Both the position numbers and the translations under genes were made by a program. 41,645 nt of DNA from a virus: positions 1 through 41,645 of IMG/VR virus record IMGVR_UViG_3300049927_000251. One strand, 5' to 3'. Position 1 is the stretch's first letter. Every line of letters begins with the position of its first letter. The notes below the pieces were generated by a model that made no database searches, was not told the DNA's origin, and saw nothing but the letters and a program-made list of their open reading frames with translations. This document shows positions 1 to 41,645 of this stretch, piece by piece.

Positions 1-213
1 ATGAGATTCGTCTCCGCCAACATGGCCGCGGCGAAGAAGGAGCTCGCCGAATCCCTCCGCGGTCTTCCGCTCAGTGAGGGCGATCGCGCGGTGGTCGCAA
101 AGCGGATCGCCTCGTTCACGGCCGCGGCGGTTCGAGAGGATCGCGTCCATCGTCATACGCACGACGCGCTCGCGAAGCTGGCAAACGTGTTCGCCGCCGG
201 ACCGACAGCGTGA
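1..213 (+). CDS. Small hypothetical protein, first gene of the window
   Basis: I do not recognise this 70-residue protein. It is rich in Ala, Arg and Lys and looks helical, with no membrane segment or cysteine motif. The window opens exactly on its ATG, so upstream sequence and any longer start cannot be judged. Its TGA overlaps the GTG of the next gene by 4 bases, which suggests translational coupling in an early operon. If the genome is circular it would follow directly after the integrase at the other end. Confidence 0.6.
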   Translation: MRFVSANMAAAKKELAESLRGLPLSEGDRAVVAKRIASFTAAAVREDRVHRHTHDALAKLANVFAAGPTA

Positions 214-563
214 CGTCGCCGACTCTCTGGGATTTTATACCTCCCGAGCCTGGCGGCGAGATCTTCGATTCACTCGTCGCGATCGCGAAGGAGCTCGCGC
301 ACGCCCGGGGGTCTCATGGCGTGACAGTCGGAGAAGTCGTCTTCGAGGCTGAGGAGAAACGCGGCATCAAGGTCGGTGGCGCTCCGATGGAAGACAAGGT
401 GAAGGAACAGCGTCAGACGTCCTGGCTTCCGCGAATCATGAAAGCGGCCGGACTCGCACCGCTCGATGTGACCAGGCGGAGCCCGGTCAAGCGTCATCAC
501 AAGCATCGACACACTGTTTGGATCGTTGCTGCCATTCCTGATCAACGGAGGGCTAGCGCATGA
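210..563 (+). CDS. Hypothetical basic protein
   Basis: This 117-residue protein starts at a GTG that overlaps the preceding stop. The first half is acidic to neutral and probably helical. The C-terminal third is very basic, with an Arg-Arg-Ser...Lys-Arg-His-His-Lys-His-Arg-His stretch, which would fit nucleic-acid binding; that is inference from charge only. A GGAGGG ribosome-binding site for the next gene lies inside its last codons. No family is recognised. Confidence 0.6.
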   Translation: MTSPTLWDFIPPEPGGEIFDSLVAIAKELAHARGSHGVTVGEVVFEAEEKRGIKVGGAPMEDKVKEQRQTSWLPRIMKAAGLAPLDVTRRSPVKRHHKHRHTVWIVAAIPDQRRASA

Positions 564-775
564 GCGATCGCAAAGCCTTTCGCGGCCCGACCTCCTGGGA
601 ACAGCGCCGCGGAACGGTGTGGCAACATCGCGGATGCTCGACTCCTGGCTGCATCAGAGAGGCGAGCTGGATGATCGCGCGCGCCTTGAGTCCTCTTCCT
701 GATCGCAGCCGGCGATTCGCCTGCGATCCCTGCAAGGCGAGGACGTATGCAGGTGTCGAAGAGGTACGCGCATGA
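560..775 (+). CDS. Small zinc-finger-like protein
   Basis: This 71-residue protein has cysteines in the pattern Cys-x4-Cys (residues about 26-31) and Cys-x2-Cys near residues 54-57, consistent with a small four-cysteine zinc finger. A clear GGAGGG ribosome-binding site at 546-551 supports the ATG at 560, and the stop overlaps the ATG of the HNH gene. Such small proteins are common beside replication and HNH genes in phages. A specific role cannot be assigned. Confidence 0.6.
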   Translation: MSDRKAFRGPTSWEQRRGTVWQHRGCSTPGCIREASWMIARALSPLPDRSRRFACDPCKARTYAGVEEVRA

Positions 776-1500
776 ACCGTCGTCTCTGGACCGCGCAGGA
801 GCTCGTCGTTGTGCGCGAGCTCTACCCGCACCGGCCGACCACCGAGATCGCGAAGCGGTTGGGGAACGGCCGCACAACGCAGAAGGTGCATGCGATCGCC
901 GCGAAGCTCGGGCTGCACAAGAGCGCGGAGTACGCGTCCGCACTCGCGGCCGACACGGCGGCGAAGCTCCAGGTCGCCGGCACTCGCTTTCGTTTTCCGA
1001 AAGGGCACCCGCCGGCGAACAGGGGACTGCGACGCCCGGGCTACGGTCCGGGCCGGATGAAAGAGACGCAATTCAAGAAGGGGCAGATCTCGAAACGCTG
1101 GGATCCCGAGCTGTACGCGATAGGCGCGCTGCGCGTCAACGGCGACGGCTACATCGACATGAAGGTGTGCGACGACAAACCGGGCGCACTCGCATGGCGC
1201 GCGCTGCACGTGATTCTGTGGGAGGACGCGAACGGGCCGGTACCGCCTGGTCACGCGCTCTGCTTTAAGGATCGTGACAAGCTGAACGTCGAGCTGCCCA
1301 ACCTCGAGCTAATCACACGCGCGGATCTGTGCCGGCGCAATTCAATCCACAACCTGCCGCCGGAGATCAAGGGTGCGATCACCGCACTCGGCGCACTCAA
1401 ACGGAGAGTCAGACGTGAAGAACAAAATCGAGGACTTGCGCAATCATCTTTTCGCCACGCTCGAAGACCTGCGCGACAAGGAGCAGCCGCTGGACATTGA
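772..1500 (+). CDS. HTH-HNH endonuclease, homing-type
   Basis: The protein has 242 residues. Residues about 3-50 form a SANT/Myb-like helix-turn-helix of the type found at the N-terminus of many free-standing phage HNH endonucleases (Trp-Thr...Glu, then Glu-Ile-Ala-Lys-Arg-Leu and Lys-Leu-Gly-Leu-His-Lys-Ser). Residues 141-182 carry the HNH core: His146 in Ala-Leu-His, His161 in Gly-His-Ala-Leu, Asn172 and Asn177. Homologues usually stop soon after a segment like Ile-His-Asn-Leu-Pro-Pro-Glu-Ile; here the frame continues about 30 residues into the next gene, an 86-base overlap. The protein is probably a selfish homing nuclease or a packaging-associated nickase; packaging seems less likely because it sits far from the terminase genes. 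Confidence 0.85.
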   Translation: MNRRLWTAQELVVVRELYPHRPTTEIAKRLGNGRTTQKVHAIAAKLGLHKSAEYASALAADTAAKLQVAGTRFRFPKGHPPANRGLRRPGYGPGRMKETQFKKGQISKRWDPELYAIGALRVNGDGYIDMKVCDDKPGALAWRALHVILWEDANGPVPPGHALCFKDRDKLNVELPNLELITRADLCRRNSIHNLPPEIKGAITALGALKRRVRREEQNRGLAQSSFRHARRPARQGAAAGH

Positions 1501-1666
1501 GCGCGCCAGGGCCATCGTCGGCGTCGCACAGGTGATCGTCGACTCAGCCAAGGCCGAAAACGCGTTCATGGAAATCACCGGCAGCACCGGCTCGGGCTTC
1601 ATCGACAATACCAGGCTTCCGCCTGGCCAACAGCCGCGCCTGGTGAGCGGAGGCCCTCCGCGTTGA
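1415..1666 (+). CDS. Small helical hypothetical protein
   Basis: I place the start at the GTG at 1415 because a GGAGAG ribosome-binding site lies at 1403-1408; an earlier in-frame ATG at 1373 has no such site. The resulting 83-residue protein has an amphipathic helical first half (Lys-Asn-Lys-Ile-Glu-Asp-Leu-Arg) and a Gly/Pro-rich tail. It overlaps the end of the HNH gene by 86 bases and the next gene by 4 (TTGA). Short helical proteins of this kind precede replication proteins in several phages, but I cannot name the family. Confidence 0.65.
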   Translation: MKNKIEDLRNHLFATLEDLRDKEQPLDIERARAIVGVAQVIVDSAKAENAFMEITGSTGSGFIDNTRLPPGQQPRLVSGGPPR

Positions 1667-2751
1667 GCGAGCAGCACTGGTTTCTGTTTGACGCTGAATG
1701 GCAGAAGGCGTTTGTCGTTGTCCGCGCGCGGCCGTCGGCCTCGATCCGCATGTGGGCGAGGGAGCTGGGCTGGAAGCATACTCGTGTCGCGCGTTTCCTG
1801 GACGGCATGGCGAGACACGGTCTGGCTGACGTCATCTCTACCACAAAGGGAACGACAATCAGGATCCACGCCGGCGTCGAGCTGCCCGATCTCACGATCG
1901 CAGGTCGCCACGCCGGCGGAGCCGGATCGTCAGACGGAATCTCGCCGCGCGTCAGGTTCGCAGTTTTCTCGCGCGATCGCTTCACCTGTCAGTACTGTGG
2001 CGCCCGCGGTGATGGCGTCGTCTTAGAAGTCGATCACATCGTTCCAGTTGCCCGAGGAGGCAGCGACGATGAATCGAACCTCACGACCGCATGTCGCAAA
2101 TGCAACTCTGGCAAATCGGACCAGGTCATTCTGTGCGGGCCGGAGCAGGACACTTCGAGACAGGCCGTAACACCCGCTAACTCGCTGCAGCCGCAGCAGT
2201 TCCAATCAAAGCCGGGTGTACCGCCCGTTACACGGCGTGACACGCATCTAGGTAGTAAAGCTCTAGATCTGGATGTACCTAGATACGAGAAGCCGAAACC
2301 GAAAGAGCCGCCGGAGCCACGGCCGATCGCGGATCCCGACGACGTCAGGTTGATCAGAGCTGCAAACGCGATCTTCTCCGATCGGAACTGGGACACGATC
2401 AGCGAAGACAACTTCGGCTCGCTCAAAGCGGCTAAGAAGATCCTCGCCCTGGTCCCGGTCGATCGAGCGATTCCGCTCCTCGAGTCCGCGTGCCGAGTGT
2501 TCAATCCGAGCAAGACCGGTGGCGATGTTCCGCGTTCGCTCGGTCATCCCTTCTTCGCTAAGCATGTCGTCGGCGAATGGCGCCGCATCCAGAAGGACCT
2601 CGAGGGCGGTCAGCTCTCGATGCTCTTCGTCGAAGACTCTTCCACGCCGCAGCTCCAGGAATACAAGCCGGAGCCAGGCGGCGTCACCGATCCCGCGGTC
2701 GTGTCAGCTGTCATGCTGGACGTCGCCGCCAAACTGGGGCTCACACGATGA
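1663..2751 (+). CDS. Winged-helix replication-type protein with internal HNH nuclease domain
   Basis: This 362-residue protein starts at a TTG preceded by CGGAGG at 1648-1653. Residues 1-75 resemble the winged helix-turn-helix of phage replication initiators (Asp-Ala-Glu-Trp...Ala-Arg-Glu-Leu-Gly-Trp...Val-Ala-Arg-Phe-Leu). Residues about 96-155 form a complete zinc-binding HNH domain: Cys109-x2-Cys112, Asp124-His125, Cys144-x2-Cys147-Asn148. After a Pro/Lys-rich linker (about 165-225), residues 226-310 form a helical domain ending in Gly-His-Pro-Phe-Phe and a Trp-Arg-Arg motif. Known phage initiators often pair a winged helix with a C-terminal loader-type domain; an HNH inserted between them is less usual. 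It may initiate replication, nick origin DNA, or be a homing domain that entered a replication gene. Confidence 0.75.
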   Translation: MSEQHWFLFDAEWQKAFVVVRARPSASIRMWARELGWKHTRVARFLDGMARHGLADVISTTKGTTIRIHAGVELPDLTIAGRHAGGAGSSDGISPRVRFAVFSRDRFTCQYCGARGDGVVLEVDHIVPVARGGSDDESNLTTACRKCNSGKSDQVILCGPEQDTSRQAVTPANSLQPQQFQSKPGVPPVTRRDTHLGSKALDLDVPRYEKPKPKEPPEPRPIADPDDVRLIRAANAIFSDRNWDTISEDNFGSLKAAKKILALVPVDRAIPLLESACRVFNPSKTGGDVPRSLGHPFFAKHVVGEWRRIQKDLEGGQLSMLFVEDSSTPQLQEYKPEPGGVTDPAVVSAVMLDVAAKLGLTR

Positions 2752-2945
2752 CACTTCTCGCTGTTCTCAGGTACGTCGTCGGACTCGGAGTCATCGCGTG
2801 GATCTGGAATGTCGCGCGATCGTGCGAAACGCCCCGCGAAAATCCGGAGAAAAAGGACCAACCTGTTCCAACCGAGCCGCTGCCCAGTGAGCGGAGGCCC
2901 CGGCTCGTGCGCGACGTACCGCTCCATCCGATCTCACGCAACTAA
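2748..2945 (+). CDS. Small single-pass membrane protein
   Basis: This 65-residue protein begins with a transmembrane helix at about residues 2-20 (Leu-Leu-Ala-Val-Leu-Arg-Tyr-Val-Val-Gly...Trp-Ile-Trp) followed by a charged, Pro/Glu/Arg-rich tail that is probably cytoplasmic. The ATG overlaps the previous stop as ATGA. Its place among early genes rather than in the lysis cassette makes a holin role unlikely. No function is recognised. Confidence 0.6.
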   Translation: MTLLAVLRYVVGLGVIAWIWNVARSCETPRENPEKKDQPVPTEPLPSERRPRLVRDVPLHPISRN

Positions 2946-2955
2946 GGGGGGCACG

Positions 2956-3207
2956 TTGGACGAACTCTCAGCCGAAGAGCAGGCGCAGCTCGACAAGGCA
3001 TTCTCACGTATCACGCGCCGAAGCCCGGGCAGCCGGAGCTATACACTAAACTCCGCGCGCAGGCGCGAGATCTGGCGCGATCGATTCTCCTCTCGTCGCC
3101 TCAGTCACGCGAGCGAACACGTGAGGCGCTGGGTTACGATCGGCGCGAAGATCGTGTTCTGGACGCTGGTCGCGTTCATCGCGATCCCGATGGCGTGCGG
3201 TAGTTAG
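2956..3207 (+). CDS. Small tail-anchored membrane protein
   Basis: I place the start at the TTG at 2956 because a run AAGGGGGG (2944-2951) gives a strong ribosome-binding site just upstream; the longer reading from 2809 would overlap the preceding gene extensively. The 83-residue product has an acidic start, a basic Arg-rich middle and a C-terminal hydrophobic helix at about residues 60-78 (Ile-Val-Phe-Trp-Thr-Leu-Val-Ala-Phe-Ile-Ala-Ile), as in a tail-anchored inner-membrane protein. The function is unknown. Confidence 0.6.
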   Translation: MDELSAEEQAQLDKAFSRITRRSPGSRSYTLNSARRREIWRDRFSSRRLSHASEHVRRWVTIGAKIVFWTLVAFIAIPMACGS

Positions 3208-3239
3208 GCGGAGCTCGCCTTCTGTCCGCGGTTGCGCAC

Positions 3240-3461
3240 GTGATCGTGACCTTCGGCACTGTGCTTCGGTGCCGGCGCTGCCGCTCGCGCGTCGGGATGA
3301 CACCCGAGGTAGCGATCTGGACCGGTGCCGTCGATCGCATGCCGGCTGAGCCCGACGGCCTGATCTACGTCCAGTGCCGGCGTTGCAAGAAATTCCAGCG
3401 GTTCGAGGTCGCGCCGCCGGAACCAGTTGTCCCCGTGCGAGTCATACCTATACACAAGTGA
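3240..3461 (+). CDS. Small zinc-ribbon protein
   Basis: This 73-residue protein has two knuckles, Cys-x2-Cys at residues 11-14 and Cys-x2-Cys at about 46-49, each followed by basic residues. This is the layout of a zinc ribbon that could bind nucleic acid or protein. The GTG at 3240 is the longest start, but no clear ribosome-binding site precedes it, and GTG codons at 3246 or 3258 are possible. No specific family is recognised. Confidence 0.6.
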   Translation: MIVTFGTVLRCRRCRSRVGMTPEVAIWTGAVDRMPAEPDGLIYVQCRRCKKFQRFEVAPPEPVVPVRVIPIHK

Positions 3462-3470
3462 GGTGGAAAA

Positions 3471-3677
3471 GTGGACGATCAAGCACTCGCTGATGCGGTG
3501 AACAGGGCGCTGACAGAATTGACGGCTGCGGTCGACGCAGCTCGAGCGGCCGGCCTCTCTGTCGAGGTCTCAGTGACCGATTTCAAGACCGACGGGAAGT
3601 CGAGCACCGTTGTCGGCGCCAAGATCCAGCGCGTCGAGATGAAGGACTACTCCGTAAACACGTTGCGCGCGACGTAA
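3471..3677 (+). CDS. Small hypothetical protein
   Basis: This 68-residue protein starts at a GTG preceded by GAGGTGG (3460-3466), a good ribosome-binding site. It has an Ala-rich amphipathic helix followed by alternating beta-like residues (Val-Glu-Val-Ser-Val-Thr-Asp-Phe). It is the last gene of the left block before an AT-rich non-coding stretch. No family is recognised. Confidence 0.6.
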   Translation: MDDQALADAVNRALTELTAAVDAARAAGLSVEVSVTDFKTDGKSSTVVGAKIQRVEMKDYSVNTLRAT

Positions 3678-3790
3678 CTCTTTCATATACTTAGACTTGC
3701 ATACATAGATTAGCTTCGCGCCAAGCAGGCGCGAGCCCGGACCGGGACAACTCGTGGCCCACATTGCGGCCCCATTACTCCGCTCAGAAG
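3678..3790 (+). promoter_or_regulatory. Non-coding leader of the LuxR-type gene, probable promoter
   Basis: Bases 3678-3715 are markedly AT-richer than the surrounding DNA (TTTCATATAC, TACATAGATT), as expected of a promoter. No convincing -35/-10 pair can be fixed. A perfect 7-bp hairpin follows (TCGCGCC at 3716-3722, GGCGCGA at 3728-3734), then CCCGGACCGGG at 3736-3746. There is no T-run, so these are more likely leader RNA structure than a terminator. I infer that the regulator downstream has its own promoter here. Confidence 0.4.
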
Positions 3791-4132
3791 ATGAGTCCGG
3801 TGGATGGGGCCGCTTCTCTTATTCCGGCGGCCATGCCAAGGAAAACTCGTCAGTTGCTACTCGATCAGCTCGCGAAGCTCGTCGCTGTCGTGCCGTTCCG
3901 GCCGCTCACGGCCTCGGAGCAGCGCGTCGCGAATCTGATCGGGATGGGGCTCTCCTATAAAGCGATCGGCCGCCAGCTCAAAATGAGCCCGCGGACCGTC
4001 CAGCATCACGTCGGCATCATCGCCGGGCTCATTCCCGACGACGGTCTGCCAGCTCGGGAACGCGTCCAGGTGTGGGCCGCATGCGTCGTCCTGCCCGAGC
4101 TCGTGGAGATGCTGAAAAAGGTTCACAAATAG
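3791..4132 (+). CDS. GerE/LuxR-type helix-turn-helix regulator, putative late-gene activator
   Basis: The protein is a compact DNA-binding protein without the usual LuxR signal-binding or receiver domain. The GerE-type helix-turn-helix covers about residues 38-90: Leu-Thr-Ala-Ser-Glu-Gln-Arg-Val-Ala, Gly-Met-Gly-Leu-Ser-Tyr-Lys-Ala-Ile and Ser-Pro-Arg-Thr-Val-Gln-His-His are the classic helix signatures. I use the ATG at 3791 (113 residues); the ATG at 3833 (99 residues) and a TTG at 3764 are possible. It sits alone between AT-rich DNA and a repeat-rich control region in front of the terminase/virion operon. This position suggests an activator of late transcription, as GerE-fold activators act in other systems; the late-gene role is inference. 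Confidence 0.8.
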   Translation: MSPVDGAASLIPAAMPRKTRQLLLDQLAKLVAVVPFRPLTASEQRVANLIGMGLSYKAIGRQLKMSPRTVQHHVGIIAGLIPDDGLPARERVQVWAACVVLPELVEMLKKVHK

Positions 4133-4175
4133 CTGAACAGCTTACGCGAAGCCGCCTACGTGCATCCGCTCGGCG

Positions 4176-4187
4176 CATCAGCTGATG
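4176..4187. promoter_or_regulatory. 12-bp perfect palindrome, candidate operator
   Basis: CATCAGCTGATG is a perfect palindrome in the short non-coding gap between the LuxR-type gene and the virion operon. GerE-fold regulators usually bind dyad-symmetric sites as dimers, so it is a candidate site for the upstream gene product. It is short enough to arise by chance. Confidence 0.35.
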
Positions 4188-4208
4188 TGTTAGTGGCCGA
4201 TCGGGGCG

Positions 4209-4233
4209 AACGTGATACCCTTGACATCACGTT
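4209..4233. promoter_or_regulatory. Perfect 8-9-8 inverted repeat overlapping a TTGACA box
   Basis: AACGTGAT (4209-4216) and ATCACGTT (4226-4233) are perfect inverted arms separated by 9 bases. The spacer and first base of the right arm spell TTGACA (4221-4226), a consensus -35 hexamer. I see no good -10 box at 16-18 bases. The arrangement fits a regulator site at or over a -35 element; no T-run follows, so it is not a terminator. Confidence 0.5.
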
Positions 4234-4253
4234 GCGGAATCACGCCCGAGAGT

Positions 4254-4505
4254 GTGGAAGATGAGATCGTAAACAGCACGCTCGTCTCGGTGCGCATAGC
4301 GAAGGAAATTGGAGAGAAGCGCCTCCTGCTCGCGCGGCTCCACTGGGACAATCTGTTCGAATCGGCTTCGCCGCCGGGCGCCGTAGCTCCCTCCCTCGCC
4401 CGCGCCAGTCTCACTCGAGTCGCGATCGCGCGAAAAGAGTCGCGCCGCCGTCAGATGCGATCGGGACTCTCCGGATTCCTCGCCGCGGTCCGCCAGTGCT
4501 CGTAA
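4254..4505 (+). CDS. Small hypothetical protein at head of the late operon
   Basis: I choose the GTG at 4254, which keeps the gene clear of the inverted repeat; a GTG at 4212 in the same frame would start inside the repeat. The 83-residue product has an acidic start, a region Val-Ser-Val-Arg-Ile-Ala-Lys-Glu-Ile-Gly-Glu-Lys and a basic C-terminus. Its stop forms a TAATG overlap with the next gene, supporting this frame over a minus-strand reading of the same DNA. No family is recognised. Confidence 0.5.
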   Translation: MEDEIVNSTLVSVRIAKEIGEKRLLLARLHWDNLFESASPPGAVAPSLARASLTRVAIARKESRRRQMRSGLSGFLAAVRQCS

Positions 4506-4699
4506 TGACGCGGACTCGAGTGAGAGTAAAGGACCGGCCACAAGGCGACGTCGACAAGGCGGCGGTCGCCGAGATCCGCGCTATCCAGGACGGCTTCGCT
4601 GCGATCCGCGATTGTGGTGGCTGGGATTCTGAATATCCGCAAACGGCCTTTAGTCGCGTGCTGGGCGTCATGGTTCGCGAGGTCCGGCTTCCCACGTGA
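4505..4699 (+). CDS. Small hypothetical protein upstream of the small terminase
   Basis: This 64-residue protein starts at the ATG at 4505, coupled to the previous stop (TAATG), and ends overlapping the GTG of the small terminase gene by 4 bases. The start is basic and the middle helical (Asp-Lys-Ala-Ala-Val-Ala-Glu-Ile-Arg-Ala-Ile-Gln). No motif or family is recognised. Confidence 0.6.
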   Translation: MTRTRVRVKDRPQGDVDKAAVAEIRAIQDGFAAIRDCGGWDSEYPQTAFSRVLGVMVREVRLPT

Positions 4700-5475
4700 G
4701 CAAGCAAAAGAAGGTGGGGAAACCGACGGCGGGTGGGAAAACACCAGCGAAAATCCGTCCGCTCTCGCTCAAGCAGCTGCTGTTCGTCGCCGAATACCTA
4801 GTCGACTTGAACGCGACACGCGCCTACATGGTCGCATACGGCGTGAAGAGTGAGACAGTAGCCGCTTCAGCTGCCGCACGGCTGTTGAAGAATGTTAAGG
4901 TCGCCGAGGCTGTCGCCGCCGGCCAAGCGAAGCGTGCCCAGAAGCTGGAAATCACGGCAGATCAACTGGTTAGCCGCTTCTGGCTCATCGGCACCGCGGA
5001 TCCCAACGAACTCGTCCAGTTCCGCCGGACCTGCTGCCGGCACTGTTACGGGAAGAAGAACGAATACCAATACACGACCCGCGAGCTCGAGCTGAAGAAG
5101 GCCCAGCATCAGGCGTCGATCGCTGCCTGGGATAAGCTCGAAGAAGCGAAGCGCGGCTCCAAGCCTGGCGCGTTCGACGAAGGTGGCGGGCCTGGCTTCA
5201 ATCACACGCTTCCGCCGGCCGCTGATTGTCCAGAGTGCTTCGGCGAGGGATCGGGTGACGCGTTCATAAAGGACACGCGCTCGCTCTCGCCTGCCGCGGC
5301 CGCGCTCTACGCCGGCGTCAAAGTCACCAAGGATGGGATCGAGATGAAGATGCACGATCAACCCGGCGCCCTGGTCAACGTCGGAAAGCTGCTCGGCTAC
5401 TTCACCGAGAAGCATCAGCACGACGTCGGCGCCACGCTCGAGGAGATCCTCACTCAAAGTCGGACACCCAAATGA
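4696..5475 (+). CDS. Terminase small subunit with zinc-finger insert
   Basis: This is the DNA-recognition subunit of the packaging motor, 259 residues. Residues 20-95 match the Terminase_2-type N-terminal DNA-binding domain (Leu-Ser-Leu-Lys-Gln-Leu-Leu-Phe-Val-Ala-Glu-Tyr, Asn-Ala-Thr-Arg-Ala-Tyr...Ala-Ala-Ala-Arg-Leu-Leu-Lys). A middle insert carries Cys113-Cys114-x2-Cys117 and Cys178-x2-Cys181, a split zinc-binding knuckle known from one clade of phage small terminases. The tail (Asp-Thr-Arg-Ser-Leu-Ser-Pro...Tyr-Ala-Gly-Val-Lys-Val-Thr-Lys-Asp-Gly-Ile-Glu) also fits that clade. It is separated from its large subunit by two small genes and the tailspike, an unusual order. Confidence 0.9.
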   Translation: MSKQKKVGKPTAGGKTPAKIRPLSLKQLLFVAEYLVDLNATRAYMVAYGVKSETVAASAAARLLKNVKVAEAVAAGQAKRAQKLEITADQLVSRFWLIGTADPNELVQFRRTCCRHCYGKKNEYQYTTRELELKKAQHQASIAAWDKLEEAKRGSKPGAFDEGGGPGFNHTLPPAADCPECFGEGSGDAFIKDTRSLSPAAAALYAGVKVTKDGIEMKMHDQPGALVNVGKLLGYFTEKHQHDVGATLEEILTQSRTPK

Positions 5476-5816
5476 CAACTGCCGCCATTCCCGAACAGCC
5501 GAGCACCTTCGCGCGAATCCGGAGCTTCGTTCGATTCTGGATCCACGTTCGCGCCAACGTCACCGTCGTCCTGGCCAATCAGGCGTCGATGGCTCAAGCG
5601 CTCAACAACTCCGTCGCGCACATCAATCGACTGAACGCGCGCGTGAGCTGGTACGAGCGACGCGTGCCCATGATTGCCAAAGAGTATCTCGCATTCCGCC
5701 ATCACGAGCAGAAGCTGATTGAGAGTGCCGCGGCCAACCAGGACTATGCCGAGCGCGAAGCTCGTCGATCGAGCGAGCAACAGCCGACGCCCCAGCTTGA
5801 GGTGGTCGGCCGATGA
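5472..5816 (+). CDS. Hypothetical protein, paralogue A of a tandem pair
   Basis: This 114-residue protein has an amphipathic or weakly membrane-associating stretch at residues 12-40 (Ile-Arg-Ser-Phe-Val-Arg-Phe-Trp-Ile-His) followed by a probable coiled coil. Residues about 44-70 (Ala-Leu-Asn-Asn...Leu-Asn-Ala-Arg-Val-Ser-Trp-Tyr-Glu-Arg) match the next gene product (Ala-Leu-Asn-His-Leu-Gly-Ala-Arg-Val-Gln-Trp-Tyr-Glu-Lys), so the two are tandem paralogues. Placed between the small terminase and the tailspike, it may be a virion or tailspike-assembly protein; that is inference. Confidence 0.6.
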   Translation: MTTAAIPEQPSTFARIRSFVRFWIHVRANVTVVLANQASMAQALNNSVAHINRLNARVSWYERRVPMIAKEYLAFRHHEQKLIESAAANQDYAEREARRSSEQQPTPQLEVVGR

Positions 5817-6178
5817 GTGCCCCTCCGGTATTCTCAGAGCGAGAGAAGACGCGAATCCGGATCGCCTTTAACGCCAGGCTTCGATGGGCGCGACTTGGAT
5901 CCAGATTGAAGGCGTTCCGCCACTGGTGTGGGATCCTGGTCAATCTCGTGGGGTTCATGCGGGGACTGCAGTACGATCGCGAGCAGATGGTGAAGAAACT
6001 CCAATCCCAGACCGCAGCCTTGAATCATCTGGGAGCCCGTGTGCAGTGGTATGAGAAGCACATTCCGGGCATCAAGAAAGAGCGGGAGCGCTTCGATCGG
6101 GAGATGGCGAAGCAGGCAACTGCTGCCGAGAAAGCTCGCGCCGTGATGCGAGCGGCTGAGAGGGCAGGCGGCGGATGA
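5813..6178 (+). CDS. Hypothetical protein, paralogue B of a tandem pair
   Basis: This 121-residue protein has the same plan as its upstream neighbour: a basic start, a hydrophobic/aromatic segment (Trp-Cys-Gly-Ile-Leu-Val-Asn-Leu-Val-Gly-Phe, about 42-53), the shared motif Leu-Gly-Ala-Arg-Val-Gln-Trp-Tyr-Glu-Lys, and a long Glu/Arg/Ala helix. The stop overlaps the ATG of the tailspike gene. The repeated architecture suggests gene duplication and possibly a hetero-oligomer; the function is unknown. Confidence 0.6.
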   Translation: MSAPPVFSEREKTRIRIAFNARLRWARLGSRLKAFRHWCGILVNLVGFMRGLQYDREQMVKKLQSQTAALNHLGARVQWYEKHIPGIKKERERFDREMAKQATAAEKARAVMRAAERAGGG

Positions 6179-8307
6179 CGCTCACTACTACGGCATCACG
6201 GACGAGTTATCCAGGGACCGGGTCAACCGGTCCCTTTGCTTTTCCGTTCCGAGTCTTCGCGGCAACGGATCTCCGCGTCACGAAGCGATCGGCGGCGGGC
6301 GCCGAGACTCAACTCACTCACATCACGCACTACTCGGTCACGGGCGTGGGTGAGGCCACTGGGACCGTAACACTCGTAGCGGCGCTCGTTAGTGGCGAGA
6401 CACTCGTCATTCGCCGCGTCATGGACGTGGCGCAGCCGGTGTCGATCCGGAACCAAGGCGAGTATTTCGCTTCCGTTCACGAAGACGAGTTCGATCGCCT
6501 GGTCATGATCGATCAGCAGCAACAGGACGAGCTGAATCGGTCGATCAAACTGGAGGAAACGCTCAACCCGGCACTCTTCGACACGACTATTCCGGCACCG
6601 GCAGCCGGGAAGGTCCTAACCGGCACTGCGTCGGGCTTTGACTGGACGACGCTCGACTCGAGCGCGGTTTCCCTGCCAGGCGGTGGCCGCACCGTTACGA
6701 CGCTATCAGGTTATCTCGCGAACAACGCCAGGTTCAACGCAAAGGACTATGGCGCGATAGCCGACGCCACGTCGCGGCCCTTGTCCGGATTCTTCGGCAC
6801 GTTGGCAGCGGCGCAAGTAGTCTACCCAGCGGCGACAGCACTGACGCAGGAGTTGGACTGGGCCGCGAGTCAGAAGTGCGTGAACGCCGCGGCCGCCGTT
6901 CACGGCAAAGCATGGCACCCGACCGGGACCTACGAGTTCGGCGCCACGGGCTGGACGATCCCACAGGGCACGCAGCTCGAGGGAGACACCGGATTCCAAT
7001 TCATCGCCGGATTTGCCATCAATCCAAACGCGACCCGGATCAACTTCAATCCGGCCACCACCAAGGATCTGTTTACGGTCGCCGCCGACGGGGTTTCGGG
7101 CTTCCATTTCCACATGTCGGTGCAAGGCTTCTACTTCCACGGGAATTCTGTCAAAGGCGGCGCGACAACCAGCCGGTACGGGCTCAGGCTGGACGCAGTC
7201 ATCTACGCCCGATTCGAGAACATCGGGATCGAGGGATTCCAGACACCGGTCTACTGCAGCAGCACGATCAACAACAAGTTCACGAACGTGTATTGCTCGG
7301 GCACCGTCGCAGCAGTTGTCTACGCTGGCCAAAACGAGACAACGGACAGCTGGGAGCACTGCACTTTCTACGGGCCGAACACCGGTGTGGGCTGCCCCAT
7401 CGGTGTTCAGTTCCTCGGCTCCTCGATCGCGATCCGTTTCGAGCACTGCCTCTTCGAACAGATCGACAACTACGGGGCAGAGATCGCAAAAGATTGCCAG
7501 AACATCACGTTCGTCGACTGCTACTGCGAGGACGTGCCGTTCACGAATAACGCCGCAGCCGCCATGTTCCGCGTTGGCTACACCGGCACGGCTCTCGTCG
7601 TGGAGAATCACCTCACCGTAATCGGCGGCAAGTATGCCGGGCGGAACGCGGGGGCTGTCGGACAGTTCCTCGACTGCGACTCCTCGAACGGCGTCATGCT
7701 GATCGGCGTCAACCACTCGCGGTTCACCAACATAATCCGGACGACAGGGAACACTCGCGCCAATTCTATTGTCGTGATGGGCGGCGTGGGGATCAGTTGG
7801 ACGACCTACGCGACAGACTTCACGAAGATCGCCGGCATCTACCCGAATGGGGTTGTCAACACAGGAAATAACCATCAGGACGCGCGCTTCGGCTCGCTGG
7901 GCGCAGCTTCGGCAGCGATCGCCGGCGCGCTGTCGGCGGGCACGGCATCGATCGCGAGCGCGGTTGCAGGACTGTTAACCCTGTACAACAGCGCGGCAGC
8001 CGCGGCGAACCTCGAGAACGCGATCAAATTCCAGCACCTCTATACGAACTTCGGTCAGTCGGATTCGGCGCGCGTCGTCGCAAAGACCGAGGAAGCGCTT
8101 AATCCGCGCGCGTCGCTCGTGTTCGAGACTGCCGACGGAAGCGGTAATCCGCCAACGGTGAAAGCCAAGATCAGAGGCGCTGGTCAGTTGGAGCTCACCA
8201 ACATCGGCGCTACACCGGCGAATCTTGTCGACGGCCAGATCTGGTGGGACGGCACGAATTTCCGGACCCGGCAGGGCGGGGCAACCAAAACCATTACGGT
8301 GACCTAG
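6175..8307 (+). CDS. Tailspike/tail fibre with T7 gp17-type N-terminus and beta-helix body
   Basis: This 710-residue protein is the probable receptor-binding protein. Residues 1-130 match the virion-attachment domain at the N-terminus of T7 gp17-like fibres (Phe-Ala-Phe-Pro-Phe-Arg-Val-Phe, then Glu-Thr-Leu-Val-Ile-Arg-Arg and Glu-Asp-Glu-Phe-Asp-Arg). From about residue 182 (Phe-Asn-Ala-Lys-Asp-Tyr-Gly-Ala) the sequence takes on the character of a right-handed parallel beta-helix of the pectate-lyase type, with repeated Asn/Gly/aromatic turns to about 570. A C-terminal part of about 100 residues may be a trimerisation/tip domain. Such spikes usually bind or cut surface polysaccharide; the catalytic residues and the substrate cannot be named from sequence. 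The gene lies upstream of the large terminase rather than with the tail genes. Confidence 0.85.
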   Translation: MTLTTTASRTSYPGTGSTGPFAFPFRVFAATDLRVTKRSAAGAETQLTHITHYSVTGVGEATGTVTLVAALVSGETLVIRRVMDVAQPVSIRNQGEYFASVHEDEFDRLVMIDQQQQDELNRSIKLEETLNPALFDTTIPAPAAGKVLTGTASGFDWTTLDSSAVSLPGGGRTVTTLSGYLANNARFNAKDYGAIADATSRPLSGFFGTLAAAQVVYPAATALTQELDWAASQKCVNAAAAVHGKAWHPTGTYEFGATGWTIPQGTQLEGDTGFQFIAGFAINPNATRINFNPATTKDLFTVAADGVSGFHFHMSVQGFYFHGNSVKGGATTSRYGLRLDAVIYARFENIGIEGFQTPVYCSSTINNKFTNVYCSGTVAAVVYAGQNETTDSWEHCTFYGPNTGVGCPIGVQFLGSSIAIRFEHCLFEQIDNYGAEIAKDCQNITFVDCYCEDVPFTNNAAAAMFRVGYTGTALVVENHLTVIGGKYAGRNAGAVGQFLDCDSSNGVMLIGVNHSRFTNIIRTTGNTRANSIVVMGGVGISWTTYATDFTKIAGIYPNGVVNTGNNHQDARFGSLGAASAAIAGALSAGTASIASAVAGLLTLYNSAAAAANLENAIKFQHLYTNFGQSDSARVVAKTEEALNPRASLVFETADGSGNPPTVKAKIRGAGQLELTNIGATPANLVDGQIWWDGTNFRTRQGGATKTITVT

Positions 8308-8309
8308 AG

Positions 8310-9800
8310 ATGAGCGATCGCATAGCAGCGGCTGCCGACACGGTCCGACGCTGGATCGCCAAGCCTGTGGAGTACGTCCGCGAGAACTTTGGGGCGGAGC
8401 CGGATGCATGGCAGGCGGATGGCTTGAACGCGTTCGTGAGCTCGGATCCCAAGATGCAGCGGATCGCGCTCCAGGCGTGCTCGGGCCCTGGTAAGTCCAC
8501 GCTGATGGCGTGGTGCGCCTGGCTCTTCCTCTCCTGTGTCGCAGAGAAAGGGAAGCATCCCAACGCGTTCGCCATGTCGGTCACCGGCGACAACTTGAAA
8601 GATGGTCTCTGGAAGGAGCTCGCGGTCTGGCGCGCTGCATCGCCCCTTCTAATGCGCGAATTCGAGTGGACACAGACGCGGATCTTCCATCGCCAGCATG
8701 CAGCTACGTGGTGGATGTCAGCTCGCACCTTCCCGAAGAAGGCGGACGCGCAGGCGCAGGGCCGGACACTCTCCGGGCTGCACTCGCCCTACATCGCCTA
8801 CTTTGTCGACGAGTCCGGTGACATCCCGACGGTTGTCGAGCGAGCTGCCGAGCAGGGACTTTCCACGAAACCGCTGTTCGGGAAGATCATGCAGTCCGGT
8901 AACCCCACTTCGCATGACGGCATGCTGTACGAGGCCGTCGACACACAGTCGGATCTCTGGCACGTTATCCGGATCACAGGCGATCCAGATGAACCGAAGC
9001 GGAGCCCGCGGATCGACATTGACTGGGCGCGTCAACAGATCAAGACTCACGGCCGCGACAACCCGTGGGTCATGGCGTTCATCCTGGGCCAGTTCCCGCC
9101 GTCCGCGATCAACGCGCTGCTCTCGCCCGACGAAGTGCGCGAAGCGATGTCCCGCGTAGTTCCGGACTCTGCATACGGCAACGTGCAGAAGCGGCTCGGG
9201 ATCGATCCTGCCAGGTTCGGCGACGATCGCACAGTCATCTTCCCACGCCAAGGCCTGCGCGCCTTCAAGCCCGTCGAGATGCGCGGAGCTCGTACCGACG
9301 CGATCGCGGCCCGGATCGCCAACGCGAAGCGGAAGTGGGGCTCGGAGATGGAGCTGATCGATTCGACCGGCGGATACGGCGCCGGCGTCGAAGACCAGTG
9401 CCGCCTGGGCGGGATCGATCTCATCCCGATCAACTTCTCATCGAACGCGCTCGACACCCGCTACTTCAACCGCCGGAGCGAGATGCAGTTCCTGCTTGCT
9501 GAGTGGGTGAAGAATGGCGGGCAGCTGCCGAACGTGCCTGGCATAGTAAAGGAAGCGTGCGCGGCAACGTACACCTTCCATAAGGGCCGGCTGCGCGTCG
9601 AAGAGAAGGACCAGGTCAAGAAAAAGCTGAACGGCCACTCGCCCGACTATTGGGACGCGCTAATGGTGACGTTCGCGCTGCCCGACAGGCCGCGCTCCGT
9701 CGAGAACATGCTCGGCCTGGAAAGCGGAACTTATCCTCGGAGTGGAATGGACTCCGACTGGGATCCGCTCGAAGAGCGTCGCGGGAGCCTCATCTCATGA
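8310..9800 (+). CDS. Terminase large subunit
   Basis: This is the ATPase and nuclease of the packaging motor, 496 residues. The Walker A motif is Ala-Cys-Ser-Gly-Pro-Gly-Lys-Ser-Thr at 56-64. Walker B with the catalytic Glu is Tyr-Ile-Ala-Tyr-Phe-Val-Asp-Glu at 161-168. The RNase H-like nuclease domain has Asp299 (Gly-Ile-Asp-Pro-Ala-Arg), Asp351 (Asp-Ser-Thr-Gly-Gly-Tyr-Gly) and the C-terminal Asp446/Asp449 (Pro-Asp-Tyr-Trp-Asp-Ala-Leu). I take the ATG at 8310, two bases after the tailspike stop; a longer in-frame start at 8244 would run through the end of the tailspike gene. Length and motif order are complete, so it should be active. Confidence 0.93.
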   Translation: MSDRIAAAADTVRRWIAKPVEYVRENFGAEPDAWQADGLNAFVSSDPKMQRIALQACSGPGKSTLMAWCAWLFLSCVAEKGKHPNAFAMSVTGDNLKDGLWKELAVWRAASPLLMREFEWTQTRIFHRQHAATWWMSARTFPKKADAQAQGRTLSGLHSPYIAYFVDESGDIPTVVERAAEQGLSTKPLFGKIMQSGNPTSHDGMLYEAVDTQSDLWHVIRITGDPDEPKRSPRIDIDWARQQIKTHGRDNPWVMAFILGQFPPSAINALLSPDEVREAMSRVVPDSAYGNVQKRLGIDPARFGDDRTVIFPRQGLRAFKPVEMRGARTDAIAARIANAKRKWGSEMELIDSTGGYGAGVEDQCRLGGIDLIPINFSSNALDTRYFNRRSEMQFLLAEWVKNGGQLPNVPGIVKEACAATYTFHKGRLRVEEKDQVKKKLNGHSPDYWDALMVTFALPDRPRSVENMLGLESGTYPRSGMDSDWDPLEERRGSLIS

Positions 9801-10015
9801 TGACCGAGCGGACGAAAGAGTTCATCCCGATGGCTGAGGCGACGGAGATCGCGCACCGGAATTACCTCTCCGAGTTCAACGAGAAGGTCTGGCCGATCTA
9901 TCAGCGATATGGCTTCTCACGTGACGCGGCTCTTCTCTCTTGGAACCTGGACAAGATGCGCGAGCGCTTGGAAGGTATTGAGCAGCTGCTGACCGAGCCC
10001 GAGGACAGCTTCTGA
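9797..10015 (+). CDS. Small hypothetical protein between terminase and acetyltransferase
   Basis: This 72-residue protein starts at the ATG at 9797 (the adjacent ATG at 9800 is equally possible), overlapping the terminase stop as ATGA. It is helical and acidic, with a motif Trp-Pro-Ile-Tyr-Gln-Arg-Tyr-Gly-Phe-Ser...Ala-Ala-Leu-Leu-Ser-Trp. Small helical proteins with this look are common beside podovirus portal genes, but no function is established. Confidence 0.65.
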   Translation: MMTERTKEFIPMAEATEIAHRNYLSEFNEKVWPIYQRYGFSRDAALLSWNLDKMRERLEGIEQLLTEPEDSF

Positions 10016-10470
10016 TGACGCTCATTCGGCACGCCATCCAGGACGACCGCGAGTATCTCCTCGAGCAGCTGCGAGAGTTCGACAAGTTCTTCGGCACGAA
10101 GCGCCCGCTCTTCCCGGACAACGACTGCACTGCGATGGACTTCGTCGGGAACCTGATCGAGAACCAGGTCTTCTTCGTCGCAACACGAAGAGACGCACCG
10201 CGGCCGATCGGCTTCATCGCCGGCTACCTGGCGCCTCACCCGTACAACCCAGCGATCACGGTCCTCGCCGAGATGTTCTGGTGGGTGGATCCGGGCTACC
10301 GCGGCACGTCCGCCGGCGCGCGACTCCTCGATCGCTTCATCACGCACGGCCGCTTGAACGCGCACTGGATCGTAATGACGCTCGAGGCGAAGAGTCCCGT
10401 GGATCCCCGCTCGCTCGAGCGCAAAGGGTTCCAGCCGTTCGAGAGACAATTTCTCCTCGAGGTAGCATAG
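10015..10470 (+). CDS. GNAT-family N-acetyltransferase
   Basis: This 151-residue protein has a complete GNAT fold pattern: an N-terminal strand-helix (Ile-Arg-His-Ala-Ile-Gln-Asp-Asp), a central strand Pro-Ile-Gly-Phe-Ile-Ala-Gly, a strand Ala-Glu-Met-Phe-Trp-Trp-Val-Asp-Pro, and the acetyl-CoA pyrophosphate loop Tyr-Arg-Gly-Thr-Ser-Ala-Gly-Ala-Arg-Leu-Leu at about 99-109. GNAT genes recur beside the portal gene in many podovirus genomes. The substrate, whether a virion protein, a host protein or a small molecule, is unknown. Both ends overlap the neighbouring genes. Confidence 0.8.
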   Translation: MTLIRHAIQDDREYLLEQLREFDKFFGTKRPLFPDNDCTAMDFVGNLIENQVFFVATRRDAPRPIGFIAGYLAPHPYNPAITVLAEMFWWVDPGYRGTSAGARLLDRFITHGRLNAHWIVMTLEAKSPVDPRSLERKGFQPFERQFLLEVA

Positions 10471-10745
10471 TGGCCGCGTTGACAGCCTTGGCGATTGGAC
10501 TGGGTGGGATTGCCGGCGCGCTCGCGGCCGGCGCTGGCAAGAAAGCGCCAAAGGCTCCCGCTGTTCCAGGTCTGCCGCCGGCGCCACAACAGCCAGATCT
10601 CGCAGCGCAGCAAGCGGCTGTCATCTCCGACCTGAAGAAGAGACGCCCAGTCACGCCCAGCGATCGCGGTGGCACTCTCCTCACTGGGCCCTCGGGTCTC
10701 GCAACCGAACCGCCAATGCAGCGTAAGACGCTTCTCGGCACATGA
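10470..10745 (+). CDS. Small virion-region protein with hydrophobic N-terminus
   Basis: This 91-residue protein starts at a GTG overlapping the acetyltransferase stop. Residues 2-22 are Ala/Gly/Leu-rich and could form a membrane helix, followed by a Pro/Ala linker and a C-terminus Gly-Gly-Thr-Leu-Leu-Thr-Gly...Arg-Lys-Thr-Leu-Leu-Gly. From memory, a similar C-terminal signature occurs in small proteins encoded just upstream of portal genes in many podoviruses. It is probably virion-associated. The function is unknown. Confidence 0.65.
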   Translation: MAALTALAIGLGGIAGALAAGAGKKAPKAPAVPGLPPAPQQPDLAAQQAAVISDLKKRRPVTPSDRGGTLLTGPSGLATEPPMQRKTLLGT

Positions 10746-12469
10746 CCGCAGCTCCTCGCGCTGGTGGTCAGGTGATCTTCTCCAGGAAGCAGCGGTTCGA
10801 GCAGCTCCGGAGCCAGCTCGCGATCGATCAGTCGTCCTTCATCTCGCACTGGCGAGATCTGAACGACTACATCCTGCCGCGGCGCGGCCGCTTCCAGGTC
10901 ACCGATTCGAACCGCGGCGATCGCCGCAACTTAAAGATCATCGACTCGACCGCGACGTTCTCCGCCCGCACGCTCTCCTCGGGTATGATGTCCGGCATCA
11001 CGTCGCCGGCGCGCGCCTGGTTCCGTCTGACGACTCCGGATCCCAAGCTCGCCGAACGCGCCCCGGTCAAGATCTGGCTCGACGATGTGACCGACACCAT
11101 GCGCACCATTCTCCTCCGCTCGAACGCGTACAACGCGTTTCCCACGGTCTACCAGGACATGGGCGTATTCGCGACCGCGGCGATGATGCTCGAGGAGGAC
11201 GACGAAGACGTCATCCGCTGTTACCCGTTCGCGATCGGCAGCTATCTGCTCGCCAACGATCACAAGCTCCGGGTGCGCACGTTCATTCGCGAGTTCCGGA
11301 TGACCGTCCGGCAGATGGTCGAGAAGTTCGGATACGACAAGCTCTCCGTCTCGAGCAAGGCCGCTTACGATCGCGCCAATTACGAGACGTGGGTCCCGGT
11401 GGTGCACATCATCACCTCCAACGAGCTCTACGACTCCACCAAGCTCGAGTCGAAGTACAAGCCATTCGCCAGCTGCTACTACGAGAAAGCGACGGGCGGC
11501 GCTACCACCGGCGAAGCCTATGATCTCTTCCTGGAAGAAATGGGCTTCGACGAATTCCCCGTCTTCGCTCCCCGCTGGGCGATCACGGGCGAAGACGTCT
11601 ACGGCACCGATTGCCCAGGCATGATCGTCCTAGGCGACGTCAAGCAGCTGCAGACCGGTGAGAAGCGTGGCATGCAGGCGATCGAGAAGATGGTGAACCC
11701 TCCTATGGTGGCGCCCACCAACATGCGATCGGTGAAGGCATCGATCCTTCCCGGCGAGATCACCTACGACTCGACACCGAACGGCACGCAGGGCTTCCGC
11801 CCGGCGCACGAGGTGAAGCCCGAGATCCAGCAGCTTGAGTTCAAGCAGAAGGCCTGCCGATCGAGGATCCAGCGCGGGTTCTTCGAAGACCTGTTCCTCA
11901 TGCAGATGTATTCCGACGAGTCACGCGGCACGCAGCCCGTGACCGCCGCCGAGATCGCCGTCCGGCAGCAAGAGAAGATGCTCGCGATCGGGCCCGTATT
12001 AGAGCAGCTCAATCAGGACTTCCTCGATCCGTTCATTAGCCGGCTGTTCGCGATCATGCTGCGCCGTGGTCTGGTGCCGCCTCCTCCGCGCGAGCTCGAG
12101 GGAATGGATCTCAAGGTCGAATACATCTCGATCATGCACGCGGCACAGAAGGCGGCGAGCCTGGGTCAGATGGATCGCTTCGCCGCTCTGGTCGCGCAGC
12201 TCGCCGCGGTCGACCCGACGGTGCTCGACAAGATGGACCGCGATCAGTTCGTCGACGAATACGGCGACATGACCGGGATTCCTCCGCGGATCATCGTGTC
12301 TGACGAGCAGGTCGCGGTCGTGCGCCAGGCGCGGGCCGAGGCGAAGAAGCAGGAGCAGGCGGCCGCACTCGCTCAGCAGACGTCCCAGACCGCGAAGAAT
12401 CTCTCGCAGGCTGATACCACAGGTAAGAACGCGCTCACCGATGTGTTGAACAGCCAGGGCACGCAATGA
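10742..12469 (+). CDS. Portal (head-tail connector) protein
   Basis: This 575-residue protein matches the T7-type head-tail connector family, which forms the dodecameric ring through which DNA enters and leaves the capsid. Recognisable blocks are the N-terminal Arg-Phe-Glu-Gln-Leu-Arg...Phe-Ile-Ser-His-Trp-Arg-Asp-Leu, Tyr-Ile-Leu-Pro-Arg-Arg-Gly-Arg-Phe, Leu-Ser-Ser-Gly-Met-Met-Ser-Gly-Ile-Thr-Ser-Pro-Ala-Arg-Pro-like segment at about 78-92, Gly-Thr-Asp-Cys-Pro-Gly-Met, Asn-Pro-Pro-Met-Val-Ala-Pro, and Arg-Gly-Thr-Gln-Pro-Val-Thr-Ala-Ala-Glu-Ile. The C-terminus (about 515-575) is a Gln/Ala-rich helical crown. Length and order fit the family well. Confidence 0.93.
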   Translation: MTAAPRAGGQVIFSRKQRFEQLRSQLAIDQSSFISHWRDLNDYILPRRGRFQVTDSNRGDRRNLKIIDSTATFSARTLSSGMMSGITSPARAWFRLTTPDPKLAERAPVKIWLDDVTDTMRTILLRSNAYNAFPTVYQDMGVFATAAMMLEEDDEDVIRCYPFAIGSYLLANDHKLRVRTFIREFRMTVRQMVEKFGYDKLSVSSKAAYDRANYETWVPVVHIITSNELYDSTKLESKYKPFASCYYEKATGGATTGEAYDLFLEEMGFDEFPVFAPRWAITGEDVYGTDCPGMIVLGDVKQLQTGEKRGMQAIEKMVNPPMVAPTNMRSVKASILPGEITYDSTPNGTQGFRPAHEVKPEIQQLEFKQKACRSRIQRGFFEDLFLMQMYSDESRGTQPVTAAEIAVRQQEKMLAIGPVLEQLNQDFLDPFISRLFAIMLRRGLVPPPPRELEGMDLKVEYISIMHAAQKAASLGQMDRFAALVAQLAAVDPTVLDKMDRDQFVDEYGDMTGIPPRIIVSDEQVAVVRQARAEAKKQEQAAALAQQTSQTAKNLSQADTTGKNALTDVLNSQGTQ

Positions 12470-12786
12470 GTGAGAAGCGAGCGCTGGTCGGGAATGCAGC
12501 GGATCCCAAGCAGGTCGCCGAAGCGGACAAAACGGAACGCCGTGGCCGCATGCGCGAGATCGACGACTTGAAGGCGATCCTCGAGCTACCGCAGGGTCGC
12601 CGGTTCTTGTGGCGGATCCTCGGACACGCCGGCGTCAATCAGACAGTGCTCGGTGTGAATGACGCGCGCACGAACTTCAACGCTGGAAGGCAGGACGTCG
12701 GGCATTTCGTGTTCGGCGAGATCGTCGAGGCCGCTCCCCAGCGGTACATCGACATGATGCGTGAAAACCAAAAGGAGAACGAATGA
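12466..12786 (+). CDS. Bbp19-like virion-region protein
   Basis: This 106-residue protein matches the Bbp19-like family named after Bordetella phage BPP-1. The diagnostic stretch is at residues 27-90: Asp-Leu-Lys-Ala-Ile-Leu, Gln-Gly-Arg-Arg-Phe-Leu-Trp-Arg-Ile-Leu, Ala-Gly-Val, Phe-Asn-Ala-Gly-Arg-Gln-Asp-Val-Gly, and Tyr-Ile-Asp-Met-Met near the end. It lies between portal and scaffold as in BPP-1-type genomes. Its molecular role is not established. Confidence 0.82.
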   Translation: MSEKRALVGNAADPKQVAEADKTERRGRMREIDDLKAILELPQGRRFLWRILGHAGVNQTVLGVNDARTNFNAGRQDVGHFVFGEIVEAAPQRYIDMMRENQKENE

Positions 12787-13571
12787 CCACGACTACAGCT
12801 GGCGCTCCTGGCGCTGGTGCAACTACGGCGGCCGACGCTGCAACGCAGGCCTCTCAGACTGCAACCTCTGGTGCCGGCGGAGCTCCTGCCGGCGACCAGG
12901 CTGCTGTCGACGCTGCGGCTCAGGCTGCTGCAGCTGCCGAAGCCACCAAGACTCCCGAGCAGAAAGCGGCTGATGTTGCAGCTGCTCAAGCAACCGCCGA
13001 CGCTGCAGCCGCCGAAGCAGCGAAGAAGGCAGGCGTACCTGACAAGTATGAACTGAAGCTCCCCGACAACGCCGGGGTCGACGCTGCGATCGTCGAGAAG
13101 ACAGCCGCCAAAGCGCGCGAGCTGGGACTCTCACAAGACAATGCGCAGAAGACGCTCGAGTTTGTCGCGCAGGAAGCCGCTGCCGAAGTCACGGCACGGT
13201 TGGCCGCTTACGCTCCGCCCTCGGATGCGAATCCGACCGGTGGTGAGAAGTGGCGCGAGCAGGACGAGACATGGAGAGCTGCCTCGCTCGCGGACAAGGA
13301 CCTGGGGAACGGAAAGCCCGAGCAGCTCCAAGCTGTAGTCGGTCTCGCGACGAAAGTCGTGGCAAAGTTCGGCGATGCGGATCTGACCGGCTTCTTCGAG
13401 AAGTCAGGCCTTGGCAGCAATCCCGCCACTCTCCGGTTCCTCTCGAGGATCGGGAAGGCGATGTCGGAAGGCTCGCTCGTGATCGCGGAAACGCCGACCG
13501 TTGCGGACAACAGCGAAGAAGCAGTCGCTGCCCGCCGGTACAATCACCCGACATCCAAGGCGAAGAAGTAA
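12783..13571 (+). CDS. Capsid scaffolding protein (putative)
   Basis: This 262-residue protein has a very Ala/Thr/Gln-rich low-complexity first 85 residues. It is followed by an acidic helical domain opening with Tyr-Glu-Leu-Lys-Leu-Pro and containing Gly-Leu-Ser-Gln-Asp-Asn-Ala-Gln-Lys, a pattern typical of scaffolds in this head-gene family. The C-terminus is basic (Ser-Lys-Ala-Lys-Lys), as many scaffolds need for capsid-protein contact. It directly precedes the major capsid gene. No protease motif is seen, so maturation by an encoded protease is not indicated. Confidence 0.78.
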   Translation: MTTTTAGAPGAGATTAADAATQASQTATSGAGGAPAGDQAAVDAAAQAAAAAEATKTPEQKAADVAAAQATADAAAAEAAKKAGVPDKYELKLPDNAGVDAAIVEKTAAKARELGLSQDNAQKTLEFVAQEAAAEVTARLAAYAPPSDANPTGGEKWREQDETWRAASLADKDLGNGKPEQLQAVVGLATKVVAKFGDADLTGFFEKSGLGSNPATLRFLSRIGKAMSEGSLVIAETPTVADNSEEAVAARRYNHPTSKAKK

Positions 13572-13609
13572 AGAAGTAGCGACAACAACACCAAGCAGTT
13601 CACCGCTGA

Positions 13610-13640
13610 CCCTCTCGAGCGAACGCTCGCGGGGGTTTTT
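13610..13640 (+). terminator. Hairpin with T-run between scaffold and capsid genes
   Basis: The hairpin CCCTCTCGAGCG-AA-CGCTCGCGGGGG forms a long stem with one wobble and one mismatch, followed by TTTTT (13636-13640). This is a good intrinsic-terminator shape. The ribosome-binding site of the capsid gene follows within 11 bases, so it may attenuate scaffold-to-capsid read-through or protect a processed capsid mRNA. Confidence 0.6.
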
Positions 13641-13650
13641 CACATCCAGC

Positions 13651-13655
13651 AAGGA
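13651..13655 (+). promoter_or_regulatory. Ribosome-binding site deciding the capsid start
   Basis: AAGGA sits 9 bases before the ATG at 13665. Internal candidate starts (ATG 13749 and later codons) lack a comparable site. It therefore supports translation of the hydrophobic leader of the major capsid protein. Confidence 0.6.
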
Positions 13656-13664
13656 AAACCAGAA

Positions 13665-14798
13665 ATGAAATCCGCTCTAAAATGGCTCGCCATGGCGATC
13701 GTGTCGATCTGCGCAGTCGCGCTGATTGGCCCGGCCGCTTCTGCCGCGATGCCCAGTTTCGCCACCGGACTCAAGCTGACGGGCTTCGCGCTCGCCGGCT
13801 CGACGTTGGCGACGACCAACCCGACCCTGCTCGACCTGGCCAGGCTCCTCGATCCCAACGGCTCTGTCGCCGACATCGTCGAGATCCTGAATCAGACGAA
13901 CGAAGTCCTGGACGACATGACGTGGAAGGAAGGCAACCTGATCACCGGTCACCGCTCCACGATCCGGACCGGACTCCCCGCTCCGACCTGGAGGAAGCTG
14001 TACGGTGGTGTCCAGCCGAACAGAGGCACGACCGCTCAGGTCACCGATACGACTGGTATGCTCGAGGCGTATGCCGAGGTCGACGCAGCTGAAGCCGATC
14101 TGAATGGCAACGCGCCGGCGTTCCGTCTGTCGGAAGATTCCGCGCACATCGAAGGGATCTCGCAGGAAATCGCGAGCAAGTTGTTCTACGGAAATGAAAA
14201 GCTCCAGCCCGAAGCCTTCACCGGCTTGGCTCCTCGCTATCCCTCTGTGGTGGTCGCGACCGCGCAGTCCGCGGACAACGTGATCGATCACGGTGGAACG
14301 GGAACGGACAACACCTCGATCTGGCTCTGCGTCTGGGGCCCGAAGACCGGATTCGGCATCGTGCCCAAGGGCTCGAAGGCTGGAATCCAGGTGACCGACA
14401 AGGGTCAGGTGACCGTTGAGAACGTCGACGGAGCTGGCGGACGTGCCGAGATGTACCGCACGCACTACCGCTTCGACGCTGGTCTCTGCATCCGCGACTG
14501 GAGGTACTTCGTTCGTATCGCGAACGTCGACATCTCGGATCTGGCGACCGTCGCCAACACCAAGAACCTGATCAACTCGATGATCAAGGCGGCCGAGCGT
14601 ATCCCGAGCTTCGGCATGGGCCGCGCGGCGTTCTACTGCAACCGCCGGATCAGAGAGTCCCTCCGTATCGGCATCCTCGAGAAGATCGCGAACAACCTCT
14701 CGTGGGAGACTGTTGCTGGCAAGCGGATGATGGTGTTCGACGAGATCCCGGTCCGTCGCACCGACGCACTCCTCGAGACCGAAGCCCGCGTCGTCTAA
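13665..14798 (+). CDS. Major capsid protein (BPP-1 type) with signal-peptide-like leader
   Basis: This 377-residue protein is the shell protein. From about residue 46 it follows the BPP-1/Bbp17-type capsid family closely: Leu-Ala-Thr-Thr-Asn-Pro-Thr-Leu-Leu-Asp-Leu-Ala, Asp-Pro-Asn-Gly, Ile-Val-Glu-Ile-Leu-Asn-Gln-Thr-Asn-Glu, Glu-Gly-Asn-Leu, Gly-His-Arg-Ser-Thr-Ile-Arg-Thr-Gly-Leu-Pro and later Phe-Tyr-Cys-Asn-Arg-Arg-Ile-Arg-Glu. Relatives as I know them start near that point. Here residues 1-28 add Lys3/Lys6, a hydrophobic core (Leu-Ala-Met-Ala-Ile-Val-Ser-Ile-Cys-Ala-Val-Ala-Leu-Ile-Gly) and Ala-Ala-Ser-Ala-Ala, which has the form of a Sec signal peptide with an Ala-x-Ala site. The ATG at 13665 is backed by AAGGA. 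The leader may be cleaved, may anchor assembly at the membrane, or may play a delta-domain role. Confidence 0.92.
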   Translation: MKSALKWLAMAIVSICAVALIGPAASAAMPSFATGLKLTGFALAGSTLATTNPTLLDLARLLDPNGSVADIVEILNQTNEVLDDMTWKEGNLITGHRSTIRTGLPAPTWRKLYGGVQPNRGTTAQVTDTTGMLEAYAEVDAAEADLNGNAPAFRLSEDSAHIEGISQEIASKLFYGNEKLQPEAFTGLAPRYPSVVVATAQSADNVIDHGGTGTDNTSIWLCVWGPKTGFGIVPKGSKAGIQVTDKGQVTVENVDGAGGRAEMYRTHYRFDAGLCIRDWRYFVRIANVDISDLATVANTKNLINSMIKAAERIPSFGMGRAAFYCNRRIRESLRIGILEKIANNLSWETVAGKRMMVFDEIPVRRTDALLETEARVV

Positions 14799-14857
14799 AC
14801 CGAACGGCGCAGGTGCTTCACCTGTTCCACTTCACTCACAAACAACCTGACTCCTTC

Positions 14858-14863
14858 AAAGGA
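14858..14863 (+). promoter_or_regulatory. Ribosome-binding site deciding the cement-protein start
   Basis: AAAGGA lies 6 bases before the ATG at 14870. The internal ATGs at 15008 and 15014, where a family-length protein would begin, have only a weak G-rich stretch upstream. The long start with its hydrophobic leader is therefore favoured. Confidence 0.55.
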
Positions 14864-14869
14864 TAGAAA

Positions 14870-15466
14870 ATGAAAACGCTTCGCAACCTGAGTGCGATGC
14901 CGATCGCGCAGAAAGCCTTCTGGGCTCTCCTGCTCGTCGCCGTCGCCCTCTTGATCCCTCATCAGGCCTCTCAGGCGCTCGGCATGCTCGGTATGGGCGT
15001 GGCTGGGATGATCATGAGCGTGCGCGATGAGTTCTGCTCGAAGACCGCGCTGTGGACGGCGGGCACCGGTCTGGCGCTTGTTGGTAACGTGATCGACAGC
15101 TCCGTTGTCCGAGATCTGGGCTCGGGGCGGCCGGTCTACCTAGTGATCCTCGTCGACACTGCTGTTACGTCGGCGGGTGCAGCGACGGTCGAATTCGACC
15201 TCGTGTCCGATGCTCAGGCCGCGATCGCGGTCGACGGCTCGGCCAGCGTGCACTTCAAGAGCACGGCCTTCCCGAAGGCGTCGCTCATCGCTGGGTTCGC
15301 GGCCGTAGTCGTCGCGCTCCCGTTCAACGGTGGCGTGCCCTACGAGCAGTTCCTCGGAATCCTGCAGAACGTGGGAACCGCCGCTTTGACCGCGGGCAAG
15401 ATCAACGCCTTCCTGACGCTGGATCCCACGGCGTACCAGGCGTACCCGAACGAGCCGAACGAGTAA
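14870..15466 (+). CDS. Bbp16-type capsid cement protein with hydrophobic leader
   Basis: This 198-residue protein matches the Bbp16 family of capsid-stabilising proteins from residue 50 on: Val-Arg-Asp-Glu-Phe-Cys, Val-Ile-Asp-Ser...Arg-Asp-Leu-Gly-Ser-Gly-Arg-Pro-Val-Tyr, Asp-Thr-Ala-Val-Thr-Ser-Ala-Gly, and a C-terminal Phe-Leu-Thr-Leu-Asp-Pro. Ahead of it are 49 extra residues: a basic start, then Phe-Trp-Ala-Leu-Leu-Leu-Val-Ala-Val-Ala-Leu-Leu-Ile-Pro (17-30), then Gly/Met-rich residues. As in the capsid protein upstream this looks like a signal or anchor sequence, but the two leaders are not obviously homologous. It probably binds the outside of the capsid at inter-capsomer sites, as in BPP-1. 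Confidence 0.85.
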   Translation: MKTLRNLSAMPIAQKAFWALLLVAVALLIPHQASQALGMLGMGVAGMIMSVRDEFCSKTALWTAGTGLALVGNVIDSSVVRDLGSGRPVYLVILVDTAVTSAGAATVEFDLVSDAQAAIAVDGSASVHFKSTAFPKASLIAGFAAVVVALPFNGGVPYEQFLGILQNVGTAALTAGKINAFLTLDPTAYQAYPNEPNE

Positions 15467-15482
15467 TCGGTTCCGCAGAGGG

Positions 15483-15550
15483 ACACCCGCTTTCGAGCGG
15501 GTGTTAATGCGCGAGATCCCGGTCCCAACGCCGGGCGCAATCACCTTTTT
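15483..15550 (+). terminator. Two hairpins after the cement gene
   Basis: ACACCCGC (15483-15490) and GCGGGTGT (15497-15504) form a perfect 8-bp stem with a 6-base loop but without a T-run. A second stem CCCGG (15518-15522) and CCGGG (15531-15535) is followed by TTTTT at 15546-15550. Together they may partly terminate transcription or stabilise the capsid/cement mRNA. The next gene begins at 15565. Confidence 0.45.
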
Positions 15551-15564
15551 CACCCGAGAGAGAA

Positions 15565-15816
15565 ATGCCAGCAGCACCGAAGGATAAGACGCCGAAGAAA
15601 CCCGAGCGGAAGACTGTGCAGGTCCGCGCAACCAAGCTCGGGTTCTACGGGCACATGCTGAGACCCGCCGGCACCGTGTTCAACATCCGGATCGCCGCCG
15701 GCGAGAAGTTTCCCTCCTGGTGCGAGGAGCTCGGCGCTGGCGCTGAAGCCGCGGACGAAACCAAGTCGGACGCGAGCGACGAGTCGAAGGGCTCGAGCTC
15801 CGACGACGTCATCTAA
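15565..15816 (+). CDS. Small head-region protein
   Basis: This 83-residue protein has a Lys/Pro-rich start, a core Val-Arg-Ala-Thr-Lys-Leu-Gly-Phe-Tyr-Gly-His...Gly-Thr-Val-Phe-Asn-Ile ending in Phe-Pro-Ser-Trp-Cys-Glu-Glu, and an acidic Ser/Asp tail. The core is a recurring signature of a small uncharacterised protein found next to capsid genes in many tailed phages. It could be a minor head or head-tail joining component; no function is established. A GAGAGAG stretch precedes the ATG. Confidence 0.65.
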   Translation: MPAAPKDKTPKKPERKTVQVRATKLGFYGHMLRPAGTVFNIRIAAGEKFPSWCEELGAGAEAADETKSDASDESKGSSSDDVI

Positions 15817-15829
15817 GGAGAGCTGAGCG

Positions 15830-16093
15830 ATGCAGGGAACTACGGATCCATACGCCGGCTCGGGCAATGAGCCCGCCCGCGAGATGTTCACGGTCGTTCC
15901 GAGCGACGGCGTCGCGCTCGCCAAGATCCCGCGCGGCCTCTACGTCGGCGGTCTCGGCGACGTGACCGTGAAAGACCAGGCCGGAACGTCGGTCGTGTTC
16001 AAGGCGGTGCCAGTCGGAACGGTGCTGCCGATCTGCCCCAGCTTCATCATGGCGACGGGGACCACGGCGACGCTCATGATCGGGCTCGTCTGA
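15830..16093 (+). CDS. Small structural protein, spike-base-like
   Basis: This 87-residue protein contains the block Arg-Gly-Leu-Tyr-Val-Gly...Gly-Asp-Val-Thr-Val...Val-Phe-Lys-Ala-Val-Pro-Val-Gly-Thr-Val-Leu-Pro-Ile and Ala-Thr-Gly-Thr-Thr-Ala. The same pattern is seen in short beta-rich proteins of phages and gene transfer agents annotated as spike-base proteins. The assignment is by remembered similarity. It has a GGAGAGC ribosome-binding site (15817-15823). Its stop overlaps a short ATG reading frame. Confidence 0.6.
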   Translation: MQGTTDPYAGSGNEPAREMFTVVPSDGVALAKIPRGLYVGGLGDVTVKDQAGTSVVFKAVPVGTVLPICPSFIMATGTTATLMIGLV

Positions 16094-16146
16094 TGTTCAT
16101 CGGAATCGGCACTCACATCGGTCGCCGGCGGCTAGCTCGTGCCTAA
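16093..16146 (+). other. Possible 17-codon ORF bridging two virion genes
   Basis: An ATG overlaps the preceding stop (TGATG) and opens a 17-codon frame beginning Met-Phe-Ile-Gly-Ile-Gly and ending just after the GTG start of the next gene. Small proteins starting in a similar way occur at this place in some phages. It may be a remnant of one, or a coupling peptide that carries ribosomes to the weak GTG at 16139. Confidence 0.25.
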
Positions 16147-17170
16147 CGAAGGTCTCAACCGGACCGACGTTCTCCGGATCCTAATCGACAACCTGCTGCT
16201 CGATGGGCAGGGGTTGCCGGTCAAGGTCATCTCGGGTGGCGGTGGTGGAATTGGCGGCGACGCATCCGCGGCCAAGCAGGACATCGGGAACGCTTCCCTG
16301 GCGTCGATCGACGGGAAGGCTCCAGCGTTGGTTGGCGGCCGCGTGCCCGTCGTCTTGCCAGCTGGTGGCGGCGGACTCACAGACACCGAGCTCCGCGCGA
16401 CTCCGGTCCCGGTCTCAGGCCCACTCACCGATGCGCAGCTCCGCGCTCTCGCTGTTGCCATAAGCGCCACATCGCTTCCTCTCCCGACTGGCGCCACAAC
16501 CGAGGCGACGCTTCTCCTGATCAAGGCGGCCGTCGAGACGATCGACAACTTCATCTCCGGCGCGCGTGGTCTCGTCACCGAGGACAACTCCGCCGCGATT
16601 CTGACCAAGCTGGGCGACATCCTCACCGAGCTCGCACAGAAGACAGAGCCGGCGAATGCGCAGCATGTCATTGTCGACTCGGGCGCCGCGCTTACCGATG
16701 CGCAGCTGAGGGCGACGCCGGTTCCGATCAGCGGAAACGTCACGGTCAGCGATGGATCCGGACCGCTAACAGTCGATGGATCGGTCGCGGTCACGAGCTC
16801 GGCACTTCCAACTGGGGCGGCAACCGATGCAGGGCTCGCCGCACTCCTCCTCGAGCTGCAGCAGAAGCTCGAGCCCGCCGACATCGCGACGCTTGCGACC
16901 TCCGCCAAGCAGGACACGGGCAACACGTCGCTTTCATCGCTCGACACGAAAACGCCCGCGCTCGGCCAGGCAGCGATGAGCGCATCGGTTCCCGTCACGA
17001 TCGCCTACGACCAATCGAGCTTCGAGAGCCGCGTAGATCGACGCGCCCAGGAAGATGAGACTCTCGAGCTCGCAGATCTGGGCTCATTCGCGCTTTCCAC
17101 ACGCAGTCGCTACGAACGCGTACCACTCACCGACCGTCGCGGTCGAACCACCAGAGGAAGTATCCGATGA
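16139..17170 (+). CDS. Repeat-containing virion protein
   Basis: This 343-residue protein starts at a GTG with no clear ribosome-binding site, so coupling from upstream translation is likely. It is built from repeats often seen in phage structural proteins: Ala-Lys-Gln-Asp-x-Gly-Asn-x-Ser-Leu at residues about 45 and 257, and Leu-Thr-Asp-x-x-Leu-Arg-Ala-Thr-Pro-Val-Pro at about 80 and 185 with a partial third copy near 96. A poly-Gly stretch sits at 33-40. The final 60 residues are charged and non-repetitive. The protein is probably an elongated tail-tip or head-decoration component; the exact role is unknown. Confidence 0.7.
   Translation: MPNEGLNRTDVLRILIDNLLLDGQGLPVKVISGGGGGIGGDASAAKQDIGNASLASIDGKAPALVGGRVPVVLPAGGGGLTDTELRATPVPVSGPLTDAQLRALAVAISATSLPLPTGATTEATLLLIKAAVETIDNFISGARGLVTEDNSAAILTKLGDILTELAQKTEPANAQHVIVDSGAALTDAQLRATPVPISGNVTVSDGSGPLTVDGSVAVTSSALPTGAATDAGLAALLLELQQKLEPADIATLATSAKQDTGNTSLSSLDTKTPALGQAAMSASVPVTIAYDQSSFESRVDRRAQEDETLELADLGSFALSTRSRYERVPLTDRRGRTTRGSIR
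16265..16963 (+). repeat. Two families of intragenic coding repeats
   Basis: Family A (Ala-Lys-Gln-Asp-x-Gly-Asn-x-Ser-Leu...Pro-Ala-Leu) has copies at 16265-16330 and 16901-16963. Family B (Leu-Thr-Asp-x-x-Leu-Arg-Ala-Thr-Pro-Val-Pro-x-Ser-Gly) has copies at 16376-16420 and 16691-16735, with a truncated copy starting at 16424. Copies are similar in protein and partly in DNA. Confidence 0.7.
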
Positions 17171-17823
17171 TTCTCGAAGGCATTTACAGGCGGTTCTCGG
17201 CCCTCCGCGTTGCGAAGGGTCCGATCGATATGCGTATGACGTTCACCGAAGCGGTCGCGATCGCACAGGTCGAGCCCGAGGGTCACGAGATGACGCGCGC
17301 CGGCCGTCGCTTCTCGATTGGTTGGACCGGTGCTGTACCTACGGGTATCGCGCCCGTCCAGGCGTTCCCGACGACGGCAGCGCAGTGGGTTTTGTGGAAC
17401 GGCGATCTCTCGAAGACCTACAGCCTGACTGCGCTCGGCGCGCTCCTCTTCTCCGGGACGAAAGGGCTCGGCGGCACGCTACTCGCCGCACTATTCAGCA
17501 CGCCTAGCCAGCAGGACTTGGCGCAGCAGGCCGGGGCCTCGGTCGTATCGCATTCCTTAAGCGCGATCGGCTCCAAGGCGGTCGTCAAATCCGGTATCAC
17601 GCTCACCGGCCCTGCGGTCCCGCTCTGGACGCCAGTCGCGGAGGACTTGATCGCAGTCGCCTCGGTCGGACCCGTCATGGCGATGGTCAATCGCATCAAA
17701 GCCGGTCGCCTTCAGATCCCGCCACAGAAGGGACTCGCGTTGGCGGTGCTCGCCCCTGCCGGCACGACGCCGCTCTACCTGCCGCTCGCGGAGTGGATCG
17801 AAGTCGAAACGGACATGGAGTAA
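17167..17823 (+). CDS. Hypothetical virion protein
   Basis: This 218-residue protein is hydrophobic and Ala/Gly/Leu-rich for its length (about residues 95-130 and 145-180), but without clean membrane helices. It begins with Met-Ile-Leu-Glu-Gly-Ile-Tyr-Arg-Arg-Phe-Ser-Ala and ends acidic. Its position between the repeat protein and the staple-type protein, with overlaps on the 5' side, implies a minor structural role. The family is not recognised. Confidence 0.65.
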   Translation: MILEGIYRRFSALRVAKGPIDMRMTFTEAVAIAQVEPEGHEMTRAGRRFSIGWTGAVPTGIAPVQAFPTTAAQWVLWNGDLSKTYSLTALGALLFSGTKGLGGTLLAALFSTPSQQDLAQQAGASVVSHSLSAIGSKAVVKSGITLTGPAVPLWTPVAEDLIAVASVGPVMAMVNRIKAGRLQIPPQKGLALAVLAPAGTTPLYLPLAEWIEVETDME

Positions 17824-17825
17824 CC

Positions 17826-18173
17826 ATGTCACTCGTCAACATGAAGGTTCAGAAGTCCCTCCTGCCCGACGGCACGGCTGGGACGCTAATGGGCGATCAG
17901 CCGGATTATCCCTATGGGCTCCGGATCTCGCTCGAGGACCAGGGCCTAACCGCCCTGGGCGTCAACGATCTCCCGAAGATCGGCGCGGATTTTATGATCA
18001 CGGCCCGCGTCAAAGTCTGCGGAGCGAGCGAGAATCCGTCCGAAGCCGCTGGCCAGGGCCGGCGTCTCGAGCTCCAGATCACCGATCTCGAGCTCCACGA
18101 CGACAAGGAGAAGTCGGACGACACAGTAGCCGGCAGGATCTACACGGCGCCAATCTCGAGCGGCACCAAGTAA
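17826..18173 (+). CDS. Capsid staple-type protein
   Basis: This 115-residue protein starts at the ATG at 17826, two bases after the previous stop. It contains Met-Ser-Leu-Val-Asn-Met-Lys-Val, Tyr-Pro-Tyr-Gly-Leu-Arg-Ile-Ser-Leu, Leu-Gly-Val-Asn-Asp-Leu-Pro-Lys-Ile-Gly, Ile-Thr-Ala-Arg-Val and Leu-Glu-Leu-Gln-Ile-Thr-Asp-Leu. I associate this series with the small proteins annotated as capsid staple in epsilon15-like phages, where they clamp the shell from outside. Its presence with Bbp16- and Bbp17-type proteins supports the same capsid lineage. Confidence 0.7.
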   Translation: MSLVNMKVQKSLLPDGTAGTLMGDQPDYPYGLRISLEDQGLTALGVNDLPKIGADFMITARVKVCGASENPSEAAGQGRRLELQITDLELHDDKEKSDDTVAGRIYTAPISSGTK

Positions 18174-18176
18174 GCC

Positions 18177-18794
18177 ATGAGCTCCGAAGCAGACATCTGC
18201 AATCAGGCGCTCTCGCACCTGGCGGTCTCGACCGAGATCCAGGACTTGGCGATCGAGAAGTCGAAGGAAGCACAGGCGTGCCGGCGGTTCTATGCGCCGG
18301 CCAGGGACGAGGTGCTCCGCGCATTCGCGTGGCCCAAGCAAACGGTGAAGGAGCTGCTCGCCCTAGTCGACGAGTTCGACTCGGACGAGAACGACTGGGG
18401 ATTCTCCTATCGCTATCCCTCCGATGCGATCACCGTGCGGAAGCTGTTCATCCCGGGCAGCGGCCGCCGACAGTCGTTCCAGACTAAGGTCAAGTATGCG
18501 CTAGGCCGCGACACGACCGGCCAGCTGATCTTCACGGATCTGGAAACGGCCTACGCCGAATACACGTTCAAGGAGACGAATCCGGAGAACTTCGATCCGG
18601 ACTTCTCGAACGCGTTAGCATGGCTCCTCGCTCATAAGATCGGACCGCGCGTCGCCGGCGGCGATCAGTTCAAGCTCGCGAATCGCGCATTCCAGTTTTA
18701 CCAGATCGCGATCGCTGAAGCGCGCGCCAACGCTGTCAACGAAGAACAGCCGGACGAGCCGCCCGAATCTGAATTCATCAGCTGCAGGTCATGA
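18177..18794 (+). CDS. Head-tail adaptor / tail tubular A-like protein
   Basis: This 205-residue protein matches the general pattern of T7 gp11 / P22 gp4-type adaptors that bind under the portal. It opens with Ile-Cys-Asn-Gln-Ala-Leu-Ser-His-Leu (compare Asn-x-Ala-Leu in the family), then Cys-Arg-Arg-Phe-Tyr-x-Pro-Ala-Arg-Asp-Glu-Val-Leu-Arg, Phe-Ala-Trp-Pro, Tyr-Arg-Tyr-Pro-Ser-Asp-Ala and a C-terminal helical part with Ala-Leu-Ala-Trp-Leu-Leu-Ala. The nozzle gene lies one gene downstream, as in T7-like tails. Confidence 0.78.
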   Translation: MSSEADICNQALSHLAVSTEIQDLAIEKSKEAQACRRFYAPARDEVLRAFAWPKQTVKELLALVDEFDSDENDWGFSYRYPSDAITVRKLFIPGSGRRQSFQTKVKYALGRDTTGQLIFTDLETAYAEYTFKETNPENFDPDFSNALAWLLAHKIGPRVAGGDQFKLANRAFQFYQIAIAEARANAVNEEQPDEPPESEFISCRS

Positions 18795-19387
18795 GCGAAG
18801 AGAGAGTCGTCGACCTCCGCTGCTTGGACTGCGGAGGGGAGTTCGCGAGCGCCGATTATCCGGAGATCCTTCGCGGTTGCCCGGGGTGTGGGTCCGACGC
18901 GGTTCCGGCCGACCCGCGGGCTGACGCCGATTGGCTGCTCTCCGAATGGGAATGGAGAGTCATGGCGACTGCGGCGGTCCTATACGCCTACGCGCATAAC
19001 GGCGCAGACGGGATGCAGCGGTGCGCGAAGCGCCTTTGGCTCACCGTCATGGGCTCCGAGCTCCTGCTTCCCGAGCTAGCCGGCGTCTCGGAAGCATACA
19101 TTCGGGAGAGCGAAGAGCATCAGCCAAAAGGCGTTCGCTGTTCTCCTCACGAGATTCGCGTCCTCACGTTCTGGACAAGCGGGCTCGTCAAACCAGTCGG
19201 TGAAGGTCAGACGGCGATCACTGATGCCGACGTCGAGCCGATCCTCACCAAGATCCGACATCAGCAGCGCCGGCCGTTCGCGCTCACGCTCGAGGATGAG
19301 ATCGGAGAGATCCGACAGCAGTTCCCCAATTCAGAAGTCCACGTCGTGTACGGAGCCGACGCCAAGCAGGCGGATGGGGAGTCGTGA
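18791..19387 (+). CDS. Zinc-ribbon virion-region protein
   Basis: This 198-residue protein begins with a zinc ribbon: Cys-x2-Cys at about residues 11-14 and Cys-x2-Cys at about 30-33. A helical middle (Trp-Glu-Trp-Arg-Val-Met-Ala-Thr-Ala-Ala-Val-Leu-Tyr-Ala-Tyr) and a mixed C-terminal half follow. It is encoded between adaptor and nozzle with overlaps on both sides, a position that suggests a tail-assembly function. No family is recognised. Confidence 0.65.
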   Translation: MSEERVVDLRCLDCGGEFASADYPEILRGCPGCGSDAVPADPRADADWLLSEWEWRVMATAAVLYAYAHNGADGMQRCAKRLWLTVMGSELLLPELAGVSEAYIRESEEHQPKGVRCSPHEIRVLTFWTSGLVKPVGEGQTAITDADVEPILTKIRHQQRRPFALTLEDEIGEIRQQFPNSEVHVVYGADAKQADGES

Positions 19388-22300
19388 GCGCGATCGCGCA
19401 GCGGAGTTTTGCCGGGGGCGAGATCGCCCCTGCGCTCTATGCCCGAACGGACATGTCGAAATACGCGACCGGGCTCCGCACGTGTCGCAACATGATGGTC
19501 CAGCGCCAGGGCGGCGTCACGAATCGCTCGGGCACGGAATTCATCGCGGAAGTCAAAGACTCGACCAAAGCCGTCCGACTCATCGAGTTCGTATTCAACA
19601 CGAGCTCGGCGAATACCTACGTCTTGGAGCTGGGCGAGACATACGCGCGCTTCTTCCACAACGGAGCGGCGGTCACGGTGAGCGGAGTCGCTGCCTGGGC
19701 GAACACGACGGCCTACGCGATCGGCGATCTCGTGGCCGACGCCGGGGTGAATTACTACTGCATCTCGGCCCACACTTCAGCGACGGCGGTCGATAAGCCG
19801 GGAAGCGGCTCCAACTGGGGGATCCGCTGGTACGCGCTCACGGGCGCGATCTACGAGATCCCGACGCCTTACCTCGCAGCCGATCTCGCCGGCGTTCGCT
19901 TCGTCCAGTCGGCCGACGTAATCACGCTCTGCCACCCGAGCTATGCGCCGCGTGAGCTCAAGCGTTATGCGGCCACAAAGTGGATCCTCTCGCAGGTCGT
20001 GATCAATCCATCGATCTCGCCGCCGGCGAATCTCGCCAAGTCGGGGGGAACGGTCACCGCGTGGGCCGACACCACGATCTATACGATCGGCGATGTTAGA
20101 AGTTCGGGGGGCGCGAATTACATCTGCGCCGTGTCCCACACGTCGGCGGCCGCGCTCAACACACCGGGCACCGGCACGAACTGGCAGTCGTACTGGTATC
20201 CCGCCGGCGCTCGCTATTGGGTGGTCACCGCGGTCAAGGAAGGAACGCTCGAGGAATCTCTGGTGAGCGTCACCCTGAGCGGAGGCACCAGCTTCCCGAA
20301 CAGACCTTCGCCGATCGTGCTCACCTGGGATGCTGTCGTCGGGGCGATCTACTACAACGTCTATCGATCGACCGACGGAAACATCTTCGGATTCGTTACT
20401 GCGTCCGCCAGCACGACGGTTCTGCTAAGCGACAACGCGTGGACGACGACTTCGAGCACTGCGTCCACTCCAGTCACGGGTATCTGGATCCCTTCTCCTG
20501 GAACTCAGTGCCGAAACGCGCTCGCGGCGATCGGCGCGACCACCAAGCCATACGACGGAAAATTTAACGTCTACTTCAAGATCGCGGTGTCCGGTCCAGG
20601 CAGCGGCTACTACACGCTTGGACGAGTCCGAGTTTACTACAGCAGGAACGGCGAAGCGCGCGTCGACGCTGGGCTCCTGACCTCGGCCACCTACGCCGTC
20701 GGAAGCACTGGCACCGCGACTTACACCGACAGCGGTTCGGTGATTGTGCCCGATAACGGCTACACGACCCTCACGATCGACCTAGTGCCCGAAGTCTACG
20801 GTGGAGGCGGCGTCGCAACCTTCACCGCGGCACTCGATGAAACTCTTGCTGGATTCGACAAGATTGAATGGAACAAGACGGTGCCTGGCTACACGGACGA
20901 TGGCTCGATTCCGCAGAGCTATCTCATTCGCCCGCCGACTCAGGCCGCGCTCTTCGCCGGCGCGGATAAGTACCCGACGGCTGTCGCCTACTATCAGCAG
21001 CGTCGTGGGTTCGCTCAATCGAACAGCGCGCCGGAAACGGTATGGGCCTCGAGGACCGGCTCGCCCAAAAACTTTGCCCTCTCAACTCCGTTGCAAGACG
21101 ATGACTCTGTCAGCTTCAGTCTCGTCGGCCGTCAGGTGAACGCGATCCAGCACATGCTCGACTTGGGCCGGCTTATCCTCTTCACGAGCGGCGAGGAGAA
21201 GATGTGCGAAGGCGATCAGTCGGGGATCCTGAAGCCCGATGCGGTCAATCCGCGAAAACTCTCAGCCAACGGTATCGGCATTCTCCGGCCGCTCGAGCTC
21301 GACGACTCCGCGATTTACGTCCAGGCCCGCGGCAACCTCGTTAGAGACCTGAAGCCGGTCTCGGCCGATTCTTACCAGGGAACAGATCTCACCGTTTTCG
21401 CAGCTCACCTGTTCGAGGGCTATTCGATCGTCGACTGGACGTTCGCGCTCAATCCGCACTCGATCGTCTGGGCCGTGCGTTCGGACGGCACACTCCTGGG
21501 CCTCACCTATCTCCGCGATCACGCGATCTGGGGCTGGCACCGGCACGATACCGACGGGCTGTTCGAGAACGTGTGCGCGGTGCCGGAAGGCATCGAGGAC
21601 CGGGTCTATCTCGTCGCCAAGCGCACGATCAATGGTGTGACCAAGCGTTACATCGAGCGATTCGCCTCGCGGTTATTCACCGACCAGGAGGACGCGGTCT
21701 TCATGGACGCGGCACTTTCCTACGACGGCTGGAACACGGGCGCCACGACGATGACGCTCTCGGGTGGCGTCAACTGGGACGACCAGGAGCTGCTCACGCT
21801 GACGGCCAGCGTCGGCACGTTCGTCGCCGGCGATGTCGGGAACGTCATCATTCTCAAGCTGCTCAACTCGGCCGGCGTCGAGACTGATCGCGTTCGCCTC
21901 ACCATCTCCTCCTATACCTCGGCGACGGTGGTCAGGGGCCACGTCGACAAGATTGTCCCCGCCCTTCTCCGCGCTGTTGCCAAGACTACATGGGCGAAGG
22001 CGGTGAAGAGTGTGTCCGGACTCTCGCACCTCGAGGGGAAGTCGCTCTCGGTGCTCGGCGACGGTTACGTGGTGGCGAGTCCGAACAACGCGGCGTATCC
22101 CGTGGTCACTGTGGCCGCCGGCGTCGTGACGTTGCCCGCGCCCTACGCGGTCATTCGCGCCGGGCTCCCGTTCATCTCCGACGTGGAGACGCTCGATCTC
22201 GATGCGGCCGGCCAGTCGACAATCAAGGACCGAAAGATCCTCGTGAGCCGCGTGGGTCTCTTCATCGAGAAGTCGCGCGGGATCTGGATCGGGATGCCGA

Positions 22301-22515
22301 CCGGGCCGACCGCAGCGGATCCCCTCGCGGGACTTCAGGAATGGAAGGCGAGGTCGGAAGAGAACTACTCGAGCCCGGTCGATGCTCGGACGGAATCGAT
22401 CGAGGTGAACATCGAATCGAACTGGAATTCCAACGGCCGCGTCCTGGTTCGCCAGGTGGATCCGCTGCCGATGACGATCCTCTCTGCCACACCTATCGGG
22501 TATCTGCCCACTTAA
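19384..22515 (+). CDS. Tail nozzle (T7 gp12 / tubular B-like) with inserted surface modules
   Basis: This 1043-residue protein starts at a GTG overlapping the previous stop. The N-terminus (Gln-Arg-Ser-Phe-Ala-Gly-Gly-Glu-Ile-Ala-Pro-Ala-Leu-Tyr-Ala-Arg, then Gly-Gly-Val-Thr-Asn-Arg-Ser-Gly-Thr) and the C-terminal core with Tyr-Gln-Gln-Arg-Arg, Val-Trp-Ala-Ser-Arg-Thr-Gly and Trp-Gly-Trp-His-Arg-His are characteristic of podovirus tail-nozzle proteins. Inserted are two near-identical 42-residue modules at 104-145 and 226-267 resembling chitin/carbohydrate-binding family 5/12 units (Ala-Trp-x-x-Thr-Thr-x-Tyr-x-Ile-Gly-Asp). A fibronectin-III-like stretch follows at about 278-365 (Leu-Thr-Trp-Asp-Ala-Val-Val-Gly-Ala...Tyr-Asn-Val-Tyr-Arg-Ser). 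The inserts probably face outward and add weak sugar binding. Confidence 0.85.
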   Translation: MSAIAQRSFAGGEIAPALYARTDMSKYATGLRTCRNMMVQRQGGVTNRSGTEFIAEVKDSTKAVRLIEFVFNTSSANTYVLELGETYARFFHNGAAVTVSGVAAWANTTAYAIGDLVADAGVNYYCISAHTSATAVDKPGSGSNWGIRWYALTGAIYEIPTPYLAADLAGVRFVQSADVITLCHPSYAPRELKRYAATKWILSQVVINPSISPPANLAKSGGTVTAWADTTIYTIGDVRSSGGANYICAVSHTSAAALNTPGTGTNWQSYWYPAGARYWVVTAVKEGTLEESLVSVTLSGGTSFPNRPSPIVLTWDAVVGAIYYNVYRSTDGNIFGFVTASASTTVLLSDNAWTTTSSTASTPVTGIWIPSPGTQCRNALAAIGATTKPYDGKFNVYFKIAVSGPGSGYYTLGRVRVYYSRNGEARVDAGLLTSATYAVGSTGTATYTDSGSVIVPDNGYTTLTIDLVPEVYGGGGVATFTAALDETLAGFDKIEWNKTVPGYTDDGSIPQSYLIRPPTQAALFAGADKYPTAVAYYQQRRGFAQSNSAPETVWASRTGSPKNFALSTPLQDDDSVSFSLVGRQVNAIQHMLDLGRLILFTSGEEKMCEGDQSGILKPDAVNPRKLSANGIGILRPLELDDSAIYVQARGNLVRDLKPVSADSYQGTDLTVFAAHLFEGYSIVDWTFALNPHSIVWAVRSDGTLLGLTYLRDHAIWGWHRHDTDGLFENVCAVPEGIEDRVYLVAKRTINGVTKRYIERFASRLFTDQEDAVFMDAALSYDGWNTGATTMTLSGGVNWDDQELLTLTASVGTFVAGDVGNVIILKLLNSAGVETDRVRLTISSYTSATVVRGHVDKIVPALLRAVAKTTWAKAVKSVSGLSHLEGKSLSVLGDGYVVASPNNAAYPVVTVAAGVVTLPAPYAVIRAGLPFISDVETLDLDAAGQSTIKDRKILVSRVGLFIEKSRGIWIGMPTGPTAADPLAGLQEWKARSEENYSSPVDARTESIEVNIESNWNSNGRVLVRQVDPLPMTILSATPIGYLPT
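19693..19818 (+). repeat. Carbohydrate-binding-like module, copy 1
   Basis: This 126-base coding repeat runs from Ala-Trp-Ala-Asn-Thr-Thr to Gly-Ser-Asn-Trp. The conserved aromatic and Gly-Asp residues fit a small CBM5/12-type fold. It pairs with copy 2 of identical length at 20059-20184. Confidence 0.65.
20059..20184 (+). repeat. Carbohydrate-binding-like module, copy 2
   Basis: This is the second 126-base copy, running from Ala-Trp-Ala-Asp-Thr-Thr to Gly-Thr-Asn-Trp. It is separated from copy 1 by 240 bases. Equal length and collinear motifs indicate internal duplication. Confidence 0.65.
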
Positions 22516-22517
22516 CT

Positions 22518-23117
22518 ATGGCCGCACTCACGACAGCACTCCTCGGTCTCACCGCCGCCAAGATCGGATCTGACTTCATCGGACAGCGGAAAGCCGCCAA
22601 GGGTGCACAAGCTCAGGGCAACTACGAGGGAGACATCCTCGATCAAAACGCCGCGGCTGCGGATCTCCAGGCGGCCGACGCGATCGCGCGCGGTGCTGAA
22701 TCGGTCGCGCGCTCTCGAGTTGCTGGCAGGTCGCTCACGGGTTCCCAGCGCGCGAGCATGGCATCGCAGGGGATCGACGCAGGATCGGGCTCAGCGGCCG
22801 ACGTCATCACCAACGACCAGACGCTGGGCGAGTTCGACGCCTTGACGATCACTCAGAACGCGCAGCGCGAAGCGTGGGGCTTCCAGGTCGAAGCGACGAA
22901 CGACCGCGGCCAGGCGAATCTCGCGCGGATGGGTGGGCGCAATCAGGCAGCCTCACTCCGTGCCGGATCTGTCGGCACGCTTCTCTCGGGCGCCGCGGAT
23001 CTCTACAACATCTATGACAGATTCGGGAAGACGTCGAGCTCGGGCAGCACTCCTCGAGCGAGCACGCGTCCCAGCGCGTCCAATGGCGGCTACGTCGGCC
23101 GGAACGCCAGCAGATGA
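22518..23117 (+). CDS. Internal virion protein, T7 gp14-like
   Basis: This 199-residue protein has an N-terminal hydrophobic helix (Thr-Ala-Leu-Leu-Gly-Leu-Thr-Ala-Ala-Lys-Ile-Gly), then a Gln/Ala-rich helical body and a Gly/Ser/Arg tail. The pattern Arg-Val-Ala-Gly-Arg...Gln-Gly-Ile-Asp-Ala-Gly-Ser-Gly-Ser-Ala-Ala-Asp-Val and Ala-Trp-Gly-Phe-Gln-Val-Glu-Ala is typical of gp14-type ejection proteins, which form the outer-membrane part of the DNA conduit. The start is the ATG two bases after the nozzle stop. Assignment rests on pattern and gene order. Confidence 0.72.
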   Translation: MAALTTALLGLTAAKIGSDFIGQRKAAKGAQAQGNYEGDILDQNAAAADLQAADAIARGAESVARSRVAGRSLTGSQRASMASQGIDAGSGSAADVITNDQTLGEFDALTITQNAQREAWGFQVEATNDRGQANLARMGGRNQAASLRAGSVGTLLSGAADLYNIYDRFGKTSSSGSTPRASTRPSASNGGYVGRNASR

Positions 23118-24823
23118 TCACCGTTCCTCGTCGTGACCAGGGCGGCGTCCCAACCGCGCCGCTCCCGGGTGCGCGCGTCTCTCCCAATGCGCCGACGTCA
23201 GCATTCCAGCCGCCGGCGCCGGTCGACGTCTCCGGAGTCACGCGGGTCGTGGCGCAGCTCGCGGAGAAGGAGCGCGCCAAGGCCGACCAGCTCGCGCTCC
23301 TCGATGCCGACAACCAGCTGGCGCAGCTGCAGGCCGATCTCTCGGTCCAAGCGACCAATCGCCGCGGCAAGGATGCGCTCGGCGCCGAAGCGGACACGAC
23401 GGACGCCTGGAAGCAGGGCGTCGACAAGATCCGGGGCAACTTGACCAACGAGCGACAGCAGCTCGCGTTCGAGGGCCGTGTGAGTGGCCGCGGTCAGAGC
23501 CTCTACGAGACCGTCGCGCGCCACACGCAGTCGGAAGTCCAGCAGTACGACAAGGAGACAACTCTCGCGGCGCTCGACATCCGCCTTAATGACGCGATCA
23601 AGAACTATCAGGATCCCGCACAGGTAGGCCAGGCGCTCGGCGAAACGAAAGCGATCCTGACCGACTTCGGCCGACGGAACGGCTGGGCGCCTGAAGTCGT
23701 GGCTGATAAGGTCGCGAGCCAGGTGAGCAAGATGCACTCGGGCGTCATCGAGGCGATGCTGGCCAAGGGCGACGATCTCGCGGCTTCCAAATACTACGAG
23801 ACGGCGAAGCCGGAGATCGTCGGCACCGATTCCGTCCAGGTGGTGAAGTCGCTCGAGGAAGGCTCGGTGCGCGGAGAGTCGCAGCGCCAGGCCGATGAGA
23901 TCGTGGCGCAGCAGGGTGCGACGAGAACCTCCGCGCTCGAGGCCGCGAAGAAGATCACCGACCCCAAAGTGCGGGACGCGACCGAGAATCGGATCAATCA
24001 GCATTTCTCCGAGCAGAACGCAGCGCAGCAGGAACGGCGCGAGAAGGACATGCTCACGGCGACCGACATCGTCGAGAAGACGGGCTCGGTCTACCGGATC
24101 CCGCCGGCGCTCTGGACGACGTTCACGCTGGGCGAGCGCGAGGCATTGAAGAATTACGGGAAGGTGATGGCGAAGGGTGAAACGGTCGTCACGAATTGGG
24201 CGACCTACTACGATCTTCAGAGCATCGCTTCATCCGACGCCACGCGCGATCGCTTCCTCCGGACGAATCTCCTCCAGTACCGCGGGCAGCTCGGCGACAC
24301 CGAGTTCAAGCAGCTGGTGGAGCTCCAGGCGAGCATGCGTAAAGGCGACAACTCGGCCGACGCGACGCTCGGCGGGATCCGGACGACGCAGCAGGTCGTC
24401 GACGCTTCTCTCACCGCGGCCGGCATCGATCCGACGCCCAAACCGGACAACAATCCCAACTCGGACGCGGGACGTGTCTCGCGCTTCCGCCGGCAGGTCG
24501 ACCAGGAGACCGCGCAGCTCGAGGCGCAGACCAAGAAGAAGCCGTCCGCGGTGGACGTCCAGCAGATCGTCGACAATCTCCTCGTGAGAGGAATCGTCCG
24601 CGGGAAGCTCTGGGGGATCTTCGACACGGTCGACGAGAAGCGTCAGTTCGAACGCGTGCCAGGTGAGTCGGGCTTCGTGGTCGATGTGAAGGACGTCCCT
24701 TACGCCGAGCGACGCCAGATCGAGGACGCGCTTCGGCGCCGGCAACAGCCGGTGACAGACGCCAACGTGCTCCGGCTCTATCAGCAGCAGCTCGCGAAGA
24801 TGGTGTCGAATGGGCGTCAGTGA
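23114..24823 (+). CDS. Internal virion protein, T7 gp15-like
   Basis: This 569-residue protein is almost entirely helical and rich in Gln, Asp, Lys and Ala, after a Pro-rich first 35 residues. Helix-forming segments with Gln-Leu-Gln-Ala-Asp, Gln-Gln-Tyr-Asp-Lys-Glu-Thr and Ala-Ser-Lys-Tyr-Tyr-Glu-Thr-Ala recall gp15-type ejection proteins that build the periplasmic tunnel. It lies between the gp14-like and the giant gp16-like genes, as in T7-type phages. No enzymatic motif is visible. Confidence 0.72.
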   Translation: MITVPRRDQGGVPTAPLPGARVSPNAPTSAFQPPAPVDVSGVTRVVAQLAEKERAKADQLALLDADNQLAQLQADLSVQATNRRGKDALGAEADTTDAWKQGVDKIRGNLTNERQQLAFEGRVSGRGQSLYETVARHTQSEVQQYDKETTLAALDIRLNDAIKNYQDPAQVGQALGETKAILTDFGRRNGWAPEVVADKVASQVSKMHSGVIEAMLAKGDDLAASKYYETAKPEIVGTDSVQVVKSLEEGSVRGESQRQADEIVAQQGATRTSALEAAKKITDPKVRDATENRINQHFSEQNAAQQERREKDMLTATDIVEKTGSVYRIPPALWTTFTLGEREALKNYGKVMAKGETVVTNWATYYDLQSIASSDATRDRFLRTNLLQYRGQLGDTEFKQLVELQASMRKGDNSADATLGGIRTTQQVVDASLTAAGIDPTPKPDNNPNSDAGRVSRFRRQVDQETAQLEAQTKKKPSAVDVQQIVDNLLVRGIVRGKLWGIFDTVDEKRQFERVPGESGFVVDVKDVPYAERRQIEDALRRRQQPVTDANVLRLYQQQLAKMVSNGRQ

Positions 24824-27800
24824 TCTAGGCACAGCGGGCCCGCATGTTCCCGCGGGGGGGAGCGGGAATAAGTACGACGAGCTCCTGGACGGCACGGCCG
24901 GCCAGAATCAGCAGAAGCTCGATGGCGCCAAGTTCGTCGCCGCGAAGCGGGATCCCGATCGCTGGGCGAAGGTGCTGGACATCGCGCAGCGCACGAAGCT
25001 CCCGACCGACGTCGTCGATCGGAACTTCGACGCTGTCCAGGAAGCCGACACCAGGAAGCGCGCCGGATCTGAATACGATCGGCTGATCTCGGACACGCCG
25101 GGCCTGGCCGAGTGGCTCACCAATCCTGACAACGCCACGCTGGGCCGCGAAGAGATCGCCTCGCTCGCGCGCGTCGATCGCGGCAGTCGGATCGTGAGCA
25201 CGAAGGACGAAGGCAGCTTCAGCTACGGTCCGACGATCGGCTACCACGAGCTCGACGCCGCGGCCGGCACGTTCGCCGCGATCTACGGGATGGGAGATCC
25301 TACGCGGATCGCCACTGAGGTCGCTGCCTCCAACAAGCGGGCCGCCGAGCTGCGCGCGCAGATGCCTGACTACGCCAAGGAATTCGGTGAGGCGCTTGGA
25401 GAGCACGCCGGCGACGTGAATCGTGCGGTCCACACCTGGCTCTCGTCCCAGCAGAACAACGGCCGCACGGACATCGAGAAGGCGCTCGACAGCTTCAAGA
25501 CTGGCGCGGCCACGCTCGGAGATGTGCTCTCGATGGTCGGCGCAGCTGCCAGGCGGCCGCGCGGCCTGGCATACACGATCGCCGAAGGCTTCCCGCAATC
25601 GGTTCCCATGCTCGTGGGCGGAGCCGTCGGCGCCGGCGTCGGCAACGTGCCCGGGCTAATTGGCGGCGTCCTGATCGGCGGCATGCTGCCTTCGGTCGGC
25701 GCCGAGCTGAACGCCGAGCTCGAGAAGCATGGCGTCGACATCACGGATCCCGAATCTCTCGCTCGAGCGTATGCCGATCCGGTGCTGATGGCGCCGCTCC
25801 GGGAGAAGGCAGCGCGGAAGGGCGTCACCATTTCGATGGTGAACGCGCTCTTGGCTCCCCTGGGTGGCAAGTTCCTCGAGGCAGCCGGTCCGGGTGCCAG
25901 TGTGGTCAAGAAGGTCGTGGCAACAGCGGCCGACGTCGGCGTCCAGGCGGGCGGCGTTGGTGTAGGCGACGTCGCCGCTCAGAGGGCAGCTGGTGAGCAC
26001 GTCGACGTCGGCGAAGCAATTCAGTCGACGATCGCAACCCTGGGTTATGCGATCGGTCAGGAGGGAGTCGGCGCGGGCCGCCGCGGACTATTCCATTCCG
26101 ATCGTGCAACGGCTGCCGTCGAGGCGGTGAGCCAGGCGCAAGAAGCGATGCGCGCTCAGCGCGACGCGCAGGCCTTGTCCGAGATCGGCACCGCGGTGAG
26201 CGAAGCCAAGACGACGCAGCAGGTGCCCGAGAGTCTCAAGTCGCTCGTCCAGATGGCTACCGGCAACGACGAGAACGCGCAGGTCTACTTCCAGACGAAA
26301 GACTGGGACGAGCACTTCCAAGCGAAGGGCGCGTCGCCGGCGAAAGCTGTTGCCGACATCATGGGCGACAACGGCCAGGCGTACTACGACGCGAAGACGA
26401 CGGGATCTGCGATCGCAATTCCTCTCGCTGATTACGTCGCGCGCGTGGCGACGACCGAGCATTGGGGAGAGCTGCTCAATGTTGCGCGCACCAAGCCGGA
26501 CGGAATGTCTCTCCGCGAAGCGAGCGACTACCTGAAGCTGCTGCCGGCGACGATGAAGGAGATCGCCCAGGAAGCGACCGCACCGAAGGAGGCGACGTCG
26601 GCCGAGCAGTCCGCGGTCAAGGTGCGCGAGAACGTCCAGGCGCAGCTGGTAGAAGCCGGCGTTGCTCCTTCGGTCGCGAAAGCACAGGCCGGGATCTACG
26701 AGGCGGCGTTCCGGACGCTGGGCGAGAGAAGCGGGCAGGATCCGCTCGAGCTATTTAACCGCTATCAGCTCCGGATTACGAGCGAAACCCCGAAAGCTCC
26801 GAAGTCGACGAAGCCCGCGGTCCCGCTCACGCCGGAAGAAATGGCGTCGCGCGGCGACGTTGCCACTAAAGCGGAAGGCGCGCTCGAGCGAGCTGCGATC
26901 GCAAACGAGAAGCCGGATCCCTACCATCTTCCGGCGGCCGAGCGCGACGCCTCGAGTAAGACGGACGCCGGCGAGTTCGTCTACGCGCGCACCGACGCCG
27001 GTTCGATGCGGAGCAATCTGTCAAAGGTCTCGGTCGACGGGCTGATCGATGAGTACGCGCGGCTCCTCGAGGCGAACAACCAGGATCAGAACGTCGCGGT
27101 TCCGTCGGTCATCCCCGACGAGAACTTCCACACCTTCAATGACGGCCGCGCCTACGTCGGAATGAAGGGTGCGGCGATCAACGCGAGCGGCCGCATCAAG
27201 CAGCGCCAGAAATCGATCGCCAAGCTCGAAGCGGCGCTCAAGGCGCGCGGAGTGGAGAACGCCGGCGAGCTGCTGTTCAATCGGTTCAACAGCGGCGGGA
27301 CGGGCAACAGCGTCGACTTCTCATTCGACCAGTCCGCGCACTCGAATGCTTCTATACATCAGCAGGCCGTAGCCGCGCACCAGGCGTACCAGGAAGCGCG
27401 GAAGGTCTTTGAAGAGCACATCGCCGAGCTCATGGCATTTCCGGACGAGAGGCGGAAGATCCTCGCTGCGGGCCTCCGGGCGCCGCCAGACATTCTCAAT
27501 CTCAAACAGGACGAGCGCGGGCGGATCTCGTTCGGCCCGCATGGCGTCGAGATCTCGCTCTTGAAGGGCGCCGATCGGTCGACGTTCCTGCACGAGACCG
27601 CGCACTTCTACCTCGAGGTGTTGGGTGACCTCTCGAAGGCCGACAATGCGACAGCCCTGGCAGGCGACTACGCGAAGGTGCGCGAGTGGCTGGGCGCCAA
27701 AGACGGTGAGAAGCTCACGAAGGACCAGCACGAGCAGTTCGCGCGAGGATTCGAGACGTACCTCATGGAAGGAAAGGCGCCGTCTCAGGGGCTCCGGGAT

Positions 27801-30800
27801 GCGTTCTATCGATTCAAGCGTTGGCTGGTCTCGATATACAAGAGCGCCGCGGATCTGGGCGTCGAGCTCACGCCCGAAGTCCGGAAGGTGTTCGATCGAC
27901 TGTTGGCAGTCGACAGCGAGATCGCGCGCGCCGAGCGGGACGCGGCGTCGCGGCCGCTGTTCGAGGATCCCAAGGCGATCGGAATGTCGGACGCTCAGGC
28001 GGAAGCGTATCAGCGCGCGATCGCAGAGTCGCACCAGGCGGCCGAGGAAGCTCTCACTGTCCGGATGATGAAGCAGATCCGGCGCGAAGAGTCCGCGGAA
28101 TGGAAAGCCTGGCGCGACCCGATTGAGAAGGACGTCGCCCTCGAGATCAACAAGCGGCCGGAATACCGCGCGCTCGAGTTCCTGAAGAACGAAGCGAATC
28201 CGGACGGCACGCCACTGGCCGACGGGACGCCGACCTTCAAGCTGTCGCGCGAAGCGGTGAAGGAGACCTACGGCGAGGAAGCGGCAAAAGCCCTGCCCCG
28301 CGGCGTCACCGCTCCGGACGGGCTGCATCCGGATCTCGTCGCGGAAGTGTTCGGGTACGCCGACGGCCGCGAGCTGATCGATGCGATCTCCAAGGCGCCA
28401 AAGCGCGAGATGCTGATCAAGCAGACGACCGATGCCAGGATGCAGCTCGAGCACGGCGAGCGGCTGACCGAGCTCCAGGTGCGTGAGGCGGCGTCAGAGT
28501 CGGTCCAGAACGATAAGCGCGCCGAGCTGCTCCGGAAGCAGGCGGAGTATCTCGCATCCGATCACTTCGCTCAGTTCAAAGGCATGGTGAAGAGGATCAC
28601 ACGTCTGATCCCGCCCACTGACGCGGTCCGCGAACAGGCCGCGAAGCTCGTCGGCGCCAAGCCGGTCCGTGAGCTCAAGCCGTTCATATACGAGCGCGCG
28701 GCCGCCAAGCTCGCGCGAGAAGCGGCCGATGCATTCCTCGCCGGCGACTTCCAGAAGGCCTTCGATCTCAACTTGAAGGAGCTGCTCACCAGCGAAGTCT
28801 TCCGCGCGGCAACGGAAGCAAAGACGCAGATCGAAAGCGCGTTCGTCGAGTTCAAGAAGTTTTATCAGTCCGACGGAAAGCTCGCGAAGACGCGCGACAT
28901 GGATCTCGTCAACGCCGCGCGGGCGATCTTGGCGTCATTCGGTATCGGCCGATCGGAGAAGCCGGCGTTCGCATATCTGGAGCAGCTCAAACGTTACGAG
29001 CCCGATCTGTACGACACGATCGCCGGCATGGTGAACGAAGCGACGTCCGCGGCGCCGCAAGGCTCGGACTATCGCGCGCTCTCCTATGATGACTTCACCG
29101 CGTTGCGCGAGACCGTGAGCAGCCTCTGGCAGCTGTCCAAGCGCACCAGGCAAATCGAGATCGATGGCATTAAGCTGGATCGATCCGATGTGCAGCTCGA
29201 GCTCGAGGCCCGGATCGACGAGATCTCCAAGCCGACGGAAAAGCCCGGTTATAAGCAGGCTGTTACTAAATGGGAGCGGACGCAGCGGAATCTCATGAGC
29301 GCGCGCTCGTGGCTCCGGCGGGTCGAGCACTGGGTCGACGCCATGGATGGCGGAAAGCCCGACGGCGTATTCCGTCGCTACATCTGGAATCCGGTGTCAG
29401 AGGGCGCGAGCGATTATCGCCTGGCCAAGCGCGCCGCACTCGAGAAGTACCTCACCGTCGTCGAGCCGATCGAGAAAGCGATCAAGGCCGGCACGATCGA
29501 GGCGCAGGAGTTGGGCTATCGGTTCGAGGGGAAAGCGGAGCTCCTGGGCGCTCTCCTTCACTCGGGCAACACGTCGAATCTCTCGAAGCTACTTCGCGGC
29601 CGCGGCTGGGGCTCGATCGACGAGACCGGCATGCTCGACATGAGCCGGTGGAGGGCGTTCATCGATCGCATGCAGAAGGAAGGGATCCTCACCAAGGTGG
29701 ATTACGACTACGCGCAGGGCGTGTGGGATCTGTTCGAGGAGTTGAAGCCGGGCGCCCAACGCGCGCACCACGAGATGTACGGACACTATTTCGCGGAAGT
29801 GACGGCGCAGGAGTTCGACACGCCGTTCGGCAAGTACCGCGGCGGCTACGTGCCGGCGAAAGCGGACCCCTTCCTCGTGCCCGATGCGCAGATCCATCGC
29901 GAGGCGGAAAGCCTGACCGCCGGCGCCGACAACAGCTTCATGTTCCCGACGACGGGACGCGGCTTCACCAAGACGCGTATCGAGGCTTACGCCAAGCCGC
30001 TCATCATGGACGTCGGCTATATCCCGAGCCACATCGATGCGGTGCTGCGTTTCACGCACATCGAGCCACGGATGAAGGACGTCGGCCGAATGATCGTCAG
30101 TCATTCCTTCCGCGGCGTCTTGGACGAGTTCGATCCGACGGTTGCGAGTGACATGCTGATGCCGTGGCTCCAGCGAGCGGCACAACAGCGTGTCGATCTC
30201 CCGGGCAAGGCTCCGTGGATCGATGCGTTCTGGCGCGAGCTGAGGAATCGGACCGGCCTTCAGATCATGACGGCCAACGTGCTGAATGGCCTGCAGCAGT
30301 TCACGGGCGCGTCGATCAGTCTGGCTAAAGTCGAGCCGTCGCACATGAAGAACGCCCTCTGGAGCTACGTGCGGGACCCCAAAGGCACCGCAGCGTCGAT
30401 CTCGGAGAAGTCGGAATTCATGCGCACCCGGATGACCGCCGGCGTCTTGGAGATCCAGAAGACGATCGACAACATCATGCTCGATCCTTCGAAATACGAC
30501 AAGGCGCGCGCGTTCGCGAAGGAGCACGGCTACTTCCTCGCCTCGGGCACGCAGCACGTCGTCGATCACATCACATGGATGGGCGCTTACGACCAGGCGA
30601 TCGCCAAGGGCGTAACGGATCGACAGGCTGTTCGCGAAGCCGACTCCGCGGTCCGTGAGACCCAGGGCTCGTTCGCTCCGGAAGACATCTCTCGCGTGGA
30701 AGCGCAGACGCCATTCGTCCGGGCATTCCTGCAGTTCTATGGCTACTTCAACATGCAGGCGAATCTCCTAGGCACGGAGTTCCTGAACACGGTTCGCTCG

Positions 30801-31310
30801 CTCGGTCTGCGTAAGGGTGCCGGCAGGCTGCTCTTCGTGTACGTGACCGCGATGGCGATCCCCGCGGTCTTGAGCGATGCAATCATGCGCGCTGGCAGCG
30901 GCCGCCCGTTCGACGACGACGACGACGGGCCAGCTGACGATGTGTTCGGCCTGCTCTTCGGCTCGCAGTTCCGGACCGCCACGCGCTTCATCCCGATCGT
31001 GGGACCGGCGATCGATGCCACGATCGGCGCATTCACCAAGAGCACGTTCGACGACAACATCCGGACGTCGCCGGCAGTGACGACGGTCGAGCGATCGGTG
31101 AAGGCGCCAGCTGATGTATATCACGCGATCAAGGAAAAGCAGATCCGGAACAAGGACATCACGGACGTCCTGACTGCGATCGGCATGATGACTGGACTTC
31201 CAGTCGCGCCCGTCGCGCGGCCGATCAACTACTTGCGCGACGTGAGCAGCGGCAAGGCTCACCCCAGAAACGTTGTGGACTTCGGTCGCGGGCTCGTGAC
31301 CGGCAGATGA
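24810..31310 (+). CDS. Giant internal/ejection protein (T7 gp16-position) with HExxH motif
   Basis: At 2166 residues this is the largest gene. It overlaps the preceding gene by 14 bases. An N-terminal helical domain is followed at about 258-300 by Gly/Val/Leu-rich hydrophobic segments (Met-Leu-Val-Gly-Gly-Ala-Val-Gly-Ala-Gly-Val) that may insert in membrane. Residues 928-932 are His-Glu-Thr-Ala-His in the context Ser-Thr-Phe-Leu-His-Glu-Thr-Ala-His-Phe-Tyr-Leu, a zincin metallopeptidase signature known from large phage polyvalent proteins. The C-terminal part (about 1800-2000) has the block Gln-Gly-Ser-Phe...Phe-Leu-Gln-Phe-Tyr-Gly-Tyr-Phe-Asn-Met-Gln-Ala-Asn, resembling a recurrent polyvalent-protein-associated domain, then a hydrophobic helix at about 2004-2028 and an Asp-run. 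I see no clear lytic transglycosylase motif, so the zincin domain may replace the wall-cutting function. Confidence 0.8.
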   Translation: MGVSDLGTAGPHVPAGGSGNKYDELLDGTAGQNQQKLDGAKFVAAKRDPDRWAKVLDIAQRTKLPTDVVDRNFDAVQEADTRKRAGSEYDRLISDTPGLAEWLTNPDNATLGREEIASLARVDRGSRIVSTKDEGSFSYGPTIGYHELDAAAGTFAAIYGMGDPTRIATEVAASNKRAAELRAQMPDYAKEFGEALGEHAGDVNRAVHTWLSSQQNNGRTDIEKALDSFKTGAATLGDVLSMVGAAARRPRGLAYTIAEGFPQSVPMLVGGAVGAGVGNVPGLIGGVLIGGMLPSVGAELNAELEKHGVDITDPESLARAYADPVLMAPLREKAARKGVTISMVNALLAPLGGKFLEAAGPGASVVKKVVATAADVGVQAGGVGVGDVAAQRAAGEHVDVGEAIQSTIATLGYAIGQEGVGAGRRGLFHSDRATAAVEAVSQAQEAMRAQRDAQALSEIGTAVSEAKTTQQVPESLKSLVQMATGNDENAQVYFQTKDWDEHFQAKGASPAKAVADIMGDNGQAYYDAKTTGSAIAIPLADYVARVATTEHWGELLNVARTKPDGMSLREASDYLKLLPATMKEIAQEATAPKEATSAEQSAVKVRENVQAQLVEAGVAPSVAKAQAGIYEAAFRTLGERSGQDPLELFNRYQLRITSETPKAPKSTKPAVPLTPEEMASRGDVATKAEGALERAAIANEKPDPYHLPAAERDASSKTDAGEFVYARTDAGSMRSNLSKVSVDGLIDEYARLLEANNQDQNVAVPSVIPDENFHTFNDGRAYVGMKGAAINASGRIKQRQKSIAKLEAALKARGVENAGELLFNRFNSGGTGNSVDFSFDQSAHSNASIHQQAVAAHQAYQEARKVFEEHIAELMAFPDERRKILAAGLRAPPDILNLKQDERGRISFGPHGVEISLLKGADRSTFLHETAHFYLEVLGDLSKADNATALAGDYAKVREWLGAKDGEKLTKDQHEQFARGFETYLMEGKAPSQGLRDAFYRFKRWLVSIYKSAADLGVELTPEVRKVFDRLLAVDSEIARAERDAASRPLFEDPKAIGMSDAQAEAYQRAIAESHQAAEEALTVRMMKQIRREESAEWKAWRDPIEKDVALEINKRPEYRALEFLKNEANPDGTPLADGTPTFKLSREAVKETYGEEAAKALPRGVTAPDGLHPDLVAEVFGYADGRELIDAISKAPKREMLIKQTTDARMQLEHGERLTELQVREAASESVQNDKRAELLRKQAEYLASDHFAQFKGMVKRITRLIPPTDAVREQAAKLVGAKPVRELKPFIYERAAAKLAREAADAFLAGDFQKAFDLNLKELLTSEVFRAATEAKTQIESAFVEFKKFYQSDGKLAKTRDMDLVNAARAILASFGIGRSEKPAFAYLEQLKRYEPDLYDTIAGMVNEATSAAPQGSDYRALSYDDFTALRETVSSLWQLSKRTRQIEIDGIKLDRSDVQLELEARIDEISKPTEKPGYKQAVTKWERTQRNLMSARSWLRRVEHWVDAMDGGKPDGVFRRYIWNPVSEGASDYRLAKRAALEKYLTVVEPIEKAIKAGTIEAQELGYRFEGKAELLGALLHSGNTSNLSKLLRGRGWGSIDETGMLDMSRWRAFIDRMQKEGILTKVDYDYAQGVWDLFEELKPGAQRAHHEMYGHYFAEVTAQEFDTPFGKYRGGYVPAKADPFLVPDAQIHREAESLTAGADNSFMFPTTGRGFTKTRIEAYAKPLIMDVGYIPSHIDAVLRFTHIEPRMKDVGRMIVSHSFRGVLDEFDPTVASDMLMPWLQRAAQQRVDLPGKAPWIDAFWRELRNRTGLQIMTANVLNGLQQFTGASISLAKVEPSHMKNALWSYVRDPKGTAASISEKSEFMRTRMTAGVLEIQKTIDNIMLDPSKYDKARAFAKEHGYFLASGTQHVVDHITWMGAYDQAIAKGVTDRQAVREADSAVRETQGSFAPEDISRVEAQTPFVRAFLQFYGYFNMQANLLGTEFLNTVRSLGLRKGAGRLLFVYVTAMAIPAVLSDAIMRAGSGRPFDDDDDGPADDVFGLLFGSQFRTATRFIPIVGPAIDATIGAFTKSTFDDNIRTSPAVTTVERSVKAPADVYHAIKEKQIRNKDITDVLTAIGMMTGLPVAPVARPINYLRDVSSGKAHPRNVVDFGRGLVTGR

Positions 31311-31316
31311 ACTAGA

Positions 31317-31338
31317 AACTTTACACTCAACTTTACAC
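31317..31338 (+). repeat. Tandem AACTTTACAC direct repeat
   Basis: AACTTTACAC occurs at 31317-31326 and again at 31329-31338, two bases apart and 12 bases in register. It is AT-rich in GC-rich DNA directly after the giant ejection gene. It may be a regulator site for the lysis genes; the basis is sequence only. Confidence 0.45.
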
Positions 31339-31340
31339 CG

Positions 31341-31374
31341 GAAGCCCTCTCGCTCTCTCGAGCGCGGGGGCTTC
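31341..31374 (+). terminator. Long hairpin between virion and lysis genes
   Basis: GAAGCCC (31341-31347) pairs with GGGCTTC (31368-31374), and CGCTC (31351-31355) pairs with GAGCG (31360-31364) around a TCTC loop. The three bases between the two stem parts pair as a wobble, a G-C and one mismatch. The stem is strong, but no T-run follows, so it may be a weak terminator or an mRNA processing/stability structure. The architecture resembles the hairpin at 13610-13640. Confidence 0.5.
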
Positions 31375-31397
31375 TCGCATCGAGGAGGCAAGGCCGG

Positions 31398-31940
31398 ATG
31401 AATTACCGAATGTCGGATAAGAACGGCCGGCTCTCGGCCGTCCTCCTCTCTCCTTTCGATCGGCTCGACATGAATCCGATCTGGGGGAAGGCGATGGCTC
31501 TGCTGGCCGCGCTCTATCAATACATCCGGACCGACGCGTTCAGCGGCGCACTGTTGCTCGTCGTGTTCATCGGAATCGTCGACTACTGGCTTGGCGTCAA
31601 GGCCGCGAAGTCGACCAAGACATACGATGCCGTGATCGCGCATCGCGGCGCGATGGGAAAGATCTCGGGCGTCCTCCTGCTCTTCCTGGTCCGCGTCCTC
31701 GAGGGGTTCGTCCAGGCGCAGGGATGGGGTGACACGAAGGGCGCAGCTGCGACCGCGATCGCGATCTCGCTGTTTGCCGTCGATCTCCAATCGATCGCGC
31801 ATCACCGTGAGGAGTTCGGCGCTCAACCGATTCCTGTTCTGGGTGCGATCCTCAGCTGGATCCAGCGTCTCGCGAGCTCGAGAGTCCCGCCGGCACCGGT
31901 CGATACTCCGACACGTCGATCGGACGACGCCAAGCCATGA
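31398..31940 (+). CDS. Holin, phage holin family 4-like
   Basis: This 180-residue protein has about three hydrophobic helices: 44-62 (Ala-Leu-Leu-Leu-Val-Val-Phe-Ile-Gly-Ile-Val-Asp-Tyr), 91-108 (Ile-Ser-Gly-Val-Leu-Leu-Leu-Phe-Leu-Val) and 117-135 (Ala-Ala-Thr-Ala-Ile-Ala-Ile-Ser-Leu-Phe). The Asp-Tyr-Trp-Leu-Gly-Val-Lys-Ala sequence after the first helix fits the phage_holin_4 pattern. It would form inner-membrane lesions that trigger lysis and release or activate the endolysin. A GAGGAGG-type ribosome-binding site lies at 31381-31387. It is the first gene of the lysis block. Confidence 0.8.
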   Translation: MNYRMSDKNGRLSAVLLSPFDRLDMNPIWGKAMALLAALYQYIRTDAFSGALLLVVFIGIVDYWLGVKAAKSTKTYDAVIAHRGAMGKISGVLLLFLVRVLEGFVQAQGWGDTKGAAATAIAISLFAVDLQSIAHHREEFGAQPIPVLGAILSWIQRLASSRVPPAPVDTPTRRSDDAKP

Positions 31941-32491
31941 TTCGCGTTCTCCCCGGTGCGCGGCCGCAGCTCCCGCGCGAAGCAGCCGAGAAGCTGCTCG
32001 CTGCTTACGGCATCGCGATCGATCGCTGCGTCATCCTCGGTGAGCGCGGCTACTTCCGCGACACGATGGGCGAGAAGGGAAAGAACGACCGCGGAATCTT
32101 CGACGACGCGCTCGTGATCATCTCGCCGCGGACCTACCGGACGTTCAACGGCAACACGGATCCGTCGACCAAGGGCGGCCGCTTGGCCGTGCTGCAGCCT
32201 GGCGCGTGGCAGATGAAGCGCGGGATCCACCACCCCGGAACGCCTGGCGCGTACAAGTGCCTCGTCCAGGCCGGGCCTGTCACGGTGCTCCGCGACAACG
32301 GCGTCAAGGAGACCGGTGAGTTCTACATCCACGTCCATCACGCGGGCTTCAACACGACGACGAGCGCGGGCTGCCAGACGGTCTACATGGGCCAGTGGGA
32401 CGAGTTCCGCGATCTCTACGAAGCGGAGATGGATTTCTACAAACAGGACGAGATCACCTACGTCCTCACAGTCAACGAGGACGCGCCATGA
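31937..32491 (+). CDS. Probable endolysin (L,D-transpeptidase/peptidase-like)
   Basis: This 184-residue protein sits between holin and spanin-like genes, the usual endolysin place. Key features are Asp-Arg-Gly-Ile-Phe-Asp-Asp-Ala, Thr-Phe-Asn-Gly-Asn-Thr-Asp-Pro-Ser, and the C-terminal block Ile-His-Val-His-His-Ala-Gly...Thr-Ser-Ala-Gly-Cys-Gln-Thr with His134/His135 and Cys146. The His...Ser-x-Gly-Cys pairing resembles the active site of YkuD-type L,D-transpeptidases. Proteins with this signature occur in many phage lysis cassettes without a confirmed activity. No signal peptide is visible, so export would depend on the holin. The peptidoglycan-cutting role is inference from context and motif. 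Confidence 0.6.
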   Translation: MIRVLPGARPQLPREAAEKLLAAYGIAIDRCVILGERGYFRDTMGEKGKNDRGIFDDALVIISPRTYRTFNGNTDPSTKGGRLAVLQPGAWQMKRGIHHPGTPGAYKCLVQAGPVTVLRDNGVKETGEFYIHVHHAGFNTTTSAGCQTVYMGQWDEFRDLYEAEMDFYKQDEITYVLTVNEDAP

Positions 32492-33120
32492 TCTGGGAAG
32501 ATGTGAAGTCGGAGCTCAAGAAGCTCGTTGTGGTCGCGGCCGTCATCGTCGTGGTTGCGATCGTGGGGTTTGCTTTCCTCCGGAGGGTCTCGCCCGCCAA
32601 ATACGAGAAGGACGTCGCCAAGTCTGAGCAGCTCGACACTGCCCACGTGGAACGGGCGAAGGCCTCGGCCAAGCTCGACTCCGCTGTTCATACGGCTAGG
32701 CGTATAGACGACAAGGCGATGAAGGAGGCGGACCGGATTCACCAGGTCGCCGACACCGCGGGTCAGAATGCTCTCACTGTCCGCGACTCGCTCGAGATGT
32801 GGCGGAAGCGCGACTCGCTCCACGTCATCGAGATCGATTCACTCCGCCGCGTACACCGAAGCGACTCGCTGCAGAAACTCCTCCTCACGCGCGATCGCGA
32901 CGATTGGAAGCATCACTCGGACAGCGTTGTCACCGCGATGGACAACCTACGCGGCGACCTCAAGAAGGCGCAGGCGGATCAATGCCGGATCCTGCCCTTC
33001 GTTCCCTGCCTGTCCCGAAAGGAAAGCCTAGTCGCCGGCGTGGTCGTCGGCGCCGTCATCGCGGCCCACCCGCAAGAAACCGCGAAAGCGGTCCGCAAAA
33101 TCTTTACGCTCGGACGGTAG
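32488..33120 (+). CDS. Spanin-like membrane coiled-coil protein
   Basis: This 210-residue protein has an N-terminal membrane helix at about 12-31 (Val-Val-Val-Ala-Ala-Val-Ile-Val-Val-Val-Ala-Ile-Val-Gly) followed by a long periplasmic-type coiled coil (35-155) with repeated Asp-Ser-Leu/His-x-x-Asp-Ser motifs, as in Rz-type inner-membrane spanins. A second hydrophobic segment (Ser-Leu-Val-Ala-Gly-Val-Val-Val-Gly-Ala-Val-Ile-Ala-Ala, about 180-193) near the C-terminus is not typical of Rz and could anchor or fuse membranes. No separate lipoprotein partner (Rz1) was found embedded or downstream. The start ATG overlaps the endolysin stop. Confidence 0.65.
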   Translation: MIWEDVKSELKKLVVVAAVIVVVAIVGFAFLRRVSPAKYEKDVAKSEQLDTAHVERAKASAKLDSAVHTARRIDDKAMKEADRIHQVADTAGQNALTVRDSLEMWRKRDSLHVIEIDSLRRVHRSDSLQKLLLTRDRDDWKHHSDSVVTAMDNLRGDLKKAQADQCRILPFVPCLSRKESLVAGVVVGAVIAAHPQETAKAVRKIFTLGR

Positions 33121-33122
33121 CT

Positions 33123-33695
33123 ATGAAGCGTCGTCGCCGGCGCTGGCTCGAGAGGGCCCGCGCAATTCTCCGCCTCGCTTTCCCGGCGCTCCTCCTCATT
33201 TGCGTCACGGGGGGGGCAGAGCTCAAGGCGCAAGACAGCATCCGGATCGAGAAGCACTTCGCTGTTCCGGACACGGGCTCCAGGATCTCGCCGATGCTCC
33301 CGATCGTAAGCGAGTATCTGCCGAATGAGGACTACGACCGGTGGTGGCACGAGATCGCCGAGTGTGAGGGGCTCTCGCTCCCCTACTTCTATTCGCGCGT
33401 TCGCTTCTTCCAGGTTAACGCGGTCCACTTCTACGATAAGGATCGCCCCTCGCTCTTTTGGGGGGATGACGGAATTCTCTACGTCAACTGGGCCGTCGGT
33501 CAGAGCTACATCCTGGAAGGGCTCATCTTCGTCGCCCTGCCTCACCGCGGTGAGGAGCTCGTGATCAAACACGAGATGCTCCACTTCCTTCTCTTCTGGA
33601 ATGGCGTGCCGCCGGCCGGGGATCATCACCCGATGCCGTTCTTCGGCCAGTGCGGGATGAGCATTACCTACGGCGGTTCTGGCGGCCGATCATGA
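33123..33695 (+). CDS. Secreted HExxH zinc-metallopeptidase-like protein
   Basis: This 190-residue protein has a strongly basic start (five Arg in the first seven residues), a hydrophobic core (Ala-Phe-Pro-Ala-Leu-Leu-Leu-Ile-Cys-Val) and a cleavage region ending Ala-Glu-Leu-Lys-Ala-Gln: a Sec signal peptide of about 36 residues. The mature part contains His150-Glu-Met-Leu-His154, the zincin metal-binding motif, followed by Gly-Asp-His-His-Pro at 166-170, which could supply the third zinc ligand. Cys177 may form a disulphide with an earlier Cys. It follows the spanin-like gene by two bases, so it is co-expressed with lysis genes. It may help degrade envelope proteins, or it may be a host-derived accessory gene. 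Confidence 0.7.
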   Translation: MKRRRRRWLERARAILRLAFPALLLICVTGGAELKAQDSIRIEKHFAVPDTGSRISPMLPIVSEYLPNEDYDRWWHEIAECEGLSLPYFYSRVRFFQVNAVHFYDKDRPSLFWGDDGILYVNWAVGQSYILEGLIFVALPHRGEELVIKHEMLHFLLFWNGVPPAGDHHPMPFFGQCGMSITYGGSGGRS

Positions 33696-33760
33696 CCAAA
33701 CACTCGGTCGTGATCGCGACTACGGTCGAGATCAGCTTGCAAATCGTTCACCGCGCCTGA
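33692..33760 (+). other. Possible 22-codon ORF or gene remnant
   Basis: An ATG overlaps the preceding stop (ATGA) and opens a 22-codon frame that ends inside the 3' end of the minus-strand esterase gene. It may be the stub of a further lysis gene cut off when the esterase gene was inserted. There is no protein-level evidence. Confidence 0.2.
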
Positions 33761-34590
33761 ATGATCGCCGCGATCTCACTGGCAATCCACTGTCGCACTG
33801 GGGTCGAGTAGTGCAGGTAGTCGCCGACGGTGAGCTCCGGCGCTGCCCATGTCTGGCCGTCGTCGGTCGAGAGATGCGCCGACAGATCTAAGAGCGAGAG
33901 GCCTTTCGCTCGAGCGAGTGCCCGGATCCCCGCATTGATGAGCGGGATGTTGTGTCCCCAGAACGGCGGCAGCGTCGTAATGATCAAGTGCGACGGCGCG
34001 TTCCCGGCGCTTACCCACTGGTCCGCCATCCACGAGAGATCGGCTAACGTGGAATCCGGAGACATGAAGTAGATCGCGGAATCGTTCGTGCCGATTGACA
34101 CGTATGCATAATCGGCGCTCGTCGGCACGAACGCCTCGATGCGCGGAATTCCGGTGTCGCCATCCCAGGTCGGCCGACCGCGACCCAATACCTCGGCTTC
34201 GAAGCGCGTTATCCCCTTCGATATGTAGCGCGCACCAGGCGCCCAATCGAAGCCTACGCCCGAGCCGGAATAGCCGAGCCCGTGATTGATTGCCTTGAGT
34301 TCGAACTCGCCTGTCGACAGCGCTTCGAGGAGCCCGGCGAGCTGGTGCGAACCGTTGGGCGCTCCCGGAGCCAAGCGCTTGGCATTCCCAGAAATGTAGG
34401 ACGCCTCGACGATCACATCGCCCTCGTAGCCAAAATCGGTGTTCGAATCTCCGAACAGCGCCACTCGCACTGAGCGGACGACCGGTCGATCAAACGCGGT
34501 GGGGGAACTGCACCCGCTAACTACTGCGAGGAGGGATCCGCGTAAGCAGAGTGATAGAAAAGTGCCCCTCTGGTGATATGAAATCGACAT
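33748..34590 (-). CDS. SGNH-hydrolase lipoprotein, putative lysogenic-conversion gene
   Basis: This 280-residue protein is read on the minus strand between plus-strand lysis and immunity genes. The N-terminus is a lipoprotein signal: a hydrophobic stretch 11-24 then Val-Ser-Gly-Cys with Cys27 as lipid site. The SGNH/GDSL esterase blocks are complete: Gly-Asp-Ser-Asn at 47-50 (nucleophile Ser49), an Asn-His-Gly region near 102-104, Gly-Thr-Asn-Asp at 167-170, and Asp257-x2-His260 (Asp-Tyr-Leu-His). GAGG lies 6 bases before the start. The likely location is a periplasm- or surface-facing membrane leaflet, and the likely reaction is hydrolysis of ester groups (for example O-acetyl) on surface glycans or lipids. 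This could alter the phage receptor after lysogeny; function and substrate are inference. Confidence 0.82.
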   Translation of the reverse strand: MSISYHQRGTFLSLCLRGSLLAVVSGCSSPTAFDRPVVRSVRVALFGDSNTDFGYEGDVIVEASYISGNAKRLAPGAPNGSHQLAGLLEALSTGEFELKAINHGLGYSGSGVGFDWAPGARYISKGITRFEAEVLGRGRPTWDGDTGIPRIEAFVPTSADYAYVSIGTNDSAIYFMSPDSTLADLSWMADQWVSAGNAPSHLIITTLPPFWGHNIPLINAGIRALARAKGLSLLDLSAHLSTDDGQTWAAPELTVGDYLHYSTPVRQWIASEIAAIIQAR

Positions 34591-34653
34591 CCCAACCTCA
34601 TGCGTAAACGGATAATTTGAGTGATTGACCTGTCATCGGTTGAGGTGCAAGTT

Positions 34654-35097
34654 ATGCATCCCGAAGATCGACCGAAAATGGCTGTCTATAATCCCCGCCT
34701 TCTCTGCCACAAGCTTTGTCGACTGTTCGATGCGGGACTCTCGGACGTCGACATGTTCGCGCGCGAATGTGAGCTCGAGCCGCGGCTGATCGAGCGCCTG
34801 GCGCGCAGTGAGGTGCCGATCAGCGTACAGACCAGGCATCGGATCGATCGCGTCCTCTCTCACTATTATCGCAAGCATCCGGAGCTATTTCGCGACAGCC
34901 CGCCGGCGTCCAAACGCGGGGTAGAGGAGGTCGTGCACCGCTCGCGGGACTGGCGGGGATTCGAGGTAACCGATTCGACGGGCCATGTCGTGATGTACGT
35001 GGAGTGGCCCAAGAAGAAGGTGACGCAGGCCCGGATCGACGGACTCTGGCGATACCTCGAGCGCGAAGATCCACAGCCGCAACTGAAAGTCATCTAG
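34654..35097 (+). CDS. Hypothetical protein, possible DNA-binding regulator
   Basis: I choose the ATG at 34654, preceded by GAGGTG at 34642-34647, over the upstream GTG at 34621, which lacks such a site. The 147-residue product has a helical part with Phe-Asp-Ala-Gly-Leu-Ser-Asp-Val-Asp-Met-Phe-Ala and Leu-Glu-Pro-Arg-Leu-Ile-Glu-Arg-Leu-Ala-Arg that could be a divergent helix-turn-helix. A C-terminal beta-like part (Gly-Phe-Glu-Val-Thr-Asp-Ser...Val-Val-Met-Tyr-Val-Glu-Trp) follows. It is divergent from the esterase gene and convergent with the repressor gene, with an 8-base overlap of 3' ends. No family is recognised. Confidence 0.55.
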   Translation: MHPEDRPKMAVYNPRLLCHKLCRLFDAGLSDVDMFARECELEPRLIERLARSEVPISVQTRHRIDRVLSHYYRKHPELFRDSPPASKRGVEEVVHRSRDWRGFEVTDSTGHVVMYVEWPKKKVTQARIDGLWRYLEREDPQPQLKVI

Positions 35098-35503
35098 ACC
35101 CTCCGCCGCTCTTCCTGGCGCTCAGCGCAGGGGCGCCTTTTGGCGCCGGCTTCGTCTTCTTCACAACCGGCGTAATCCTCTCGACAGCGACTTCGGCTTC
35201 CTCCTGCTCGGACTCGCGTAGCGGCAGATAGGCATCCGGCTCGGGTGCCTTCGATAGAGAGCCGACGGCGAGCCAGCCAGGATCAACAGCCGCGAGTTCG
35301 GCGAGCGCCACCAAATGCTCGAAGCCTGGCCTGCTACCCGTGGTCCATCTCGAGACAGCCGACTGTTTTATGTCGACGCCTGACAGATCCGTCAGCCTGG
35401 TGGCCAACTGTGCCTGGTTCTCAAACCGCTGACGAGTGAGGGCCTGCCCGATCGCGAAGCTGAGCCGGTCCTGAAAAGCCCTCGAACTGAAGGCGGTCAC
35501 CAT
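35090..35503 (-). CDS. Phage repressor (CI-like, HTH only)
   Basis: This 137-residue minus-strand protein has an XRE/HTH_3-type helix-turn-helix at about residues 14-73: Ile-Gly-Gln-Ala-Leu...Gln-Ala-Gln-Leu-Ala-Thr-Arg-Leu, Ile-Lys-Gln-Ser-Ala-Val-Ser-Arg-Trp, Gly-Ser-Arg-Pro-Gly, and Leu-Ala-Glu-Leu-Ala-Ala-Val-Asp-Pro-Gly-Trp-Leu-Ala-Val-Gly. The remainder is charged and ends in a basic Lys/Pro/Ser tail. There is no LexA/S24-type self-cleavage domain, so SOS induction would need another mechanism, such as an antirepressor. It is divergent from the Cro-like gene, the standard immunity arrangement. Confidence 0.8.
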   Translation of the reverse strand: MVTAFSSRAFQDRLSFAIGQALTRQRFENQAQLATRLTDLSGVDIKQSAVSRWTTGSRPGFEHLVALAELAAVDPGWLAVGSLSKAPEPDAYLPLRESEQEEAEVAVERITPVVKKTKPAPKGAPALSARKSGGGSR

Positions 35504-35587
35504 TTATTACCGTAACCCCTTGCGAAATTACTCAAACGCGTTAGATATGAGCAGAGAGTAGTTACGTAAGCTTTCGTAAGAGGGACG
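35504..35587. promoter_or_regulatory. Divergent immunity control region
   Basis: This 84-bp gap between the divergent repressor and Cro-like genes is the AT-richest part of the immunity region. TTACCGTAA (35507-35515) overlaps the repressor leader. TTACGTAAG (35562-35570) and TTTCGTAAG (35572-35580) are near-identical direct copies 10 bp apart (one helical turn), just before the Cro-like ribosome-binding site. A plausible rightward promoter is TTGCGA (35520-35525) with TAGATA (35542-35547), 16-bp spacing. The shared TTACG/CGTAA half-sites are candidate operator elements. Confidence 0.55.
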
Positions 35588-35812
35588 ATGCCACTCACGG
35601 GAAGTGAACGCAAGCAGAGGCTGGGACGCGGCAAAGCAGCAGGAATTGCGCGCCAGCTAAAGCGCTCTGAGGGGCATGTGTCGCAAGTCATTAGCGGCCT
35701 TCGTCGCGATCCAGTAGTTGAGGAGATGGTGGCGCGACGCATTGGCCTCCCGGTCGAAGAAGTATTCCCGCCAGCAAACGAAATGAGCGAGTCGGCGCCG
35801 GCGAGGTCGTGA
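35588..35812 (+). CDS. Cro-like/YdaS-type HTH protein
   Basis: This 74-residue protein has a single helix-turn-helix: Lys-Ala-Ala-Gly-Ile-Ala-Arg-Gln-Leu-Lys-Arg-Ser-Glu-Gly-His-Val-Ser-Gln-Val-Ile, then Gly-Leu-Arg-Arg-Asp and Val-Ala-Arg-Arg-Ile-Gly-Leu-Pro. AGAGGGA (35580-35586) is its ribosome-binding site and touches the putative operator copies. It is divergent from the repressor and first in the early operon that runs to the integrase. The expected role is to repress the repressor gene and favour lytic growth. Confidence 0.75.
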   Translation: MPLTGSERKQRLGRGKAAGIARQLKRSEGHVSQVISGLRRDPVVEEMVARRIGLPVEEVFPPANEMSESAPARS

Positions 35813-36327
35813 CCATACCTCCGAGCCTAACTCGCGAGCGCCGCGCCGCCTACCACCCGGTAATCGGCCAGGTGGAACAGGATCGGCTCATTGCCGAACT
35901 GCGCGGCGCGCTGCTCGCTCTCCGCGCTCACGTCAACGGTCGTCGCAGTCGTCGCGCGAAGCAGCTGCACAAGGATGTTCAGCAGGGGAAGAACAGAGCT
36001 CCCGAGACAATCGGCATCCTGCTGACCGAGGCGTTCAATGATCGCGCGCCGCTCACCGACGTCGAGCGCGTCTCACACATCATCTCCTCGTTCTTCCGTT
36101 CAACGCGGCGCGGCGCAGTTCGGAATTTGAAGAAGTTGAGCCCTCTCGAGACACGCGTAGAGGGCGACATGAATTGCGACCAGGTCGCAATCGACCAGGG
36201 CGATCACTCCGTCCCACGGCTCAGTCACTTCGTCGAAGAGCTCGACGCCTACATCTCGATTCTCCTGGAGATGAAGCAGTCGACGCTCGAGGAACTCTAC
36301 GGCGCCAAGGAGGCGCTCCCACAATGA
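35809..36327 (+). CDS. Hypothetical early protein
   Basis: This 172-residue protein starts at a GTG overlapping the Cro-like stop. It is helical, with a basic segment (Asn-Gly-Arg-Arg-Ser-Arg-Arg-Ala-Lys-Gln, about 43-52) and an acidic C-terminal half. Its position second in the early operon, where CII-type regulators often lie, makes a regulatory role possible. I do not see a clear CII signature. No family is assigned. Confidence 0.6.
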   Translation: MTIPPSLTRERRAAYHPVIGQVEQDRLIAELRGALLALRAHVNGRRSRRAKQLHKDVQQGKNRAPETIGILLTEAFNDRAPLTDVERVSHIISSFFRSTRRGAVRNLKKLSPLETRVEGDMNCDQVAIDQGDHSVPRLSHFVEELDAYISILLEMKQSTLEELYGAKEALPQ

Positions 36328-36686
36328 CGGCCACAGCGGTATCAGAACTTCGCGCGTTCCATGGTGACCCGAAGGTGAAGGCGAAGTACGTCAAGCGCGT
36401 CGAAGCACACCGCGCCGCCGATCAGATCGTGCACGGCGTCTACTGGGAGTACGGCAAGGGCTGCGCGGTGGGCTGCACAATCCACTCGGGCGATCACCGC
36501 GCATATGAAACGCAGCTCGGGATCCCAACGGCCAGAAGTTCGGTTCGTGGGTTCTGCCGACGATCCTACCGCGATCGAGGTCTTCACCCACGACGTCCCG
36601 ACGCTGATCACAAAGCTCCGCGCGTCGATCGCCGAGAGCAACGGAAAGCGCACATGAAGCGGGATAGCTGTGCGCGGGTGGCTTAG
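36324..36686 (+). pseudogene. Truncated remnant of a conserved FHGDP-type protein
   Basis: The first 70 residues match a conserved uncharacterised phage/bacterial family of about 200 residues: Phe-His-Gly-Asp-Pro-Lys-Val-Lys-Ala-Lys-Tyr, Arg-Ala-Ala-Asp-Gln-Ile-Val, Tyr-Trp-Glu-Tyr-Gly-Lys-Gly-Cys-Ala-Val-Gly-Cys-Thr and Leu-Gly-Ile-Pro. From about residue 71 (base 36534) the frame turns into Arg-rich sequence with no family likeness, while another frame over the same DNA looks coding (36505-36657). I infer that a deletion removed most of this gene and joined it to a second small gene. The start ATG overlaps the previous stop. The truncated product may still be made. Confidence 0.55.
36505..36657 (+). 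CDS. Small protein overlapping the truncated gene
   Basis: This 50-codon frame is in a different phase from the gene it overlaps. From residue 10 it reads like a real protein: Pro-Glu-Val-Arg-Phe-Val-Gly-Ser-Ala-Asp-Asp-Pro, then Ile-Glu-Val-Phe-Thr-His-Asp-Val-Pro-Thr-Leu-Ile-Thr-Lys-Leu. The first nine residues are probably fortuitous, so the original start may have been lost. No family is recognised. Confidence 0.45.
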   Translation: MKRSSGSQRPEVRFVGSADDPTAIEVFTHDVPTLITKLRASIAESNGKRT

Positions 36687-36972
36687 ATGGCTCCGACTAC
36701 GGAAGCAACCGCGGTCACTAGCGATCGAGTATCCGGCGACGCCCAAGCCCTGGTCACCTCTCGTCGAGGCAATGCGCCGGACGGCGCAGAAGATCGATCG
36801 GGCCCGCGAAGCGCGGATCGCATTCCGGATCCTGCTCGCCAGCAACAGCTACACGAACGAGGAACTGCACGCGGCAGTCGCGGCAGTGGACCACGCGGCA
36901 ACGGTACTGATGGGCGCGATCGAGGAGTTGGACGTGGAGATCCGCGCTAACAAGGAGAGGCAGGCATCATGA
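36670..36972 (+). CDS. Small helical early protein
   Basis: This 100-residue protein starts at a GTG. A competing ATG frame at 36687 gives an unnatural Gly/Arg/Asp-rich product and is rejected. The protein has a basic start and two long helices, the second with Ala-Ala-Val-Ala-Ala-Val-Asp-His-Ala-Ala-Thr-Val-Leu. Its stop overlaps the ATG of the putative annealing protein. The function is unknown. Confidence 0.55.
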   Translation: MRGWLRWLRLRKQPRSLAIEYPATPKPWSPLVEAMRRTAQKIDRAREARIAFRILLASNSYTNEELHAAVAAVDHAATVLMGAIEELDVEIRANKERQAS

Positions 36973-37958
36973 CGACAACGCACACTAAAGAGCGCACAGA
37001 AGGTGGAGCTGCGCCCACCACGACCGCGCCTAGCCAATCGACCGCGGTGGCGACACAGTCTGAGCAGCCGAGAGCGATCGCGATCGTCGACGGTGTCGAG
37101 ATCACAGCCCTGATTCGCGAGCGCGACGATGAAGCCATGCTCGGCGCATTTATGGGCGAGGTCACCGCGAACTGGTTTTACGAGTTCGACGTCGCCGGCA
37201 AGAAGATCGAGGGCGTGGGCGTCATTGGCGCCGACGAGTTCGCGCGGATCCAGGCGGAGCGAGGCTGTCCGATCGGGATCCCGCCCTATGGTGTCGACGT
37301 CAGGGAAGCGACTCAGAACGACGAACGCGGCGTCCGTGCAACGGTCATCATGCGCGATCAGCGGACCAAGCGAGAGAGCGTAGGCGTCGCGTTCTATCCC
37401 TACTACCTGAAGAAGCGCGACGGCTCGAAGACGTTCGACGACAAGGCTGACCGCAAGGCTCTCTCTGTGGCGAAGCGAAACGCGATCCTCGATCTGATTC
37501 CGCAGGCCGAGATCCTCGCCGTGCTACACGAGCGGAAGCGCCTGATCGCGCTCAACCAAGAGCGGATCGATCGGCAGATCGCCAATACTCGAGACGAGCT
37601 GCTCGCGCTGCCGGCGGTCAAGGCTGTGACGCCAGAGCAGGCGCGCGCCGAAGGCGCCAGCGAGGACTATTACTCCCCCGCTCCACTCAGATCGACGCGT
37701 CCGGCGGCACAAGCAGCAGCTGCAGCAGCGCCTCCGATGGTCGCCGGCGAAAAAGCGACAGAGGAGCAGATCTCCCGCCTGCTCGACCTCACCGAAGACA
37801 CTCGTGTCAATGAGCAGACGAAGAGCCATGTGCGGAATCGCCTGAAGAGAGGAATCTCGAAGGAGACTGCAGCTAAGTGGATCGCCGACCTCGAGCGCGC
37901 TTATCCACCGGTCACGGGCGAAGAGAGCGACGAGCTCCCACTGAGTAAGTCGGCGTAA
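36969..37958 (+). CDS. Putative ssDNA-annealing/recombination protein
   Basis: This 329-residue protein has a Thr/Gln/Ala-rich start (1-40) and a core at about 50-200. The motif Lys-Ala-Leu-Ser-Val-Ala-Lys-Arg-Asn-Ala-Ile-Leu-Asp-Leu-Ile-Pro at about 160-175 resembles the conserved helix of phage single-strand annealing and RecT-neighbourhood proteins. A linker with an Ala run and Pro follows. The C-terminal 50 residues (Thr-Glu-Glu-Gln-Ile-Ser-Arg-Leu-Leu-Asp-Leu) form a small helical domain common on such proteins. Position in the early operon upstream of xis/int fits recombination. Assignment is by motif pattern only. Confidence 0.5.
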   Translation: MTTTHTKERTEGGAAPTTTAPSQSTAVATQSEQPRAIAIVDGVEITALIRERDDEAMLGAFMGEVTANWFYEFDVAGKKIEGVGVIGADEFARIQAERGCPIGIPPYGVDVREATQNDERGVRATVIMRDQRTKRESVGVAFYPYYLKKRDGSKTFDDKADRKALSVAKRNAILDLIPQAEILAVLHERKRLIALNQERIDRQIANTRDELLALPAVKAVTPEQARAEGASEDYYSPAPLRSTRPAAQAAAAAAPPMVAGEKATEEQISRLLDLTEDTRVNEQTKSHVRNRLKRGISKETAAKWIADLERAYPPVTGEESDELPLSKSA

Positions 37959-37960
37959 CG

Positions 37961-38185
37961 ATGGCGATCGGGAGCACGAAGGACTCGACGGCGACGATCG
38001 CGGCTCAGAAGGCCGCGGTCCTGATCGCGTCCTACACGGCGAGCTGCACCGCGAACGCGGTCCTGGCTGACAAGGGCTCGGCGATTCGGGCGGTCACTGA
38101 AGCGAGAGAGTCGATCGCGCGGCGCAAGAAGGAGCTGGATCACGCGACTCAGTGCATCTCCGCCCATCACACGATCAACCTATGA
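37961..38185 (+). CDS. Small hypothetical protein
   Basis: This 74-residue, Ala/Ser/Thr-rich, mostly helical protein has two Cys (about 33 and 66) and a Lys/Arg/Glu segment (Arg-Glu-Ser-Ile-Ala-Arg-Arg-Lys-Lys-Glu). It starts two bases after the preceding stop, and its end overlaps the ATG of the DUF5131 gene. No family is recognised. Confidence 0.55.
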   Translation: MAIGSTKDSTATIAAQKAAVLIASYTASCTANAVLADKGSAIRAVTEARESIARRKKELDHATQCISAHHTINL

Positions 38186-39129
38186 GCACCAACACCGGCA
38201 TCGAGTGGACTGATGCGACGTGGAATCCGATCCGCGGTTGCTCGCGTGTGTCGGAGGGATGCCGGCACTGTTACGCGGAAGTCGTCGCAGCACGGTTCTC
38301 CGGACCGGGCCAGGCATACGCAGGCCTCGCTCGCCGCACGTCGAAGGGCGAAGCCCGCTGGACCGGCAAGATCATGTTCGTCGAAAAGCACCTTAACGAT
38401 CCGCTCCGTTGGCGGAAGCCGCAGCGCATCTTCGTGAACTCGATGAGCGATCTGTTTCACGAGCGCGTCACCGACGAGCAGCTCGATCGCATCTACGCCG
38501 TAATGACGCTCGCGACGCGTCACACATTTCAGGTGCTGACCAAGCGGCCCGGGCGGATGCGCGACTACATCCTATCGAAACTCGTCGACCGGCGCGATCG
38601 CTCAACGGCGAAGATGTCTCAGGTCCTTTCGGATACTGCGTTGCCTCTCGGGCTCGCGTGGCCGCTCTGCCCGACATGGCCGCCGCCCAACGTCTTGCTG
38701 GGCGTCAGTGCCGAGGATCAGTCGACGGCGGACGAGCGAATCCCGGTGCTTATGGCGACACCCGCAGCATACCGTTTCGTCTCGCACGAGCCACTGCTCG
38801 GGCCTATCCTGCTTCGCTGGCCGGTGGATTGGGTGATTGTCGGCGGAGAATCGGGGCCGAATGCTCGGTCGTGCGATGTTCAGTGGATACGGGACATCGT
38901 GCGTCAGTGCCGAAGGTCTGGCCTGCCGGTGTTCGTGAAGCAGCTGGGAGCAGAGCCTGGCTTCAAGCTCGAGGACGAAGAGAGGCGCGGGAATCCGATG
39001 CCGAGTTTCCACCACTCGGACGGCGACCTCTTCATAAAGAAGCTGGATGATTCACACGGCGGCGATCCCGCTGAATGGCCGGAAGAGTTGCGCGTCCGCG
39101 AATTCCCCAAGGAGGCGGCAACCGTATGA
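38182..39129 (+). CDS. Phage Gp37/Gp68 family (DUF5131), radical-SAM-like protein
   Basis: This 315-residue protein has family hallmarks in order: Ile-Glu-Trp-Thr-Asp-Ala-Thr-Trp-Asn-Pro at 6-15, Cys20-x6-Cys27-x2-Cys30-Tyr, Phe-Val-Asn-Ser-Met-Ser-Asp-Leu-Phe-His at about 84-93, Leu-Thr-Lys-Arg-Pro, Leu-Leu-Gly-Val-Ser-Ala-Glu-Asp, and Val-Gly-Gly-Glu-Ser-Gly-Pro with Val-Lys-Gln-Leu-Gly near the end. The three-Cys cluster is thought to bind an iron-sulphur cluster, so the family is treated as radical-SAM-like. To my knowledge no reaction is established. The start ATG is coupled to the previous stop (ATGA). Confidence 0.88.
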   Translation: MSTNTGIEWTDATWNPIRGCSRVSEGCRHCYAEVVAARFSGPGQAYAGLARRTSKGEARWTGKIMFVEKHLNDPLRWRKPQRIFVNSMSDLFHERVTDEQLDRIYAVMTLATRHTFQVLTKRPGRMRDYILSKLVDRRDRSTAKMSQVLSDTALPLGLAWPLCPTWPPPNVLLGVSAEDQSTADERIPVLMATPAAYRFVSHEPLLGPILLRWPVDWVIVGGESGPNARSCDVQWIRDIVRQCRRSGLPVFVKQLGAEPGFKLEDEERRGNPMPSFHHSDGDLFIKKLDDSHGGDPAEWPEELRVREFPKEAATV

Positions 39130-39830
39130 GTCTCGACTACGTCGTGCAGCCGATCGCGAAGTGGCCGGGCAAGCGCCGTCACGGATCCGAGCAGAAGTAC
39201 ACGCCGTTCCGGAAGACGAAGATGGTCGAGTACTCTGGCGGTGGCGGCTACCGCTCGAGCGAACGCGGTGCGCCCTGGTCGCGGATCATGAAGGACTTGG
39301 AGCGCGAGCTCCGGCACCTGAATGCGGTCGACGTCGTTCTGCGAATGGACGTCGAGGCGCGTCACATCCGGAGCGATGGCCAGCTACGCGCGGATGCTCG
39401 GCCCGCGTCATCCGCGATCATGCTGCAGTTTCAGGCCCGGGCGATCGATGGCCGGCCGCGGCTGATCTACAAGTGCGATGTGTTCCGAGACTGGCAGTCG
39501 AATCTCTATGCGATCGCAAAGTCACTGGAAGCATTGCGCCTGGTGGATCGTTACGAGGTCACGACCGCCGGTGAGCAGTATGCGGGCTTCAAACAGATAG
39601 GCTCGACGTCGACCACGACGATCAACGCGGACGCCGCTGCGGCGATTCTCTCTGAGATCACCGGGCAGAGCCGAGGCGAGATCACTGCATCAGCTGACAT
39701 CGCGAAGGATGCTGTTCGTCGGGCGATCTCCTTTACGCATCCCGATCGCAACAATGGGGATCGCACGGCTTACGACCGTGTCGACACTGCGCGCTCTGTC
39801 CTCAGCTCGCATCACGGAGTGTCGCTGTGA
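39126..39830 (+). CDS. J-domain protein of a phage/mobile-element family
   Basis: This 234-residue protein has an N-terminal region (1-150) matching uncharacterised proteins that begin with Ile-Ala-Lys-Trp-Pro-Gly and contain Leu-Glu-Arg-Glu-Leu-Arg-His-Leu...Asp-Val, Ile-Leu/Met-Leu-Gln-Phe, Trp-Gln-Ser-Asn-Leu-Tyr-Ala-Ile and Val-Asp-Arg-Tyr-Glu-Val-Thr-Thr-Ala-Gly-Glu-Gln-Tyr. The C-terminus (about 188-232) is a J-domain-like helical hairpin with His205-Pro206-Asp207, the motif that stimulates Hsp70 ATPase. A link to host DnaK during replication or assembly is possible, but the J-domain is short and degenerate, so this is inference. Confidence 0.75.
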   Translation: MSLDYVVQPIAKWPGKRRHGSEQKYTPFRKTKMVEYSGGGGYRSSERGAPWSRIMKDLERELRHLNAVDVVLRMDVEARHIRSDGQLRADARPASSAIMLQFQARAIDGRPRLIYKCDVFRDWQSNLYAIAKSLEALRLVDRYEVTTAGEQYAGFKQIGSTSTTTINADAAAAILSEITGQSRGEITASADIAKDAVRRAISFTHPDRNNGDRTAYDRVDTARSVLSSHHGVSL

Positions 39831-40027
39831 CCGGCGAAGTGCACACCCACCGCTGCATCGACGAGAAGGATCGCTCGTCGGAGATCTGCTATGCTCGCAA
39901 GTATTGTCTGTGCGCGTGCGGGAAGGTTGCGCTCATTCCTCGCCTGACGAAGCCCAATCAAGCGGAATGGACTGATCTGACGGCCGCGTTCCTGAACGAG
40001 AATCTTTCGCCGGCGCTCGGAAGATGA
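39827..40027 (+). CDS. Small cysteine-containing protein
   Basis: This 66-residue protein starts at a GTG overlapping the J-domain stop. It has four Cys (about 10, 21, 27-28 region and 31) with the pattern Cys-x-Cys near Tyr-Cys-Leu-Cys-Ala-Cys-Gly-Lys, suggesting a small metal-binding fold. The function is unknown. The end overlaps the excisionase-like gene. Confidence 0.55.
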   Translation: MTGEVHTHRCIDEKDRSSEICYARKYCLCACGKVALIPRLTKPNQAEWTDLTAAFLNENLSPALGR

Positions 40028-40347
40028 CGGGCGTCGTCGCTGTCGCCGCGGTGGAAGGCGTGACCAAAGGCTGGGTCGATGAGGCCAAGAAGCGCCGGCG
40101 CATCTCGACGGCCGATCCGATCGCAGACACACTCGAGTATTGCGCCGGCGAGCTGGCTGCGCGCATCAGATCGGCGCAGTCGGCCGAGACCCGGCTCACG
40201 GTCGACCAGTACGCGAAACGCGAGAAGGTGACGCCGCAGACAGTGCGTAACTGGATCCGGAACGGACAGCTGCCGGCGATCGATGGCCCGAAGGGCTACC
40301 TCATTTCCGCTGACTCGAAGCGCGTCCCGCTGGCGAGAGCATCGTGA
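40024..40347 (+). CDS. Excisionase-like HTH (MerR/AlpA-type) protein
   Basis: This 107-residue protein ends in a winged HTH typical of excisionases and AlpA-type factors: Leu-Thr-Val-Asp-Gln-Tyr-Ala-Lys-Arg-Glu-Lys-Val-Thr-Pro-Gln-Thr-Val-Arg-Asn-Trp at about 60-79, then Asn-Gly-Gln-Leu-Pro-Ala-Ile and Gly-Tyr-Leu-Ile. It is encoded directly before the integrase with a 4-base overlap. It likely bends attachment-site DNA to direct excision, and may also regulate the int operon. Confidence 0.75.
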   Translation: MTGVVAVAAVEGVTKGWVDEAKKRRRISTADPIADTLEYCAGELAARIRSAQSAETRLTVDQYAKREKVTPQTVRNWIRNGQLPAIDGPKGYLISADSKRVPLARAS

Positions 40348-41645
40348 CCAGGTCACCGGAGTGGTGGGAGATGTCCGTCGGCTTTCTGCCTCACAAGGTG
40401 ACCGTGTACGAGGAGCCCTCTCGTAAGGGCACTCTTTACCTCCGGTGGAGATTTGGCGGCAACTGGAAGCGGACGTCGCTCAAGCGGCCGCTCCGGACTC
40501 CGCGCGGCAGGATCGATCCCGAGACGCAGAAGTGGGCGCTCGAGCAGGCCGCGTCGAAATACGCGGCCTTGGTGGGTGGCCTGTCTCCCGAAGAGAGGGA
40601 AGCGACTGCGCCGCTCACGATCGCGCAGGGCCTCGAGCGGATCCTCGATCGCCTCACCGGAAAGTATCCAGTGGACTCGCCCCATCGCCGTGAGGTCGAG
40701 CGCGAGATGAAGCGCGCGATCGAGCACTGGGGTGGTGATACGCCGTGGGAAGCGATCAAGAGGCGCGACATTCGGAAGCTATGGCGCTGGCGAATTCTGC
40801 AGCTGCACGCTGCAAAACACGACGGGCTGCGCGGGACGGAGATCACGATCGCCCGGGTGCTCGCTGTTGCTGCCTGGCTGCGCGATGAAGAGCTGATACC
40901 ACTCGGTGCGTGTGCGCTGCCGCGGACGTGGAAGGAGGAAATGCGGAAGGACTGGCTCGAGCTGACCGGATCTCGCGCGCTTCCCAATGTAAAACGTCTG
41001 CGAGTGACGCTCGATGAGATGCGTGCGATCATGTCAAAGGCTGGAGAGGCCGATCCCCGTCTCGAGCTGGCGCTGACGCTCGGAGCCGAGCTCAGGCTTG
41101 GCCAGGTAGTTCGCGCTCGTCGATCGGATCTCAATCTCGATCACGCGAGCTTTACGGTATACGGCCGCGGTCACAAGCACGGCGAAGTCGTGCTACTCAC
41201 CAAGAATCAACAGGCCGTAGTACAGCACCACCTTACTAAAGGCTACCTTCGCGAGCTCGAAGCCGAGGCCGCTGACTACCCGCTCTTTCCGGCAGGCTCG
41301 CTGATCGATGCGCGGCCGAAGGATCCGGCCAAGGCCGATCCGCACGCAACCATCAGGAAGCACCTCAACGCCAAGTCACTCGGCAAGGATGTCCTGGACG
41401 GCTGGTTCAAAGAGGCGGAGCAGCTCGCCGGAGTTCCTCATATCCACGGCCGCGGAGCTTACTCCCTGAAGCGCCAGTCAGTCGACGCGGCGAAGGCTGC
41501 CGGCATCAGCCGCGAGGGACTGCAGCGGCTCGGAGGCTGGTCCGATACTCAAATGCCTGACCGCATCTACGCCGATCAGGAAGCCACGTATGCGCGCGAG
41601 GAAGCGAGAGATGTGCGCGCCAAGATCAGAGGAGAGACCGAATGA
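40344..41645 (+). CDS. Tyrosine integrase with atypical catalytic box
   Basis: This 433-residue protein inserts or excises the phage genome. The N-terminal part (1-90) resembles the arm-type/SAM-like binding region (Tyr-Leu-Arg-Trp-Arg-Phe-Gly-Gly-Asn-Trp), with a core-binding helix bundle to about 220. In the catalytic domain Arg251 (Glu-Leu-Arg-Leu-Gly-Gln), Lys278 (Gly-His-Lys-His-Gly-Glu), Trp399 (Gly-Gly-Trp) and Tyr409 (Asp-Arg-Ile-Tyr) are at expected spacings. The box II His-x-x-Arg is not standard: the segment reads Gly-Ala-Tyr373-Ser-Leu-Lys376-Arg377, so the His is replaced. The protein is complete, and its stop is the last base of the window. No attachment site is visible. Confidence 0.85.
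   Translation: MTRSPEWWEMSVGFLPHKVTVYEEPSRKGTLYLRWRFGGNWKRTSLKRPLRTPRGRIDPETQKWALEQAASKYAALVGGLSPEEREATAPLTIAQGLERILDRLTGKYPVDSPHRREVEREMKRAIEHWGGDTPWEAIKRRDIRKLWRWRILQLHAAKHDGLRGTEITIARVLAVAAWLRDEELIPLGACALPRTWKEEMRKDWLELTGSRALPNVKRLRVTLDEMRAIMSKAGEADPRLELALTLGAELRLGQVVRARRSDLNLDHASFTVYGRGHKHGEVVLLTKNQQAVVQHHLTKGYLRELEAEAADYPLFPAGSLIDARPKDPAKADPHATIRKHLNAKSLGKDVLDGWFKEAEQLAGVPHIHGRGAYSLKRQSVDAAKAAGISREGLQRLGGWSDTQMPDRIYADQEATYAREEARDVRAKIRGETE

Follow-up and report, generated by a model that had tools for sequence, protein, structure and literature searches.

Signal-peptide-like leaders on capsid and cement proteins suggest that some phages build or gather their shells at the bacterial membrane

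Tailed phages are thought to build their shells on a scaffold out of soluble subunits in the cytoplasm. N-terminal capsid extensions that have a role in assembly and are then cut off are familiar from the delta domain of HK97 gp5 and the propeptide of T4 gp23. In the shell of Bordetella phage BPP-1, which is built of the capsid protein Bbp17 and the cement protein Bbp16, the capsid N-terminus lies on the outer surface and augments the cement β-sheet, the N-terminal loop of the cement protein touches that of the capsid protein, and both proteins are uncleaved, their gel masses matching those of the uncleaved gene products (PMC3863775).

The 41.6-kb phage record analyzed here over its whole length (the window) carries a BPP-1-like head module and shares with BPP-1 the capsid core, the cement fold and the gene order Bbp21-Bbp19-Bbp18-Bbp17-Bbp16. 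Unlike BPP-1, in which neither shell protein has a leader, the window encodes both with a signal-peptide-like N-terminal leader. Leaders of this kind also occur, in scattered fashion, among other short-tailed relatives of BPP-1. Sequence comparison suggests that phages bearing them make or gather their shells at the bacterial membrane. Literature searches turned up no description of such leaders on shell proteins of phages, nor of membrane-gathered shells in this setting.

The head module and its two leader-bearing genes

From 5' to 3', the window encodes a portal protein (Head-tail_con), a Bbp19-like protein, a Bbp18-like protein, the capsid protein and the cement protein. Both shell ORFs were confirmed at the positions given here:

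12783-13571, plus strand: Bbp18-like gene, adjoining the capsid gene on its 5' side (phrog_458, E 2e-31)
13651-13655, plus strand: Shine-Dalgarno sequence AAGGA, 9 nt 5' of the capsid leader ATG
13665-14798, plus strand: capsid ORF, 377 aa
13665-13802, plus strand: capsid leader, residues 1-46, preceding the start of the 3j4u alignment at residue 47
13803-14798, plus strand: major capsid protein core, Bbp17/GP7 family, HK97-like fold, BPP topology
14858-14863, plus strand: Shine-Dalgarno sequence AAAGGA, 6 nt 5' of the cement leader ATG, read from the sequence
14870-15466, plus strand: cement ORF, 198 aa
14870-15010, plus strand: cement leader, residues 1-47; leaderless relatives start at about residue 47-48
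15011-15466, plus strand: cement protein core, Bbp16 family, jellyroll

The capsid core matches the Pfam GP7 profile from end to end (PF20911, 444 bits, profile positions 1-313 of 313), with the domain beginning at residue 63, while Bbp17 of BPP-1 (3j4u) aligns from residue 47 (phmmer E 4.7e-112) and is the first Foldseek match (prob 1.00). Judged by this core, the window capsid is a member of the Bbp17/GP7 family, its 46 extra N-terminal residues marking a variant and not an exclusion. The leader consists of a basic start, a helix at about residues 2-25, an AASA turn and an apolar stretch at 29-46 that ends in AGS (Gly45). Its most hydrophobic 12-residue stretch reaches KD 2.89, and AlphaFold2 predicts helices at 2-25 and, at low confidence, at 31-51. 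The initial annotation had recognized the leader but confined it to residues 1-28, which is the first helix up to AASA; the true extension is about 46 residues. For the cement protein, the 46 residues proposed earlier agree with a measured extension of 46-47. This second leader also has a basic start, followed by a helix at about residues 12-28, a second apolar segment (ALGMLGMGVAGM) and Gly46 at position -2 from the core, with a hydrophobicity peak of KD 3.03 over 12 residues and AlphaFold2 helices at 12-28 and, again at low confidence, at 33-39. The cement core scores 64 bits against PF21190 (the Pfam Bbp16 domain begins at residue 66) and matches 8cjz and 3j4u_H in Foldseek.

The Bbp18-like gene, homologues of which precede the capsid gene in 70 of the 76 loci sampled, probably encodes the scaffold. 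PHROG 458 is annotated as 'protease', yet a Pfam protease domain is absent from this protein, and Pfam detected no protease domain, prohead protease included, in a scan of 28 window proteins that took in part of the head module. Of these, only the Bbp18-like gene product carries the PHROG 'protease' label.

Intrinsic terminators in the head module showed no excess over shuffled sequences. Hairpin-like sequences unscored by that scan flank the capsid-cement pair at 13611-13640 (GAGCGAACGCTC, followed by a G run and five T) and at 15479-15505 (ACACCCGCTTTCGAGCGGGTGT). Elsewhere in the window, a GNAT acetyltransferase gene (10015-10470) lies between the terminase-region genes and the portal gene, a Gp10-like domain (PF21628) is encoded at 17793-18173 in this same phage that has a Bbp16-type cement protein, and a 1043-aa protein with two CBM_5_12 carbohydrate-binding modules is encoded at 19384-22515. 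On the minus strand near the lysis genes are genes for a DUF5131 protein (38152-39129) and a GDSL-type lipase/esterase (33748-34590).

Distribution, start sites and anatomy of the leaders

A scan of N-terminal hydrophobicity over about 50 called window genes identified clear leaders on the capsid and cement genes, the holin-like gene at 31398 and the spanin-like gene at 32488, and also flagged one dubious minus-strand frame. Core-only searches yielded about 95 relatives starting at (M)A-TL.T.PTL or a close equivalent, with the exception of L026 (= L107), which has leaders of its own on both the capsid (MKLFLLCLMVLLTG...VVGL) and the cement protein (MNRTHIGLAAIAAVL...VFGL). Further leaders were sought with DNA patterns that forbid an ATG start codon at the junction; such patterns are blind to leaders retaining an ATG there, and the core-based searches revealed none of that kind. 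Matches were obtained in IMG/VR (L115, L112, L108, L109, L110, L111, L113 and L189) and in genomes, namely L134 (Gammaproteobacteria MAG), L135 (Proteobacteria MAG), L151 (the isolate Azoarcus sp. L1K30) and L171 (Hydrogenophaga MAG). As judged by eye from the ORF list, the L151 locus lies in a region that resembles a prophage and contains terminase-, portal- and tail-like genes. Capsid leaders are thus present in the window and in 13 further phages or prophages, and cement leaders in three phages (the window, L115 and L107), bearing out the earlier view that two leaders in one head module are not due to chance. Searched with the leader parts of two query leaders, the cultured-phage collection contained no matching record. 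Sequencing or frame error was ruled out by the presence of leaders on 14 independent contigs, as was determination of the leader by host lineage, since leader-bearing and leaderless prophages both occur in the family-level draws (Azoarcus and Hydrogenophaga hosts).

In L107, two extra genes (2643-3029 and 3026-4381) lie between the portal and the Bbp19-like gene. Their products start with signal-peptide-like leaders (..RKRLLWLIVILALGVVPVRAVVA and MTPRHRILLTVALTGALCYPRGVVAQ) and look like fibre-type or surface proteins of the virion, matching known families slightly or not at all.

Comparison of N-termini with those of about 90 leaderless relatives confirmed that Bbp17- and Bbp16-type proteins start where the leaders end, each leaderless relative starting at the equivalent position behind its own ribosome-binding site. 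The initial annotation would have counted such relatives against the leader if they lacked both it and a ribosome-binding site; most do lack the leader, but they do not refute it, the leader being an added, lineage-specific trait. That leaderless relatives begin at the leader-core junction could also mean that the leader is untranslated or bypassed and that the real starts are internal, an option raised at the outset. The good ribosome-binding sites noted before both window leaders are, however, real (AAGGA and AAAGGA, above), the best Shine-Dalgarno sequence precedes the leader in 14 of 14 leader-bearing capsid genes, and no start within the leader of any of these 14 genes has a comparable one, by which internal capsid starts were ruled out. 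Together with coding-type GC3 in both window leaders (0.79) and dN/dS values mostly below 1, this leaves bypass of the leader with almost no credibility. The other options of the initial annotation, namely cytoplasmic cleavage, an assembly domain and a membrane tether, each fit the sequence.

All 17 leaders combine an n-region charge of +1 to +3 with a hydrophobic helix of KD 2.2-3.3 over 12 residues, and beyond residue 12 all except the L115 cement leader (16/17) contain at most one charged residue. The first helix is followed by an Ala-rich turn, in which an acidic residue or a Pro is common, and then by a second apolar stretch, long in L107 and L112 and short in the L109 group; in several members 8-12 uncharged residues precede the core, which would not suffice for a complete second transmembrane helix. 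The leaders end in an apolar-Gly-x pattern that abuts the core, with Gly at -2 in 16 of 17 (capsid and cement), which was matched by 0 of 20,000 composition controls, a comparison that overstates independence because the leaders are partly related by descent. Inspection by eye ruled out a rhomboid site at this junction, the P1 residues being too varied, and a prepilin peptidase site, the hydrophobic stretch being on the wrong side.

The signal-peptide reading of the initial annotation is supported by the basic n-region and the hydrophobic h-region, found in 17 of 17 leaders. Ala-x-Ala, the cleavage motif on which that reading leans, is present in all 17 as well, but shuffled Ala-rich tails predict 15.6; its occurrence is expected from Ala content, and after the shuffles it was dropped as proof of signal peptidase cleavage. 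An ordinary cleavable Sec signal peptide, cut at Ala-x-Ala by signal peptidase I, with the subunit slipping back to the cytoplasm or a share of it truly exported, would fit the n/h/c-region layout and sites such as APAYA/Q, APASA/S, TPAEA/S, VDAQA/A and PAASA/A (cut at the slash). In addition to the lack of enrichment, all copies begin at the leader, so that efficient export would starve assembly, and the conserved Gly of the junction comes several to about 18 residues after the most canonical sites. We consider ordinary Sec export unlikely.

Selection, exchange and coupling

In four non-overlapping pairs drawn from the two best-sampled groups, leader dN/dS was approximately 0.31 (L109-L171), 0.53 (L111-L113), 0.21 (L108-L135) and 0.33 (L134-L151), compared with roughly 0.1-0.2 for the cores. 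Leader codons are thus mostly under amino-acid constraint, weaker than that on the core; signal-type sequences are usually loosely constrained. Leader identity is 30-60% where cores are 60-93% identical, and hydrophobicity and the basic start persist throughout.

The L110 and L111 capsid cores are 99.7% identical (dS 0.02) and their leaders 45%, and in the DNA alignment identity ends where the leader meets the core, the DNA upstream being divergent, a break that marks the leader as an exchangeable module. A quick tree of capsid cores requires at least six changes in leader presence, all forced by supported branches, so the leader was gained, lost or exchanged repeatedly. On the Bbp18-like tree the trait requires eight changes, and the idea that the leader merely travels with the Bbp18-like gene holds only in part. 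The cores of L151 and BPP-1 are 87% identical, with an equivalent Shine-Dalgarno sequence and start position 3' of the Bbp18-like gene, and L151 differs by a clean 41-residue leader between the ribosome-binding site and start on one side and capsid residue 3 on the other.

A leader spread by mosaic exchange and tolerated as a passenger with little function would explain its scattering on both trees, the L110/L111 contrast and the dN/dS near or above 1 of some L110 leader pairs. Yet the architecture, the start site and the junction Gly are kept over at least six lineages, dN/dS is below 1 for most leader pairs, and an unrelated second protein of the shell bears such a leader too, which makes a mere passenger improbable. 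Repeated gain and loss would also fit an arms race, in which the leader is directed at the host and either jams Sec late in infection, as highly expressed exported fusions such as LamB-LacZ are known to do, or lets the capsid escape a capsid-sensing defence system. A dedicated small protein would be simpler, and we regard a host-directed role as highly improbable.

Capsid and cement leaders are coupled: cement leaders occur in 3 of the 14 phages with a capsid leader and in 0 of the 90 without one (one-sided Fisher P 0.002, kinship ignored). Similarity between the two is highest, or tied for highest, within a phage, at z values of only 1.4-2.1, and the cement leader may be a within-phage duplicate of the capsid leader. 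Because the two N-termini meet on the BPP-1 shell exterior, both leaders would arise in one zone, facing a membrane outside the shell. The joining of leaders to shell proteins whose N-termini meet would also suit a soluble assembly or packing domain, delta-domain-like or acting as a hydrophobic shell plug, and HK97 is a precedent for a separate extra assembly domain. Fast divergence with kept hydrophobicity and a basic start, however, is more what one expects of a membrane signal than of an interface for specific packing, and a putative scaffold gene, the Bbp18-like gene, is already there. A soluble domain therefore appears distinctly unlikely.

A membrane-directed reading and known systems

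The reading we favor, tentatively and at slightly less than an even chance, is that membrane-targeting or anchoring leaders collect the subunits of the shell on the inner membrane, at its cytoplasmic face, and are probably removed before the final shell. The leader would be a translated N-terminal membrane-targeting element composed of a basic, signal-peptide-like first helix and a second apolar segment. As a signal anchor or helical hairpin, it would direct freshly synthesized capsid protein to the inner membrane, along with cement protein in some phages. The fast-folding shell domain would stay in the cytoplasm, where the scaffold, portal and packaging motor act; it is placed there because packaging needs it there. 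Gathering at the membrane would concentrate shell subunits or hold early procapsids in place, after which the leader would most likely be cut near the conserved Gly-x junction or at Ala-x-Ala sites, giving a near-leaderless subunit. Removal is assumed because several hundred exposed hydrophobic helices per head would give a free virion a greasy outer surface, a poor fit. In favor of this reading are the ribosome-binding sites before the capsid leaders, the basic start and apolar helix, the Gly at -2, the leader dN/dS values below 1, the coupling of cement to capsid leaders, the meeting of the two N-termini in BPP-1 and the contrast between L151 and BPP-1. Against it stand the shortness of the second apolar segment in several members, the low AlphaFold2 confidence for the second helix and the uncleaved state of the BPP-1 shell proteins. 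The more complete picture, of an HK97-type shell assembled on the inner membrane by way of removable leaders on capsid and cement, with the shell domain cytoplasmic and the leader swapped between near-identical capsids, is possible but doubtful. To our knowledge, a membrane-templated assembly route has not been described for tailed phages.

If the favored reading is true, some phages, in at least six lineages, route their most abundant virion proteins through the membrane. BPP-1 and the Azoarcus L1K30 prophage, a close pair of which one is leaderless and the other leader-bearing, make the question directly testable. For annotation, signal-peptide filters would label these capsid proteins as secreted.

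Among known systems, the Carin1 phage (PDB 8cjz) and epsilon15 gp7 (PDB 3j40) have homologous capsid cores, and 8cjz also has a homologous decoration protein; unlike the window capsid, both are leaderless, their capsid alignments beginning at chain residues 2-4. The HK97 delta domain and the T4 gp23 propeptide differ from the leaders described here in being soluble and cut by a phage prohead protease, whereas the leaders are signal-peptide-like. With Sec signal peptides and anchors the leaders share the basic n-region, the hydrophobic h-region and the Ala-rich turn, but they stand on proteins expected to be cytoplasmic, contain one more apolar segment and meet the core at a conserved Gly-x. 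By their cores, the two proteins belong to the Bbp17 and Bbp16 families in the ordinary way, and the leader is a new feature outside the described structures of those families.
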